Assembly (NCBI GenBank): GCA_036874045.1
Contig: CM072344.1
Location: forward strand, 9,458,501-9,522,500
DNA length: 64,000 nucleotides
Direction: 5' to 3'
From: Cymodocea nodosa
Taxonomy: Eukaryota > Streptophyta > Magnoliopsida > Alismatales > Cymodoceaceae
How positions within the stretch are numbered: position 1 is the stretch's first letter; each line of letters begins with the position of its first letter. The notes beneath the pieces are model-generated. The model was not told the DNA's origin. It searched no databases and saw nothing but the letters and a program-made list of their open reading frames with translations. A program made the position numbers and the translations under genes. Shown here piece by piece: positions 1 through 64,000 of this stretch.

Positions 1-988
1 TAAACTCTTAACATAAAGTAAAATAACAGAAGTTTAATTACATACCAATCTGAAGCTTTGTTTTCAGTAAATAGTTGTTGAATGAAATTGAATCTGCTGC
101 TTCTCCTTCTAGTTCCCCAACAAATTTTCTTTTCTTTCAAAAGTGCTGGTAACTCGTAAATAACATTCTATTCTATATTTATAATGCACGTCCATAAAGC
201 AAATGAATCGCGTTGTAAGAACGTGTCTTATAATGTGCAGTATGGTTCCTATTTTTATGGATACGTGTTCCACTTCTAATTTCAAATTTCAGTAACCGCT
301 AAACCCACGAAGTTTCGTTCATGGCTAAAAGAATAACTGTTTAGCTTAATCCATGAACTAACCTTGTTGAGTTATAGTTAACTCAACAGACTAGCTTCAG
401 TTACTATTTCTAACTCCACATACTAACTTCATTGAATTACAGTTAACTCAACAGAGTGACATTATATTTTATTATTGACTTCGTGGAGTTAAGGTTAACT
501 CAATGGACTTACTCCGTTGAGTTAACACTTAGCAAATTTTCTAAAACTTACTCCTCGTATTAACTTCTATATTTTTTTCTTTGCTGCATTTTGTCAACTT
601 AAATAAAGTTAAATACATGTCATTAATGCAGTGTTCTAATTAAAACTCATTTAAATCTAAACATTATATGCATATTTAACTTGCAGTTCATTTCCTGTTA
701 TGTAGAATTTACATTTTACTTTTCAACATGTAGATATGTTCAAGCATTAACCAAACATCGTGCATTTAATCATGTCATTCAAAAAATTTGTAAATCTTTT
801 AAATAGTCTTGCACATTGTTTAAACAGTTATATAATATTCAAGATAGTTCATCCATTACATCATTCATTCTCAAACATGAATGTAAAACATCTAAAAAAC
901 ATTCATTCATTTATATGAATAATTTACATTTACATTCAGTTAGATATTTTTCATACAAATATAAGTATAAGTAGACGAACAATACAAT
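1..988 (-). other. Spacer 3' of env-like frame, minus-strand Athila-like copy
   Basis: This stretch is colinear, in reverse complement, with about 18383-19310 of Element A, the spacer between its env-like frame and its displaced gag frame. Positions about 350-530 hold inverted copies of GTTGAGTTA / TAACTCAAC. Around 195-265 it matches the Element A segment carrying a TATA-like box, here with changes. The expected gag frame would lie left of the window edge. No frame of its own is supported. Confidence 0.75.
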
Positions 989-3221
989 TTAATCTTTCTT
1001 CCTAAGTTCATCTACTTCCTTCTAGAGTTTTTCTACTTGTTTCTCTAATTAATTTATCCTCTCTACAGCTCCTACAATGTCTCTAGAAGGTTCAGATATC
1101 TCAACAACAGCATAATTTCTATATTCTTTCACTGAAATGGTTCTTGATCTTAAACCTTTTGGATGCCCATTTCGTGAAATCGATACTATCCACCATCAGC
1201 AGTGGAATCAAATCTCCATAAAATAATTTCTTCTTTACTATTCTCAACTTGGAGATAAATACTTTGTACCAATTAACTTGAATTCTATTTACAACTGCAT
1301 ACGTGGCCCACTTGACAAATTGACTAAGTTCAATGTCATGGCCTTATCTTTGATAAATAGTTTTTAGCTATATGGTTGCAACCATATATGCCTTTCCATT
1401 TAAGTACTTTAGTCTGTTCAATAATGGCACATCAAGGTCGATGGCTATGCACTGTTTAATTTCCTATTCAACCCATTCTACTACAGTTGTTTCTTCCAAA
1501 ATTTCAATTCCTTCATTTCTCAGTCTGAAAATATTGTGGAGAAGCTCTTGTGTTATCTGTGCATCAGCTTACTCCACATTGGAAATTAATCCACTTTCTC
1601 CTCTCAAATTTGCATAGAAACAAGGCACTAAATTTTCGTATACTACATGCCCTTTCTGTTGAGAAATAAATTGTAGTAGACCCTAGAACTCAAATAAATC
1701 CTTAATTTCTTGCATACCATCCCAGTTTATTGGTCTGCTGTATATAATGTCATAACCCCTAATCTCTTGATATTTATTATATGCTTCCTCACTCCAAAAG
1801 TGTACTTCATTCAAAACTGTTGCTTCAGTCGGGTTAGGAATTTGAATTTGTTACTCTAGAGGGGTTTATTCTTGAATTTCCTCTTCCATTTGCTGAACTT
1901 GAATTGGTTGGGAATGCTCTAGAGATTCTTGCATTTTTGCTTCTGCTTCTATCTGTGGTGGAGAGCCAGCATAACTCTCCACTCTATCTTGAATTCTTTC
2001 AATTAATTGCTAAATAGTTTCTCCCTCTTTAGTGGAATTTGTCGAGTCATTCCTTTCTTATTCAATGAGTACTTGTTTAGCTTCTTCTCTTTCTTCTTCC
2101 TCTTGACTACCAATCTGCATTGTCACTGTCCTTTCTAATCCTATGGCAAATTGAGATGGAGTCACGAGCAAATCAGCTTCTGCCCTAATTTCTGTTCTTT
2201 CTATTTGTATAGGTTGTAGATTAATTTCAACCTATTTTCCTTCTCCTCTTTGCTCTTACTGCTGCTGCTCCTGCTCCTCCTCAAAATCAGATAGCAAGTT
2301 TACAAAAATTGACTCTACAAGCCCTACTGATATTTGCATTTCAGATTTAATCTCATCTAGATGTTCAGGCACTATCTCTTTCCCTTTCCTTCTTCTAATT
2401 AACTGTGTCTGATCTTCCTCTTCTTCTTCTGAGATTAAATCTATAAAAATAGGCTCTACAGACCCTTGAGCCACAAGTACTAGCTCTTCCTATTTAACTT
2501 TTTCTATAATTGCTGGTCTCGAAAGACCAGCTTCAGCTTCTCTTGCAGCCATTGATCTAGCTGCTTCCTGATACTGTTCAACTTTAATTTTATATTGGGC
2601 CTTCAACTTATCTTCAACCCTTTTCCTGTAGAGTGCATCAAAAAGTAAATGACATTTTGCCACAATCATATCTTCAGAATTTCCTTGGCTCTTGGCAACT
2701 TTCACCAGCTCTACAAATTCTTTCCATTCCTCTAGCATAGATGGCCCCAAAAATGCTGCTCTTTCTAACGGCCTTGGCGATGGAATGGATGGTCCTAGCT
2801 ACTATTCCTCAATAACTGGTCTTTCAGCAGTTGGCTCTTCCTGTTGTTCTTCAGTGGCCAGTTCTTCATTTCCTTTCCTCTGTTGCTCCCTGATTGCCCA
2901 CCGAGCATGTCCACCTATGCGTCTTTTGAACCATAGTCGGGATTTACATTGGATCAATTCTAGGGCAACTTCATTATTTGGTCTGATTTTTCTCTCTCTA
3001 TTTACAGCAACTTTTGTTGCTACTTTGATTCTCGTTTCCACAATCTGAGGTATTTTTATGCCTAAATCTACAAAAACTTTTCTCTAGTAGAAAAGGTCAG
3101 ATTCTACCTTTTGTAGTTCTTTTTCCCTCATATTTCTGATCTTCTGCCTTATGTGCCATTCTTCCGAATCTTTAAGAAATTCTGATGTGTCAACTGTGTC
3201 CTCCTAGAATTCTGGTGTCAT
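989..3221 (-). pseudogene. Env-like accessory ORF of Athila-like element (broken)
   Basis: Reading leftward from the ATG at 3221, this is the same env-like frame as 16173-18382 in Element A. The N-terminal third is charged (fragment 2802-3041), followed by a coiled-coil-like part (2490-2750) and an acidic part with DLISEEEEED (2256-2474). The C-terminal third matches the region with FYANL and an AxILIKNVYQ-like block. Several stops and frameshifts break it. The C-terminal region resembles what is annotated in plants as 'putative plant transposon protein' or envelope-like protein of Athila and SIRE elements. No clear signal peptide or membrane segment is visible, so 'env' describes position only. 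Confidence 0.75.
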
Positions 3222-3956
3222 CTTTGTCATCGTGAAGTTACGAAATGGAACAGAATCACTTTGATCTCTACTGTTCTAAGTTCTAAATGATTCTACGGAT
3301 AATGCCCCTAAATCCTAAGTTATAGTATAAATAAGCCCTAAGTTTAGGCAGGTAATCGGGTCAATTTCCCGTGCAAACTCTTGCTCTTTCATCTACCTCT
3401 CCGTGGAGTTACAGTTAACTCCACAAACTAAGTCCGTGGACTTAACTACAGTACTCCGTTGAGTTATAATTAACTCAACGGGGTAAGTTCGTTAACTTAT
3501 CTTAGATTCAACGGAGTAAGTTCGTTGAGTTAAGCGTAACTCAACAGACATTCCGTAAAGTTATAACTAATAAAAATAACTTATAATAATAATTGTTACT
3601 TCATTCAAAACCAAAGAATTTCCGATCTAACCGACTCTTAATTTTTCAACATTTTAGCCTTTCGGTCAAACCGTTATATTTTTTAGTTGAACCAAAATTA
3701 AATACTCTCTTTTTTCCTACCGATTGAATCGATACTATGCTTCGGTAAAACTGACATTTTTACTTAATATAATATATAGATTTTTTTTTATGTTTTTATG
3801 TTTCGATCAGACCAATGGATCCTATCGGTTGAACTGCAACGATTTTTTCTTTTAATATATGTTTCAGTAAAATCGATAATTTCTTTTGGTTGAACCATGA
3901 CTATGTTTAAATAAGTTTTTTTTTTTTTTACAAAACAAACACTAAGTAATTTCTTA
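3222..3956 (-). other. Integrase-to-env spacer with palindromic arrays
   Basis: This non-coding spacer matches 10512-11224 and 15559-16172. Positions about 3395-3560 hold several inverted GTTGAGTTA / TAACTCAAC pairs. Positions about 3620-3910 hold a second motif type, related to CGGTT..AACCG, in both orientations (for example near 3655-3690 and 3820-3850). The G-run near the env start (minus strand, about 3305) is degenerate here. Confidence 0.7.
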
Positions 3957-4449
3957 CTAAGTAAAGCTCGAGTAATCCTCTACTCTTACTTCTTCAATAA
4001 TTCCAAAGGAACTTTTTGGTATTTTTAAAATAGGTCTAAGTCTTTGTCAATTTACTTTAAATATATTCTGATTTTTAGGATTTTCAATTTCAATAACCCC
4101 ATAGGAATAAATATTTCAAATTATATAAGGTCCTACCCATCTAGATCTTAATTTCCCTTGATGGTTATGGAGTCTAGTCATGTAAAGATATACTTCTTGT
4201 ACTATTTCAAAGGTTTTTGGAATAATTTTCTTGTCAAGCCAAAACTTCATTTTCTCTTTTTCTCTTACAGTTTTCGAATAAGCTTCATTCCTAAATTCTT
4301 CTAGTTCAATCAATTAGATTTTCCTATTTTTAGCAGCTTGATTTAAATTGATGTTTAGATTTTTTAATGCCCAATAAGCTTTATGTTCAATTTTAGCTAG
4401 TAAATGACAACTTTTTCCATATACTAGCCTAAAAGGTGACATACCTAAG
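3957..4449 (-). pseudogene. Integrase C-terminal fragment, Athila-like
   Basis: Minus-strand remnant of the end of pol, including the segment ELEEFRNEAYSKTVREKEK and the following basic C-terminal part (4116-4313). It corresponds to the end of the integrase frame in Element A (about 15070-15558). The fragment stops abruptly at 4449, where the TGTAGGATCG terminus of a SIRE-type LTR begins; the matching upstream half of the integrase is not adjacent. Confidence 0.75.
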
Positions 4450-5552
4450 TGTAGGATCGTATGGCTACACAAGACGGGGGTGAATTGTGTTTTTCAATAT
4501 TTTCGAATATAATTGAAACTTTAAAACTCAAAAATAAGTCGAGACATTGTTTTCATAAAGTCATTTTTATTCAAAGTTTCAATTACAATATACAATTCAA
4601 TTCTCCTCAGAAATTGTAGATGCAATTATATCTCGATACCATGTATCATCTAAACAATTTCATAACTACAAACAGAGAAAACTAATTTGCGGAATTTAAA
4701 ACATTTCTTCCTGTTTGAGATCTTTCTTCTTCTTCTTCTTCTTCTTTTTCTTCTTTAGCAATTCTTTAGTGACGAATATCTTGTCTTTTTATGCCTTACC
4801 AAATTTGCTTTCTTCTGATACTTTAAATCTTTAGTGACATAAATCTTATCTTTTCTGCTTCACTGAATTTGCTTCCACTTGAGAGATTTTCCCCGACGAG
4901 GTGTTTTTGATTCCTGAAAAGATTTTTCGTTTGATGTGCAGGAATAGTTTGATCCTTGAAAAGATTTTCGTTTTATGTGCAAGGATAATTTGATCAACGA
5001 GAATTCCATGCCTTTTATACTGTATCTTCAATTCATGCATATCCTCCACGTTTAATCACTACCAGTTTTCCACTTCTTCACGTCTTTTCTTTTTCCTTCA
5101 TCGAAATACACACGTTCTGACCCACGTTTACATTTCGAATTTTCATTAATCATCAATCCTAGATCTCTGAAAATTTTCCTGCAAAATAAACTTTCTCGTC
5201 CAAAATTTTTCATTAGTGTAATAAGAAGTCGTTACTTTAATGTTAACTAAACGAGTAACACAAGTATATATATAACTTAACGTTTCTAACTTAACAAGTT
5301 CCTCATGTGCCAATTCACGTGACTAGTACTGTAGCTAACTCAACGAACTAAATCTGTGGTGTTACGCTAACTCAACGAACCATCTCTGTTGTGTTACAAT
5401 AACTCAACGAACCAATGATAAACAAATGTTTTTATAATAAGAATTTTACCACGTGCAAAAATAACAACTTAAGTTTATAACGCTAACCTAACATGTTGCC
5501 TTAGTGTTAAATATAGCAACTCAACGCGTTTAGTTATGTTAACTTAACGAGT
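4450..5552 (-). mobile_element. SIRE-type copia LTR, 5'-truncated
   Basis: On the minus strand this LTR ends with CGATCCTACA at 4450, preceded by a CACAATTCACCCC block also seen at the ends of the LTRs at 28628-36066 and, decayed, 48274-50341. A TATA-like TATAAAAGG lies on the minus strand at 5019-5011. Toward 5552 it aligns with about 48795-48960 of the 48274-50341 LTR. The first several hundred bases of the LTR are missing: at 5552 it passes directly into an Athila-like LTR fragment. It interrupts an integrase at 4449. Confidence 0.7.
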
Positions 5553-6510
5553 ATCCTCACAGACCTCCGATGGTTGGTGATTTTGGTGGTGGTGTGGAGC
5601 TTCAGGGAACTTCCGACGCTTCCTGTAGTTAGCGCGGTCCTCTACTTCTGCACACACACACCCTTTCTTCGTCTTTCTCCTCCTCTTTTATATTTCTTTC
5701 AGTAGTAACTACTTCTTCTTAGATGATCGATTGGATTTCCTTCATTCATAACAATGACGGTGATTTCTTCTTCCTTTCACAAGTGAATTCCTACGTGATA
5801 CGTGTAATCGTGGTTTTCCTTCGAATGTCTTGTTTCTGTAACTGTTACAGTGGCATATTAGAAAATAAATGGTCCGTGGAGTTACATATAACTCAACGAA
5901 CTTACTTCGTTGATTTAACTATAAAAGATGTGCAATAAAGAAATAAGCTGCTAACATAACGTGTTATCTTAGTGTGTATTCATGTAACTCAACGCGTATA
6001 GTTATGCTAACTTAACGAGTTAAACATGTACATCTCACATGACATAGTAAAGCATTTAAATTCAACACATGCATAAATCTAACTTAACGAGTTTAGATAT
6101 TTCGGATACTTACAAACTTTAACTATCTGATGCCTAGATGCATTTTGGATAGTTAGCAGATACTTACCAAAAATCCACTTAAGTCATGCATTGAAAGTTT
6201 CAACAAGTGTAATCTAGAAAATAATAAAATATTCTTCTATCGTTAAAAACATAACTATCCGATACATTAAACATAGCTCTTCAAAATAATAGAAAATTTG
6301 GATACTTAAGAATTTCAAAGCCTGTAATTCACTGATAGTTCAGAAATGTACTAAATTAACACTAATTCCTTGAAATTATGCAGATTCCTTCATTAAAGCA
6401 TATAATAGTGCAATTATAACATAATGGCTTAATTCTCATATGATAAGCTAAATATTATGCAATTAACCATCATTTAACCGTTAATATTATGCACTTTTCC
6501 ATTCTAAACA
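5553..6510 (-). mobile_element. Athila-like LTR fragment
   Basis: Minus-strand first ~960 bases of an Athila-like LTR. The LTR 5' end (TGTTTAGAATG, read on minus) is at 6510. The segment matches about 44260-45197 and belongs to the LTR subfamily that carries the extra SIRE-like block. The 3' half of the LTR is missing at 5552. On its right it abuts the pol region of the plus-strand host copy at 6511, so it appears inserted there, but the other insertion junction is not in place. Confidence 0.75.
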
Positions 6511-6960
6511 GTAAGTTAAAACTAAAAACAATTGAAGATCAAAATCATGAAAATGAAATACAAGAACATTATGAAAGTAATGAAAATCTGGAAGATGTAT
6601 TTATAACATTAAGATCTGAAACTGATATACCACCTAGAATTCAAAAAGAAAGTAATATGAAGGTAGATAAGAACAAAATTAAAAATGATAATGAAAATGT
6701 AATATCTGAAAACGTAGAAACCAATGAAGAAAAATCTAAATCTTAAAATGAGACTAAAAATGATCAAACGAATGAAATGAAAGAAAAAGAATCTTGTAAA
6801 TCACAATCATTAGCACCCTATCCTGAAAGATTACAACAAACATTTCTTGAAAAATAAGAAAAAATTAGAGAAATTTTTGAAAAAGTACAAGTTAACATTC
6901 TTTTGTTAGACTTATTGCAGAAAATGCCACCTTGTGCTAAATTTCTTAAGGATTGGTGTA
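6511..6960 (+). pseudogene. Pre-protease region of pol (host copy)
   Basis: Acidic and asparagine-rich segment that precedes the protease in this family (frame with IPPRIQKESNMKVDKNKI). It matches the minus-strand copy at 42384-42602. It contains in-frame stops near 6744 and 6855. The frame begins abruptly at 6511 because an LTR fragment sits directly upstream. No catalytic motif lies here. Confidence 0.6.
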
Positions 6961-7937
6961 TTAAGAAAAGAGAGTGAAAAGTTTTAAGGAAAGTTTTTTT
7001 AGCTGAGCAAAGTAGTTCCCTATTTCTGCCACAAATTCCTAAAAAGTTATCTGATCTTGGAATCTCTGTTATATCAAGCACCATAGGAAATACCATTCTA
7101 GAAAGAACCTTAATAGACTTAGGTGCAGGTATAAATGTTATGCCTAATGATATATTTGCATCCTTAGGATTAGAAGGCTTAATCCCTACTAGGATTGTCA
7201 TTCAATTAGTTGATAGAAGTATAAGATACCCTAGAGGAAAAATAGAAGATGTCATAATTAAAATCAAAAACTTCATATATCCTATCGATATTATGATATT
7301 GGATTACCAACAAATTAAGCATCAGAATCATGATACATCTTTAATTTTGAAAAGACCATTTCTAGCAACATCAGGGGTTGTTATAAATTGTAAAACTAGA
7401 GTGATGAGGTTAGCATATGATAATAAGGATACTCAATTAAACATTTTCAAACTAGAAAAGTTTGAGGAGTTAGAAATGTCCTTACATACTATAGACTTTT
7501 TACAAGATGAAGGAGATATGCTAGATGATGTGATTCAAGAAGAATTAAATAGGCAACTAGATTCTGAAATTTTAGAAATAAGTGAAAGCATAGATGTAGA
7601 AGGAGATCAAGAAGAGTTTAATATAGAAGATGAAAATGTTAAATTAGGAGCTCTAGCTTTTGATGGTCAACATTTAGATTTAAAACATTTACCTCCTGAA
7701 TTAACCTATATATTTTTGAAAGAAAAACGAACATGTCCAATCATTATTGCTTTAGATTTAAAAGAGGATCAAATTTCTAAATTAAAAGATGTAAAAACTT
7801 ATAAAGAAGCAATAGGATGGACTTTGGCTGATATAAAAGGGTTAAGTGCAACTATATACTGTCACCATATATATTTAGAAGAGAATACTAAATCAGTTAG
7901 AATTCTTGAGAGGAGATTAAATCCAAACCTTAACTAA
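6961..7937 (+). pseudogene. Retroviral-type aspartic protease and linker (host copy)
   Basis: The protease is recognised by the catalytic motif LIDLGAGINVMP (Asp codon 7116-7118), the Athila/Tat form of the D-S/T-G signature, followed by KRPFLATSGVVI. The stretch after it, with TYIFLKEKRTCP and GWTLADIKGLS, is the usual linker before reverse transcriptase in this clade. The open part runs 7140-7937 and ends at a TAA where the minus-strand copy has a glutamate codon. A TGA lies near 6976. In life this protease would cleave the gag-pol polyprotein. Confidence 0.8.
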
Positions 7938-8790
7938 GTAATCAGAAAGGAAATAGTGAAATGGTTAGATAATGACATGATTTATCCGATTTCTAATAGC
8001 TCATGGGTTAGTCCAATCCATGTAGTTCCCAAAAAATTAGGATTAATAGTTATTAGGAATGAAAGTCAGGACTTGATACCTACTAGAATTCAATCAGGCT
8101 GGAGAGTGTGTATAGACTATAGAAAGCTGATTGCTGTGACTAAGAAAGATCATTTTCCCTTACCTTTTATAGACCAAATGCTAGAGAAATTAGCAAAGCA
8201 AGAATATTTTTATGTCCTAAACAGGTATTCAAGATATAACCAAGTTCCAATAGCATTAGAGGATCATGAGAAAACAACTTTCACATGTCCTAATGGAACT
8301 TATGCTTTTAAGAGGATGTCATTCAGATTATGCAATGCACTAGCTACCTTTCAAAGGTGTATGCAAGACATATTCACTAAAATGACTAAAGATTTTTTAG
8401 AAATATTTATGGATGATTTTACTATATATGGAACTTCATATAAAGTATGTTTAAACAATTTAGACCAAATATTAAAGTGCTGTGTGGAAAAAAATCTGGT
8501 TCTAAATTGGTAAAAATGTCACTTCATGGTTAAACAAGGAAGTCTTGGGACATGTTGTTTCAATGAAAGGGCTAGAAGTAGATAAAGCTAAAATAGAAGT
8601 AATTTCTAATCTACCAGAACCTAAATCAGTAAAAGATGTTAGATCATTTCTAGGACATGCTAGATTTTATAGAAGATTTATTAAAGATTTTAGCAAAATA
8701 GCTAGACCTTTAACTAATCTATTAAAGATGTCCCATTTAACTTTGATAAAAATTGTAAAAAAGCATTTTTCAAGCTTAAAACTAGCTTAA
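7938..8790 (+). pseudogene. Reverse transcriptase (host copy)
   Basis: Ty3/gypsy RT with SGWRVCIDYRKL, the palm motif FMDDFTIYG (FMDD codons 8406-8417, equivalent to YxDD) and RSFLGHARFYRRFIKDFSKI. Open to 8513, where N-W is followed by TAA. A 2-base loss near 8545, compared with the minus-strand copy, shifts the frame before 8545-8790. The G in the usual MPFGLCNA block is R here (SFRLCNA). It is unlikely to be active. Confidence 0.85.
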
Positions 8791-9300
8791 TTTTAACTCC
8801 TATAATACAAGCACCTAATTGGAGCCATCCATTTGAATTAATATGTAATGCATCTGATTTTGCTGTAGAAGTAGTGTTGGGACAGAAGATAGAAAAATCT
8901 CCTAGAGTGATTCATTATGCAAGCAAAACTTTAATGATGCTCAAGTTAACTATACAACTACTAAAGAAGAACTATTAGTTATGGTGTTTGCCTTAAAAAA
9001 GTTTAGATCATATCTTATTGGAGCTAAAGTGATAGTATACACGAATCATTCAGCTTTAAAACACCTAATAGCAAAGAAAGAGACTAAACATAGATTGATC
9101 CGATGGATATTGTCATTGCAAGAATTTGATCTAGAAATTAAAGATAAAAAAGGTTGTGAAAATGTAATAGCAGACCATTTATCAAGGTTACAAATAAAAA
9201 AATCAAACATTGAAATTAAGGATAATTTTCCTGATGAACAATTAATGACCATAAACATAATGCCTTGGTATGCAGACATAGTTAATTACTTAGTTACTGG
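8791..9300 (+). pseudogene. RNase H domain (host copy)
   Basis: RNase H of gypsy type. The first catalytic Asp lies in CNASDFA, a frameshift follows, and the frame resumes at 8981 with [11 protein letters not shown]. The usual YTDHSAL block reads YTNHSAL (Asn codon 9044-9046), so a catalytic aspartate is lost; the minus-strand copy at 39769-40218 keeps Asp there. The last motif, ADHLSRL, is present. Confidence 0.8.
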
Positions 9301-10511
9301 TTTAACACCTAAAGATTGGAATAGAAAGTATAAGAAATTGTTCTTTTCAAGAGTAAAATATTACTATTGGGAAGACCCATACTTATTTAAGAAATGTCCT
9401 AATCTAGTTTTAAGGAGGTGTGTTTTAGAAACTAAATATCAAAGCATATTGTCTTTCTGTCATGACCTAGCATGTGGAGGAAGAATACTACTTAAGTTGC
9501 TCATAAATACTGCTTAAGTTTAAGATGTCAACAAATAGGAAGAATATCAAAGAGGAATATGATGCCTCTAAATCCTATTGTTGAAGTTGAAATCTTTGAT
9601 GTGTGGGGAATAGATTTTATGAGTCTATTTCCTATGTCTAATCAATTTAATTATATATTATTGGGGTTGGATTATGTATCTAAATGGATAGAAGCTATTC
9701 CTACAAAAACTAATGACAATAAAGTGGTAATACATTTTATAAGAACTAATATAATTGCTAGATTTGGAATACCTAAAGTTGTTATTTGTGATAGAGGAAC
9801 TCATTTCTGTAATAGAAGTTTTGAAGCCTTAGTGAAGAAGTATGGAGTAAATCACAAAATTGCAACATCATATCATCCGCAAACAAGTGGACAATTAGAA
9901 AGTGCAAACAAACAAATTAAGTTAATCTTAGAAAAGGTAGTAAATCCTACTAGAAAAGATTGGGCTAATAGATTAATAGATGCACTTTGGGCTTATAGAA
10001 CTGCTTATAAGACAAACTTAGGTATGTCACCTTCTAGAATAGTATATGGAAAAGTTGTCATTTACTAGTTGAAATTGAACATAAAGCTTATTGGGCATTA
10101 AAAACTCTAAACACTAATTTAAATCAAGATGCTGAAAACAAGAAAATATAATTGATTGAATTAGAAGAATATAGGAATGAAGCTTATTCGATTACTGTAA
10201 AAGAAAAAGAGAAAATGAAGTTTTGGCATGACAAAAAAATTATTCCAAAAACTTTTGAAATAGGATAAGAAGTATAACTTTACATGACTAGACTTCATAA
10301 CCATTTAGAAAAATTGAGATCTAGATGAGTAGGACCTTACATAATTTGAAATATTTATTCTTATGGAGCTATTGAAATTGAAAATCCTAAAAATCAGAAT
10401 ATATTTAAAGTAAATGAACAAAGACTTAGACCTATTCTGAAAATTTCAAATAATTCCTTTGGAATTATAGAAGAAGTAAGAGTAGAGGACTACTCGAACT
10501 TTATTAAGTAA
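9301..10511 (+). pseudogene. Integrase (host copy)
   Basis: The HHCC zinc-binding part is damaged: after FCHDLACGG a deletion removes much of the region between the two metal-binding pairs, compared with Element A. The catalytic core is open at 9559-10068 and keeps the DDE residues: D in VWGIDFMS, D in VICDRGTHF and E in QLESANK. A frameshift at about 10060 and several stops break the C-terminal part. The terminal stop is at 10509-10511. It would have inserted element cDNA into the genome. Confidence 0.85.
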
Positions 10512-11224
10512 GAAATAGATTAAAAAAAACTTATTTTAAATATAATCATGGTTCAACCAAAAGAAATTATCGGTTTTACTAAAATATATACTAAAAGAAA
10601 AAGATTGTTACGGTCACACTGAAAGGATCCATCGGTTTGACCGAAACATAAAAACATAGAAGTATATATATATTATATTAAATAAAAGTGTTAGTTTTAC
10701 CGAAGCTTGGTATTAGTTCAACCGGTAGAAAAAAGAAAAAAGTATTTAATTTCAGTTCAACCAAGGAAATATAACGGTTTGACCAAAATTCTAAAATGTT
10801 GAAAAATTAAGAGTCGGTCAGACTGAAAATTCTTCGGTCTTGATAGAATTAATAATTATTATTATAAGTATTTTTATTAGTTATTACTTTACGAGATGTC
10901 CGTTGAGTTATACTTAACTCAACAAACTTACTCCGTTGAGTTTAGGATAAGTTAACGAACTTACTTCGTTAAGTTAACTATAACTCAATGAAGTACTGTA
11001 GTTAAGTCGACGAACTTAGTCTATGGAGTTAACCGTAACTCTACGAAGAAGTAACTCTACGAGAGTTTGCGTGGGAAAATGACTCGATTACTCGCCAAAA
11101 ACTTAGGGTTTATTTATACTAAAACTTAGGATTTGGGGGCATTATCTGTAGAAATCATTTAGAACTTAGAACAGTAGAAGGCAGAGCGATTCTATTCTAT
11201 TCCATAACACCACGAAGATACAAG
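10512..11224 (+). other. Integrase-to-env spacer with palindromic arrays (host copy)
   Basis: Non-coding spacer. About 10550-10850 carries CGGTT..AACCG-type motifs in both orientations (for example TCGGTTTGACCGA near 10632). About 10895-11065 carries inverted GTTGAGTTA / TAACTCAAC pairs. A TTATTTATACT stretch near 11110 could be a weak TATA-like site. A G-run, TTGGGGGCATTATC, near 11135 is conserved in other copies. Confidence 0.7.
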
Positions 11225-11636
11225 ATGACGCTAGAATTCTAGGAAGCAGTTGACACTATAAGATTTCTTAGAGAATCAGAGGAATGGTATACACAACAAA
11301 AGATCAGGAACACGACATGGGAAAAAGAATTGGAAAAGGTAGAATTTGATATTTTCTATTGGAAAAAAGTTTTGGTTGATTTAGATATTAGAATACCTCA
11401 AATAGTAGAAACAAGAATCAAAGTAGCAACAGAAGTGGCTGTAAATAGAGAAAGAAGAATTAGACCAAATAATGAGGTTGCCCTCGAGTTAATCTAGCGC
11501 AAGTCATGACTGTGGTTTGTAAGACATATTATTGGACATGTTTGGTGGGAAATCAAGGAGCAACAGAAGAAAGCAGTTGAAGAACCTGTAGCTAAAGAGC
11601 TAGCTGCTGAAAAACCTATTACTAAGGAACTGCAGC
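11225..11636 (+). pseudogene. Env-like ORF, N-terminal part (host copy)
   Basis: Starts at ATG 11225 by alignment to 16173 of Element A and to 3221 (minus). It carries the conserved block with VETRIKVATEVAVN and several stops. At 11636 it is cut by Element A; the frame continues at 25972. Comparison with the uninterrupted copy near 2790-2830 (minus strand) shows the empty site, including the target bases. Confidence 0.75.
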
Positions 11637-13820
11637 TGTTTAGACTGAAAAAGTGCATATTATTAACGATTAAATGATGGTTAATTGCATAATATTTAGC
11701 TTATCATATAAGAATTAAGCCATTATGTTATAATTGCACTGTTATATGCTTTAATTGAAGAATCTACTTAATTTGGGGGGAATTAATGTTAATTTAGTAC
11801 ATTTACAAACTCTCGGTAAGTTGCAGGCTGTGAAATTCTTAAGTATCCAAATATTCTGATATTTTCGACAGTTATGTTTAACATACCGAACAAATTCAGA
11901 CAGTTATGTTTAACAGACCGAATATGTATCAGATAGTTATGTTTAAATTGCCGAACAGTTATGTTTTGAGAGAATATTTTATTATTTCCTGAAGTACACG
12001 TGTCAAAACCATAATGAATGACTTAAGTGAACTTTCGGTGAGTTATTTATAACTATCCGAAATTGCAGCTAGGCATCGGATAGTTATCCCTGTAACTCTC
12101 CGAAATCTCTTTTTATTTATAAAATAGCTGAGGACACGTGTCATGTTCTAGGAAATTGACTTAAGTGGATTTTCGGTGAGTTAGCTGTAACTATCCAAAA
12201 TGCATCTGAGCATCGGATAGTTATACTTGTAACTCTCCGAAATGTTATTTTATGATTAAATTGCTGCTGACACGTGTTGAGATCTAGTAGATTTACTTAA
12301 GTTATATATCGGTGAGTTATTTATAACTATCTGAAATGCATCTGAGCATTGGATAGTTAAGTTTATAAGTATCCGAAATGCACCTGAGCATTGGATAGTT
12401 AAATTTATGCATGTGTTTTATAATTAAATCAATGAAGAAAGTCCGTTGGGTTATCTGTAACTCCACGGACTATATATTTTCTAATATGCCACTATAGTGG
12501 TTGCAGGAACAGACAGTTGGAAGAGAAAAACCACGTTTGCACGTATCACGTAGGAATTCAATCGCATAGGGAGAAGAAAGCATCGTCGTTGATATGAATG
12601 AAGGAAATACAACCGACCATTCAAGCAGAAGTAGTTACTACTGAAGAAATATAAAAGAAAAGAAGAAAAAAAGAAAAAGGGTGTGATCGATGGGTGGATA
12701 GTGTGTGCAGAGGAGGATCGGCGACGCAATTCTCTGAAGTACCACACCAACCATCATCATCACCATCATCACCACCATAATCACCAACCATCAGAGGTCT
12801 GTGAGGATACTTGCCTGATGTCGGGTCAATTCCGCACCAAACACAATGCCTGACAACCACTGTGAGGAGTGATCGCGTCGCAGGAAGGGAAGCCATTTTC
12901 ACCAAGCGCCAGCTCATATTTCAGGAGATCGTAAAGCTTTTAGCCTTGGCTTCGGGTTGATGCCTGTATGCTGAAGAGGAGATCATCTTGCAATTCTAGA
13001 CTCGCGATTCTATAGGGAGAGGAGACAGGATTGTAAGTGGTTTAATTTTCAATGGTATAATCGCGTTGCAAGTACTGTCATAAGTATTTACTATCAAGTG
13101 AGATTACTTTACATTTCACCTGTTGCTCATTTCCATGTTCATATTAAAACAAAAATACCAAAAACAATTTATCTATGTTTGTATGTTGTATTTGAGTGTT
13201 GTATTGTTTGTGTTGTATCGTGATTAATGTTATCTTTATCAGTGTTGTGATTGTTTTATGTTTATTTTAATATTCTCTGAAGTGCCAGATTTTAATGGTT
13301 ACTATTTGAATTATCTGAATGTTAGTATTGCTCAATGATAAATCCAATGTTAACTAACATTAAAGAGCTTAATTGATGTTATTTACAATCTGTGGAATCG
13401 CCCAATGGTTGGCCGAATTCCTCTATAAATAGTAGTATTAAATAGAAAAGACAGGCTCGTGGAGTTAACTTAAGTCCATGAGGTTAGTCCGTTGAGTTAG
13501 CCATAACTCAACGAACTTAGTCCGTTGAGTTAACTATAAATCAACGAAGAGCTTATTGAATATATAAATTTGATTTTTAACAAACGAACAGTTCTCAAGT
13601 TCGTCTGCAATTCCCTATGGGATCGACCTGTACTTGCACACTGATACAATAGATACTGTGCACTTGTAGTTAAAGTACAAATTGGAATTAATATCTAAAT
13701 TGTATTAAAGGTTGTTTGTTTACTTCTAAAAGAGAGAATAGGCATAAAGATAAATTACTAAGTAAAAATAGATGTAACAAATCCAAGTTTTTTTAGTGTA
13801 GTGCTGGGAAAACCCAAACA
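11637..13820 (+). repeat. 5' LTR of Element A
   Basis: Pairs with 23760-25971. It contains GGATAGTTA / TAACTATCCGA inverted motifs (about 11870-12400), GTTGAGTTA arrays at about 12430-12475 and 13460-13550, a TATA-like box, and a CAT/CAC-rich triplet run near 12745-12785. A hand comparison of the 60 bases at 12481-12540 with 24602-24661 shows about five differences. There is a ~28 bp indel difference near 13270 / 25395. Antisense open frames here are not genes. Confidence 0.9.
12650..12657 (+). promoter_or_regulatory. TATA-like box in 5' LTR
   Basis: TATAAAAG in a purine-rich context, about 180 bases after a GTTGAGTTA-type array. It is conserved in the 3' LTR at 24773-24780. This is the best candidate core promoter for the genomic RNA. 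Confidence 0.6.
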
Positions 13821-13827
13821 AGTTTTA

Positions 13828-13845
13828 TGGCGTCATTGTCGGGGA
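13828..13845 (+). other. Primer binding site, tRNA-Asp type
   Basis: TGGCGTCATTGTCGGGGA starts seven bases after the LTR end. It resembles the complement of the 3' end of plant tRNA-Asp, the primer commonly used by Athila-type elements, with a few mismatches. Confidence 0.8.
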
Positions 13846-13929
13846 ATTGAATTGAATTGATATAAGCAACTATTAGAGCTGTTTCATTTTAATAGCCAGA
13901 GTTGTGTGTTTTCTTCTGTAATTGAGAAT

Positions 13930-15558
13930 ATGGCATATGCTTATGTTCAAAGATTTCTGAAACCTGTAATTAGCATATGTGAATTCTGCAATTCTGAAAG
14001 ACACGACATTTCTGACTATTTGAAATTGAGACGTTTATAGATGGTTAGATCCCATGAACAACAAATGAATTATCCTCAATATAATAAAGCCGAGTCTGAG
14101 AATCCTATAGTTTACCCAACTAATGGTTAGTATAGAATGTGTAATATGATGAGAGACATTGAAGTTTGGGATAGCTATAACAGACTACAGCATAGTATAG
14201 AGCAAAATCTGGACAAACTGGAACACTTTGTGTGTCAACAACAAGAAGTCAACCAATTAAACTATAAGGAGGCATATTCAGAACCTAAAAGGAATATAAT
14301 TTACGAAACTGAAAAAATCATAAAGAAAATTGATCAACAAGTGAATGCAATGAAATTAGATGATCTGGAAACAAAATTAAAAGCATTAGGCGAAAATGCA
14401 ATGAAAATACATGTTCCAGAAACTGAATATCCGAGTATATTGTCTTTCTGTCTTGACCAAGCTTGTGGATGGCATTTTGGTTCAGGAAAAACTATTGCAA
14501 AAATTCTACAATGTGGGTTTTATTGGCCAACACTATTCAAAGATGCTCATAAATATTGCTTAAGTTGTTTAAGATGTCAACAAATAGGAAGAATATCAAA
14601 GAGGAATATGATGCCTCTTAATCCTATTGTTGAGGTTGAAATCTTTGATGTATGGGGAATAGATTTTATGGGTCCATTTCCTATGTCTAATCAATTTAAT
14701 TACATATTGTTGGGGGTGGATTATGTATCAAAATGGATAGAAGTTATTCCTACAAAAACTAATGATAACAAAGTGGTAATACAATTTGTAAGAACAAATA
14801 TATTTGCCAGATATGGAATACCTAAAGCTATTATCATTGATAGAGGAACTCATTTCTGTAATAGAAGTTTTGAAGCCTTAATGAAAAAATATGGAGTAAA
14901 CCACAAAATTGCAACATCATATCATCCACAAACAAGTGGACAAGTAGAAAGTGCAAACAAACAAATTAAATTAATCTTGGAAAAAGTAGTAAATCCTACT
15001 AGAACAAATTGGGCTAATAGATTGATAGATGCACTTTGGGCTTATAGAATTGCTTATAAAACGAGCTTAGGTATGTCACCTTTTAGGCTAGTATATGGAA
15101 AAAGTTATCATTTACCTGCTGAAATAGAACATAAAGCTTATTGGGCATTAAAAACTCTGAACACTAATTTAAATCAAGCTGTTGAAAATAGAAAAATGCA
15201 ACTAATTGAATTAGAAGAATTTAGAAATGAAGCTTATTCGAATACTGTAAGAGAAAAAGAAAAAATTAAATTTTGGCATGATAGAAAAATTATTCCTAAA
15301 AGCTTTGAAATAGGACAAGAAGTATATCTTTATATGGCTAGACTCCATAACCATCCAGCAAAATTGAAATCTAGATGGGCAGGACCTTACATAGTTCGAA
15401 ATGTTTATCCTTATGGAGCTATTGAAATTGAAAATCCTAAAAATCAAAATATATTTAAAGTAAATGGACAAAGACTTAAACCTATTCTGAAAACACCAAA
15501 AAGCACCTTTGGAATTATAGAAGAAGTTAGAGTAGAGGATTACTTGAGCTTTACTTAG
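13930..15558 (+). pseudogene. Nucleocapsid/coiled-coil segment fused to integrase (Element A)
   Basis: One frame of 542 codons before the final stop, with two internal TAGs (14038, 14128). The first 25 residues hold CEFCNSERHDISDY, a decayed CCHC knuckle; the minus-strand copy has CX2CX4HX4C. A coiled-coil-like part follows to about residue 157. The frame then jumps in register into the integrase zinc region (SILSFCLDQACG), so protease, RT and RNase H are deleted. The first zinc His is Leu here. The core keeps D (VWGIDFMGP), D (IIIDRGTHF) and E (QVESANK). 14137-15558 is open. The C-terminal ends VRVEDYLSFT. Confidence 0.85.
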
Positions 15559-16172
15559 TAAGAAATCAGTTTTTATGTTTATATATAAAAAAAAACTGAA
15601 AAAAAAAAAAACATTAAAAATATATATATAACATAAAAATCGTTGCGGTTCAATCAACTAGATCCATCGATATGACCGGAACATAAAAAAAATATGAATA
15701 TTAATTTTCAGAAAAAAATTTTGGTTTTACCGAAATATAGTATCGATTCAACCGAAAGAAAAATTAAAAATAAAATATATATATATATTTAGGTTTGATC
15801 GAAACATAGTATCGGTTAAACCGGTAACAAAACAGAAAAACTATTCTCTATAATATTTTTATTATTATATTTGCTTGTATGGGGAGTCCGTTGAGTTACG
15901 CTTAACTCAACGAGCTTACTCCGTTGAGTCTTGAGTTAGTCAACGAGCTTATTCCGTTGAGTTAACTGAAACTCAACGGAGTACTATAGCTATGACCGTG
16001 GATAAAATAGTAATAGTTGGTTTGGGAAATGACCTGATTACCTGCCTAAACTTAGAGCTTATTTAAACTAAAACCTAGGCTTTTGGGGGCATTATCTGGC
16101 AAATCATTTAGAATCTAGAATAGTAGCAATCAGAGCGATTCCGTGCTATTGTGTAACTCCACGATGAGGAAG
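15559..16172 (+). other. Integrase-to-env spacer (Element A)
   Basis: About 15635-15840 has CGGTT..AACCG motifs. About 15885-15995 has an array with near-perfect palindromes such as CCGTTGAGTTAACTGAAACT continuing to CAACGG. A TTTTGGGGGCATTATC tract lies at about 16081-16096, and the env ATG follows at 16173. No coding potential is seen. Confidence 0.7.
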
Positions 16173-18382
16173 ATGACGCCTGAATTCTGGGAAGAGGCAG
16201 TGGACACCGCACAGTTTTTGAAGGAATCTGAAGAATGGCACACGAGGTAGAAGATCAGAAATACAACGAGAGAAAAAGAGTTACAAAAGGTAGAATTTGA
16301 ACTTTTTAGATTAAGAAAAATATTAGTAGATTGTGGTATACAGATACCGCAAATAATGGAGACACGAATTAGAGTGGCAACTGAAATTGCATTAAGTAAT
16401 GAAAAAAAAATCTGGCCAAACAATGAAGTAGCCCTAGAGCTAATTCAACGTAAAGCCAGATTGTGGTTTAAGAAACTTATTGCTGGACGAGGAAGCTGGG
16501 AAATATGGCAGCAGGAACAACGAGAGGCAACTGAAGGACAAGAGGAGACGACTACTGAAAGACCTATTCCTGAGGAACAGCAGTTAGGACCTTCAGTTCC
16601 ACCATTTAAGCCGTTGGCACGAGCAGAAATGATGGGGCCTTCGATTGAAGAAGAGAAAAGAGAATTTGCAGAACTGGTTCAAGTTGAGAAGAACCAAGGA
16701 GAATCAGAAGATTTGGTAGTGGCCAAAGCACACCTAGTGTTTGATGCACTTTATAAAAAGAGGGCTGCAGAAAAGTTGAAAGCCCAATATAAAATCAAAT
16801 TGGAATAGCATCACGAAGCTACTGCTAGAACTACTGCCAAATCTATTGCAAAAGAAGTTGAAGCTGGTCCTTCGAGACCAGTAGTTATAAAAAAAGTTAA
16901 ACAGGAAGAGCCAGTACCTGTGGCTTGAAGGCTTGCAGAACCAACTTTTATAGATTTAATTTCAGAAGATGAAGAGGAAGAACAGGCACAACTAATCAAA
17001 AAAAAGAAAGGAAAAGAAAAAGTGCCTGAATATGAGGAAATTAAATCTGAAGTACCAATTTTTACAGGGCCTGTGGAGCAGATTTTTATTAACTTGCTAT
17101 CTGATTCTGAGGAGGAGCAAGAGGAGCAAAGAAAAGAAGAAAATCAAGCTGAAATTAGTCTGCAGCCTGTACAAGAAGAAACAGAAATTAGGGTAGAAAC
17201 TGAATTGCCCGTGACTCCATCCCAATCTGTTATAGAATCAGAAAGAACAGTAACAGAACAAATTGGTAGTCAGGAGGAGCAAGAAAGTGAAGAAAATGAA
17301 GAGGCTGAAAGAAGCCATTTCGACAAAAATAATTTCACAGATTCCACTGAAGAACAAGAAACTCTTCAACAATTTATGGAGAGAATTCAAGACAGAGTGG
17401 AGAGTTCTGTCGGCTCACCACCACAGACAGAAGCAAAAGCAAAAATCCAGGAATCTGAAGAGAATGTCCAAATGCAGCCTATACTAGAGGAAGATCAAGA
17501 ACAAACCCCTCAGAAGCAACAAAGTCACCTTCCTGACCCGACTGAAACAACAATTTTGAATGAAGTACATTTTTGTAGTCAGGAAGCTTATACCAAATAC
17601 CAAGAAATAAGGGGTTATATATTATTTACAGTAGACCAGTAAATTGGGATGGAATGCAAGAAATCAAAGAATTATTTGAATTCCAAGGTCTAATGCAATT
17701 TATATCTCAGGAAAGAGGGCATGTAGTATATGAAAATTTAGTGTCCTGTTTCTATGCAAATTTGAGAGAAAGAGAAGGAGGATTAATTTCAAATGTGGAG
17801 GAAGCTGATGTAAAGATAACACCAGAGCTTCTCCACAACATATTTGGTTTAAAGAATGAAGGAATAAAAATTTTGGAAGATACAGCTGTCGTCGAGTGGA
17901 CTGAACAGGAAATCAAGGATTGTTTAGCTATCAATCCTGGTGTGCCATTATTAAATAGATTGAAGCATTTAAATGGTAAAGTACACATGGTAGCTAACAT
18001 TCTGATTAAGAATGTCTATCAACGACAAGGCCATGACATAGAATTAAGTCAATTTGTCAAATGGGCCACATATGCAGTTGTAAATAAGATCCAAATAAAT
18101 TGGTCTGCAGTTTTTGTCTCTAAGCTGAAAATAGTGAAGAAGAAATTATTTTATGGAGATTTGATTCCACTGTTGATGGTGGACTATATCGATTTCACTA
18201 AATGGACATCAAAAAGGATCAGATCAATAACCATTTCAGTGAAAGAATACAGAAATTTTGTAGCTGCAAAACTAGCTGTACCTTCTAGAGGAATTACAGG
18301 AGCAGTAGAGAGGATTAATCAATTAGAGTTTCAATTAGAAAAACTCCAGAAGGAAGTAGATGAACTTAGGCATAGAGATTAA
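16173..18382 (+). pseudogene. Env-like accessory ORF (Element A)
   Basis: Frame from ATG 16173 with TAG at 16248, TAG at 16806, TGA at 16926 and one single-base deletion at about 17618, after which the frame continues at 17654-18382. About 735 codons in all. The order is a charged N-terminus, a coiled-coil-like part (16620-16900), an acidic Glu/Gln-rich middle (DLISEDEEEE, then 17022-17642), and a conserved C-terminal domain with ELFEFQGLMQFIS, FYANL, GLKNEG, QRQGHDIELSQF and LFYGD. It ends in a leucine-zipper-like RINQLEFQLEKLQKEVDEL. The C-terminal domain resembles the 'putative plant transposon protein' region of plant env-like ORFs. I see no signal peptide or membrane span, so its role is unknown. 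Confidence 0.75.
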
Positions 18383-19483
18383 ATTGTATTGTTCGTCTAC
18401 TTATGTAAAATTGCATGAAATTGTATGATGTACTTGTATTGTAATTGATTCATATTAATGAATGTAAATTTTTCAGATGCAATTTTCATACGTGTTTTGG
18501 ATGTGAAATGAATGGAATTTATTGAATATTATGTTATTGTGAAACTTTATGAATGAATATGTAACAGATTTACAATTTGCTGAATGACAGGACAACTGCT
18601 TACAAATTTCTGCATGTTATAAGGTAAAATGTAAATTCTGCATAACATAAAATGACCTGCAAGTTAAATCTTTATATAAGATTTAGATTTAAATGAATTT
18701 TAATCAAAATGATGCATTAATGACATGGATTTAACTTTATTTCAGTTAGTAGAATAAACAAAGAAAAAAAACATAAAGGAACTTACGAGAGTAAAACTTA
18801 GAAGTTGCTAAGTGTTAACTAAATGAAGTAAGTCCGTTGAGTTAACCGTAACTCCACGAAGTCAGTAATATAATATCAAGTCACTTCGTTGAGTTATCTG
18901 TAACTCAACGAAGTTAGTCCGTGGAGTTAGCAACAGTAACTAACTGTATTATGTTGAGTTTTCTATAACTCAACGAGGTTAGTTCGTGGATTAAGCATAA
19001 CGGTTATTCTTTTAACCACGAACGAAGCTACGTCGGTTTAGCAGTTACCAAAATTTGAAATTAGTAGTGGTACACATACCCATATAAATAGGAACCACGA
19101 TGCACGTTGCAAGACACATTCTTGCAACGAGATTAATTCACTTTATGGATGCGCAATATATATATAAAACAGAATGTTATTTACGAGTTACCAACACTTT
19201 TAAAAGAAAGGAGAAGGCGTTGGAGGAACTGGAAGGAGAAGCAGCTGATTCAACTTCATCTGACAATAAATATTTATAGAATGGAAAGCTTCAGACTGGA
19301 ATGTAATTAATCTTCTGCTATTTATTTATGAGCACATGGACTCGTTCTCTAAGCACTAAACGATTAGTAAGAACACCTACCCAGGAATTTTCATTGTAGA
19401 GGAGTACTGAAAAATTTTCTGAACTGAACTTTAACGAAATTCTTTGGGGTGTAGCTAACCTTTCTTTAAAAGAGAACGTAGAG
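18383..19483 (+). other. Env-to-gag spacer with array and TATA-like box (Element A)
   Basis: About 18825-18995 carries inverted GTTGAGTTA / TAACTCAAC pairs. A TATAAATA box sits at 19083-19090, roughly 400 bases before the gag ATG. The minus-strand copy keeps this spacer (1-988), so it is a family feature. A pyrimidine run ending in TTTAAAAG|AG lies about 10 bases before the ATG and could be a splice acceptor. Whether the gag RNA starts here or is spliced from the LTR cannot be told from sequence. Confidence 0.6.
19083..19090 (+). promoter_or_regulatory. Possible internal TATA box before gag frame
   Basis: TATAAATA about 90-250 bases downstream of a palindromic array, the same order as array then TATA in the LTR. 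The minus-strand copy has an altered version near 200-210. This is inference only; no transcript data are available. Confidence 0.35.
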
Positions 19484-20671
19484 ATGGCTGCTCCAGTAGA
19501 AAAACCATTAGGAGAGATTCTATATCCTGAATTAGTTGATGAACCTCCATGTATTCGATTGCCAAACTTTGAGGGAGATAGGTTTGAACTAAAATCTAAT
19601 TATATTAGTCAATTGCCACATTTTCATGGATTAGAAAGAGAGGATGCCTATTATTTCCTTAGAGAATTTAACGAAGTTTGTCAAATGATGAAAATGCCGA
19701 ACATGAGTATAGATGCTATTAAACTTAGATATATTCCTTTTTCTTTAAAAGACATAGCTAAGAGATGGTTATATACTCTGTCGCCTGATTCAATTTCTAC
19801 ATGGACTAAATTTTACTCTATTTTTCTGGAAAAATATTATCCAACACATCAAACGATTAAAAAGAAGAAAGAAATATTAATGTGTAGCCAAAAACAGGGT
19901 GAATCATTCTGGAAATATTTTGAAAGATTTAAAGATTTACTGACTCAATGTCCACATCATGCAATGAGTAAAGCACAATTAATAGGTATAATTTATGAAG
20001 GCATAGATGTTTCAACGAAATCTTTATTAGAATCTACTTGTCAAAATGGATTTTTAAAATTATGTAGTGAAGAAGCATGGGCATATTTAGAAAATTTTGC
20101 AAAAAGAACTGCACAATGGGAAAATTCGGCTAAAGCTATTGTAGATAAAAAAATATTACCAAGAGGAATGCATGAAATAAATTCCAATACTATGCTTGAG
20201 GTGAAATTAAATGAATTAACAAAGAAAATAGAAGAGTTATCATTAAATCAAAAGCTAGCAGAAAAGAATGCAAACATAAATGACTTAGATATTATTTATG
20301 CTAGAAACCAGAGAGATAACTTGGGAAATTCTTATCATCCTAATTGGAGAAATCACCCGAATTTATCTTGGAGAAACAACAATTTCCAGGGAGGAGAAAA
20401 TATAAATGAGAAACACATAAGTTATGAAGTATTAATTGAACAAGGAGCTAGAATAGAAAAATTAGAAAAGATAATCCAACAAGTAAACAATCGTCTAGAA
20501 TTTATATTTGGAAATGCTGCAATTCAAAATCAGAATAGAAATATATCACTTAGACAGAAGGAACCAATGGAAGTTAGACCTACTGGAGGATTGCCAATAC
20601 AAGCTATACCTAATCCTGTCAATAGAACAGTTAATGAAATTGATACCTCATCTGGGAGGGCAGCTGAATGA
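19484..20671 (+). CDS. Gag capsid protein, displaced 3' of env-like ORF
   Basis: Intact frame of 395 residues. It has the Athila-type retrotransposon gag core: LPNFEGDRFELK near residue 27, AIKLRYIPFSLKDIAKRWLY near residues 85-105, FLEKYYPTHQTIKKKKEI, then SFWKYFERFKDLLTQCPHH and the EEAWAYLENFAKRTAQWE block. A coiled-coil-like part follows (about 245-270), then YHPNWRNHPNLSWRNNN, a known Athila gag hallmark, and a second coiled coil near 315-340. No zinc knuckle is present; that motif sits at the 5' end of the element (13930 on). In normal Athila elements this capsid part precedes protease. Here it lies after the env-like frame. It should assemble virus-like particles in the cytoplasm. Confidence 0.85.
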   Translation: MAAPVEKPLGEILYPELVDEPPCIRLPNFEGDRFELKSNYISQLPHFHGLEREDAYYFLREFNEVCQMMKMPNMSIDAIKLRYIPFSLKDIAKRWLYTLSPDSISTWTKFYSIFLEKYYPTHQTIKKKKEILMCSQKQGESFWKYFERFKDLLTQCPHHAMSKAQLIGIIYEGIDVSTKSLLESTCQNGFLKLCSEEAWAYLENFAKRTAQWENSAKAIVDKKILPRGMHEINSNTMLEVKLNELTKKIEELSLNQKLAEKNANINDLDIIYARNQRDNLGNSYHPNWRNHPNLSWRNNNFQGGENINEKHISYEVLIEQGARIEKLEKIIQQVNNRLEFIFGNAAIQNQNRNISLRQKEPMEVRPTGGLPIQAIPNPVNRTVNEIDTSSGRAAE

Positions 20672-20861
20672 AGCAACATATCTGAAGCAACTATCTGTAT
20701 GTATATATGTTTTTTATTTTTAGTTAATAGTATCGTAGAGTTAATTTTTAACTCAACGAACTTAGTCTGTTGAGTTATGCCTTAACTCCACGAGGGTGTG
20801 CAGTAGTTAGATTAATTTTTGTCTCTGCTAAATTTTTGTTTGTGTTATACAGAATCGACAA
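20672..20861 (+). other. Gag-to-F-box spacer
   Basis: 190 bases with two inverted GTTGAGTTA-type pairs at about 20730-20795. A T-rich run ending in TTATACAG lies just before AATCGACAAATG, which reads like a plant 3' splice site 10 bases upstream of the F-box ATG. A GTATATATG after 20697 could be a donor. Splicing is only a possibility. Confidence 0.5.
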
Positions 20862-21794
20862 ATGGAATTGATGCAATTACCAATGGATGCACTAAGGGAA
20901 GTACTAAGTAACTTGTCAGCTAAAGATCTGTGCAAGCTGTGTTGTGTATCAAAGGAAATTAAAGACTGTATTGAAGAAAAATATTTTTAGGGACTACAAG
21001 CTGCAAAAATGACTAAGATTAGAGAAGGATTCATATGGAAGTCATTTAATCGTAGTTCAAATACCCATGAATATCTGGCTATGGAAGAAACTACTAGAAT
21101 TCCACCCAATGCATTAGAAGGAATAAATCATATTATGGGGATAGATAAAGGATTAATCATATACAAGACGAGACCAAGGTATGCAAGTTTATTATTACCT
21201 GATATTTTGATAAGAAATCCTATAACAAGAGAAGAATGGAATATAGGAAGACCTAATAAATTTGAAGCACCAACTGTAAATTGTGGGTCAGCTTTAATAT
21301 TTTCTGATAAAAATTCTACAATTCCTGAAAAATTATATTATTAGAGACCTACAAAAAATTGGGGTGAAGATTTACGCTTAAGTGTGTATAATTTTCTGAA
21401 TAGATCTTGGAATGAAAATATTATGATATATCTAGGACAAAAATCATTAATTAACCAAACACATGTTAAACTTGATGGATATATATATCTAGTCACGGAG
21501 ATATCATTAGCATATGGATCTGATTTATACATAGTGAGCATAAACAGTTATGATGAATATATAGAAATTTTACCTATACCGAGTGAAATAGCTAAACCAC
21601 CATCTGCAGAATTTAATGAAATTCAAATAGGAATGTGGTATAATGAAGAAGATGATCCTACTTTATGTCTGATAAGATGGTGGGATGAACTGATGAAATT
21701 TCAAATATGGATTATGGAAGACATAAATGAATGGAAGTGGGAAGAGGAGTATATTGAAATAGATGTAGAAATAGAAACTACTACATTACCCTGA
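20862..21794 (+). pseudogene. F-box / F-box-associated protein ORF captured inside retrotransposon
   Basis: A single frame of 310 codons before the final stop, broken only by TAG at 20988 and TAG at 21342. Residues 5-40 form an F-box: LPMDALREVLSNLSAKDLCK followed by LCCVSKEI. The remainder resembles an F-box-associated (FBA) domain: KGLIIYKTRPR, RNPITREEW, YYxRPTKNW, and near the end TLCLIRWWDELMKFQIWIM. F-box proteins are substrate adaptors of SCF ubiquitin ligases. Both stops sit where tryptophan is likely (YF-stop-GLQ and YY-stop-RP), so TGG to TAG changes would explain them. It lies between the gag frame and the 3' non-coding part of Element A, behind the same type of spacer as the other frames. 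It may have worked in the active ancestor. Confidence 0.75.
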
Positions 21795-22417
21795 AACTAA
21801 AAAGGATCCCTTTCTGCATTACATATCATTAATGGTAATACACTCGTATTTGGAATTTATAATATATTAAATGTTTACAAATTAAGAAGGAACAAGAACT
21901 GCATTAAAACAGAATTAATAGTAAGAAGAACTATGCCTAAAAAGTTTGCTTGGACTGATACATTTATTCCATTTGTTTCTACTTTTCAATCATGTTTTTA
22001 AGCTGTGATTTTATGTGTTTAATGTTGTGTGTATTCTACATTTATTGTTAAAAAAAAAAAGAGAAAAAAAAATTTTAGTTTTCATTTTTATTTTATAAAA
22101 CAAAAAAAACAAAATATCAATCCAATTTGTTGGTATCTGTTTTGGGAAACCAACTAGCTTGCTTGTGAGCCACCAAAGGCATAGGAGCTTGGGTTCAACA
22201 CAAGACACTGATTTATTAATATCTATTAAATGTTCTTTTGTTTTATATTTTGTTTTTATCTGTGAATGAAAAGTTTTTCAGAATCAAAAATTAGAATATG
22301 TAGAAGGAGATACAAATGAAACAAGGTATGTAACTAATTACTCATCCTGAATTTTAAATCAAGCAAAATTGTATTCATGCCTGCTACAATTACTGTACTT
22401 ATTGTCAAACTCTTTAC

Positions 22418-22452
22418 ATTGAGGACAATACAAAATGTAGGTATGGGGGGGA
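22418..22452 (+). other. Internal polypurine-tract-like block
   Basis: ATTGAGGACAATAC is followed by TAGGTATGGGGGGGAGG. The last part nearly repeats the terminal tract TTAGGTATGGGGGAAG at 23744-23759. The first part matches the conserved text found just after pol in many Athila elements. Confidence 0.55.
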
Positions 22453-23256
22453 GGTAATTAAAGTAACAGCCATGTAAGTTTGTTAATTAAAGAAATTAAA
22501 ATAGTACTGCAAAGTTTTGAGGAAATTGAAAATTTTATGAACTTGCTGTAACTATCCAATAATTGAGACTGTAAAATTTTTATAAACTGCTTGACTGTTA
22601 TATTTAGAAGGCTATATAAGATGCTATTGAATTTATTATTTATGCAAATCTAGATATAGTATCTTATGTTTTTTTGAATTTCATGAGTTTAACAGTTTCA
22701 CGATTTTAAAATGATATCAGAATGCTTAATGAAAAATCAGTAAATTATCTGAAGTCCTGAAAGAGTTGAGATGTGAATTCTAGATTAAATGAAACACATA
22801 TGATTAAAGATACATTTAATTTGACTGATTGAACTTGTAGAATGATTTATGTGTAGATCTTATTAAACTACAGAAAAAGTATGAGCTTATTGTTATGGAT
22901 TCATATTTTCAGTAACTGATAGAAGCAGGACTATATGAGATTGGTGATTACAGCATCTGTATTAATGAAATACATACATATATAGTATGTGATTAATGTT
23001 TTGTTTTGTGTTTGTAGTTTTGGAAAAAAAAAAAAAAAAAAAGGAAAATTTGAGAGTTTGTTGACTTGTTTGATCACGAACCTTTTGTACTTGAGCAGAT
23101 AGGTATGTTAGGATTGTTGACTTGAAAAAGGACTCTTAAAATCTAGCAACCTAAGATCCTAATCAGATCTGGAATTGTTGACTAAAAGCTCGTTACATGG
23201 GTACATTAGAAAGCTCTTATATGATTCAAGCTTGTCAAATTAATTTTTAAAGTACA

Positions 23257-23281
<25 letters not shown>
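23257..23281 (+). repeat. AT dinucleotide microsatellite
   Basis: Uninterrupted (AT)n run of roughly 12 units inside the 3' non-coding part of Element A. Confidence 0.9.
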
Positions 23282-23287
<6 letters not shown>

Positions 23288-23743
23288 CTGTTCTGAAAAG
23301 ATACAAGTGTTTTGTGAAATACAGATATCTTATGAATCGAGTATATTTTCTATTATCTAGAATTGTTGAAATATGAATCTAGAATTGACTTTTGAAGTTG
23401 TTTAATGGAGATACAATTCTTTATTCTACTTGTCTTAATCAGATTGAATTAGATTGTACTCTGATTCGTATGTTGTTGAAATTTCTACTAGAAATCTTAT
23501 TGGAAAATTCAGGATGACAGATGATGAAAAGAAGAACAAACGATAATATAATTAACACCTATATGATGATGATATACTTGGTATGTAATTTACATATATT
23601 CTAAATATATTTGCAGGTTGATTACTGAAACATACAGAATATATTTTTATGCTAAACAGAAGAAAAACAAAGGGGAAGAATTAATTCTAGCACTTTTAAA
23701 GACCAATTAATTAGATCTTAGTTTGCTAAGGGACTAGCAAAAT

Positions 23744-23759
23744 TTAGGTATGGGGGAAG
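23744..23759 (+). other. Polypurine tract
   Basis: TTAGGTATGGGGGAAG ends directly at the first base of the 3' LTR (TGTTTAGAATG), as needed for plus-strand DNA priming. Confidence 0.85.
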
Positions 23760-25971
23760 TGTTTAGAATGAAAAAGTGCATATTACTAACGGTTAAATGA
23801 TGGTTAATTGCATAATATTTAGCTTATCATATAAGAATTAAGCCATTATGTTATAATTGCACTATTATATTCTTTAATTGAAGAATCTACTTAATTTGGG
23901 GGTAATTAATGTTAATTTAGTACATTTATGAACTGTCGGTAAGTTGCAGGCTGTGAAATTCTTAAGTATCCGAATATTCTAATATTTCGGACAGTTATGT
24001 TTAACATACCGAACAAATTCAGACAGTTATGTTTAACAGACCGAATATGTATCGGATAGTTATGTTTAAATTGCGGAACAGTTATGTTTTGAGAGAATAT
24101 TTTATTATTTCCTGAAGTACACGTGTCGAAACCATAATGAATGACTTAAGTGAACTTTCGGTGAGTTATTTATAACTATCTGAAATTGTAGCTAGGCATC
24201 AGATAGTTATCTCTATAACTCTCTGAAATCTCTTTTTATTTATAAAATAGCTGAGGACACGTGTCATGTTCTAGGAAATTGACTTAAGTGGATTTTCAGT
24301 GAGTTAGCTGTAACTATCTGAAATGCATCTGAGCATCGGATAGCTATACTTGTAACTCTCTGAAATGTTATTTTATGATTAAACTACTGCTGACACGTGT
24401 TGAGATCTGGTAGATTTACTTAAGTTATATATCGGTGAGTTATTTATAACTATCCGAAATGCATCTGAGCATTGGATAGTTAAGTTTATAAGTATCCGAA
24501 ATGCACCTGAGCATCGAATAGTTAAATTTATGCATGTGTTTTATAGTTAAATCAACGAAGAAAGTCTGTTGGGTTATTTGTAACTCCGCGGACTACATAT
24601 TTTCTAATATGCCACTGTAGCGGTTGCAGGAACAAACAGTTGGAAGAGAAAAACCATGTTTCCACGTATCACGTAGGAATTCAATCGCATAGGGAGAAGA
24701 AAGCATCGCCGTTGATATGAATGAAGGAAATACAACCGACCATTCAAGCAGAAGCAGTTACTACTGAAGAAATATAAAAGAAAAGAAGAAAAAAAGAAGA
24801 AAGGTGTGATCGATGGGCGGACAATGTGTGCAGAGGAGGATCGGCGACGTAATTCTCTGAAGTACCACACCAACCATCATCATCACCATCATCATCACCA
24901 CCATAATCACCAACCATCAGTGGTCTGTGAGGATACTTGCCTGATGTCAGGTCGATTCCGCACCAAACACAGTGTCTGACAACCACTGTGAGGAGTGATC
25001 GCGTCGTGGGAAGGGGAGCCATTTTCACCAAGTGCCGGCTCATATTTCAGGAGATCGTAAAGCTTTTAGCCTTGGCTTCGGGTTAATGCCTGTATGCTAA
25101 AGAGGAGATCATCTTGCAATTCTGGACTCGTGATTCTATAGGGAGAGGAGACAGGATTGTAAGTGGTTTAATTTTCAGTGGTGTAATCGCATTGCAAGTA
25201 GTGTCAGAAGTATTTACTGTCAAGTGAGATTACTTTACATTTCACCTGTCGCCCATTTCCATGTTCATATTAAAACAAAAATACCAAAAACAATTTATCT
25301 ATGTTTGTATGTTGTATTTGAGTGTTGTATTGTTTGTGTTGTATCGTGATTAATGTTATCTTTGTCGATGTTGTGATTGTTTTATGTTTATTTTAGATTT
25401 ACAGTTTACTGAAATTGGTTCGTTCAAAAGACTTAAAGATTTTAATGGTTACTGTTTGAATTATCTGAATGTTAGTATTGCTCAATGATAAATCCAATGT
25501 TAACTAACATTAAAGAGCTTAATTGATGTTATTTACAATCTGTGGAATCGCCCAATGGTTGGCCGAATTCCTCTGTAAATAGCAGTATTAAATAGAAAAG
25601 ACAAGCTCGTGGAGTTAACTTAAGTCCACGAGGTTAGTCCGTTGAGTTAGCCATAACTCAACGAACTTAGTCTGTTGAGTTAACTATAAATCAACGGAGA
25701 GCTTATTGAATATATAAATTTGATTTTTAACAAACAAACAGTTCTCAAGTTCGTCTGCAATTCCCTGTGGGATCGACCTGTACTTGCACACTGATACAAT
25801 AGATACTATGCACTTGCAGTTAAAGTACAAATTGGAATTAATATCTAAATTGTATTAAAGGTTGTTTGTTTACTTCTAAAAGAGAGAATAGGCATAAAGA
25901 TAAATTAACTAAGTAAAAACAGAAGTAGCATATCCATGTTTTTCTAGTGTAGTGCTGGGAAAACCCAAACA
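23760..25971 (+). repeat. 3' LTR of Element A
   Basis: Pairs with 11637-13820 over its full length, with scattered mainly transition differences and one ~28 bp length difference near 25395. It ends CCCAAACA at 25971 and is followed by gtagc, the target duplication. A TATA-like TATAAAAG is at 24773-24780. Confidence 0.9.
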
Positions 25972-27011
25972 GTAGCCAAGACCATCCATTCCACCACCAA
26001 GGCCGTTAGAAAGAGCAGCATTTTTGGGGCCATCAACGCTAAAGGAATGGAGAGAATTTGTAGAGCTTGTTAAAGTTGCCAAGAGCCAAGGAAATTTTGA
26101 AGATATGGTTGTGGCAAAGACACATTTATTGTATGATGCACTCTGCAAGAAAAGGGTCGAAGATAAGTTGAAGGCCCAATATAAAATTAAAGTAGACCAA
26201 CATTCTAAAGTAGCTAGATCACTAGCTGCAAAAGAAACTGAAGCTGGTCCTTCAAAACTAGTAATTATAGAAATAGTGAAATGGGAAGAGCCAGTACTTG
26301 TGGCTCGAGGGCTTGGAGAGCCCAATTTTGTTGACTTAGTCTTAGAGGAGGAAGGGGAAGAACAAGCACAACTAATTAGAGGAAAAGGAAAAGAAATAGT
26401 GTCTGAAGCTCAAGTAGAAATTAAACCTGAGCCTATACTATCAATAGGGCCTAAAGAGCCCATTTTTGTTAATCTACTATTCGAATCTGAGGAGGAGCAG
26501 GAGGAGCAGCAGCAAGAGAAATAAAAGAAGAAAAACAGGCTGAAATTAGTCTATAGCCTATACAAATAGAAGAAATAAGTAGGGAAGAAGCTGATTTGCC
26601 CATGACTCCATCCCAATCTGCCACAAAATTAGAAAGAACAGTGACAATGCAGATTGGTAGTTAGGAGGAAGAAGAAAGAGAAGAAGCCGGACATACTAAA
26701 CAAAAAGGAAATGACTCGACAGATTCCACTAAAGAGTGAGAGACTCTTCAACAAGTTATTGAGAGAGTACAAGAAAAAAGAGTGGAGAGTTCTGTCAACT
26801 CTCCACCATAGACAGAAGTAGAAACAAGAATACAGGAATCTTTGGATCATTTCCAACAAACACAAGTTCAATATTTTGAGGAAGAAGTAGAAAGGCAAAC
26901 CCTAATAGAGGAACAAATTCAAATTCTTGATCCTTCCCAATAGCAAGTTCTGAATGACATGTTTTTGGAGTTAGGAAGCAATGAATAAATATGAAGAGAT
27001 AAAGGGGTTTG
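25972..27011 (+). pseudogene. Env-like ORF, middle part (host copy)
   Basis: Continues the frame cut at 11636. The coiled-coil-like segment (26024-26524, MGPSTLKEWREFVELVKVAK) matches 2490-2750 (minus). An acidic Glu/Gln-rich part with several stops follows. At 27011 it is cut by a solo LTR; the sequence AAGAGATAAAGGG before and GATATTATATATAGTAGACC after rejoin when the LTR is removed. Confidence 0.75.
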
Positions 27012-28869
27012 TGTTTAGAATGAAAAAGTGCATAATATTAATGGTTAATTACAGAATATTTAGCTTATCATATGAGAATTAAGCTATTATCTTATAATTG
27101 CACTGTTATATACTTTAATGAAAGAATCTACATAATTTCAAGGAATTAGCGTTAATTAAGTACATTTCTAAATTGTCGTTAAGTTACAGGCTTTGAAATT
27201 CTTAAGTATCTGAATTTTCTGTTATTTTGGAGAGTTATATTGCATGTACCGGATAGTTATGTTTTAAATGTGTAAAGAATATTTTATTATTTCCTAGAGT
27301 ACACGTGTTGTAACCATAATGCATGAATTAAGTGAATGTTTGGTAAGTTATTTGTTAACTATCTGAAATGCATTTAAGCATCAGATAGTTAGGTTTGTAA
27401 GTATCCGAAATATCTAAAGTCGTTAAGTTAGAATTATGCACGTGTTGAAATTAAATGCTTTAGTATATCACGTGAACTACACATGTATAACTCGTTAAGT
27501 TAGCATAACTATATGCATTGAGTTAATTGAATATACACTAAGGTAACGCATTGTGTTAGTAAGCTTATAAGTTATTTCTTTATTGCACGTATTTTATAGT
27601 TAAATCAATGAAGTCTGTTGAGTTATCTGTAACTCCACAGACTATTTATTTTCTAATATGCCACTATAGCAGTTGCAGAAATAGGAAATTCGAAGGAAAG
27701 CCACGATTGCACGTATCATGCAGGAATTCACTCATGGAATGAAGAAGAAATCACCATCGTTGATATAAATGAAGGAAATCCAACCGATCATCTAAGCAGA
27801 AGTAGTTACTACAAAAAGAAATATAAAAGAAGAGGAGAAAGATAAAGAAAAAGTGTGTGTAGAGGTAGAGAATCGTGCTAACTGTAAAAAGCGTCGGAAG
27901 TTCCCTGAAACTCCACACCACCATCAAAATCACCAACCATCGGAGGTCTGTGAGGATACTTTCCTAATGTTAGGTCGATTCCAAGCCAAACATGGTGACT
28001 GACAACCACTATGAGGAGTGATCGCGTCGCAGGAAGGAAAGCCATTTTCTCCGAGCACCGACTCATATCTCAAGAGATCATAAAGCTTCTAGCCTTGGTT
28101 TCAGGTTGATGCTAATATGCTGAAGAGGAGATCATCTTACAATTTTGGATTCGCGATTCTATAGGGAGAGGAGGCAAGATTGTAAGTAATTAAGTTTTCA
28201 ATGGTGTAATCGCGTCACATGTAGTGACGAAAGTTTTTACTATCGATAGAGATTTTTACATTTCACTTTTCGTTCATCTTCAAGAACATATCAAAACAAA
28301 AATACCAAAAACAACAAATTATATGTGTTTACATTTAGTATTAAAGTGTTGTATTGTTTGTTTTGTATCATGATTAATATTATCATTGTTAGTATTTTGA
28401 ATGTTTTATGTTTGTTTGATTCAGAAAATAAAAATTAGTTTTATAGTTTACTGAAATTAAATCGTTCCAAATACTTAAAGATTTTAATGATTACTATTTG
28501 AAATATCTGAATGTTAGTGTTGCTTAATGATAAATCTAATATTAACTAGCATTAAAGAACTTAATTGATGTTATGTACATTTTGTGGAACTGCCCAATGG
28601 TTGGCCAAATTCCTTTGTAAATAGTAGTGTTAGGTATTTAATTTTGATGATATATGCTTTATTATCGTATTTAAATAAGTCTACATAATATTCTCTAAGT
28701 ATATTTCTCTATAAGGGGGGGTTAGTGCACACCAGAATTCATGGAAAGGAAAGTAAAGTTTAAACTTTCCTTTTGTAAGTCGTTAGTGTGCATGTCAATT
28801 GACGGAAAGGAATTCTACACATTTCCGTCCATATATAAGATTCAATTTCCATTTCCGACGGAAATTTTC

Positions 28870-29230
28870 CCACCCTCGCGCACGTGATTTTCACCCTCTC
28901 GCGCACACACTCACCCTCCCTCACGCTCGCCGTTGCCGTCGCACTCGCAGTTGTGCTCGTCGTCACGCTTGCCGCTCGCACTCGCCCTCACACTCGTCGT
29001 CGTACTCGCACTAGCAGTCGCGCTCACTGCTCGCCCTCACAGAAGCCTCCTACACGTAGCACCGTCGAAACCTCCTCACACCGAAACCACCCCTGCCCTC
29101 GCTATCGCCTGAAGCCACCGCTGTCACCTGAAGCCCTCGCTGTCGCCTGAAGCCACCGCTGTCACCTGAAGCCCTTGCTGTCGCCTGAAGCTGCCGCTGT
29201 CGCTCGAAGCTGTTGTCGCCCGTCATTGCC
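28870..29230 (+). repeat. GC-rich 5' region with minisatellite
   Basis: Unlike the AT-rich surroundings, this segment is rich in CG and CTC/CGC. From 29101 to about 29215 an 18 bp unit of the type CGCTGTCRCCTGAAGCCC is repeated about six times. Open frames on both strands here reflect composition, not genes. It may be the promoter or 5' UTR region of the transposon. Confidence 0.8.
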
Positions 29231-30509
29231 CACCCAATAGGTTTGGCCTAAAGATACAAATCTTTATTCACTTTCAATAAACTCGAAGTGCCGTTGTTTT
29301 TTGCACTATAATAGCATCTGATACACGAGTGCAATGGAAGAATATTTTTTTCCCCAATTTTATTGCATGCTTTAATGATGCACGAAGGTAATAAACCAGA
29401 TCTCATGTTTATAATACTAGTCAAACATGTTTAAGTGGAAAGAAAGTGTTGACTCTGTCATGTTTGACTGGTGAAAATCGAAATAGATTGTTGTTGTTAA
29501 GGGATCTGCTAATGGTGATGTTTGCTTGAGCCAGCAACAAGTTGATGGTAAAAAACGTCTTCTTGAGTTGGTAAGTTTCTGTGTACTTCTGAACTAGTAT
29601 TACATATATTTTGTAGGTCAATTCTCCCTTGGAACAAATCAATTAAAAAGTTACTTTCAAGATAGCGTATGAGTTATCAGCCACATTTTTCAGCATACAC
29701 CTTTTTGCATAATTATACTGCTACCTAGAATATGTAATCAAAATTTCTCTTTTGATTGGTAGCCTTTTATCTTGTGAATGGTTAACTTAGTTTTGATTCG
29801 TTAATATGAAAATTTGTAAATTTACTTGCAAAATGGTTTTCTTGCACATGTTACAAATTTTAATCCCAACATTCCTGATTTTTACATATACTTTTTACAT
29901 TTGTGAAGTTATTTCATAAGCAAGTAGGTCATTTTCTTATTTGCTGGATTTGTACATTTGATGCTAATTTATTATATCTAATTTTCATTGATGATTGAAA
30001 GTAGCATTAATTTATGGAATCTGTAGTATGTGTGAGAAAGATGAAACATTGCTTGATAGCTAGGTATTCTTAACTACCACCTTTGTAAGAGTTTGGATTT
30101 TATTTTGTTATGCTGCTTTGAGATCTAGGAAAAAAAATTCTAGTCGAACATTTGTTTCCATTATAAATAGTTTATAATACTATTTTCTTCCTTCATGTTA
30201 TGAGTTTCAAATGTCACTTTGTTCAATAGATGCACATTAGTTATAAGAATCAATTAAACCTTTGTCAAACATCACATAGAAGATTTGACCAATCTTTTGT
30301 GTAGAACTCCTACAAATTTCATTTTACATAACGTGTGTAGCATGTCCAATGATTAATTGTTTTACTTTGTTTTTACTTTTGCAATTCTCTTATATGATTT
30401 TGACAAAAATATGAATGTAATGGTATTTGCAAATGCATATGAATATTTGTATTATTGTTGTTATTCCATATGTTTTATTGTAGTTGTTGAAACTGTGCTT
30501 GTGTAGAAA

Positions 30510-31544
30510 ATGAGTACTCCTGATAAGGGAAGGACAGGTGGAGGTAGAAGTTACATTAGTTGGAATGCTGAAGCAGATGCGTATTTCTTAGATATTTTAG
30601 CAGAAGTATTGAATGAAGGAAATAAGAAAACTCATGATGGAAAAATCAAAGGTAGCACTTGGGATGAAGTAATTGAAAAATACAATACTAGAAGAAACAC
30701 AGGTATCACAAGGAAGAATGTAGAAAGTCGCTTAAAAACTTGGCGACTAATGTATCGAAATTACTCCAAAATTGCCAACCAGAGTGGATGGGGTTGGAAT
30801 TTCATCCAAGGTTACACTGACATTGATGATGAGATTTGGAAAGAGTTCGTTAAGGTTAATTTTTTAATCACTTATGACTTATAAAATATTGTAATCTTTA
30901 TTTTTTTCCATTTGACTACAATTTTCTTTTTATAGGCACATCCAAAGTGTGAAAGCTAAAAAGGCAAACCATACTTGATATTTGAGCAATTGCAACAAAT
31001 ATTTGAAGGTAGTATAGCCACTGGGAATATGGCTAAACAAGGTGATGAGGTAGAGTTTGTACCAAACACACAGGATGTGGAAATGAACACTTTCAATACT
31101 ACTCAGGAAACAATGGACATGGATTCTGATTTACCTCCTTCATCAGGAGGAAGTTCAAGGGTGGCAACTGAGAAGAAGAAGAGACGAGCAAGACCTCATG
31201 CAGTGTCCCATCAAATCATAGCAGATTCATTTAAAGATGCATCAAAAGCCATTATGCATATGTGTGAAATAGATCAACAAAATCAAGCTACACGGAACGA
31301 GCAATTTAAAGAGTTGGTTGATACACAAAAAAAATTAGTTGAAGTACAGGAAAGGTTGGTTGATATTAAAGAAAAGACTAAAAACTATTTAGATCATGCT
31401 GTTGCAGCGTTACTTCAGATTGAAGGTCTTTCTACAAAAGAACAATATGAAGCTATGGAGTTATTCCAAAAGCTAGAATTTTGTAAAATGTTCTTAAGTT
31501 TACCAGCAGAAATGCGTTATGGATGGTTGAGGTTTAGGAAGTGA
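30510..31544 (+). pseudogene. Myb/SANT-like DNA-binding protein of PIF/Harbinger (ORF1), one stop
   Basis: Exon 1 is 30510-30854 and exon 2 is 30936-31544, joined in phase by a GT-AG intron of 81 bases. Exon 1 holds the Myb/SANT-like (Myb_DNA-bind_3) domain: SYISWNAEADAYFLDILAEV and NVESRLKTWRLMYRNY. Exon 2 holds an acidic/Ser-rich part, a basic KKKRRARPH stretch and a coiled-coil-like C-terminus. A TAA at 30957-30959 interrupts exon 2 soon after its start; the decayed copy near 61040 has TAC there. This protein normally helps the transposase enter the nucleus and bind the ends. Confidence 0.85.
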
Positions 31545-31782
31545 GCATATGGTTACAATGGATGAAATGTTTGTTTTGTGCATGAATTCACTTTCTTTCC
31601 AATCTTGAACTTCTTGTGTTTATGAAGTGTTTTCGTGAATGTAATATTTTATGGATGAAATCTTTTTGTGGAAGGTCATATATGGATGAAATGTAAAATG
31701 GATATTATATATTGAAATGTGAAATGACTTATCATTATGAAATGTAAAATGCTTTTTATTAGTTGAAACATCGAATGTCTTT

Positions 31783-31885
31783 TATTTTCTTAAAAATGTG
31801 AAATGTCTTTTATTTTCTTAAAAATGTGAAATGTCTTTTATTTCCTTAAAAATGTGAAATGTCTTTTATATATTGAAATGTGAAA
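31783..31885 (+). repeat. 28 bp minisatellite between ORF1 and transposase
   Basis: Three or more near-identical units of about 28 bases containing AATGTGAAATGTCTTTTATT, with looser copies upstream from about 31690. Confidence 0.85.
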
Positions 31886-31924
31886 TGGTAAATTCGTAAT
31901 ATTCTTGTTATTTTGTAGGTGAGG

Positions 31925-33325
31925 ATGAATCCTAGTGACATGTTTACTACTACAGTTGATAATGCAATTTCATTCATACTAGATGAAGAAGAAGTGGCTA
32001 GAAGAAGGCGACTACGTCTATTAATGTCATGGACAATTTTAGCAAAAATGGCAAGTACGTCACTATTACTATACAATAACACAAGTCGTATATATAGTAA
32101 AGAAGGTGCAAATTACATTAAGAGATTACTAGATCCTTGTCAACCTCATCAAGCTTACAATTGTCGGAAGATTTACAGAATGAGTCAAAGTGTGTTTAAA
32201 AGTTTTTGTTCTTTAATGAGAAATGAAGGAGTTATTGCTGATACCGCCAACATTAGTGTAGAAGAGAAATTTGCCATGTTCCTTGTCACAGTAGGGCAAA
32301 ATCAAAGGTATGGAGTAACAGTTGAGCGATTTAGTCGTTCAAGTTGGAGTGTTAGCAAATACTTTAATGAAGTATTAAATGCTATAATACGTCTACATCA
32401 TGTGCTTATAGCAAGACCTTTATCTTCAACACTAAGTCGAATTGCAGATGATGTAAATGTTTATCCATATTTTAAGGTATGTATTCACTTTTGTATATAT
32501 ATTGTAGTTTTTATCTTATTTAAGGAATTAAATTATGTTTAATGTGTATAGGATTGCATTGGAGCTATTGATGGTACTCATATCAAAGCAACTATTTTTG
32601 GACAAGAAACAGCTAGATTTAGAAATAGGAAAGGTGAATTGTCTCAAAATGTGATGGCAGCAAGTAATTTTGATATGAGATTTACATATATTTTAGCTGG
32701 TTGGGAAGGATCAGCAGCTGATGCTCGTATCCTTCAAGATGCAATTAGTAGACCTAATGGTTTCAAAGTTCCTCCAGGTAAATGCAATTAGTATATTTTC
32801 AAGTAATATGCACATTATCATACTAATTTCTATTCTTCTATAGGTAAGTTTTACTTGGTAGATGCTAGATATCCCAATCGACCAGAGTATATTTGCTCAT
32901 TTCGAGGTGTACGCTATCATTTATCTGATTATGTTAATGATAGACTTCCTAGTAATGCTGTAGAAAACTTTAACTACAAGCATTCACAACTAAGAACAGT
33001 CATTGAGCGTACATTTGGAGTTGTGAAACATCGTTTTTCAATCTTACGAGGTCAGATGCCATATCCATATGAAACACAAGTGAAGATTGTGATCGCATGT
33101 TTTTTACTTCACAATTTCATTCGATTGGCTGATAAAGAAGATTTACTTGAAGATTTGCAAGATGAGTTAGAAGAATTAAATATTACTGATGATATACAAC
33201 CAACAGGAGAAGTGCATATGGATGGACATTCACAGGTTGGAACGAGTCAAGAACAACGAAAAGAATTAGCTGATAAGATGCGTGAGGATATGATGATAGC
33301 AATGTGGGATGGAAGGACTATTTAA
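31925..33325 (+). CDS. PIF/Harbinger DDE transposase
   Basis: Three exons: 31925-32476, 32552-32777, 32844-33325. Both introns are GT-AG and the joined frame has no stop (419 codons plus the stop). ATG 31925 follows a plausible 3' splice site (TTTTGTAG at 31911-31918), so a 5' UTR intron is possible. The N-terminal part has the conserved RKIYRMSQSVFKSFC region. The catalytic triad is visible: D in CIGAIDGTHIKA (exon 2), D in WEGSAADARIL (exon 2), E in RTVIERTFGVVKHRF (exon 3). HNFIRL follows and the C-terminus is acidic. This is the DDE_Tnp_4 family. Its frame is intact although the partner ORF1 carries a stop. Confidence 0.92.
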
Positions 33326-34924
33326 GTCCATTTATATTATACCTTTAGATCTTAATAAGTAATAAGTAGAATGCTTTGTATCTTTGGACTATTGTGTAGA
33401 TTGATGTTGTAAAACTTTGGATGCTTTGTACTTTTAGACTACTTTTTAAATTTATGTTGTAATAATTAGAGCATGTATACTTTTTCAAGTCATTAATATT
33501 ATTTTCATTTTAAAAGTAAAATTACAGATTGATGTATTAATTACACAATTTTAGGTAGTGTTTTATAATATATTTTGGTTGAAATCTTAAATCTATTAGT
33601 TCAAACCATAGATTATAAATTATTCTTATTATTTTAATCTTTAAATACAATTTAGTTTAAAATACATATACATATATATATATTTATTTATATATATATA
33701 AAGTATCGGTTTTCCTGAACAACCAATTCAAAAAATATATATACATATATATATATTTATATATATAAAAAGTATCGGTTGTTCAGTTCAACCGATACAA
33801 ATATATATACATATATATATATATTTATATATATAAAAAGTATCGGTTGAACCGAACATTATCGGTTCAACCGATGCAAATATATATACATATATATATT
33901 TATATATATTTGTATCGGTTGAACCGAACATGTTCGGTTCAACCAATTCAAAAATATCATAAAAAATTACAAATATGCAAAGCCCTCTACTCAACCGATT
34001 AATATATATATATATATAACATAAATTATCGGTTGAACCGAAAGATCATCGATTCAACCGTTTTCAATATTAATAAATATTAATAGTTTATAATCTATCG
34101 GTTGAACCGAAAGATCATTGATTCAACCGTTTTCAATATTAATAAATATTAATAGTTTATAATCTATCGGTTGAACCAATATATTTACGGTTCAACCGTT
34201 TTCCAATAAGTAAATATGTAAGTAATAATAATATATCAGTAAATATTTTATTCTTCTGCTCAACAAAAACATTCTCGCTTTTGCCAAATTAAGTAAATAT
34301 ACATACATATATATTAAAATAATAATGGTAAACAATGGATTAATAATGATATAACATCTTTATATTATTTTTAAAAAAATTATAAATACACAAAATATAA
34401 TGTAATAATTAAAATAATATAAAAAATTTAAGAAAAAGAGAGAATAATATTAGACATATATATCTAAGAATTAAAATAAAAATAATAATAAAATTTAATT
34501 TACAAAGAAAAAATGAAGATGTAGATTTTTAATGGTAAAAGTATGCTTATCTTTTAGGGACCTTTTGCATTTTGATGATTATTATTCTATATTTCCTAAT
34601 GTACAATTAAAAACATTTAATGTACATAATTATATTTGAATATCAAATAAATTAATATTATTTTTAGGTGTAAATACTAAATTACAAATTAATGTATCAA
34701 TTACACAATTTTAAGTAGTGTATTAGAATTTATTTCATTATTTTTTCAATTTCCAAACATTCTGGCATGCACTAAAACCCCATAGGAATTCTAACTTTCT
34801 GAACTTTCCGATAGGTGCACTAAACCCCTATGGAAATTCTGACATTCCAGACATTCTATTTCCTTTCCTTCTGAACTTTTCATTTCCTTTCCGTCTGAAC
34901 TTTCTGACGTGCACTAACAGCCCC
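33326..34924 (+). other. 3' non-coding part of Harbinger
   Basis: AT-rich sequence after the transposase stop. Apart from the palindromic repeats at 33660-34215 it holds only the right subterminal repeats (from about 34760: copies of GCACTAA and CTGAACTTTC) and the right terminus. Confidence 0.7.
33660..34215 (+). repeat. AT-rich repeats with CGGTTNAACCG palindromes
   Basis: Alternating (TA)n runs and 14-16 base palindromes such as ATCGGTTGAACCGA and ATCGGTTCAACCGAT, about twelve half-sites over 550 bases, in the 3' part of the Harbinger element downstream of the transposase. Confidence 0.85.
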
Positions 34925-36434
34925 TAAGTATAATAGTTAACAGATTATCGAAAAGTTTTATTTTTATGTCGGATAAATTAAAGATTTCCGAAGAGTTAGA
35001 TTTGCAATAGTTAAACTTTCGGATAGTTAACGTTTCATTTTTGTCGAATACTTTATGTTAAAAACTCATATAGTTAAGGTTATCTGCACGTGTGTTTTTA
35101 ATGTTTTAAATTGTCACATGTTTTCCATGTGCGTTCGGTAATGAAAAATCGAATAGTTAGATAACTGTTCGAGTTTTTATACGCATGGATAGATAACTGT
35201 TCGAGTTTTATAAAAGGACTAACGAATAGATAAGTTTCTTTGTTTAGTCACGTGTTTTGCAGGTGCAAAAACTCGAAGAGTTAAAGGATAAATGTTCAAG
35301 TTTTTACAATACTTAAAGGATAAATGTTCGACTAAATCGAAGACTTAGAAGATATTCTACAAGACTCCAGGAAAATAAAATTTCGGTGAATCTACGAAGT
35401 GGAGATCATGGAAATTCAAAATGTTAGTGGAGAAAGTGGAAATTAAAATAGAAAGTAATTTGGATTAAAGAGAAAATTAGTACGTGGATTATGGATTATG
35501 GATTGTGGATCAAATGAGTGAACATGCTGAAGGTGAAAGACAACAGAGTTCAACTACTAATAGAGAGTACGAGCTACATTACAGTAGAGGATCCCAATCT
35601 CAAAAACCAAGTCTGAATATTCAATCCGGATCCCTAACTGAAAAGTTGAGTTTGAATATTCATATTCTGAAAAATTCTCCAACATCAGAAGAGGTTTGAA
35701 ATTCCAAGCAATTTCAAAAAAGGAGCTACAAACGTAAGAAGTCTGGAAATTCGACAACTGGAGAAGAAGAGATATGGAAGCTGAGCAAAGAGAAAGAAAG
35801 AAGCTATGTGCATAAAGATCAGGTTATATACAATTCAAAATTAGTTTTGAATAAGAGCTTTGTTTTCCTATTTGAATTGTATATTGAATATTATTGTATC
35901 AAAACTGTCAAGAAGGGAATTGAGCTGAAAAGATATTGTAAATTCTATCTTGAAATAAAAGAATAGAATTTCATTTACGAGTGTTTTGTGCTCTTGTTTT
36001 ATCCGCTAGTATTTAATTACTAAAGACACAATTCACCCCTCCTCTTGTGATACAAACGATCCTACAAGTAGTATTTAATTGGAAAGATAGGCTCATCGAG
36101 TTAACTTAAGTCCACGAGGTTAGTTCGTTGAGTACTATAACTCCACGAACTAAGTCTGTTGTGTTAACTGTAACTCAATGAAGTACTTTACTGAACACAT
36201 ATAAACTCCAATATAAAAATCAGAACAGTACACAATTCTTACTCAATCTCTATGGGATCGACCTGTACTTGCACACAAATACAATATACACTATGCACTT
36301 GCAGTTAAAAATGCAAATTGGATTTAATATCTAATTTGTGTGAAAGGTTGTTTGTTTACTTCTAAGAGTAATTATTGATGTAAGCATAAAAACAAATTAA
36401 ACAGGTTTATGATTTAACTTTTCACAACAAAACA

Positions 36435-37211
36435 GTTTGATATTATATATAGTAGACCTGTAAACTAGGACGGCATGGAGGACAATAAAGAATTATTTGA
36501 GTTGTAGGTCTATTGCAATTTATTTCTCAATAGAAAGTGCATGCAGTATATGAAAATCTAGTACCCTATTTTTATGCAAATTTAAGAGATGAGGAAAGAG
36601 AATTAATTTTCAACGTGGAGCAAGTTGATGTATTGATAACACTAGAGATTCTCCACAATATTTTTGGACTAAGGAATGAAGGAAAAGAAATTCTGGAGAG
36701 CACAACTATAGTCGAGTGGACAGAACAGGAAATAAAAGACTGTTTAACTATCAATCCTGGTGTGCCATTATTAAACAGATTGAAGTACTTAAATGGTAAA
36801 GCACACATGGTAGCTAACATTTTGATTAAAAATGTCTACCAACAACAAGGTCATGATATTGAATTAAGTCAATTTGTTAAATGGGCCACATATGTAGTTG
36901 TGAACAAGATTAAAGTAAATTGGTTTGCAGTTTTTATCTCCAAGTTGAGAGCAGCATAGAAAAAATTATTCTAAAGAGATCTGATTCCACTACTAATGGT
37001 GGACAGTATTGACTTCACGAAATGAACATCCAAGAGGATAAGATCTAGAGCCATTTCAGTGAAGGAATATAGAAATTATAATGTTGTAGCTACTATCTGT
37101 ATTGCTGGACCTTCTAGAGACATTACAAGAGTTGTTGAGCGTATAAATCAATTAGAACAACAATTAGAAAAGTTCCTAAAGGAAGTAAATGAACTTAGGA
37201 AGAAAGATTAA
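36435..37211 (+). pseudogene. Env-like ORF, C-terminal part (host copy)
   Basis: Rejoins the frame cut at 27011. The open part 36537-36959 holds FYANLRDEERELIFNVEQVD, GLRNEG, QQQGHDIELSQFVKWATYVV and KVNWFAVF. Stops near 36475, 36506 and 36957 break it. The end (TAA 37209-37211) preserves the heptad-rich RINQLEQQLEKFLKEVNELR tail. Confidence 0.8.
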
Positions 37212-37239
37212 AATGTATTGTTCGTCTACTTGTACTAAA

Positions 37240-38408
37240 AAGTATCTGATCGTACGACATGTGCACATAGCAAATAAATTAAAAACCTAAATACTCATAC
37301 ACATGATATGAAAAGAAGAATACAAGTATGAGGATCTCTCCTTTCTCTTTATACCTTTAATTCATCCACGCTTCTTCAAGCTTTTAATCTCTATTTGATG
37401 ATGAACCACTTTGTCCACTCCTTTACAAGGCTGTCACTACTTGCAAATCACGTCCAAAGGGGAACCACCTATGTTTGCTTTGAAGAAGATGGGTTGCACG
37501 TCCTCAAACCACTCCTAAGATGCACGGATTATTGGCTTTCCTCTTCAACTTTGATGCTTCCTAATTACCTCACCTTGAAGATCACGTCTCAAGCTCTTCC
37601 AATGCTGCACACGTGCCTCTAATACCACCAAATTCACCCGTGGAGATCCTTCCGTATCTCAGCTTGGAGTGGAGAAAGGAGGTCTTCTAGGATGAGGGGG
37701 AAGGTGCCTAAGCTCACCAATCTTGGAGGAAAACTCTTCCAAAATCTTGGGTGGAAGAGAAGGGACGAAAATTGGAGTTGGAGTTCTTACCCTTGCATGG
37801 AGAAGAGAGAGGAGGATGATCTTTCCTTTGGCCAACCATCCTCTTTTGTTTTCCATTGTCATCTTTCTATGGAAATATTTCAAACATCTTCCAATTTGTG
37901 ACCTCCTAAATTAAGCAATCTTAATCATTGATTAATTGATTGATGGATTGATTTGGAGTTTGAATTGGATGACCATGAGTTGTTGATTTCCCATGATTTA
38001 ATCCAAAGGTCCATGTCCTCACCTATTATCAACAACTCAAACATAACATTAAATGCATATGCACATTACACATAAATTCCTACTAGATTATAAAGCAAAA
38101 AATGAAATGTGCATAATATATTGCTTGCTCAATTGAGGATTATTTGATTTCATATCTTAATGATAATTCTTTTAAGATATGCATGAAATCAATATATAAA
38201 TTACTTATATCTATACATGGGCTAATTGACTAGGTGTTAATTTAATAAAGGATAAATTTATGCATTATTGACTATTTAATCCTTAATTCATGCATATGAC
38301 TAAAAATATGATTTGCATGTAATTCCACGTTAGAACATATATATTTGCACTTTATAATCCTTAACATGCATGAATTAACATATATAAAATGCACAAATTG
38401 ATACTTTA
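37240..38408. other. Unclassified segment, possibly an old solo LTR (minus)
   Basis: About 1.17 kb with no Athila or SIRE similarity and less AT-biased in its middle. The outer edges hold AAAGTATC (about 37239-37246) and GATACTTT (38400-38407), an 8 bp inverted match. Read on the minus strand it starts TGTAAAGTATC and has an LTR-like mix of a purine-rich leader and an A/T-rich end. No target duplication is found. Open frames on both strands near 37660-37914 look composition-driven. Confidence 0.35.
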
Positions 38409-39002
38409 CAACTATTCTAAGTTCTAAATGATTCTACGGATAATGCCCCCAAATCCTAAGTTTTAGTATAAATAAACCCTAAGTTTTAGGTGGTGGTAGG
38501 TAATCAGGTCATTTTCCCACGCAAACTCTTACTCTCTCACTTACCTCTCCATGGAATTATGGTTAACTCCACGGACTAAGTCTGTGGACTTAACTACAGT
38601 ACTTTGTTGAGTTACAGTTAACTCAATGGAGTAAGTTTATTAACTTATCCTAGACTCAACGAAGTAAGTTCATTGAGTTAACCGTAACTCAACGAACCGC
38701 TTGTAAAGTTATAACTAATCAAAATATTTAAAATAATAATTTTTAATTCAATCAAGATTGAAGAATTTCTAGTCTGACCGACTCTTAATTTTTCAACCTT
38801 TTAAAATTTCGATCAAACCGTTATATTCCTTGGTTTAACCAGAATTAAATAAATTTTTTTTTATGTTTTTATGTTTCGATCAGACCGATGGATCCTTTCG
38901 GTGTGACCACAACAATATTTTTTCTTTTAATATATATTTCGGTAAAATTGATAATTTCTTTTAGTTGAACTGTGTCTAAATTTAAAATAAGTTTTTTTTT
39001 AA
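38409..39002 (-). other. Integrase-to-env spacer (copy C)
   Basis: Matches 10512-11180. About 38545-38715 holds GTTGAGTTA-type inverted pairs and about 38750-38990 holds CGGTT-type motifs. The G-run is visible as GCCCCCAAA at about 38445. It ends abruptly at the unclassified segment. Confidence 0.7.
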
Positions 39003-39680
39003 TTAATTAAAAAATCTCAAGTAGTCCTCTACTCTTACTTCTTCTATAATTCCAAAGGAATTTTTTGAAATTTTTAGAATAGGTCTAAGTATTAATCTAT
39101 TAGCCCAATCTATTCTAGTAGGATTTACTACTTTTTCTAAGATTAACTTAATTTGTTTGTTTGCACTTTCTACTTGTCCACTTATTTGCGGATGATATGA
39201 TGTTCCAATTTTGTGATTTACTCCATGTTTCTTCGTTAAGGCTTCAAAACTTCTATTACATAAATGAATTCCTCTATCACTAATAATAATTTTAGATATT
39301 CTAAATCTAGCAATTATATTAGTTCTTATAAAATGTATTACCACTTTGTTGTCATTAGTTTTTGTAGGAATAGCTTCTATCCATTTAGATACATAATCCA
39401 CCCCCAACAATATATAATTAAATTGATTAGACATAGGAAATGGACCCAAAAAATCTATTCCCCACACATCAAAAATTTCAACCTCAACAATAAGGTTCAG
39501 AGGCATCATATTCTTCTTTAATATTCTTCCTAATTGTTGACATCTTAAACAACTTAAGCAATATTTATGAGCATCTTTGAATAGTGTTGGCCAATAAAAT
39601 CCACATTGCAGAATTTTGGCAGTAGTTTTCCCTGAACCAAAATGCCTCTACATGCTTGATCATGACAAAAAGAAAATATG
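39003..39680 (-). pseudogene. Integrase (copy C), internally deleted
   Basis: The open part 39003-39509 keeps the core: D in VWGIDFLGP, D in IIISDRGIH and E in QVESANK. It then jumps from NPTRIDWANRLI straight to LRPILKISKNSF, so about 110 residues of the C-terminal half are missing compared with Element A. The zinc region upstream (39510-39680) is frameshifted. Confidence 0.8.
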
Positions 39681-39768
39681 CTCTGATATTCAGTTTCTGT
39701 AACATACCTCCTTAAAACTAGATTAGGACATCTCTTAAATAAGTATGGGTCTTCCCAATAGTAATATT

Positions 39769-40293
39769 TTACTCTTGAAAAGAATAATTTCTTATCTTGT
39801 CTATTCTATTTTTAGGTGTTAAACTAGTAACTAAGTAATTAACTATGTCTACATACCAAGGCATTGTGTTGATGGTCATTAATTGTTCATCAGGAAAATT
39901 ATCCTTAATTTCAATGTTTGATTTTTCTATTTGTAATCTTGATAAATGATCTACTACTACATTCTCACAACCATTTTTATCTTTAATTTCTAGATCAAAT
40001 TCTTGTAATAATAATATCCACCGGATCAATCTAGGTTTAATCTCTTTCTTTGCTATTAGGTGCTTTAAAGCTGAATGATCTGTGTATACTATCACTTTAG
40101 CTCCAATCAAATATGATCTAAACTTTTCTAAGGCAAACACAACAGCTAACAATTCTTTTTCAGTAGTAGTATAATTAATTTGAGCATTATTTAAAGTTTT
40201 GCTTGCATAATGAATCACTCTAGTAGATTTTTATATCTTCTATCCCAACACTGCTCCTACAGCAAAATCAGATGCATCACACATTAATTCAAA
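39769..40293 (-). pseudogene. RNase H domain (copy C)
   Basis: [20 protein letters not shown], then [16 protein letters not shown] and [10 protein letters not shown], with the catalytic Asp that the host copy has lost, and VDHLSRL. A stop or shift near 40230 separates it from RT. Confidence 0.8.
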
Positions 40294-41249
40294 TTAATGG
40301 CTCCAATCAGGTGCTTGTATTATAGGAGTTGAAATTAAGCTAGTGTTAATCTTGAAAAATGCTTCTTTGCAATTCTTATCAAAGTTGAATGGGACATCTT
40401 TTAATAGATTAGTTAAAGGTTTAGCTATTTTGCTAAAATCTTTAATGAATCTTCTATAAAATCTTACATGTCCTAGAAATGATCTAATATCTTTTACTAA
40501 TTTAGGTTTTGATAGATTAAAAATTACTTCAATTTTAACTTTATCTACTTCCAACCCTTTCTTTGAAACAATATGTCCCAAGACTATTCCTTGTTTAACC
40601 ATGAATTGACATTTTTCCCAATTTAGAACTAGATTTTTTTCCACACAGCATTTTAATACTTGGTTTAAATTGTTTAAACGCACTTCATATGAAGTTCCAT
40701 ATACAATAAAATCATCCATAAATATTTCTAAAAAATCTTCAATCATTCCAATGAATATGCCTTGCATACACCTTTGAAAGGTAGCTAGTGCATTGCATAA
40801 TCCGAATGGCATTCTCTTAAAAGTATAAGTTCCATTAGAATACGTGAAAGTTGTTTTCTCTTGATCCTCTAATGCTACTAGAACTTGGTTATATCCTGAA
40901 TAACCGTCTAGGAAACAAAAATATTCTTGCCTTGCTAATTTTTCCAGCATTTGGTCTATAAAAGGTAAGGGAAAATGATCTTTCCTAGTAACAACATTCA
41001 GCTTTCTATAGTTTATACATACTCTCCAACCTGATTGAATTCTAGTAAATATCAAGTCTTGACCTTCATTCCTAACAACTATTAATCTTGATTTCTTGGG
41101 AACTACATGGATTGGACTAGCTCATGAGCTATTAGAAATTGGATAAATTATGTCATTATCTAACCATTTCACTATTTCCTTTCTAATTACTTCTTTAAGG
41201 TTTGGATTTAATCTCCTCTCAGGAATTCTAACAGGTTTAGCATTCTCTT
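40294..41249 (-). pseudogene. Reverse transcriptase (copy C)
   Basis: The open part 40294-41055 holds SGWRVCINYRKLN, MPFGLCNALATFQRCM and FMDDFIVYG, followed by FLGHVRFYRRFIKDFSKIAK. The upstream thumb-side segment (41056-41249) has a stop near 41120. Compared with the host copy, the FGLCNA glycine is kept. Confidence 0.85.
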
Positions 41250-42143
41250 CTAAATATATATAGTGACACAGCATAAAGTTGCACTTAACCCTTTTATATC
41301 AGCCATAGTCCATCCTATTACTTCTTTATAAGTTTTTACATCTTTTAATTTAGAAATTTGATCCTCTTCTAAATCTAAAACAATAATGTTTGGACATGTT
41401 CGTTTTTCTTCCAAAAATATATAGGTTAATTCAGGAGATAAAGATTTCAAATCTAAATGTTGACCATCAGAAGCTAGAGCTCCTAATTAAACATTTTCAT
41501 CTTCAATATTAAACTCTTCTTGATCTCCTTCTACATCTATGCTTTCACTTACTTCTAATGTTTCAGAATCTAGTTGCCTATTTAATTCTTCTTGAATCAC
41601 ATCATCTAGCATATCTCCCTCATCCTCTAAAATGTCTATAGTATGTAAGGACATTTCTAACTCCTCAAACTTTTTTGATTTAAAAATGTTTAATTGAGTA
41701 TCCTCATTACCATATGCTAACTTCATCACTCCAGTTTTACAATTTATAACAACCCCTGATGTTGCTAAGAATGGTCTTCCCAAAATTAAAGATATATCAT
41801 GATTTTAATGCTTAATTTGTTGGGAATCCAAAATCACAATATCAATGGGATATATGAAATTTTTGATTTTAATTAGGACATCGATTAAGCCTTCTAATCC
41901 TAAGCATGCAAATATATCACTAAGCATAACATTTATACCTGCACCTAGGTCTATTAAGGTTCTTTCTAAAAGGATATTTCCTATGGTGCATGATATAACA
42001 GGAATTCCATGATCAAATACCTTTTTAGGAATTTGTGTTAGAAATAGGGAACTACTTTGCTCAACTAAAAAGGCATTCTTTAAAACTTTTTTCTCTCTTT
42101 TCTTAGTACACCAATCCTTAAGAAATTTAGCACAAGGTGGCAT
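41250..42143 (-). pseudogene. Aspartic protease and linker (copy C)
   Basis: LIDLGAGINVMLSDIFACLG in 41805-42143, then GRPFLATSGVVINCKTGV (41487-41783) and the linker TYIFLEEKRTCPNIIVLDLE...GWTMADIKGLS (41250-41450). Three stops or shifts separate the open parts. About 20 residues found in the host copy after GLEGLI are deleted here. Confidence 0.8.
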
Positions 42144-42383
42144 TTTCTACAATAAGTCTAACAAAGGAATGTTAACTTGTACCTTTTCAAAAATTTCTCT
42201 AATTCTTTCTTATTTTTCAGGAAATGTTTGTTGTAATCTTTCAAGATAGGGTGCTAATGATTGTGATTTATGAGATTCTTTTTCTTTCATTTGATTCGGT
42301 TGATCATTTTTAATCTCATTTTTAGATTCAGATTTTTCTTCATTGATTTCTAAGTTTTCAGATATTACGTTTTCATTATCATT

Positions 42384-43130
42384 TTAAATTTTGTTCTTAT
42401 CCACCTTCATATTACTTTCTCTTTGAATTCTTGGTGGTATATTAGTGCCAAATCTTAATGTTATACATACATCTTCTAGATTTTCGTTATTTTCATGATC
42501 TTCTTGATTATGATCTTCAATTGTTTTTAGTTTTAAACTACATTCTTTAAATTCTATTGCATTGGTATTTTCTTTTGTTTGAATATCTTGCAAATTATGC
42601 ACTTTTGTAACATTAAAGTTTTCATTTTTGTTTTCCTATTGCATAACTTGTAATTTCATTGTAAATTCATCCAATGCTTTTAATTTCCTTTCCAAATCAT
42701 CTAATCTCATTGCATTCAATTTTTGATCAATTTTTATTATGGTTTTTTTAATTTCGTATATGATATCAATTTTAGGTTCTAAATATTCTTCCCTATAATT
42801 TAATTGGTTGACTTCTTGTTGCTGATACATGTATTGTTCCAATTTGTCCATGTTTTGCTCTAAGCTATGCTCTAGTCTGTCATACCTATCCCAAACTTCT
42901 TTGTCTCTCAACATATTATATGTTCTAAACTGAACATTAGTTGGGTAAACTATAGAATTCTCATACTTAGCTCTATTATATTGAATATAATGCATTTGTT
43001 GTTCTTCTGATCTAACCATCTGCAATCGTCTCAATTTCAAACAATCAAAGATGTCGTGACCTTCCAAATTGCAGAATTCACATATGCTAACTATAGGTTT
43101 CAAAAATCTTTGAGCATAAGCATATGCCAT
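42384..43130 (-). pseudogene. NC-like zinc-knuckle/coiled-coil N-terminus of pol (copy C)
   Basis: Starts MAYAYAQRFLKP at 43130. CEFCNLEGHDIFDC fits a CX2CX4HX4C zinc knuckle, the RNA-binding nucleocapsid motif. A coiled-coil-like region follows (RLEHSLEQNMDKLEQYMYQQ to LERKLKALDEF) up to 42636, then an acidic region (42384-42602) leads to the protease. No capsid domain is present in this 5' frame. The same start in Element A is at 13930. Confidence 0.8.
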
Positions 43131-43208
43131 ATTCTCAATTATAAAATAAAACACATAACACTCCTTCTGATATTAAAACAAAATAGCACTCATAGTTGCT
43201 TAGCTTCT

Positions 43209-43226
43209 CAATCCCTAACAATGACA
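43209..43226 (-). other. Primer binding site, decayed tRNA-Asp type (copy C)
   Basis: Minus-strand TGTCATTGTTAGGGATTG starts about 11 bases after the LTR end at 43238 and aligns with 13828-13845 with several substitutions. Confidence 0.6.
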
Positions 43227-43237
43227 CTAGAAAACTT

Positions 43238-45197
43238 TGTTTAGGGTTGTTAAGTCACATCATAAACTTGTTTGATTTTTTTATGCCTGTATTAATAAAT
43301 TCTCTTAGAAGTAAACAAACAACCTTTCACACAAATTAGATATTAAGTCCAATTTGTATTTTAACTACAAGTGCACAGTGTATATTGTATTTATGTGCAA
43401 GTACAAGTCAATCCCATAGAGATTGAGTAAGAATTGTGTACTATGCTGATTTTTATATTGGAGCTTATATGTGTTCAGTTAAGCACTCTATTGAGTTACA
43501 ATTAACACAATGAACTTAGTTCATGGAGTTATAGTTAACTCAACAAACTAACCTCGTGGACTTAAGTTAACTCCACGAGCCTATCTTTCCAGTTAAATAC
43601 TGTTATTTATAAAGGAATTCGGCCAACCATTGGGTGGTTCCATAGAATGTAAATAACATCAATTAATTTCTTTAATGTTAGTTAATATTAGATTTGTCAT
43701 TAAGCAACACTAACATTTAGATATTTCAAACAGTAACCATTAAAATCTTTAAGTATCTAGGATGATTCAATTTCAATAAACTGTAAAACTATTTTCTATT
43801 TTCTAAATCAAACAAACATAAAACATTCACAATACTGACAATGATAATATTAATCATGATACAAAAAAAATAATACAACACTTTAATACTAAATGTAAAC
43901 ATATATAATTTATTGTTTTTGGTATTTTTATTTTGATATGTTCCTGAAGATGAGCGAAAGGTGAAATGTAAAAATCTCTATCGATAATAAAAACTTCTGT
44001 CATTACATGCGAAGCGATTACACCACTAAAAACTTAATCACTTACAATCTTACCTCCTCTCCCTATAGAATCGTGAATCAAGAATTGTAAGATGATCTCC
44101 TCTTCAGCATACTAGCATCAACTTGAAACCAAGGCCAGAAGCTTTATGATCTCCTGAGATATGAGTTGGTGCTTGGTGAAAATGGCTTCCCTTCCTATGA
44201 TGCGATCACTCCTCACAATGGTTGTCAGTCACCATGTTTGGCTCGGAATCGACCGGACATCCGAAAGTATCCTCAGAGACCTCCGATGGTTGGTGATTTT
44301 GGTGGTGGTGTGGAGCTTTAGGGAACTTCCAACACTTCCTGTAGTTAGCGTGGTTCTCCACCTACACACACACTTCTTCATCTTTCTCCTCTTCTTTTAT
44401 ATTTCTTTTAGTAATAACTGCTTCTACTTAAATGATCGGTTAGATTTCCTTCATTCATATCAACGATGGTGATTTCTTCTTCATTCCATGAGTGAATTCT
44501 TGTGTGATACGTGCAATCGTGGTTTTTCTTTGAATTCCCTGTTTCTGCAACTGCTATAGTGGTATATTAGAAAATAAATGGTCTGTGGAGTTAGTATAAC
44601 TCAACGGACTTACTTCGTTGATTTAACTATAAAACACGTGCAATAAAGAAATAACTTATAAACTTATAACACTAACACAACATGTATAGTTATGCTAACT
44701 TAACGAGTTAAACATGTGCAGCTCACGTGACATAATAAAGCATTTAAATTCAACACGTGCATAAACCTAACTTAACAAGTTCAAATATTTCGAATACTTA
44801 CAAACCTAACTATCCGATGCTCAAATGCATTTCAGATAGTTAGTAGATAACTTATCGAACATTCACTTAAGTCATATATTAAGGTTACAACACATGTACT
44901 TCAAGAAATAATAAAATATTTTTTTAAGCGTTTAAAACATAACTGTCTAGAACATGCAATATAACTCTCCGAAATAACAGAAAATTCGAATACTTAGGAA
45001 TTAAAAAGCTGTAATTCACCGATAGTTCAGAAATGTACTTAATTAACGTTAATTTCCTAAAATTATGTAGATTCTTTCATTAAAGCATATAATAGTACAA
45101 TTATAACATAATGGCGTAATTCTCATAAGATAAGCTAAATATTATCCAATTAACCGTCATTTAACCATAAATATTATGTACTTTTTCATTCTAAACA
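43238..45197 (-). repeat. 5' LTR of copy C
   Basis: On the minus strand it starts TGTTTAGAATG at 45197 and ends CCCTAAACA at 43238 (1960 bp). It belongs to the LTR subfamily with the SIRE-like block (about 44640-44760). Arrays lie at about 43485-43590 and 44580-44640. Confidence 0.85.
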
Positions 45198-46161
45198 CTC
45201 CTCACAATGGTTGTCAATCACCGTGTTTGGCTTAGAATTGACTAGACATCTAGAAAGTATCCTCACAAACCTTCGATGATTAGTGATTGTGGTGGTATTG
45301 TGGAGCTTCAGGGAACTACCAACAATTCCTATAGTTAGCACGAGTCTCCACCTCTCTTCTCCATTCTTCTCCTCTTCTTTTTATATTTCTTTTAGTAGTA
45401 ATTACTTCCGCCTAAATGATCGGTTAGATTTCCTTCATTCATATCAATGATGGTGATTTCTTCTTCATTTCACAAGTTAAATCCTACGTGATACGTGCAA
45501 TCATGGTTTTCCTTTGAATTTCCTATTTCTGCAACTACTTTATATTAAATATTAGAAAATAGTTGGTCCATGGAGTTAGTGTAATTCAACGAACTTACTC
45601 TGTTGTCTTAACTGTTAACTCAACAGACTTACCTTGTTGAGTAAAGCTTAACTCAATGGACTTATATATATATATAAATAATATATGTGCCACATGCTAT
45701 AAAGAAATAACTTATAATATTAAAACAACTAATCGATGATAAAAGGGTATTTCAGATACTTGCAAACATAACTATCTGATGCTTAGACACATTTCAAATA
45801 GTTACCATCAAAACTTTCCAAAGAATGACTTAAGTCATGTATTAAAGTTACATCACATGTCCTTGAAACAATAATAAAATACTCTTTAAGCATTTAAAAT
45901 GATATTGTTTGGTACGTAAAATAAAACTTTCCAAAACAATAGACATTTCGGATACTTTAGAAATAAAAAAGCCTAAAATTCAACGATAGTCCATAAATAT
46001 ACTTAATTAATGCTAATTCCCTGAAATTATACACATTCTATAATTAAGGCATATAAAAGTGCAATTGTAACATAATGGCTTAATTCTCATATAATAAGCT
46101 AAATATTATGTAATCAACCAATATTTAACCATTAATATTATGCACTTTTTCCTTCTAAACA
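45198..46161 (-). mobile_element. Athila-like LTR fragment
   Basis: Minus-strand first ~960 bases of another LTR, starting TGTTTAGAAGG at 46161. It breaks at CTCCTCACAATGGTTG (45198), which matches the interior of the copy C LTR at about 44210. This suggests copy C jumped into this LTR and the far half was later lost. It abuts the SIRE-type env-like region at 46162. Confidence 0.75.
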
Positions 46162-47832
46162 ACTTGTTACAAAAGAAAAGGAGTTAGAAAAATGAAGCAA
46201 AAGGAAATTACTTTTTAGGAAACAAATTTATCTATGAAAGAAAAATCAGATGAGGATTTAATTTCAAAGGATAATGTATGTCTAGACATTGTGCCTTACA
46301 TTGCATTTGAAAAGTTGATCAGTTCAAAATACATTGAAACTAATAGTGATAATGAAACTTTATTATCATTTTCTAGAAAACTTGAAACGAAACAAAAGCA
46401 ACAAATTAGTTCAAGCTTTTCTATTAAATCAAGCCCTAATGATAAGGAAACTAAACAATCAAAGCATTAGGCAAATAATATTGAACAAGTTATTATAAAA
46501 GTGCTTGAAAATATTGAGGTAGTAACTAATTTAGAGGCTGAATTGTCTAAAGTAAAAGCTATTGAAAAATATAAGACTCTAGAAGAGCTTAATGTTAATC
46601 AGCCTATTTTAGAATCTATAGATATAGAGTCTAAGAATTCATAACATGAACACATGGAAATATCTGTTAAAGAAAATGAAAATATATAAACATATATATG
46701 GGCTGTTGAATTTGTGGAAAATTTACACTTTGAACAATCTATAGAGACTAAATTAATGGATGTTGAAGATATTGAAAATGTTCCTTACAATGTTGAAGCT
46801 GAAGAATCAAGTTTACCTAAGCAACTTCAAGAAAATATTTTGATAGAGAAACAACATGACATTCATTTCAGAGAAGAGATTCCTAAAGAAGACTTAAATT
46901 CAGAATCAAGGCTTCAGGTATCACCTTCTAAATATAGGATACTAAATATTCAAGGTAATTTGATTTATTTTAGATCTAATGAAGTATTGTAAAAATACAA
47001 TACCTTGATTACATGTCAAGTTCTACATGCTAGACCTATTAAATTCAGGAATTTAATAGACATCAAAGATCTATTTGAGTTTCAAGGCCAAATGCAATTC
47101 TTACTAGTTGAAACGAAATGAAAATAATATAAAGAGTTTATTGCAGCTTTTTATAGTAATCTGATACAGAATGACAATCTTTTGAAAACTCAGATAAGTT
47201 AACAAGAGTTTACTTTATCTCCTAAGTTGATTTTTGAAGTTTTAGGCTTATGGAATGAAGGTGTTGTTGTTACAAATAGATTTGACATAGTTAGACAACT
47301 GGAATGGGACATTTAGTCTTTATCACAAATTCCATATGTATATTCTGAAATGAGATTAATGGAAAATCTAAATGCAGAAGCTAGGTTCATTGCAAACATT
47401 CTACATGCAAATTTATTTCAAAGAGTTGGACACAATCTGGAAGTAAGCAGAAGTTGTTTATATGCAACTTATGGCTTACTTAACAGAATACAAATAAATT
47501 GATTTGATGTTTTCACTTATCAACTACAACGTATGTGTTCAAAGTTATTTTATGGTGATGTTGTATGTCAAATCATTGCAAGCCAAGTAAATTTATCTAA
47601 CTGGCCCTTTGAAGTGAAAGGCATGAGAGCATTCAATATTAGGGATTTGCAAAAGTACCAACAACAACCACATCAACAACAACAATAGCAAAATTATTCA
47701 GATCAAGTACAACATCAACCCGAGTTACCTCCTAACTTAGATGCAGTACTGAATGATATCAAAAATAATATTAGCCATCTAGGAGATAAGATTTGTAATG
47801 TCATAGGCAATATTATTAAAAGAAATAGATAA
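46162..47832 (+). pseudogene. Env-like ORF of SIRE-type copia element (broken)
   Basis: Fragments 46234-46470 and 46714-46992 are acidic and Ser/Lys-rich. From about 47030 a conserved domain follows: IDIKDLFEFQGQMQFLL, FYSNL, GLWNEG, FQRVGHNLEVS, NRIQIN and LFYGD, then a Gln-rich tail and stop at 47830. Several in-frame stops are present. This C-terminal domain is clearly related to the env-like frame of the Athila-like elements in this window. Its 5' side is cut by an LTR fragment. Confidence 0.75.
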
Positions 47833-48273
47833 ATGTAATGTCATTTGTTTGTTTACTTGTGTTTTGAATACAAAATGTAATGTTTGTATTTATTAATTAA
47901 ACATTTGAATAATACATTTACCGTAAATGTGTTTCAAGTCTTATCAAAGTCTACAAAGCATTTAGTTGTACATACTTGTCTCTCATTTTAATACTTTGTA
48001 ATCATCTTTTTGATTAATGACAAAAAGGGGGAGATGATTATGGTTTTAAAATTTTTTTTAAGGGGGAGATGATTATGTATTTGTTGAAATTTTTGAAAGT
48101 TTTTACTTCTAAGAGACGATTTTTATACAAATAGTAGAAATAAGCTTAAATGAACTTAAGTCAACAAACTTGTTTGTTGAATTAAAATTTAACCCAATGA
48201 AGGTGCTTTATTGAGTTAAACATATTTCATAATTGATTTAATATATTTTTGTCATCATCAAAAAGGGATAGAT
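47833..48273 (+). other. SIRE-type 3' non-coding region with three PPT-like tracts
   Basis: GACAAAAAGGGGGAGATG (about 48019-48036), AAGGGGGAGATGATTATG (about 48060-48077) and CATCAAAAAGGGATAGAT directly before the LTR (about 48256-48273). The last is the terminal polypurine tract; text of the type GTCATCATCAAAAAGGG before TGTTGAG is typical of SIRE-clade copia elements. Confidence 0.7.
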
Positions 48274-50341
48274 TGTTGAGTATGATGTTTTGAAGATATG
48301 TGCAAAACAAAAATAATCATATTTAATCAATTACTATGGTTTGTGAAAGTAAATTAAGAACATCAATTAATATAGATGTTGAGTATTATGTTTTGATGAT
48401 GTATGCTAAACGAATGTAATCATATTTACTCAATTACTATTGTTTGTGAAAGTAAATTAAGAACATCAATTAATACAGAAAAAGTTTACTGATATAAATA
48501 CTTGTCTATAATGAATCTGAAATTATACTAAGTTAAATAACTAGTCGTTAAGTTATACTAACTTTTCATTTAACTAAATGTTAAGTTAACATGTGTTTTT
48601 ATTGTAAAGCATGATATGTTTTAAAAGTTATATTTCTGTATCATGTATAGTGCACATTAAGACAACTTGTTGAGTTAGTGCTTTATTTGTAAAAAAGTCA
48701 TGTGAGAACTCATTAAGTTAGTATTATGCACAGAGGGAATTTAAAGTTTATGAATGTTATAGTGTATCGCGTGAGTTGCACATGTTTAACTCGTTAAGTT
48801 AACATAACTGCACACGTTGAGTTGCTATATTGAACACTAAGGCAACGCATTAAGTTAGCGTTATAAACTTAAAGTTATTATTCTTGCACATGGTAAATAC
48901 TTTATTATTTAAAACATTTATTTATTACTAGTTCGTTGAGTTATTAAAAGATATTTCGGATACTTACAAACATAACTATCCAATATTTAAGCACATTTTG
49001 GATAGTTAGCATCTAACCTTCCGAAGGATAACTTAAGTCACGTTTCCAGGTCACGACACGTCTCTCTGGTTTTTATGGGAAAAAGATATTTCGAATACTT
49101 TGAAAACATAACTATCCGATACTTAAACACATTTCAAATAGTTACTATCTAACACCTTTTTATAAAAAAGTCACGTGAGAACTCATTGAGTTATAGGCTT
49201 AAATGTTAAAATAAGTCACGTGAAAACTCATTGAGTTAGTGAACAAAACGTTAAATTTATAAATGAACTCATTAAGTTAGTATTATGCACATGGTGAATT
49301 TAAAGTTTACGAATGTTATATTGTATCACATGAGTTGCATATGTTTAACTCATTAAGTTAACATAACTACACGTGTTGAATTGATATATTGAATACTAAG
49401 GTAACACGTTAGGTTAGATTATAAACTTAAAGTTATTATTATTGCATGTGATAAATACATTATTGTTTAAGAAATTTATTTATATATATTGGTTCACTAA
49501 GTTATCAGTAACACAACTAAGTTAGTTCATTGAGTTAACGTAATACCATAGTTGGTTCGTTGAGTTAGCGTAACATCACGAACTTAGTTTGTTAAATTAG
49601 CGACTTATATAACAGAACATGTCACATGAATTGCACATGCTAAACTTGTTAAGTTAGACGCATTGAGTTACAAGTCTACTTGTTTTACTTGTTTAGTTAA
49701 AATTAACATGACTTGTTATTACACTTGAAAAATTTTGGATAATAAAGTTTATTTTGTAGGAAATTTTTCAAAAGATCTAAAATTGATGATTCAATAAAAT
49801 TCAAGAAGAAAATATAGACTAGAACATTTCAAAAGTTCAATTTAAAAGTAACATAGAAGACGTGAAGAGTAGAGACTAATCGTAGATGAACATGAAAGTT
49901 ATGCATGAAATAGAAAATGACTATAAAAGACATAGAATTCTCGTTGATCAAAACATCCATACACACTTAAAGAAATATACTTTCAAGGATCAATACCTCT
50001 CAAAAGAAAAGCTCTCAAAAGGAAATAACTTCGATGAAGAAGAGAGATATTTGTCATTGAAGATTTGTAGAAAAAGAAAAAAAGAAAAAATATCAAATAA
50101 GAAAAAATATTTTAAATTTCGTAAATTAATTCTGTTTTGAAATTATGAAATTGATTAGATGAAATGTTATATAGATATATCATTACATCTATAATTTTTA
50201 AAGAGAATTAAATTATATATTGTAATTAAAATCTTAAATAAAATAATATCTCCACTTGTTTTAACTTTAAAGTTTTAATTATAATTAAAAATATTAAAAA
50301 ATATAATTCACCTTCTTCTTACGTAGTTATTCAATCTTACA
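48274..50341 (+). repeat. SIRE-type 3' LTR with internal duplications
   Basis: Starts TGTTGAGTATGATG directly after the polypurine tract and ends in a decayed CAATCTTACA at 50341. The first 103 bases (48274-48376) are tandemly repeated at 48377 on. A longer block of about 230 bases is repeated at about 48700-48940 and 49230-49500. TATAAAAG is at 49922-49929. It carries GTTGAGTTA arrays (about 49500-49620) and GGATAGTTA-type motifs (about 48955-49040). Confidence 0.8.
49922..49929 (+). promoter_or_regulatory. TATA-like box in SIRE-type LTR
   Basis: TATAAAAG, the counterpart of minus-strand 5019-5011 in the truncated SIRE-type LTR; both are followed by a CATAGAATTCTCG / CATGGAATTCTCG block. 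Confidence 0.55.
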
Positions 50342-51475
50342 GACATGATTGTTAAATATATCCTACGATTTAATAATTTTGGCAAATTTATGCAAGGTCG
50401 AAAATAAAAAAGGTGAACTTGAATAATTGTTGAAAAGTTCAAACGTCCCTTTCACTCATCAAAGATCGTCTATTGATCGATCGAGATCAGAACAATGGTG
50501 GCGTCCGCAAGGAGGTTTAGGACCATGTTCTTTTAGACACTAAGGCCTAAATGAAGTAATTTACCTATACATAAGAAGCCATTTCATGTGTAAATGTTGT
50601 AGATAATACAGTAAACAAGATACTGAAATGACCGGAATCTCAACTGCACATTTCCTCAATCAACCAAACTTATTAAAACAAAATATGTTGGGTTACACGA
50701 AACTTATCCTAATTCAATATGCACTAAAAGTAAAGAATTGATAAAAAGAGCAGAGTTTGAAAATCAGAAGAAATCTATGTATGAAAATATAAGAGTAGTA
50801 CTTAATAGGCTTTTAAGGCATTTTAGATTGTTGATACTTGTGTAAATTTAAAATTTTAAGAACTTTTTATTAAAAAATTTGAAAAATAAAGACTAAAAAA
50901 AACTTTAAAAATTTTAAAATCATTTTAAAGTAAATAAATATTTTAAAATGAAAGACAAAAACGTTCTACAATTTTTATGCAAAACAATCTTTTAAAAAAA
51001 CAATAATACGCAGAACCATGCCCGATCAAATTGTTACAAGTTAGTCCAAAAGGACAATCTTTAAATTTAAAAAAATTGACAAGTACCAATTCACGTGCTT
51101 AAACCATTAAGCAATCACACCGAATGACCACAAACGTGGCCAAAAAAATCAAACTATGCCGAATAATGATAAAGTTTTGATTATGCTTCCAACTCGATGC
51201 ATCTAACCCACTGACACCTATAAAAAAAAGGCAATGGTCTTTACATTTACGGCAATCTGGTAGTGTCACATAAAAGAGAAATCACCATAACATTTATGTA
51301 CGAAAGCACAAATGGGGAAATTTGTCCCCGTATAACATTTTCTGGAAATTAACGCCTTCGCTAAAAAGGTAGAAGTTTTCAATCTTCTGTAACAAAGAAT
51401 GGAGAATAAAATGGTATGGAAATATACAGAAGTGAACATGCAACTGCAGATGATGATTTTGACCAAATGTAAATA
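50342..51475. other. Intergenic and 3' flank of host gene
   Basis: AT-rich single-copy-looking sequence between the SIRE-type LTR and the stop codon of the minus-strand gene. It presumably includes that gene's 3' UTR. I see no frame, RNA gene or element here that I can support. Confidence 0.5.
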
Positions 51476-52051
51476 TCAGAGGAGTTTGCTAGTACGACGC
51501 TTTGCTGGTCCCCCAGGGAAGAGCTTCATTATCCATCCTAAAACCCTCTCAACAACCTAGAAAAACAGATTGAAACATGAGCTTTTCAAAGATTGCAGTA
51601 TAAGTTGGAAACCATGACCTTATATAACTTATACAAACATGTCCATCCACAACTTCCCTAGAGTCACGTGCAAGAGTACAACAAAGTCTATCATGTAAAG
51701 TTGCAGAGACAAAATTAGATAAACGAAGATTGGAATAAGCATTAGCTTATACTTCACAACCACAAAGGATGCAGCACAAGAAATTTACTACAAAGATGGA
51801 AGAACTCAAATTCATCCATTTGCAATTGAAAATAGAGTATTAAGTGTATAGCAAGTGGCAGAGAATAAATTAGCTTCCAAGCAACTTGCCTCATCCCCTT
51901 CATCAGTGTAGTCTGCTGCATCATGTATTATCTCATGAGTACCACCTACAGGTCTTGATTGAGCATTCCCATTGGCCATTTTCTGAGCAGCTAAAAGTTC
52001 GAACCTCCGAGTCTGAGACTCAAGCTTTTGTGACAGCTCCTTATTTAATTC
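51476..52051 (-). CDS. Last two exons of a host coiled-coil protein gene
   Basis: Penultimate exon 52051-51890 (54 codons) has a preceding AG acceptor and encodes ELNKELSQKLESQTRRFELL, a coiled-coil-like heptad segment, then an acidic end DAADYTDEGDE. Last exon 51556-51476 encodes VVERVLGWIMKLFPGGPAKR to a TGA. Both are phase 0. The 333 bp intron has a GC donor in the context GAG|GCAAGT and an AG acceptor, a known minor plant intron type. Upstream exons are not found in the window; they may lie beyond large insertions or past 64000. I do not recognise the family with certainty. The hydrophobic WIMKLFPGG tail could be a membrane or targeting tail, which is inference. Confidence 0.7.
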
Positions 52052-52850
52052 CTTAAGACAAAAGAAAATAAGTGTAAAAAATATGATGTAAAGCTCAACT
52101 ATTCACTGAAAGAATTAAACCTATAAAAAAGCACAAATTCAGAGAAATAAATATAAAACAATATGCATGATATTCAAATAATTGCTGATACATATGGTAA
52201 TATATATACAATTTTTAAACAAATAAAAAATATTGAACTCTGGAACAATGATAAAAGCTAACTTTGCAGAGTTATCTAGCAAAATTAGTCGAGAGCTATA
52301 GAGGAGGAAAGTGCGGTGTTAAGTTGATAGCTAGCCGTAAAATTTGTCAAATCTTATGAACATGATACACTCTGGAGCACCAATACAATTTAGGGATTCA
52401 AATATGATACAATCTGGATTCAAGGACTTGTTAATTTTCTAAAATTTAGGATACAACTTGACTTAGATGCAACATTTAATAAACAAACTATTTAAATTAA
52501 GTATTTAAAAATTTAAAATAACACATTTAAAGGACATAAAATAGGTATATAAATCATTCATAAAATGATATTAGAATAATAATAATACATGCATAAAAAT
52601 ATCAAAGCTCTCATATTATTTTAATAATGTGTAACTCTTTTTTTTATTTTGGTAATGTTTTTGTCCTAGATTTCTTTCCTCAAAGGTCTAATAATATGAG
52701 AAAACCAACTATATCATCCATACTTGGTAATAAAATAAAAAAGAATCAAGCCATAATCTCACCATGTGAGGTCAATCACATGAATTTTTTTTCAATGTAT
52801 TTCTATGATTAAATCTTTGATTAAATTACATAAATTTAAACATTTTCTCA
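52052..52850. other. Probable intron or intergenic sequence
   Basis: AT-rich, upstream of the penultimate exon on the minus strand. No exon with convincing splice sites and no element ends were seen. Confidence 0.4.
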
Positions 52851-53720
52851 CAATTCTTAACCAAATAGTTTTAAGCCTTTCTTTACTTTTTTAAGTTCCT
52901 GTAATAATTAATTATCTTCTCCTAACAAGTACATTTTTTGATCTAATAATATAAATAAACAACTTAAGTCAATTTTCTCTTATCTTTAATAGAACAACTT
53001 CTACTCTATTCTTAATAAATCATTTTTTAGTTTATTTCTTATAATATCATCACTTATTTAAATAATAATAACTTTTTGTATATGATTATACTTTATAATG
53101 TAGTATTCTAAGCCATAAAGCATAATCGTGCAAATAACAGTTTTATATAATTTTCCCTTTAATTTTAATGATATTCTTTTTCACATATCACTTTATAAGC
53201 ATTTATCCACTTAATTTATCATATTTAATCCTATGAATAACGTCATCTATAATTTTACCATTATTACTCATTATAGATTTTAAGTATTTAAAAATCTTAT
53301 TTACATCTCATTACCATCAAAATATATACCTTCATCATTATTCCTATTTTCATTGAATCTACATTCTATATATTTAATTTTTTACTTCTCCCATCTAAAT
53401 ACTTTAGACTCTAAAATCTCTCCATAATTCTAGTTTAGAACTAATTCCCACCTTAATTTTATCAACTAAAATCATGTCATCAACAAATAACATATCAAGG
53501 TATCCATAACTAAGACAAATAGATATAAACCTAGAGAGGACTCTTGGTGTCTATCTATTGAAAATTTCCTAATTTCTTCTCTTATAATTTTTATACTATT
53601 AACTACTCTTTCACAAAATAAAATATATCTTGTCAAATCTCTATTTTTTTCTCAGCAAGTCCATGTTGTATCTGAAGTAAATTCAATTTTTTGCTCCTAG
53701 GAATGCCAAAAACATATTGC
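52850..53720 (-). mobile_element. LINE (non-LTR) reverse transcriptase relic
   Basis: On the minus strand, codons for FVDDMILVD (FVDD at 53487-53476) match the YADD box of plant L1-like RT. They are followed by text recognisable as the conserved ESKGFR and EYMEC segments (here LESKVFRW and KYIECRFN) and by a YFDGNE block. Many stops and shifts are present. Ends are not definable and no poly-A tail or duplication is seen. Confidence 0.65.
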
Positions 53721-53958
53721 AAAGTATCTAAAAGGAATCCTAGAAATTTCCAATTGTGTTGTAATGAATATGTGTCGTAGTGATGTTTATTTAGAAGAAT
53801 GTGTGGTTCCTAGATGTGGGGAGTATTATTATGTTGGTAGGCTGTGGTTTATTGGATATCTATTTATGAATCCATTTAAAAGTTCATTATCTTTCATATG
53901 TATGTACATAACCAACACAATTAATGAAGTTAATCCTTTTCCTTTGCCCTAATCCACA

Positions 53959-53970
53959 TGGTATTAGAAC
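53959..53970 (+). other. Primer binding site, initiator tRNA-Met type
   Basis: TGGTATTAGAAC matches the usual copia TGGTATCAGAGC at 10 of 12 positions and directly follows a CA terminus. Confidence 0.6.
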
Positions 53971-54248
53971 ACCAGGGAAATTAACCATAATCTACCTTCC
54001 CACTGTCGCCATTCAGTTGCTATTGTCGCTCACTTCTGATCATTCCACCACAACCACCTCTACTTCTCCATTTTTCTCCTTCCTACTCTACAATTGCTCC
54101 TTGCTTCTACCTCACTCATCTCATTTTTGCATGGATGGAGGGAGATCCATCACTGTCAATCTATAGCCTAATCTAAGGCTACCTCTCCTTCATCTATGAG
54201 TCATTGTCTGACAAACTTGTCCTACTACTACTGCTTTTTTTTGTTTCC

Positions 54249-55739
54249 TGTGAAAAGGAATGAGATGGTGGAAGAGAAGGTATATTACCATTAACATAAC
54301 ATAAGGCCCTATATATAGAGGCCTCAAGGAAGATACAAAGACTTCTAGTAATGTAGAATCAAACCTACTACAAATACACTACTAACTCTAACACTCCCCT
54401 CAAGTTGGAGCATCCAACTTGAAATAGACTCACACATATAAAACTAAAACAAAATAAAGAAATAGATACAAGGAGATGCATAATAAATAAATAGAAGTGT
54501 AAGTAAAAGAAATGATTAAACCCTAGTTGATCACATAAGAAGACTTACACAAACATTATCAATCATCCAAAAAAAAAGTGGATTGTTAATCATTGAGGTA
54601 TCCACAAAACCCCAAATAATGTGAATTATTAATTGTTGAGGTATCCACAAAACCCCAAATAATGTGGATTGTTAATCTTTTGAGGTATCTACAAAATCCT
54701 AAATAATTTGGAGATTAATAATGAAGTATAAAAGATTTTTTGTCCATTTTTTTCCCTTCTTTTTTTCCTTTTTTTCTAATTTTTTTACTTCCACCAATTT
54801 GTTTCTGTTTTTTTTCCTTTTTTTCTCTCCCCCTATTTCCTAATATAATTTTTTCTTCTTCTTCTTCTTTCCTTCTCTTTCCCTTTTCTCTCTTCCTTTT
54901 CTTTTTTCCTCTTCTTCTTTTTTCTTCTCCTCTTTTTTCCTTTTTCTTCCTTCTCCCTCTCCCCTCCCATCCCCTCCCCTTGATCGTTTCATCTATCTAT
55001 AACCCTAATGGCTTCAAACAATGGAAACAAGGGTGAATGACTCATTGGAAAGATGCATAGGAAAAGTGTCAAAGGAGGCAACCATCAGCAAACAACCCTA
55101 ACTGTAGGCTGCAAAGGAGAAGACAACTCAAGGAGCCACAAACACTATCATAAGCTAGGACAAGTCAATGATGCATGGAAGAGTCATCATATGCTAAGAT
55201 GATGTCGAAGAAGAGTTTCACACACAAAGGGATCAACACCTCACATAGGAGATGTGTGTAGAAGGTGAGGGTTGCATAGTAGAGGAGATACACATGGATG
55301 ATGTGTAGAGGAGATAGTGTGTAGTGACAACATTGATAGAAACATGCACTAAAGAGGCTCAAACAACATTGATAAAAGCAAAATCGTGCACAACCAATGT
55401 AGGGAGGAGGGAACTTGCACAAATACATGCACGAAAGAAGCAAAGAATCAAAGAGGAGAGAGGATGGAGATTGAGAAAGTGGCAAACAAATGACTACCAT
55501 TACTAGTGGGGAGGGAGATGACTAAGATCTTCCCTCCTCCCTAAATATTTCCCTTAATGGACTCTTAAATCTAACCTAAGCTTTAATATCATGTGAAAAG
55601 AAATGAGATAATGGAAGAGAATGTATATTACCATTAACATAAGACCCCATATGTAGAGGCTACAAATACAAAAAGTCTTTTAGCAATGTTAACCTAAACC
55701 CACTACACATACACTTCTAACCCTTAACAATTCTCATCA
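54249..55739 (-). mobile_element. TRIM-like short LTR element
   Basis: Direct repeats of 145 bp (54249-54393) and 148 bp (55592-55739) start TGTTAGAG/TGTTAAGG and end TTTTCACA on the minus strand. Beside the right repeat, minus-strand TGATATTAAAGC (55591-55580) resembles a tRNA-Met primer site, 9 of 12. Beside the left repeat, minus-strand CTTGAGGGGAG serves as polypurine tract. The internal 1.2 kb has no retroelement coding. Flanking duplications do not match clearly. Confidence 0.7.
54740..54985 (+). repeat. Polypyrimidine low-complexity tract
   Basis: About 245 bases of nearly pure C/T on the plus strand inside the TRIM-like element. The frame across it is a Phe/Ser/Pro-rich artefact. Confidence 0.9.
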
Positions 55740-56019
55740 TTGTTCCCGTTGTGACATCAATTCTCTCGAGACAAGAGTTCCTCTATGTTGTTCTCTCCTT
55801 CCTATGGGAACAAACAACTACAACCCTTATTGTCACTAACTGAGTTCATCACTTTTGCATCTTGACTATTTGATTTTGATAGCTACATTAGCCAATTCAC
55901 AAGACACCTCTCCCATTCATTAGTTCTTCAATTTTCATGGGACAATCTGATACAAAGTCCAAGTCCATTGTTTTATTGTGGATTACTGGTTGCATATTGA
56001 TAGAAATGGTCAATAGAGA

Positions 56020-57308
56020 TTCCATAATTTGCCATTTGAATGGTACATCCAAAAAGTTAAATGGAAAAAACTACCTCATCTAGTCACAAAATTTTCAAAC
56101 ATTTATAGCCATGTAGGGAAAGGTCCACCACCTCACTTGTCCACCTCTAGATGTTAAAGACAACTCTTATGATGATTGGTTTGCTAATGATGTAGCCATG
56201 GTTACTTGTCTTGAAAATAACATGAAATTGAATGTCACTTGAGGAGTTAAGATGTTAAGGCATGCAAAAAAGATTTGGGGCACCCTCTATAACATGTATG
56301 GACATGAGAAAAATATATCTTATGTTTATGAGATTTATGAGCAAATCTTCTCACTACATGTATCAACTGATCAAATTTGATGTTGCCATAATGAAATAGC
56401 ACCATACAAATCTTGCAATCACTTCATTCATTTTTGGGTTACCTATTGATCTTGCATCTCAAGTTCAAGGTCAAATTCTTGGTAGTGACAATGTCCCAAA
56501 TTTTTCCTCCACATTTGCCCATGTCATGTGCCTTTCGTGTTCTACCCCACAAGGTGAGCAATCCACTTTGATTGCTACACATGGTCAAAAACATAGAGGG
56601 AATACCAAGGGTAGTCAAGGTAGTAACGGAAAAAATCGTACACCTTATCAACACTATGGTCAAATAAATCACAAATTTAAACGTTGGTTTGGAAAACTTA
56701 CTTGGGCATGAGTTGCTACTTAGACTTCTGATCCTTCTACTGATTCTATTGTGCTTGCTCTTGATCATGACACCTCTCAATGATGATGTCCAAGGATGAC
56801 TACAAGCACTTTCTATAGCTTCAAGTTATTGACACCTTTGTCATTGCCACACTTACTTCTACTTTAAGAATAAATAGTTCCATGATAGCCATAGGTGATA
56901 GCCCTTACATCATAGACTTAAGTATATCCTCTCATATGATAGGTAGTGCCAATTTATTTAGCCATGTACAATCCTTACCTGAACTTAAAAGTGTTACCAT
57001 TGCTAATAGACAATCTTGCCTTATTTCTAGTCAAGGTACTTACTTATAGGTCTCTTCTAGAATCAAACTAGATAAAGTCCTGTTTGTATCTAATTTTCCT
57101 ATAAATATTTTATCCATTAATGTTGTTATTATTCAATTATCCTACTTAGTTACCTTTTGTTTCTTTTCATTGTACCTTTCAAGGCTTACCAATTGGAAAG
57201 AGAATTAGTTTGGACTATAAGCAGAGTGGAGTGTATTGCTTGGTTCATGATGAGTGTCCACATGAACTAGTTGCATTGTTGTCAACATCAAAGTCCACTA
57301 TCATATGA
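56020..57308 (+). pseudogene. Copia gag, protease and pre-integrase remnants
   Basis: About 56290-56370 reads YGHEKNISYVYEIYEQI, as in copia gag (UBN2 type). About 56640-56700 reads QHYGQINHKFKRWFGKLTWA, a zinc knuckle whose cysteines are changed. 56903-57130 reads PYIIDLSISSHMIGSANLF (Asp codon 56915-56917), the copia protease box with DSG changed to DLS. 57171-57308 reads CTFQGLPIGKRISL and SGVYCL, the pre-integrase segment. It is heavily frameshifted and not functional. Confidence 0.7.
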
Positions 57309-58370
57309 TATTAGAAGCTTAGGGGGAGATCTGTGTATGAGAGAAAGTGAGAGAAAGTGGTGGAAAGAAAAGCAAGAGAAAGTGACGAAAAAATAGTGTG
57401 TTTGTCTAACAGAAAGTGACTAAACGTGTCTGTTACTTTCCATCCATCACTTTTCGCCATCACTTTCCAAAGAAAATTTTGTAAAAAGAAGCAAAGTCAT
57501 CCTTTTTCTCTAGCTGAAAGAATCTAAAAGTGATGAAAGTGAGGGAAAAAATGAAAAAGAGGAAAAAAATAAAAGAAAATATAATTTGTTAAATTCGTAT
57601 GTAAAAAAAAGATGAAATAATAATAACAATAATTAATGAATAATTATAATAATAATAAATTTTTACAATATGTTAAATTTATATATTATAAATTTAACCT
57701 CGTAATGTATAATGTACTATTATGAAGAATATAGACATTTTTAATTTTTCCATAAACTTGAGATGTCTACAAATATTTTTATGTTATTCATTCATATTTT
57801 ATTACATTCTGTTACTTTTTCACTTTCTGTCACTTTCTAAACTTTTCAGTCATTTTTTAGCCAATGCATAAACATCATAATTTTCTAATGACTTTCTGTA
57901 ACTTTCTACAACTTTCTTTTTCATTACTTTCTAAACTTTTCGACACTTTCTTTTCTATTACTTTTTATCACTTTTTAGGTACACAAACGAACCTTTAGTC
58001 ACCTATCATTCCAAAAGCTTCAACAAGCTCTTCCATAATTGTCCCTTTCTCATTTTGTTTATGAGTCTTGTCAACTAACATTGTCATACTTCCTTTTGTC
58101 ATCTTCAAGTAGTGTCTAACAAGCATGTGTTTAATCTTGTTTACATATTGGAAGTCCTATCAACTTCAAAGCCCTCTATCATGTGACATTAGAAGCTTAG
58201 TCACCTATTTTCCAAAAGCTTCAACAAGCTCTTCCATAATTGTCCCTTTCTCATTTTGTTTGGGTCTTGTCAACTAAGTAAACATTATTGTACTTCCTTT
58301 CATCATCTTTGAGTAGTGTCTAGTAAGCATGTATTTAATATTGTTACATATTTAAGGTCCTAGTCATGTC
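57270..58370 (+). repeat. Tandem duplication of about 200 bp, one copy holding the MITE
   Basis: 57270-57321 plus 57998-58153 is repeated at 58154-58370, with shared text such as TTAGAAGCTTAG, TTCAACAAGCTCTTCCATAA and GTCCCTTTCTCATTTTGTTT. The first unit carries the MITE, the second is the empty site. Confidence 0.85.
57322..57994 (+). mobile_element. Tourist-like (PIF/Harbinger) MITE
   Basis: 673 bp non-coding element flanked by TTA at 57319-57321 and 57995-57997. Left end GGGGGAGATCTGTGTATGAG, right end (reverse complement) AGGTTCGTTTGTGTACC, an imperfect inverted pair. Many GAAAGTGA copies lie in the left arm and TCACTTTC copies in the right arm, giving fold-back potential. A nearby duplicate of the flank (58190-58215) lacks the insertion and keeps one TTA. 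Confidence 0.8.
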
Positions 58371-58741
58371 ACGTCCATGTCTAGTTATCGCTACTGTATT
58401 GTGTTTATTGATAATTATTCTAACGTTTCTAACTTTTTATTGATTTAGCTGGATTTTTGTTGGATCTAGGCTTATTAAGGAGAAATCAAGGCTTTATATT
58501 TAGACGGTTATGTTTGTCTCTTATAATAATTGTTTAATGTTAACTTTTTCTTTATGCCTTTAATCTCATTGGTTTTCTAAGTCATCTTTATTAAATATAA
58601 AGAACAATGTGGAATTGTGTCTAGAATGAATATATTAATGTATAATCTATAATGGTAAAGAAAATTGGGCCAAGGAAATTATCTCTTTAACACCTATTCA
58701 AGCCATAAAAGTAACCTTTTGGATTTTCCTTAAGAGTCTAA
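58371..58741. other. Unassigned AT-rich sequence
   Basis: Between the tandem duplication and the second Harbinger copy. No frame or element boundary is recognised. Confidence 0.5.
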
Positions 58742-59644
58742 AGAGGAGTTAGTGCTTGACGAAATTTAATCAATGAAAAGTAAAATTGTCAAATTCCATC
58801 AGAAAGTCGTTAGTGTGCAGATATCTTGAAGGAAAAAAGTAAATTTACTTACCATAAAAACCAAATTTTACCTTTGCCACTAGAAAATTTCCAACCTCCT
58901 AGTCAATTTTGTCGCTCAACTTCTTCTGACTTGTGCTTGACCACCCACTACTCGAAAGAGATTCCAATGCACCAACTTTCGATCTTCGATAGTGATTCTA
59001 GCAAGATTGCCTATTCCTGCAAGATCGCCTATTCCAGCAACTATCATTGAACTTCCGATGCTTGAGAAGGATTCCACAAAGATTGTTGCTCTCCAACTTC
59101 TTCCAACACTCCATTGCTCGAAAGGGATTCTAGCAAAGTGATTCTACTCAACTTCTTCCAACTCGTGCTTGACCACCTGCTACTCAAAAGGGATTCCAAT
59201 GCTCTAACTTCCAATTTTCGACAGCGATTCCAGCAAGATTGCCCACTACTCCACTGCTCGTGACTTTCACCTAAAACCCCTGACTATCCCAAACCCTTGA
59301 TCAATATACAAGTCGATAGCCTTCCAAATCTCCCCAAAAGGTACCCTATTCCAATCTTTGTATTTACTGTCCTTATGTCTAGACATTGGTTATGCTTCAT
59401 TATTGTACTTTTCTATGATCTTGAAGTGAATGTCACAAATATTAGTGATATTGAAGTGAAGATGAATTGGAATAAGATATTTTGAATATAAAGGACTTTG
59501 CAGGTTGATTTTGTGCACCAAAAACTGCATGCTCAATTTAGTGTTAAAAAACTGCAGTCAAATTTATTTAACAAAAAAAATCCCAAAGGGTGTTAATAAA
59601 GAGTTAATTCAGAACATTTGTGGCTCAAATTAATCTACACATTT

Positions 59645-59757
59645 GTCATCACTTGAATGAAGAGACTGCAAATTCAGAATGATTTCTATTTTCTAAAAGG
59701 CGGTCATCACTTGAATGAAGAGACTGCAAATTCGGAATGATTTCTATTTTCTAAAAG
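59645..59757 (+). repeat. 55 bp tandem duplication
   Basis: Two units, 59645-59699 and 59703-59757, starting GTCATCACTTGAATGAAGAG, with one mismatch. Located in the 5' non-coding part of Harbinger copy 2; a recent local event. Confidence 0.9.
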
Positions 59758-60600
59758 TCAAGCGTAAAAATAGAATGATTACACATTTGTCATAACTTGC
59801 TCCCTGTTATCTGCAAATGTTTATTCACAACTACTGTTTGTCTACGATATTCCATTATCTATAGTAATTTATACATGCCATTTATATAAAAAAATGGAAA
59901 AGATGCTATGCAAGGCTTATAAAAAATGTGTTCCTTTAAATTTTCCTACTTAATTAGAGGATGGATACCAGTATCTGTCTAAGAAATTTCTTGTGCCAAC
60001 CATGCTAACATAAGAATCGGCTATGTTTTCTAAAGAAATTTATGAAAAAATGTTTGGAAAAAAAGGAGTGGGCTGAAAATTTTTGGGGATGAAGTGCATG
60101 GGGGTTTCGAGAAATTGTGACAATTTGTGACAGAAGTTTAATTGATTTACTATGAGGTTTGATATGCTTTGCTGGATTTAGATTATGAACCATCACAAAA
60201 AAATACAGTAAGAACATTTTCATGAATAATGATATATGCATTGTCGAGGTAATGATTTACCCATTTTCATGAATAAATATGGGTGACTCACTTTAGTTTG
60301 ACTATGTGATTTTATTTGTGAAAGTCAGCTGTTATTTTTATGTAAATTGTTAGTGAGGTAGTGTAACTTCAATAGCTATACAACTGTCATGTTTGATTTT
60401 ATTTGTGAATGACTTTATTTTGTTATGACTGATTTTATTTGTGAATGACTTTATTTGATTATATATGATTGATTTAGCATTGTACTTTGTCATTAGAAAA
60501 TTTTTGGTTGATTTAGCAATATTATATGACTAATTTATGAGTATATGACAATTTTGCTAGTTACCTATAGAATATGACTAATATTTGTTCTTACGTAGAA

Positions 60601-61620
60601 AATGACTACTCTTGGTAAAGAAAGGAGTAACGAAGGACGAAGTTATATAACTTGGAATGTTGATGTATTCTTTTAGATATTTTGTCAGAAGTATTAAAGA
60701 AAGGAAACAAAAAAACCTAAGATGAAAAGATAAAAGGAAATATTTGGGATGTAGTAGAAAAATATAATAATAAAATAAATACATGTATTACAAAAAAAAA
60801 TGTGGAAAGTCGCTTAAAGACATGGAGATAAATGTATCACAACTACTCTAAAATTGCAAATTAAAATGGATGGAAATGAAATTTCATACAAGGGTATATT
60901 GATATAGATAAAGAAATATAGAAAGAGTTCATTAAGGTTTAATTACTACTTACATATTTTAATCATGTTAGTTTATGTAATATAATTTTTTTAATCTATA
61001 TTGTGTTTTTTTATAGGCACATCTAGAATGTGAAAGCTACAAGCGAAACCATGTTTAATTTATAAGCAACTGCAACTAACTTTTAAAAGTACTATGGCTA
61101 TTGAAAATATGTCTAGATAGATAAAGGAAAAGGAGGTCGTATCAAACACTCAAATTTCAGATACCTTTATTCCAGACATTACACAAGATAGAATGAACAG
61201 AGATTCTAACATACCTCTTAGTTCAAGAGGAATTGCACAGGCCCCATTAAAGTAGAGGAAAAAGGAAAAGCAAACACGTCTTCATGTGGAATTCCAACAA
61301 ATGATACAGAATGTTTGAAAGATGCATCAAAAAAATTTCTTACTATGTGTGAAAAAGATAATGCTAATAGTGAAATACATAATGAACAAATGAGAGATAG
61401 TTGAGATACAAAAAGAAATATTTGTATGGAAAAAGAAGTCTTAGTCTTCTTTAAATAAAGTTATTGCAACAATATTTAATATTGAAGATCTATCTGTGAT
61501 TGACCAATATAAAGCTACTCAGTTATTCTAAAAGTAAAAATTCAATAAAATATTTCTATCAATTCTAAAAGAAAAGTGACAAGGATGGTTAAAATTTCAC
61601 TTAGAAAATATAAAAGACTA
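60601..61620 (+). pseudogene. Decayed Myb/SANT-like ORF1 of Harbinger copy 2
   Basis: Starts MTTLGKERSNEGRSYITWN, then loses the frame. Remnants of the ESRLKTW block (VESRLKTWR as GTGGAAAGTCGCTTAAAGAC) are at about 60803. The intron before the CESYK block ends at about 61017. Many stops. Confidence 0.75.
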
Positions 61621-61864
61621 AAGATGGTTTAAATATTTTCTATTATATTAGATATTTAATGTCATGTATTTTTTGTTTAGAGTTAAACCGTGGAATGATA
61701 TTATGTCGTATGTTTGTTTGTCATATTTTCATATGTTTCTTTAATTGTGGAATGATGTGTGGAATGATTTTATGTAGTATGTTTATCTCTACATGACCTA
61801 ATATGTTTGAACTTGAAGTTGATGTTAATGTCTTTCTTTGGTCTATATTATTTTGTGGGTAATG

Positions 61865-63249
61865 ATGAATTTTGAAGAGAAATTTTTCAAACTAGTAATT
61901 GAAACTTTGATGTTATTTGAAGAAGAGGAGAAACCAACTAGAAAAAGGCAAAGACATCCATTTGCTTTTTGAAATATTTTAACAAAGATTGCAAGTACCT
62001 CAACTTTGTTTTCAAGTACAAGTCGTATTTATAGTAAATGAGCAAAATATATAAGAAGATTACTAGATCCTTTTCTACCACATCAAGCTTACAATTGTCG
62101 AAAGATTTATACAATGAGTCAAAAGTCTTTTCAAGGGTTTTTGTGATTTAATGAGAGAAGAAGTCCTTACAAATACCAATAATATCAATGTAGAAGAGAA
62201 GTTTGTCATGTTCTTTATAATGATTGAGCAAAATCAAAGGTACGGAGTAACTATAGAGTGATTCAGTCGATCAAGTTAGACAATTAATAAATACTTTAAT
62301 GAAGTCTTGAATGTTGTATTATGACTAAATCGTGTGCTTCTAACAAAACCATCTAAAACACTAAGTCAAATTTGAGATGACTCAAATGTATACCTATATT
62401 TTAAGGTACATTGTTATTTTTGTAGTTTCTTTATCTTAAATGTTATTTTAATTAATATCAAAATAAAATTGCATGTCTACAGAATTACATTAGAGTTATT
62501 GATGGTGCACATATCAAATCAACCATTTATAAATAAGAAACAGTAAGATTTAAGAATAAAAAAGGTGAATTGTCTTAAAATATAATGGCAACATGTAATT
62601 TCGATATGAAACTTATATATATTTTAGCTGATTGGGAAGGATCAACTGCTAATACTTGTGTTTTCCAAAACGTAGTTACTAGACCTAATGATTTTTAGGT
62701 TCCACCAGGTAAATGTGTTTTTTATTTCTAGAAGTTATAAAGACATCACCATATTAATATTTTTTTTATACAAGTTTTACTTAGTTGATGTTGGATATCT
62801 GAATCGACTAAAATATATTAGTACATATCAAGGTGTAAGATATCATCTATCTAATTATGTTAATGATAGAGTTCCTTGTAATGCCATAGAAAATTTCAAC
62901 TACAGACATTCACAACTGAAAACAATCATTGAACGTACATTTGGAGTTGTGAAACATCGATTTTCAATATTATAAGGTCAAATGTCATATTCATATGAAA
63001 CACTAGTGAAGATGATCATCGCTTTTTTTTTTCTTCATAATTTCATTCGTAAGACTAATAAAAAAGATTTACTTAAAGACATATAAGATAAGTTGGAAGA
63101 GTTAAATATTATTGATGATATACAATTAATAAGAGAGATACATATAGAAGAAATATATAGGTTAAAATGAGTCAAAAACAAAGAAAATAAATAACAAATA
63201 AGATACGTGAAGATATAATGATGACAATGTAGGATGAAAGAATTATTTA
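61865..63249 (+). pseudogene. Decayed DDE transposase of Harbinger copy 2
   Basis: Colinear with 31925-33325, including both intron positions (about 62406 and 62708). Recognisable blocks are HQAYNCRKIYTMSQ, VIDGAHIKST, WEGSTANTCVF (the second catalytic Asp replaced by Asn) and QLKTIIERTFGVVKHRFSIL (Glu retained; open at 62688-62975). Many stops make it inactive. Confidence 0.85.
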
Positions 63250-63562
63250 ATATTATTTAGCATTGTAATATTTGAAATGAGATGTATTTATACTTTTTGA
63301 ATATTATTTGTAATAATTAATTGGATTGTTTGTACTTTTAGACAAATGTACCATTTATTTCATTATTATTATTGATTGATTTGCTTCTTTTTGTCATTTC
63401 CTTCCCATTATATACCCCTCTATCAGAATTTCCTCTGAACTTTCTGTCGTACACTAAACTTTTATCAGAATTTTCTTTTCCATTAGAAACTTTCATTTTC
63501 TTTTCCGTCAAAATTTTTCTTTTTCTTTTTATTAGAATTTTCCATCGTGCACTAACAGTCCT

Positions 63563-64000
63563 TAAATGATTGTAGAACTATTAAAAAAGGTGTGAGAATA
63601 AATGATGATTAAGGGCATATGGGTATTGTGGGTTTAATCCCACAATGGTTAAATTTGGTTTGTCTTCTTAATGTTGCCTTTCTAGGCTTTCTATATAGAA
63701 GACATCTTTACTAATAGGATTATTCTACTTCCACCTATCTCTTATATTTTCATAGGACACAAAGGTAGGACTGTACTGAAATAATCCTAGCTCCCAAATG
63801 AATAACTCTGGATAAGAATAAAAGTGATGTTGGTTCTAGTTTCTGGTGCAATTCAAGATAATCTGATGGCTAAAAGTGATGTAATCACACGACTGACAGC
63901 ATTATATTAAAATTGAAGTTTCAAGTCTGACAGGACTACGACATATAACCAATCCTTTCTATATTTTGTAACTCAGAAACAAGGTTAAGAGAACAGAGAG
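63563..64000. other. Unassigned sequence at right edge
   Basis: Contains short inverted text TGTGGGTTTAATCCCACA near 63628 but no frame or element terminus I can support. Confidence 0.5.

Follow-up and report, generated by a model that had tools for sequence, protein, structure and literature searches.

The additional open reading frames (ORFs) of Ty3/gypsy retrotransposons have been sorted into 314 groups, with a domain match reported for 21.4% of the extra-ORF proteins (PMC6317226), and many of the additional ORFs of plant retrotransposons are described as lacking both a recognisable domain and a known function (PMC6317226, PMC7264820). Among the exceptions, certain orchid Gypsy elements carry an ORF for an AlkB-type m6A demethylase, which is active in vitro; of the plant Gypsy families considered, they come closest to a precedent for the retention of a host-type protein in an additional ORF (PMC9289625). 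F-box proteins have been linked to mobile or parasitic elements in other ways. In Thlaspi arvense, a single ‘LTR-gene’ of the F-box family is described as linked to an LTR retrotransposon and later duplicated in tandem (PMC8764390); in poleroviruses, an F-box-like motif of the P0 protein contacts SKP1, and for one P0 this contact is reported to stabilise the protein and not to be needed directly for the suppression of silencing (PMC6593998). As for the control of silencing and of gene expression by elements themselves, the VANC proteins of VANDAL transposons are described as sequence-specific anti-silencing proteins (PMC10398659, PMC5735166), and in Ogre elements a part of the RNA undergoes splicing (PMC6317226).

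No report of an F-box gene fixed in an LTR retrotransposon family was found among the matches listed in a literature search that covered titles and the first parts of abstracts, supplements (e.g. the extra-ORF domain table of PMC6317226) lying outside it. Likewise, the word F-box does not occur in the main texts of PMC11728184, PMC9289625, PMC11963269, PMC6317226, PMC2410132 and PMC1142308. UPWARD CURLY LEAF1 was considered as a precedent and set aside, the case being, as described, that of a LINE beside an F-box gene.

The DNA analysed here, the window in what follows, is a stretch of 64,000 nucleotides from Cymodocea nodosa. It contains Element A (11637-25971), bounded by two LTRs in forward orientation at 11637-13820 and 23760-25971, which are 94.3% identical by self-BLAST, have TG...CA ends and are flanked by GCAGC/GTAGC, a 5-bp repeat with one difference. 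The LTR pair has a K2P distance of 0.0506, which, at two assumed rates, corresponds to an age of roughly 2 to 3.6 million years. All internal features mentioned below are read on the forward strand, except for the palindrome, which has none. Most of pol has been deleted, the start of the first ORF being fused to integrase (13880-15558, with rve and Integrase_H2C2 matches) and protease, reverse transcriptase (RT) and RNase H being gone; the alignment to a pol-bearing element (E) breaks at 14411-14415. The gap between pol and gag holds a Glu-rich ORF region at 16356-17642 (ORFs 16356-16808 and 17022-17642), in which nothing scored above the Pfam cut-offs, and a Transposase_32-like additional ORF at 17654-18382. 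The latter is followed by the end of an exon (19111-19298, the 5′ limit being a guess) and by an interval, read as an intron and ending in ACAG (19299-20852), which encloses an intact gag (capsid) ORF of 395 amino acids (19484-20671; Retrotrans_gag, PF03732, E 2.1e-19) and a spacer with a palindrome at 20750-20776. The F-box gene occupies 20862-22001. Thus, the placement given in the preliminary description, which had put the F-box frame between gag and the non-coding 3′ portion of Element A and behind a palindromic spacer, is confirmed on both counts, the palindrome being one of 32 strand-matches in the window where 0 are expected.

The 27-base palindrome recurs between frames and within the LTRs, for instance at 13505-13531, 15904-15930, 18902-18928, 20750-20776 and 25655-25681. 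Element A itself lies within another element of its kind, one that bears pol and whose two halves (6516-11635 and 25972-27009) meet at 11635/25972.

Several features recall the Athila lineage, namely the long LTRs, the presence of Retrotrans_gag, RT, RNase H and integrase, the nesting of copies, most of them decayed, and the presence of additional ORFs on the 3′ LTR side of pol (as described in PMC2410132, PMC6317226, PMC1142308 and PMC11728184). A Transposase_32-like ORF after pol is also described for sunflower Athila 14, and the position between pol and the 3′ LTR fits an ORF of the Athila ORF-1 kind, the profile match itself being weak (PF20167, E 1e-4, 22.7 bits against a cut-off of 45). 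In the pieces scanned, which make up part of pol, RNase H matched RT_RNaseH families only, a point that bears on the distinction between Athila, which has no second RNase H of archaeal type, and Tat/Ogre/Retand. In addition, a stretch a few bases past the LTR resembles what is taken to be an Athila-type tRNA-Asp primer binding site. On the whole, the family may be classed as Athila-like by layout and by general features, with gag not in the first position; it differs from the elements described in these papers in having gag 3′ of pol and within an intron-like interval, and in carrying an F-box gene.

That the frame encodes an F-box, as first noted from the sequence, is certain. The Pfam profile scan of the window copy matched PF00646 at 20862-20987 with E 5e-11 and 42.5 bits against a cut-off of 20.5, so that the absence of any significant F-box match, which would have spoken against the preliminary description, was not what was found. 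The F-box-like profile PF12937 matches the same stretch (E 5.6e-07), and two open copies from elsewhere in the genome gave 40.1 and 37.7 bits with PF00646 (cut-off 20.5). The domain proper comprises residues 4-41 (20871-20984), which form three helices, with pLDDT of about 70-80, in the otherwise poor model of another copy. In open copies the full frame has 379 codons, equivalent to 20862-21998 of the window with the stop at 21999-22001. The two TAG stops that had been counted in 310 codons are both present in 20862-21791; the end of the frame at 21794 had been placed wrongly, the TGA found there being itself a premature stop within the 379-codon frame of the open copies, and one more premature stop follows shortly after, which brings the number to four. 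The window copy is, therefore, a decayed one.

For the remainder of the protein, the FBA label of the preliminary description is not supported at significance: on the last piece of the window frame, after the second stop, FBA_1 (E 0.058) and FBA_3 (E 2.7) are both below threshold, and of the two open copies scanned one gave FBA_1 with E 0.022 and 15.1 bits against a cut-off of 21.1, while the other gave no FBA match. With FBA below the cut-off, the putative substrate domain is left without a name. A structure prediction that drew on ten copies (mean pLDDT 36) was unsuccessful beyond the F-box, and a search of solved structures with the F-box protein gave no meaningful match. A search for relatives among about 5.8 billion public proteins, a set of uncertain plant share, found none at E 0.01, and none was found in the viral contigs searched.

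The presence of the F-box across the family was followed with three queries. When the genome was queried with the F-box itself (the best 150 scored of 5175 first-look candidates, which are candidates rather than confirmed copies), 20 ten-kb stretches were compared; the F-box was followed by the same 3′ part in all 20 and then by LTR sequence in 19, L021 being the exception, and what preceded it was gag, complete or partial, plus the spacer in 16 stretches and a spliced-type junction in the other four. The other two queries choose copies in a manner free of the F-box itself. With gag (the best 105 scored of 7741 first-look candidates), ranks 2-19 were examined at the place where the F-box was expected, and it was found behind gag in 18 of 18, cut short in two. 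With the Transposase_32-like ORF of another element of the window (the best 150 scored of 10391), the single place examined, picked by predicted position, carried the F-box as 1231 bp at 93% identity. The 379-codon frame is fully open in 5 of the 18 gag-selected copies and in 10 of 40 F-box-selected loci (in four of the 40 the start strings were not found by the script). Thus, the F-box is a resident gene of the retrotransposon family, in line with what had been proposed from the window alone, and the absence of the frame from all other family members, an outcome that would have told against that proposal, did not materialise. The comparison covers copies closely related to that of the window, older history being out of view; an older element of the window (minus strand, 1-4449) was traced beyond the window edge in search of a diverged F-box, and the match ends before gag.

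A second departure from the usual plan concerns the order of the genes. Three F-box copies with an apparently intact upstream pol (L018, L025 and L028, with L031, L029 and L030) were followed further, and in all three the LTR is followed, after no more than about 100 bp, by sequence that aligns with the pol element of the window, starting at its first ORF and extending past RT and into RNase H; integrase, gag and the F-box come next. In other words, in the copies followed, those with pol also bear the F-box (3/3), pol begins shortly after the 5′ LTR and gag lies 3′ of integrase (3/3). The two LTRs and the order RT-RNase H-integrase are those of Ty3/gypsy elements (RVT_1, RT_RNaseH and rve follow one another along pol in the pieces of the pol elements of the window, RVT_1 being found also in L029), whereas gag does not come first, as it would in the order GAG-PROT-RT-RH-INT given for Ty3/gypsy in the survey cited (PMC6317226). 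Pieces of L029 matched RVT_1 with E 2.7e-28 and, weakly, an aspartyl protease profile, and a piece of L030 gave a weak protease match below the cut-off. By eye, the first pol ORF starts with a zinc-knuckle-like stretch; a Pfam scan of the first-ORF piece of L029 found no domain. Since the space ahead of the first ORF is too short for a capsid domain, gag sits 3′ of pol. Such an order is unusual for Ty3/gypsy, and as odd as the F-box itself.

The pol-then-gag layout of these copies is also seen in the window at 14137-20671. A subfamily (L018, L020, L025 and L026, with L012 and L028 nearly the same) lacks the equivalent of 15997-18333, with an identical junction and a 3-base filler; missing with it are the Glu-rich ORF and the greater part of the Transposase_32-like one.

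How an F-box gene placed behind gag might be expressed is suggested by the four ten-kb copies (L011, L022, L023 and L026, out of 20) in which the equivalent of 19299-20852, i.e. gag and the spacer, is exactly absent, the junction in L011 having two base differences. Among copies that keep the relevant bases, the interval starts with GT in 12 of 13 and ends with AG in 15 of 16; the window copy has the AG and lacks the GT. A 27-base pattern of the joined sequence, with one mismatch allowed, occurs at 138 places in the genome (65 forward and 73 reverse, 100 being listed), as compared with 0 for the reversed control, and the junction lies 495-501 bp upstream of the queried piece in 17 of 18 hand-picked F-box matches, the eighteenth being L011. 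A tree built from the flanking sequences of 20 loci plus the window copy does not unite the four spliced-type copies: L023 pairs with L009 (support 0.98), and L026 belongs to a clade of support 1.00 that excludes the other three. The gag-less junction seems, then, to have arisen from reverse-transcribed spliced RNA more than once, and recombination between copies may also have spread it. According to the model that these junctions suggest, unspliced RNA would yield Gag, and RNA from which the interval has been removed would yield the F-box protein, its start codon lying behind the upstream exon; the F-box may be a downstream cistron of the spliced RNA. The switch in the protein made by partial splicing can be likened to that of Ogre-type elements, in which, as described, the intron divides parts of the polyprotein; here, unlike there, gag itself would lie within the interval and the F-box would form the downstream exon. 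Just upstream of the exon that becomes linked to the F-box, the region 19070-19135 shows, by eye, a TATA-like motif (near 19080) followed by an inverted repeat, and as a candidate internal promoter this region is speculative.

The reading favoured here, which may be called probable without being secure, is that of a family-resident gene for a 379-residue F-box protein, located just 3′ of gag, reached by splicing and predicted to encode an SCF adaptor, of which the window frame would be a decayed copy. The F-box would bind host SKP1, and the C-terminal part would bring to the SCF ubiquitin ligase either a host protein by which the element is held in check or the Gag that the element itself encodes. 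Of the mechanisms that can be envisaged from the sequence, action as an SCF adaptor is the most likely.

Whether the protein is of use to the element can be approached through the pattern of changes among copies, which bears directly on another explanation, namely that the gene stems from a single capture of a host F-box gene and has since been carried as a passenger in a burst of transposition without any benefit, its open frames simply reflecting youth. The copies do look young, K2P lying at 0.023-0.092 for six LTR pairs or parts of pairs (on the assumption that the two members of a pair derive from one element), and the abundance of gag-less copies, judged from the 138 junction matches, makes it possible for elements to spread with functions supplied in trans. 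On the other hand, diversity at A/T sites, computed over 20 loci plus the window copy, amounts to 0.018 for the F-box gene, close to that of gag (0.0195) and less than half that of the long non-coding parts (0.041-0.045); the short non-coding pieces are themselves less diverse than these long parts, with 0.024 for the short exon preceding the interval, 0.034 for the 5′ end of the interval and 0.035 for the spacer, and the value for the F-box in the gag-selected set is 0.020. Further tests compared stops and nonsynonymous to synonymous ratios (N/S) with expectations in which changes were scattered over sites of the same methylation context. In the 16 gag-selected copies that span the full gene there are 24 stops versus 37.5 expected (P 0.0075), five stop-free copies versus 1.5 expected (P 0.013) and an N/S of 2.34 versus 3.21 expected, with 0 of 500 scatters as low, in copy counts to which an inherited variant contributes repeatedly. 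When every variant is entered a single time for the same 16 copies, which are an unbiased set, the F-box gave no significant deficit, N/S being 0.87 of expectation (P 0.19) and stops 18 versus 20.9 expected (P 0.30). Counted in this same way, gag gave 0.71 (P 0.0095), integrase 0.56 (P 0.003) and a non-coding control, read in three frames, 0.83 (P 0.04), 0.99 and 1.05. The test for purifying selection between copies that the preliminary description had proposed has, then, a mixed outcome: diversity and the copy counts suggest such selection, and the once-per-variant counts show no significant deficit.

Other measures were tried and rejected or gave little. Plain Nei-Gojobori dN/dS (40 sequences, i.e. 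39 loci and the window copy, L042 falling under the length filter) is uninformative because wrong frames give similar values: 0.53 was obtained for the F-box versus 0.42 and 0.59 in its wrong frames, 0.50 for gag (0.37 and 0.57), 0.41 for integrase (0.46 and 0.49) and 0.47-0.55 for non-coding sequence, an insensitivity to frame that probably results from the dominance of C-to-T changes. A strong codon-position signal over residues 161-379 in the F-box-selected set was discarded, these copies having been picked by protein similarity within a portion of it; outside the queried part the signal is absent in that set (P 0.25), and in the gag-selected set it reaches P 0.04-0.06. The once-per-variant N/S of the F-box-selected set (0.74, P 0.0015) carries the same selection bias and was also set aside. 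The contrast of singleton with shared variants gave P 0.38 for the F-box in its own frame and P 0.002 for one wrong frame. As a whole, these results point to a weak to moderate constraint on the F-box among young copies, and purifying selection is suggested, not proven. Carriage as a passenger is further at odds with the presence of the F-box in all 18 copies chosen by gag and with the fact that two of the four gag-less ten-kb copies, L023 and L026, keep it fully open; it is regarded as rather unlikely, while deserving serious consideration.

The predicted SCF adaptor has also to be set against a protein that is made and useful in some other manner, its F-box serving for stability in the SKP1-bound state or for the occupation of SKP1, and its C-terminal part doing something else. 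The lack of any domain above cut-off in the C-terminal part would suit such a role, as would the stabilising effect of SKP1 described for one polerovirus P0 (PMC6593998), which also makes the viral precedent invoked in the preliminary description less simple than had been assumed. The overall architecture speaks for the adaptor instead. Plant F-box adaptors usually have the F-box at the N terminus and a long C-terminal part behind it, and the same layout is found here; a useful protein of a different kind is deemed improbable. The chance insertion of a separate host F-box gene or fragment in a single element can be dismissed as virtually without likelihood, because the place of the gene is common to all copies checked with three queries (18/18, 1/1 and 20/20).

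A bolder form of the adaptor reading holds that a plant retrotransposon family has its own SCF adaptor, switched on by the splicing out of gag, that would destroy a host restraint, which might act in RNA silencing or in silent chromatin, in a retroelement counterpart of the viral F-box suppressors in which gag has come to lie behind pol. It is put forward tentatively, as possible but on the doubtful side, and the action against silencing or host factors is, as the preliminary description had said, speculation. The parallel with polerovirus P0 lies in a parasitic element that encodes an F-box-type contact with SKP1; P0, as described, differs in belonging to an RNA virus, in having an F-box-like motif and in having been studied for its link with AGO1, whereas here a full Pfam F-box is followed by a long C-terminal part. 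VANC resembles the role guessed for the F-box protein, being carried by a transposon and directed against silencing, and in the accounts of it consulted no link with F-box proteins or ubiquitin is named. Compared with the orchid elements, the protein is an F-box protein rather than an AlkB, the element is laid out differently and the role of the F-box is a predicted one. Finally, the Thlaspi ‘LTR-gene’, as described, is one gene of an expanded host family, whereas the gene reported here is part of a multiplied element family and stands behind gag.

Among additional ORFs of plant retrotransposons, this one has a domain that points to a named pathway, and its likely route of expression can be seen as a splice-like junction in the genome. 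These features suggest that the element may use the protein-disposal machinery of the cell, and the handling of host control by a retrotransposon becomes testable in terms of which host protein the F-box protein binds and whether the bound protein is degraded. An LTR element with gag after pol and within an intron would, in turn, be adjusting the ratio of its proteins by unusual means. Elsewhere in the window, two related copies at 30494-33325 and 60586-63250 are, judging from their translations, apparently DNA transposons of the Harbinger type.
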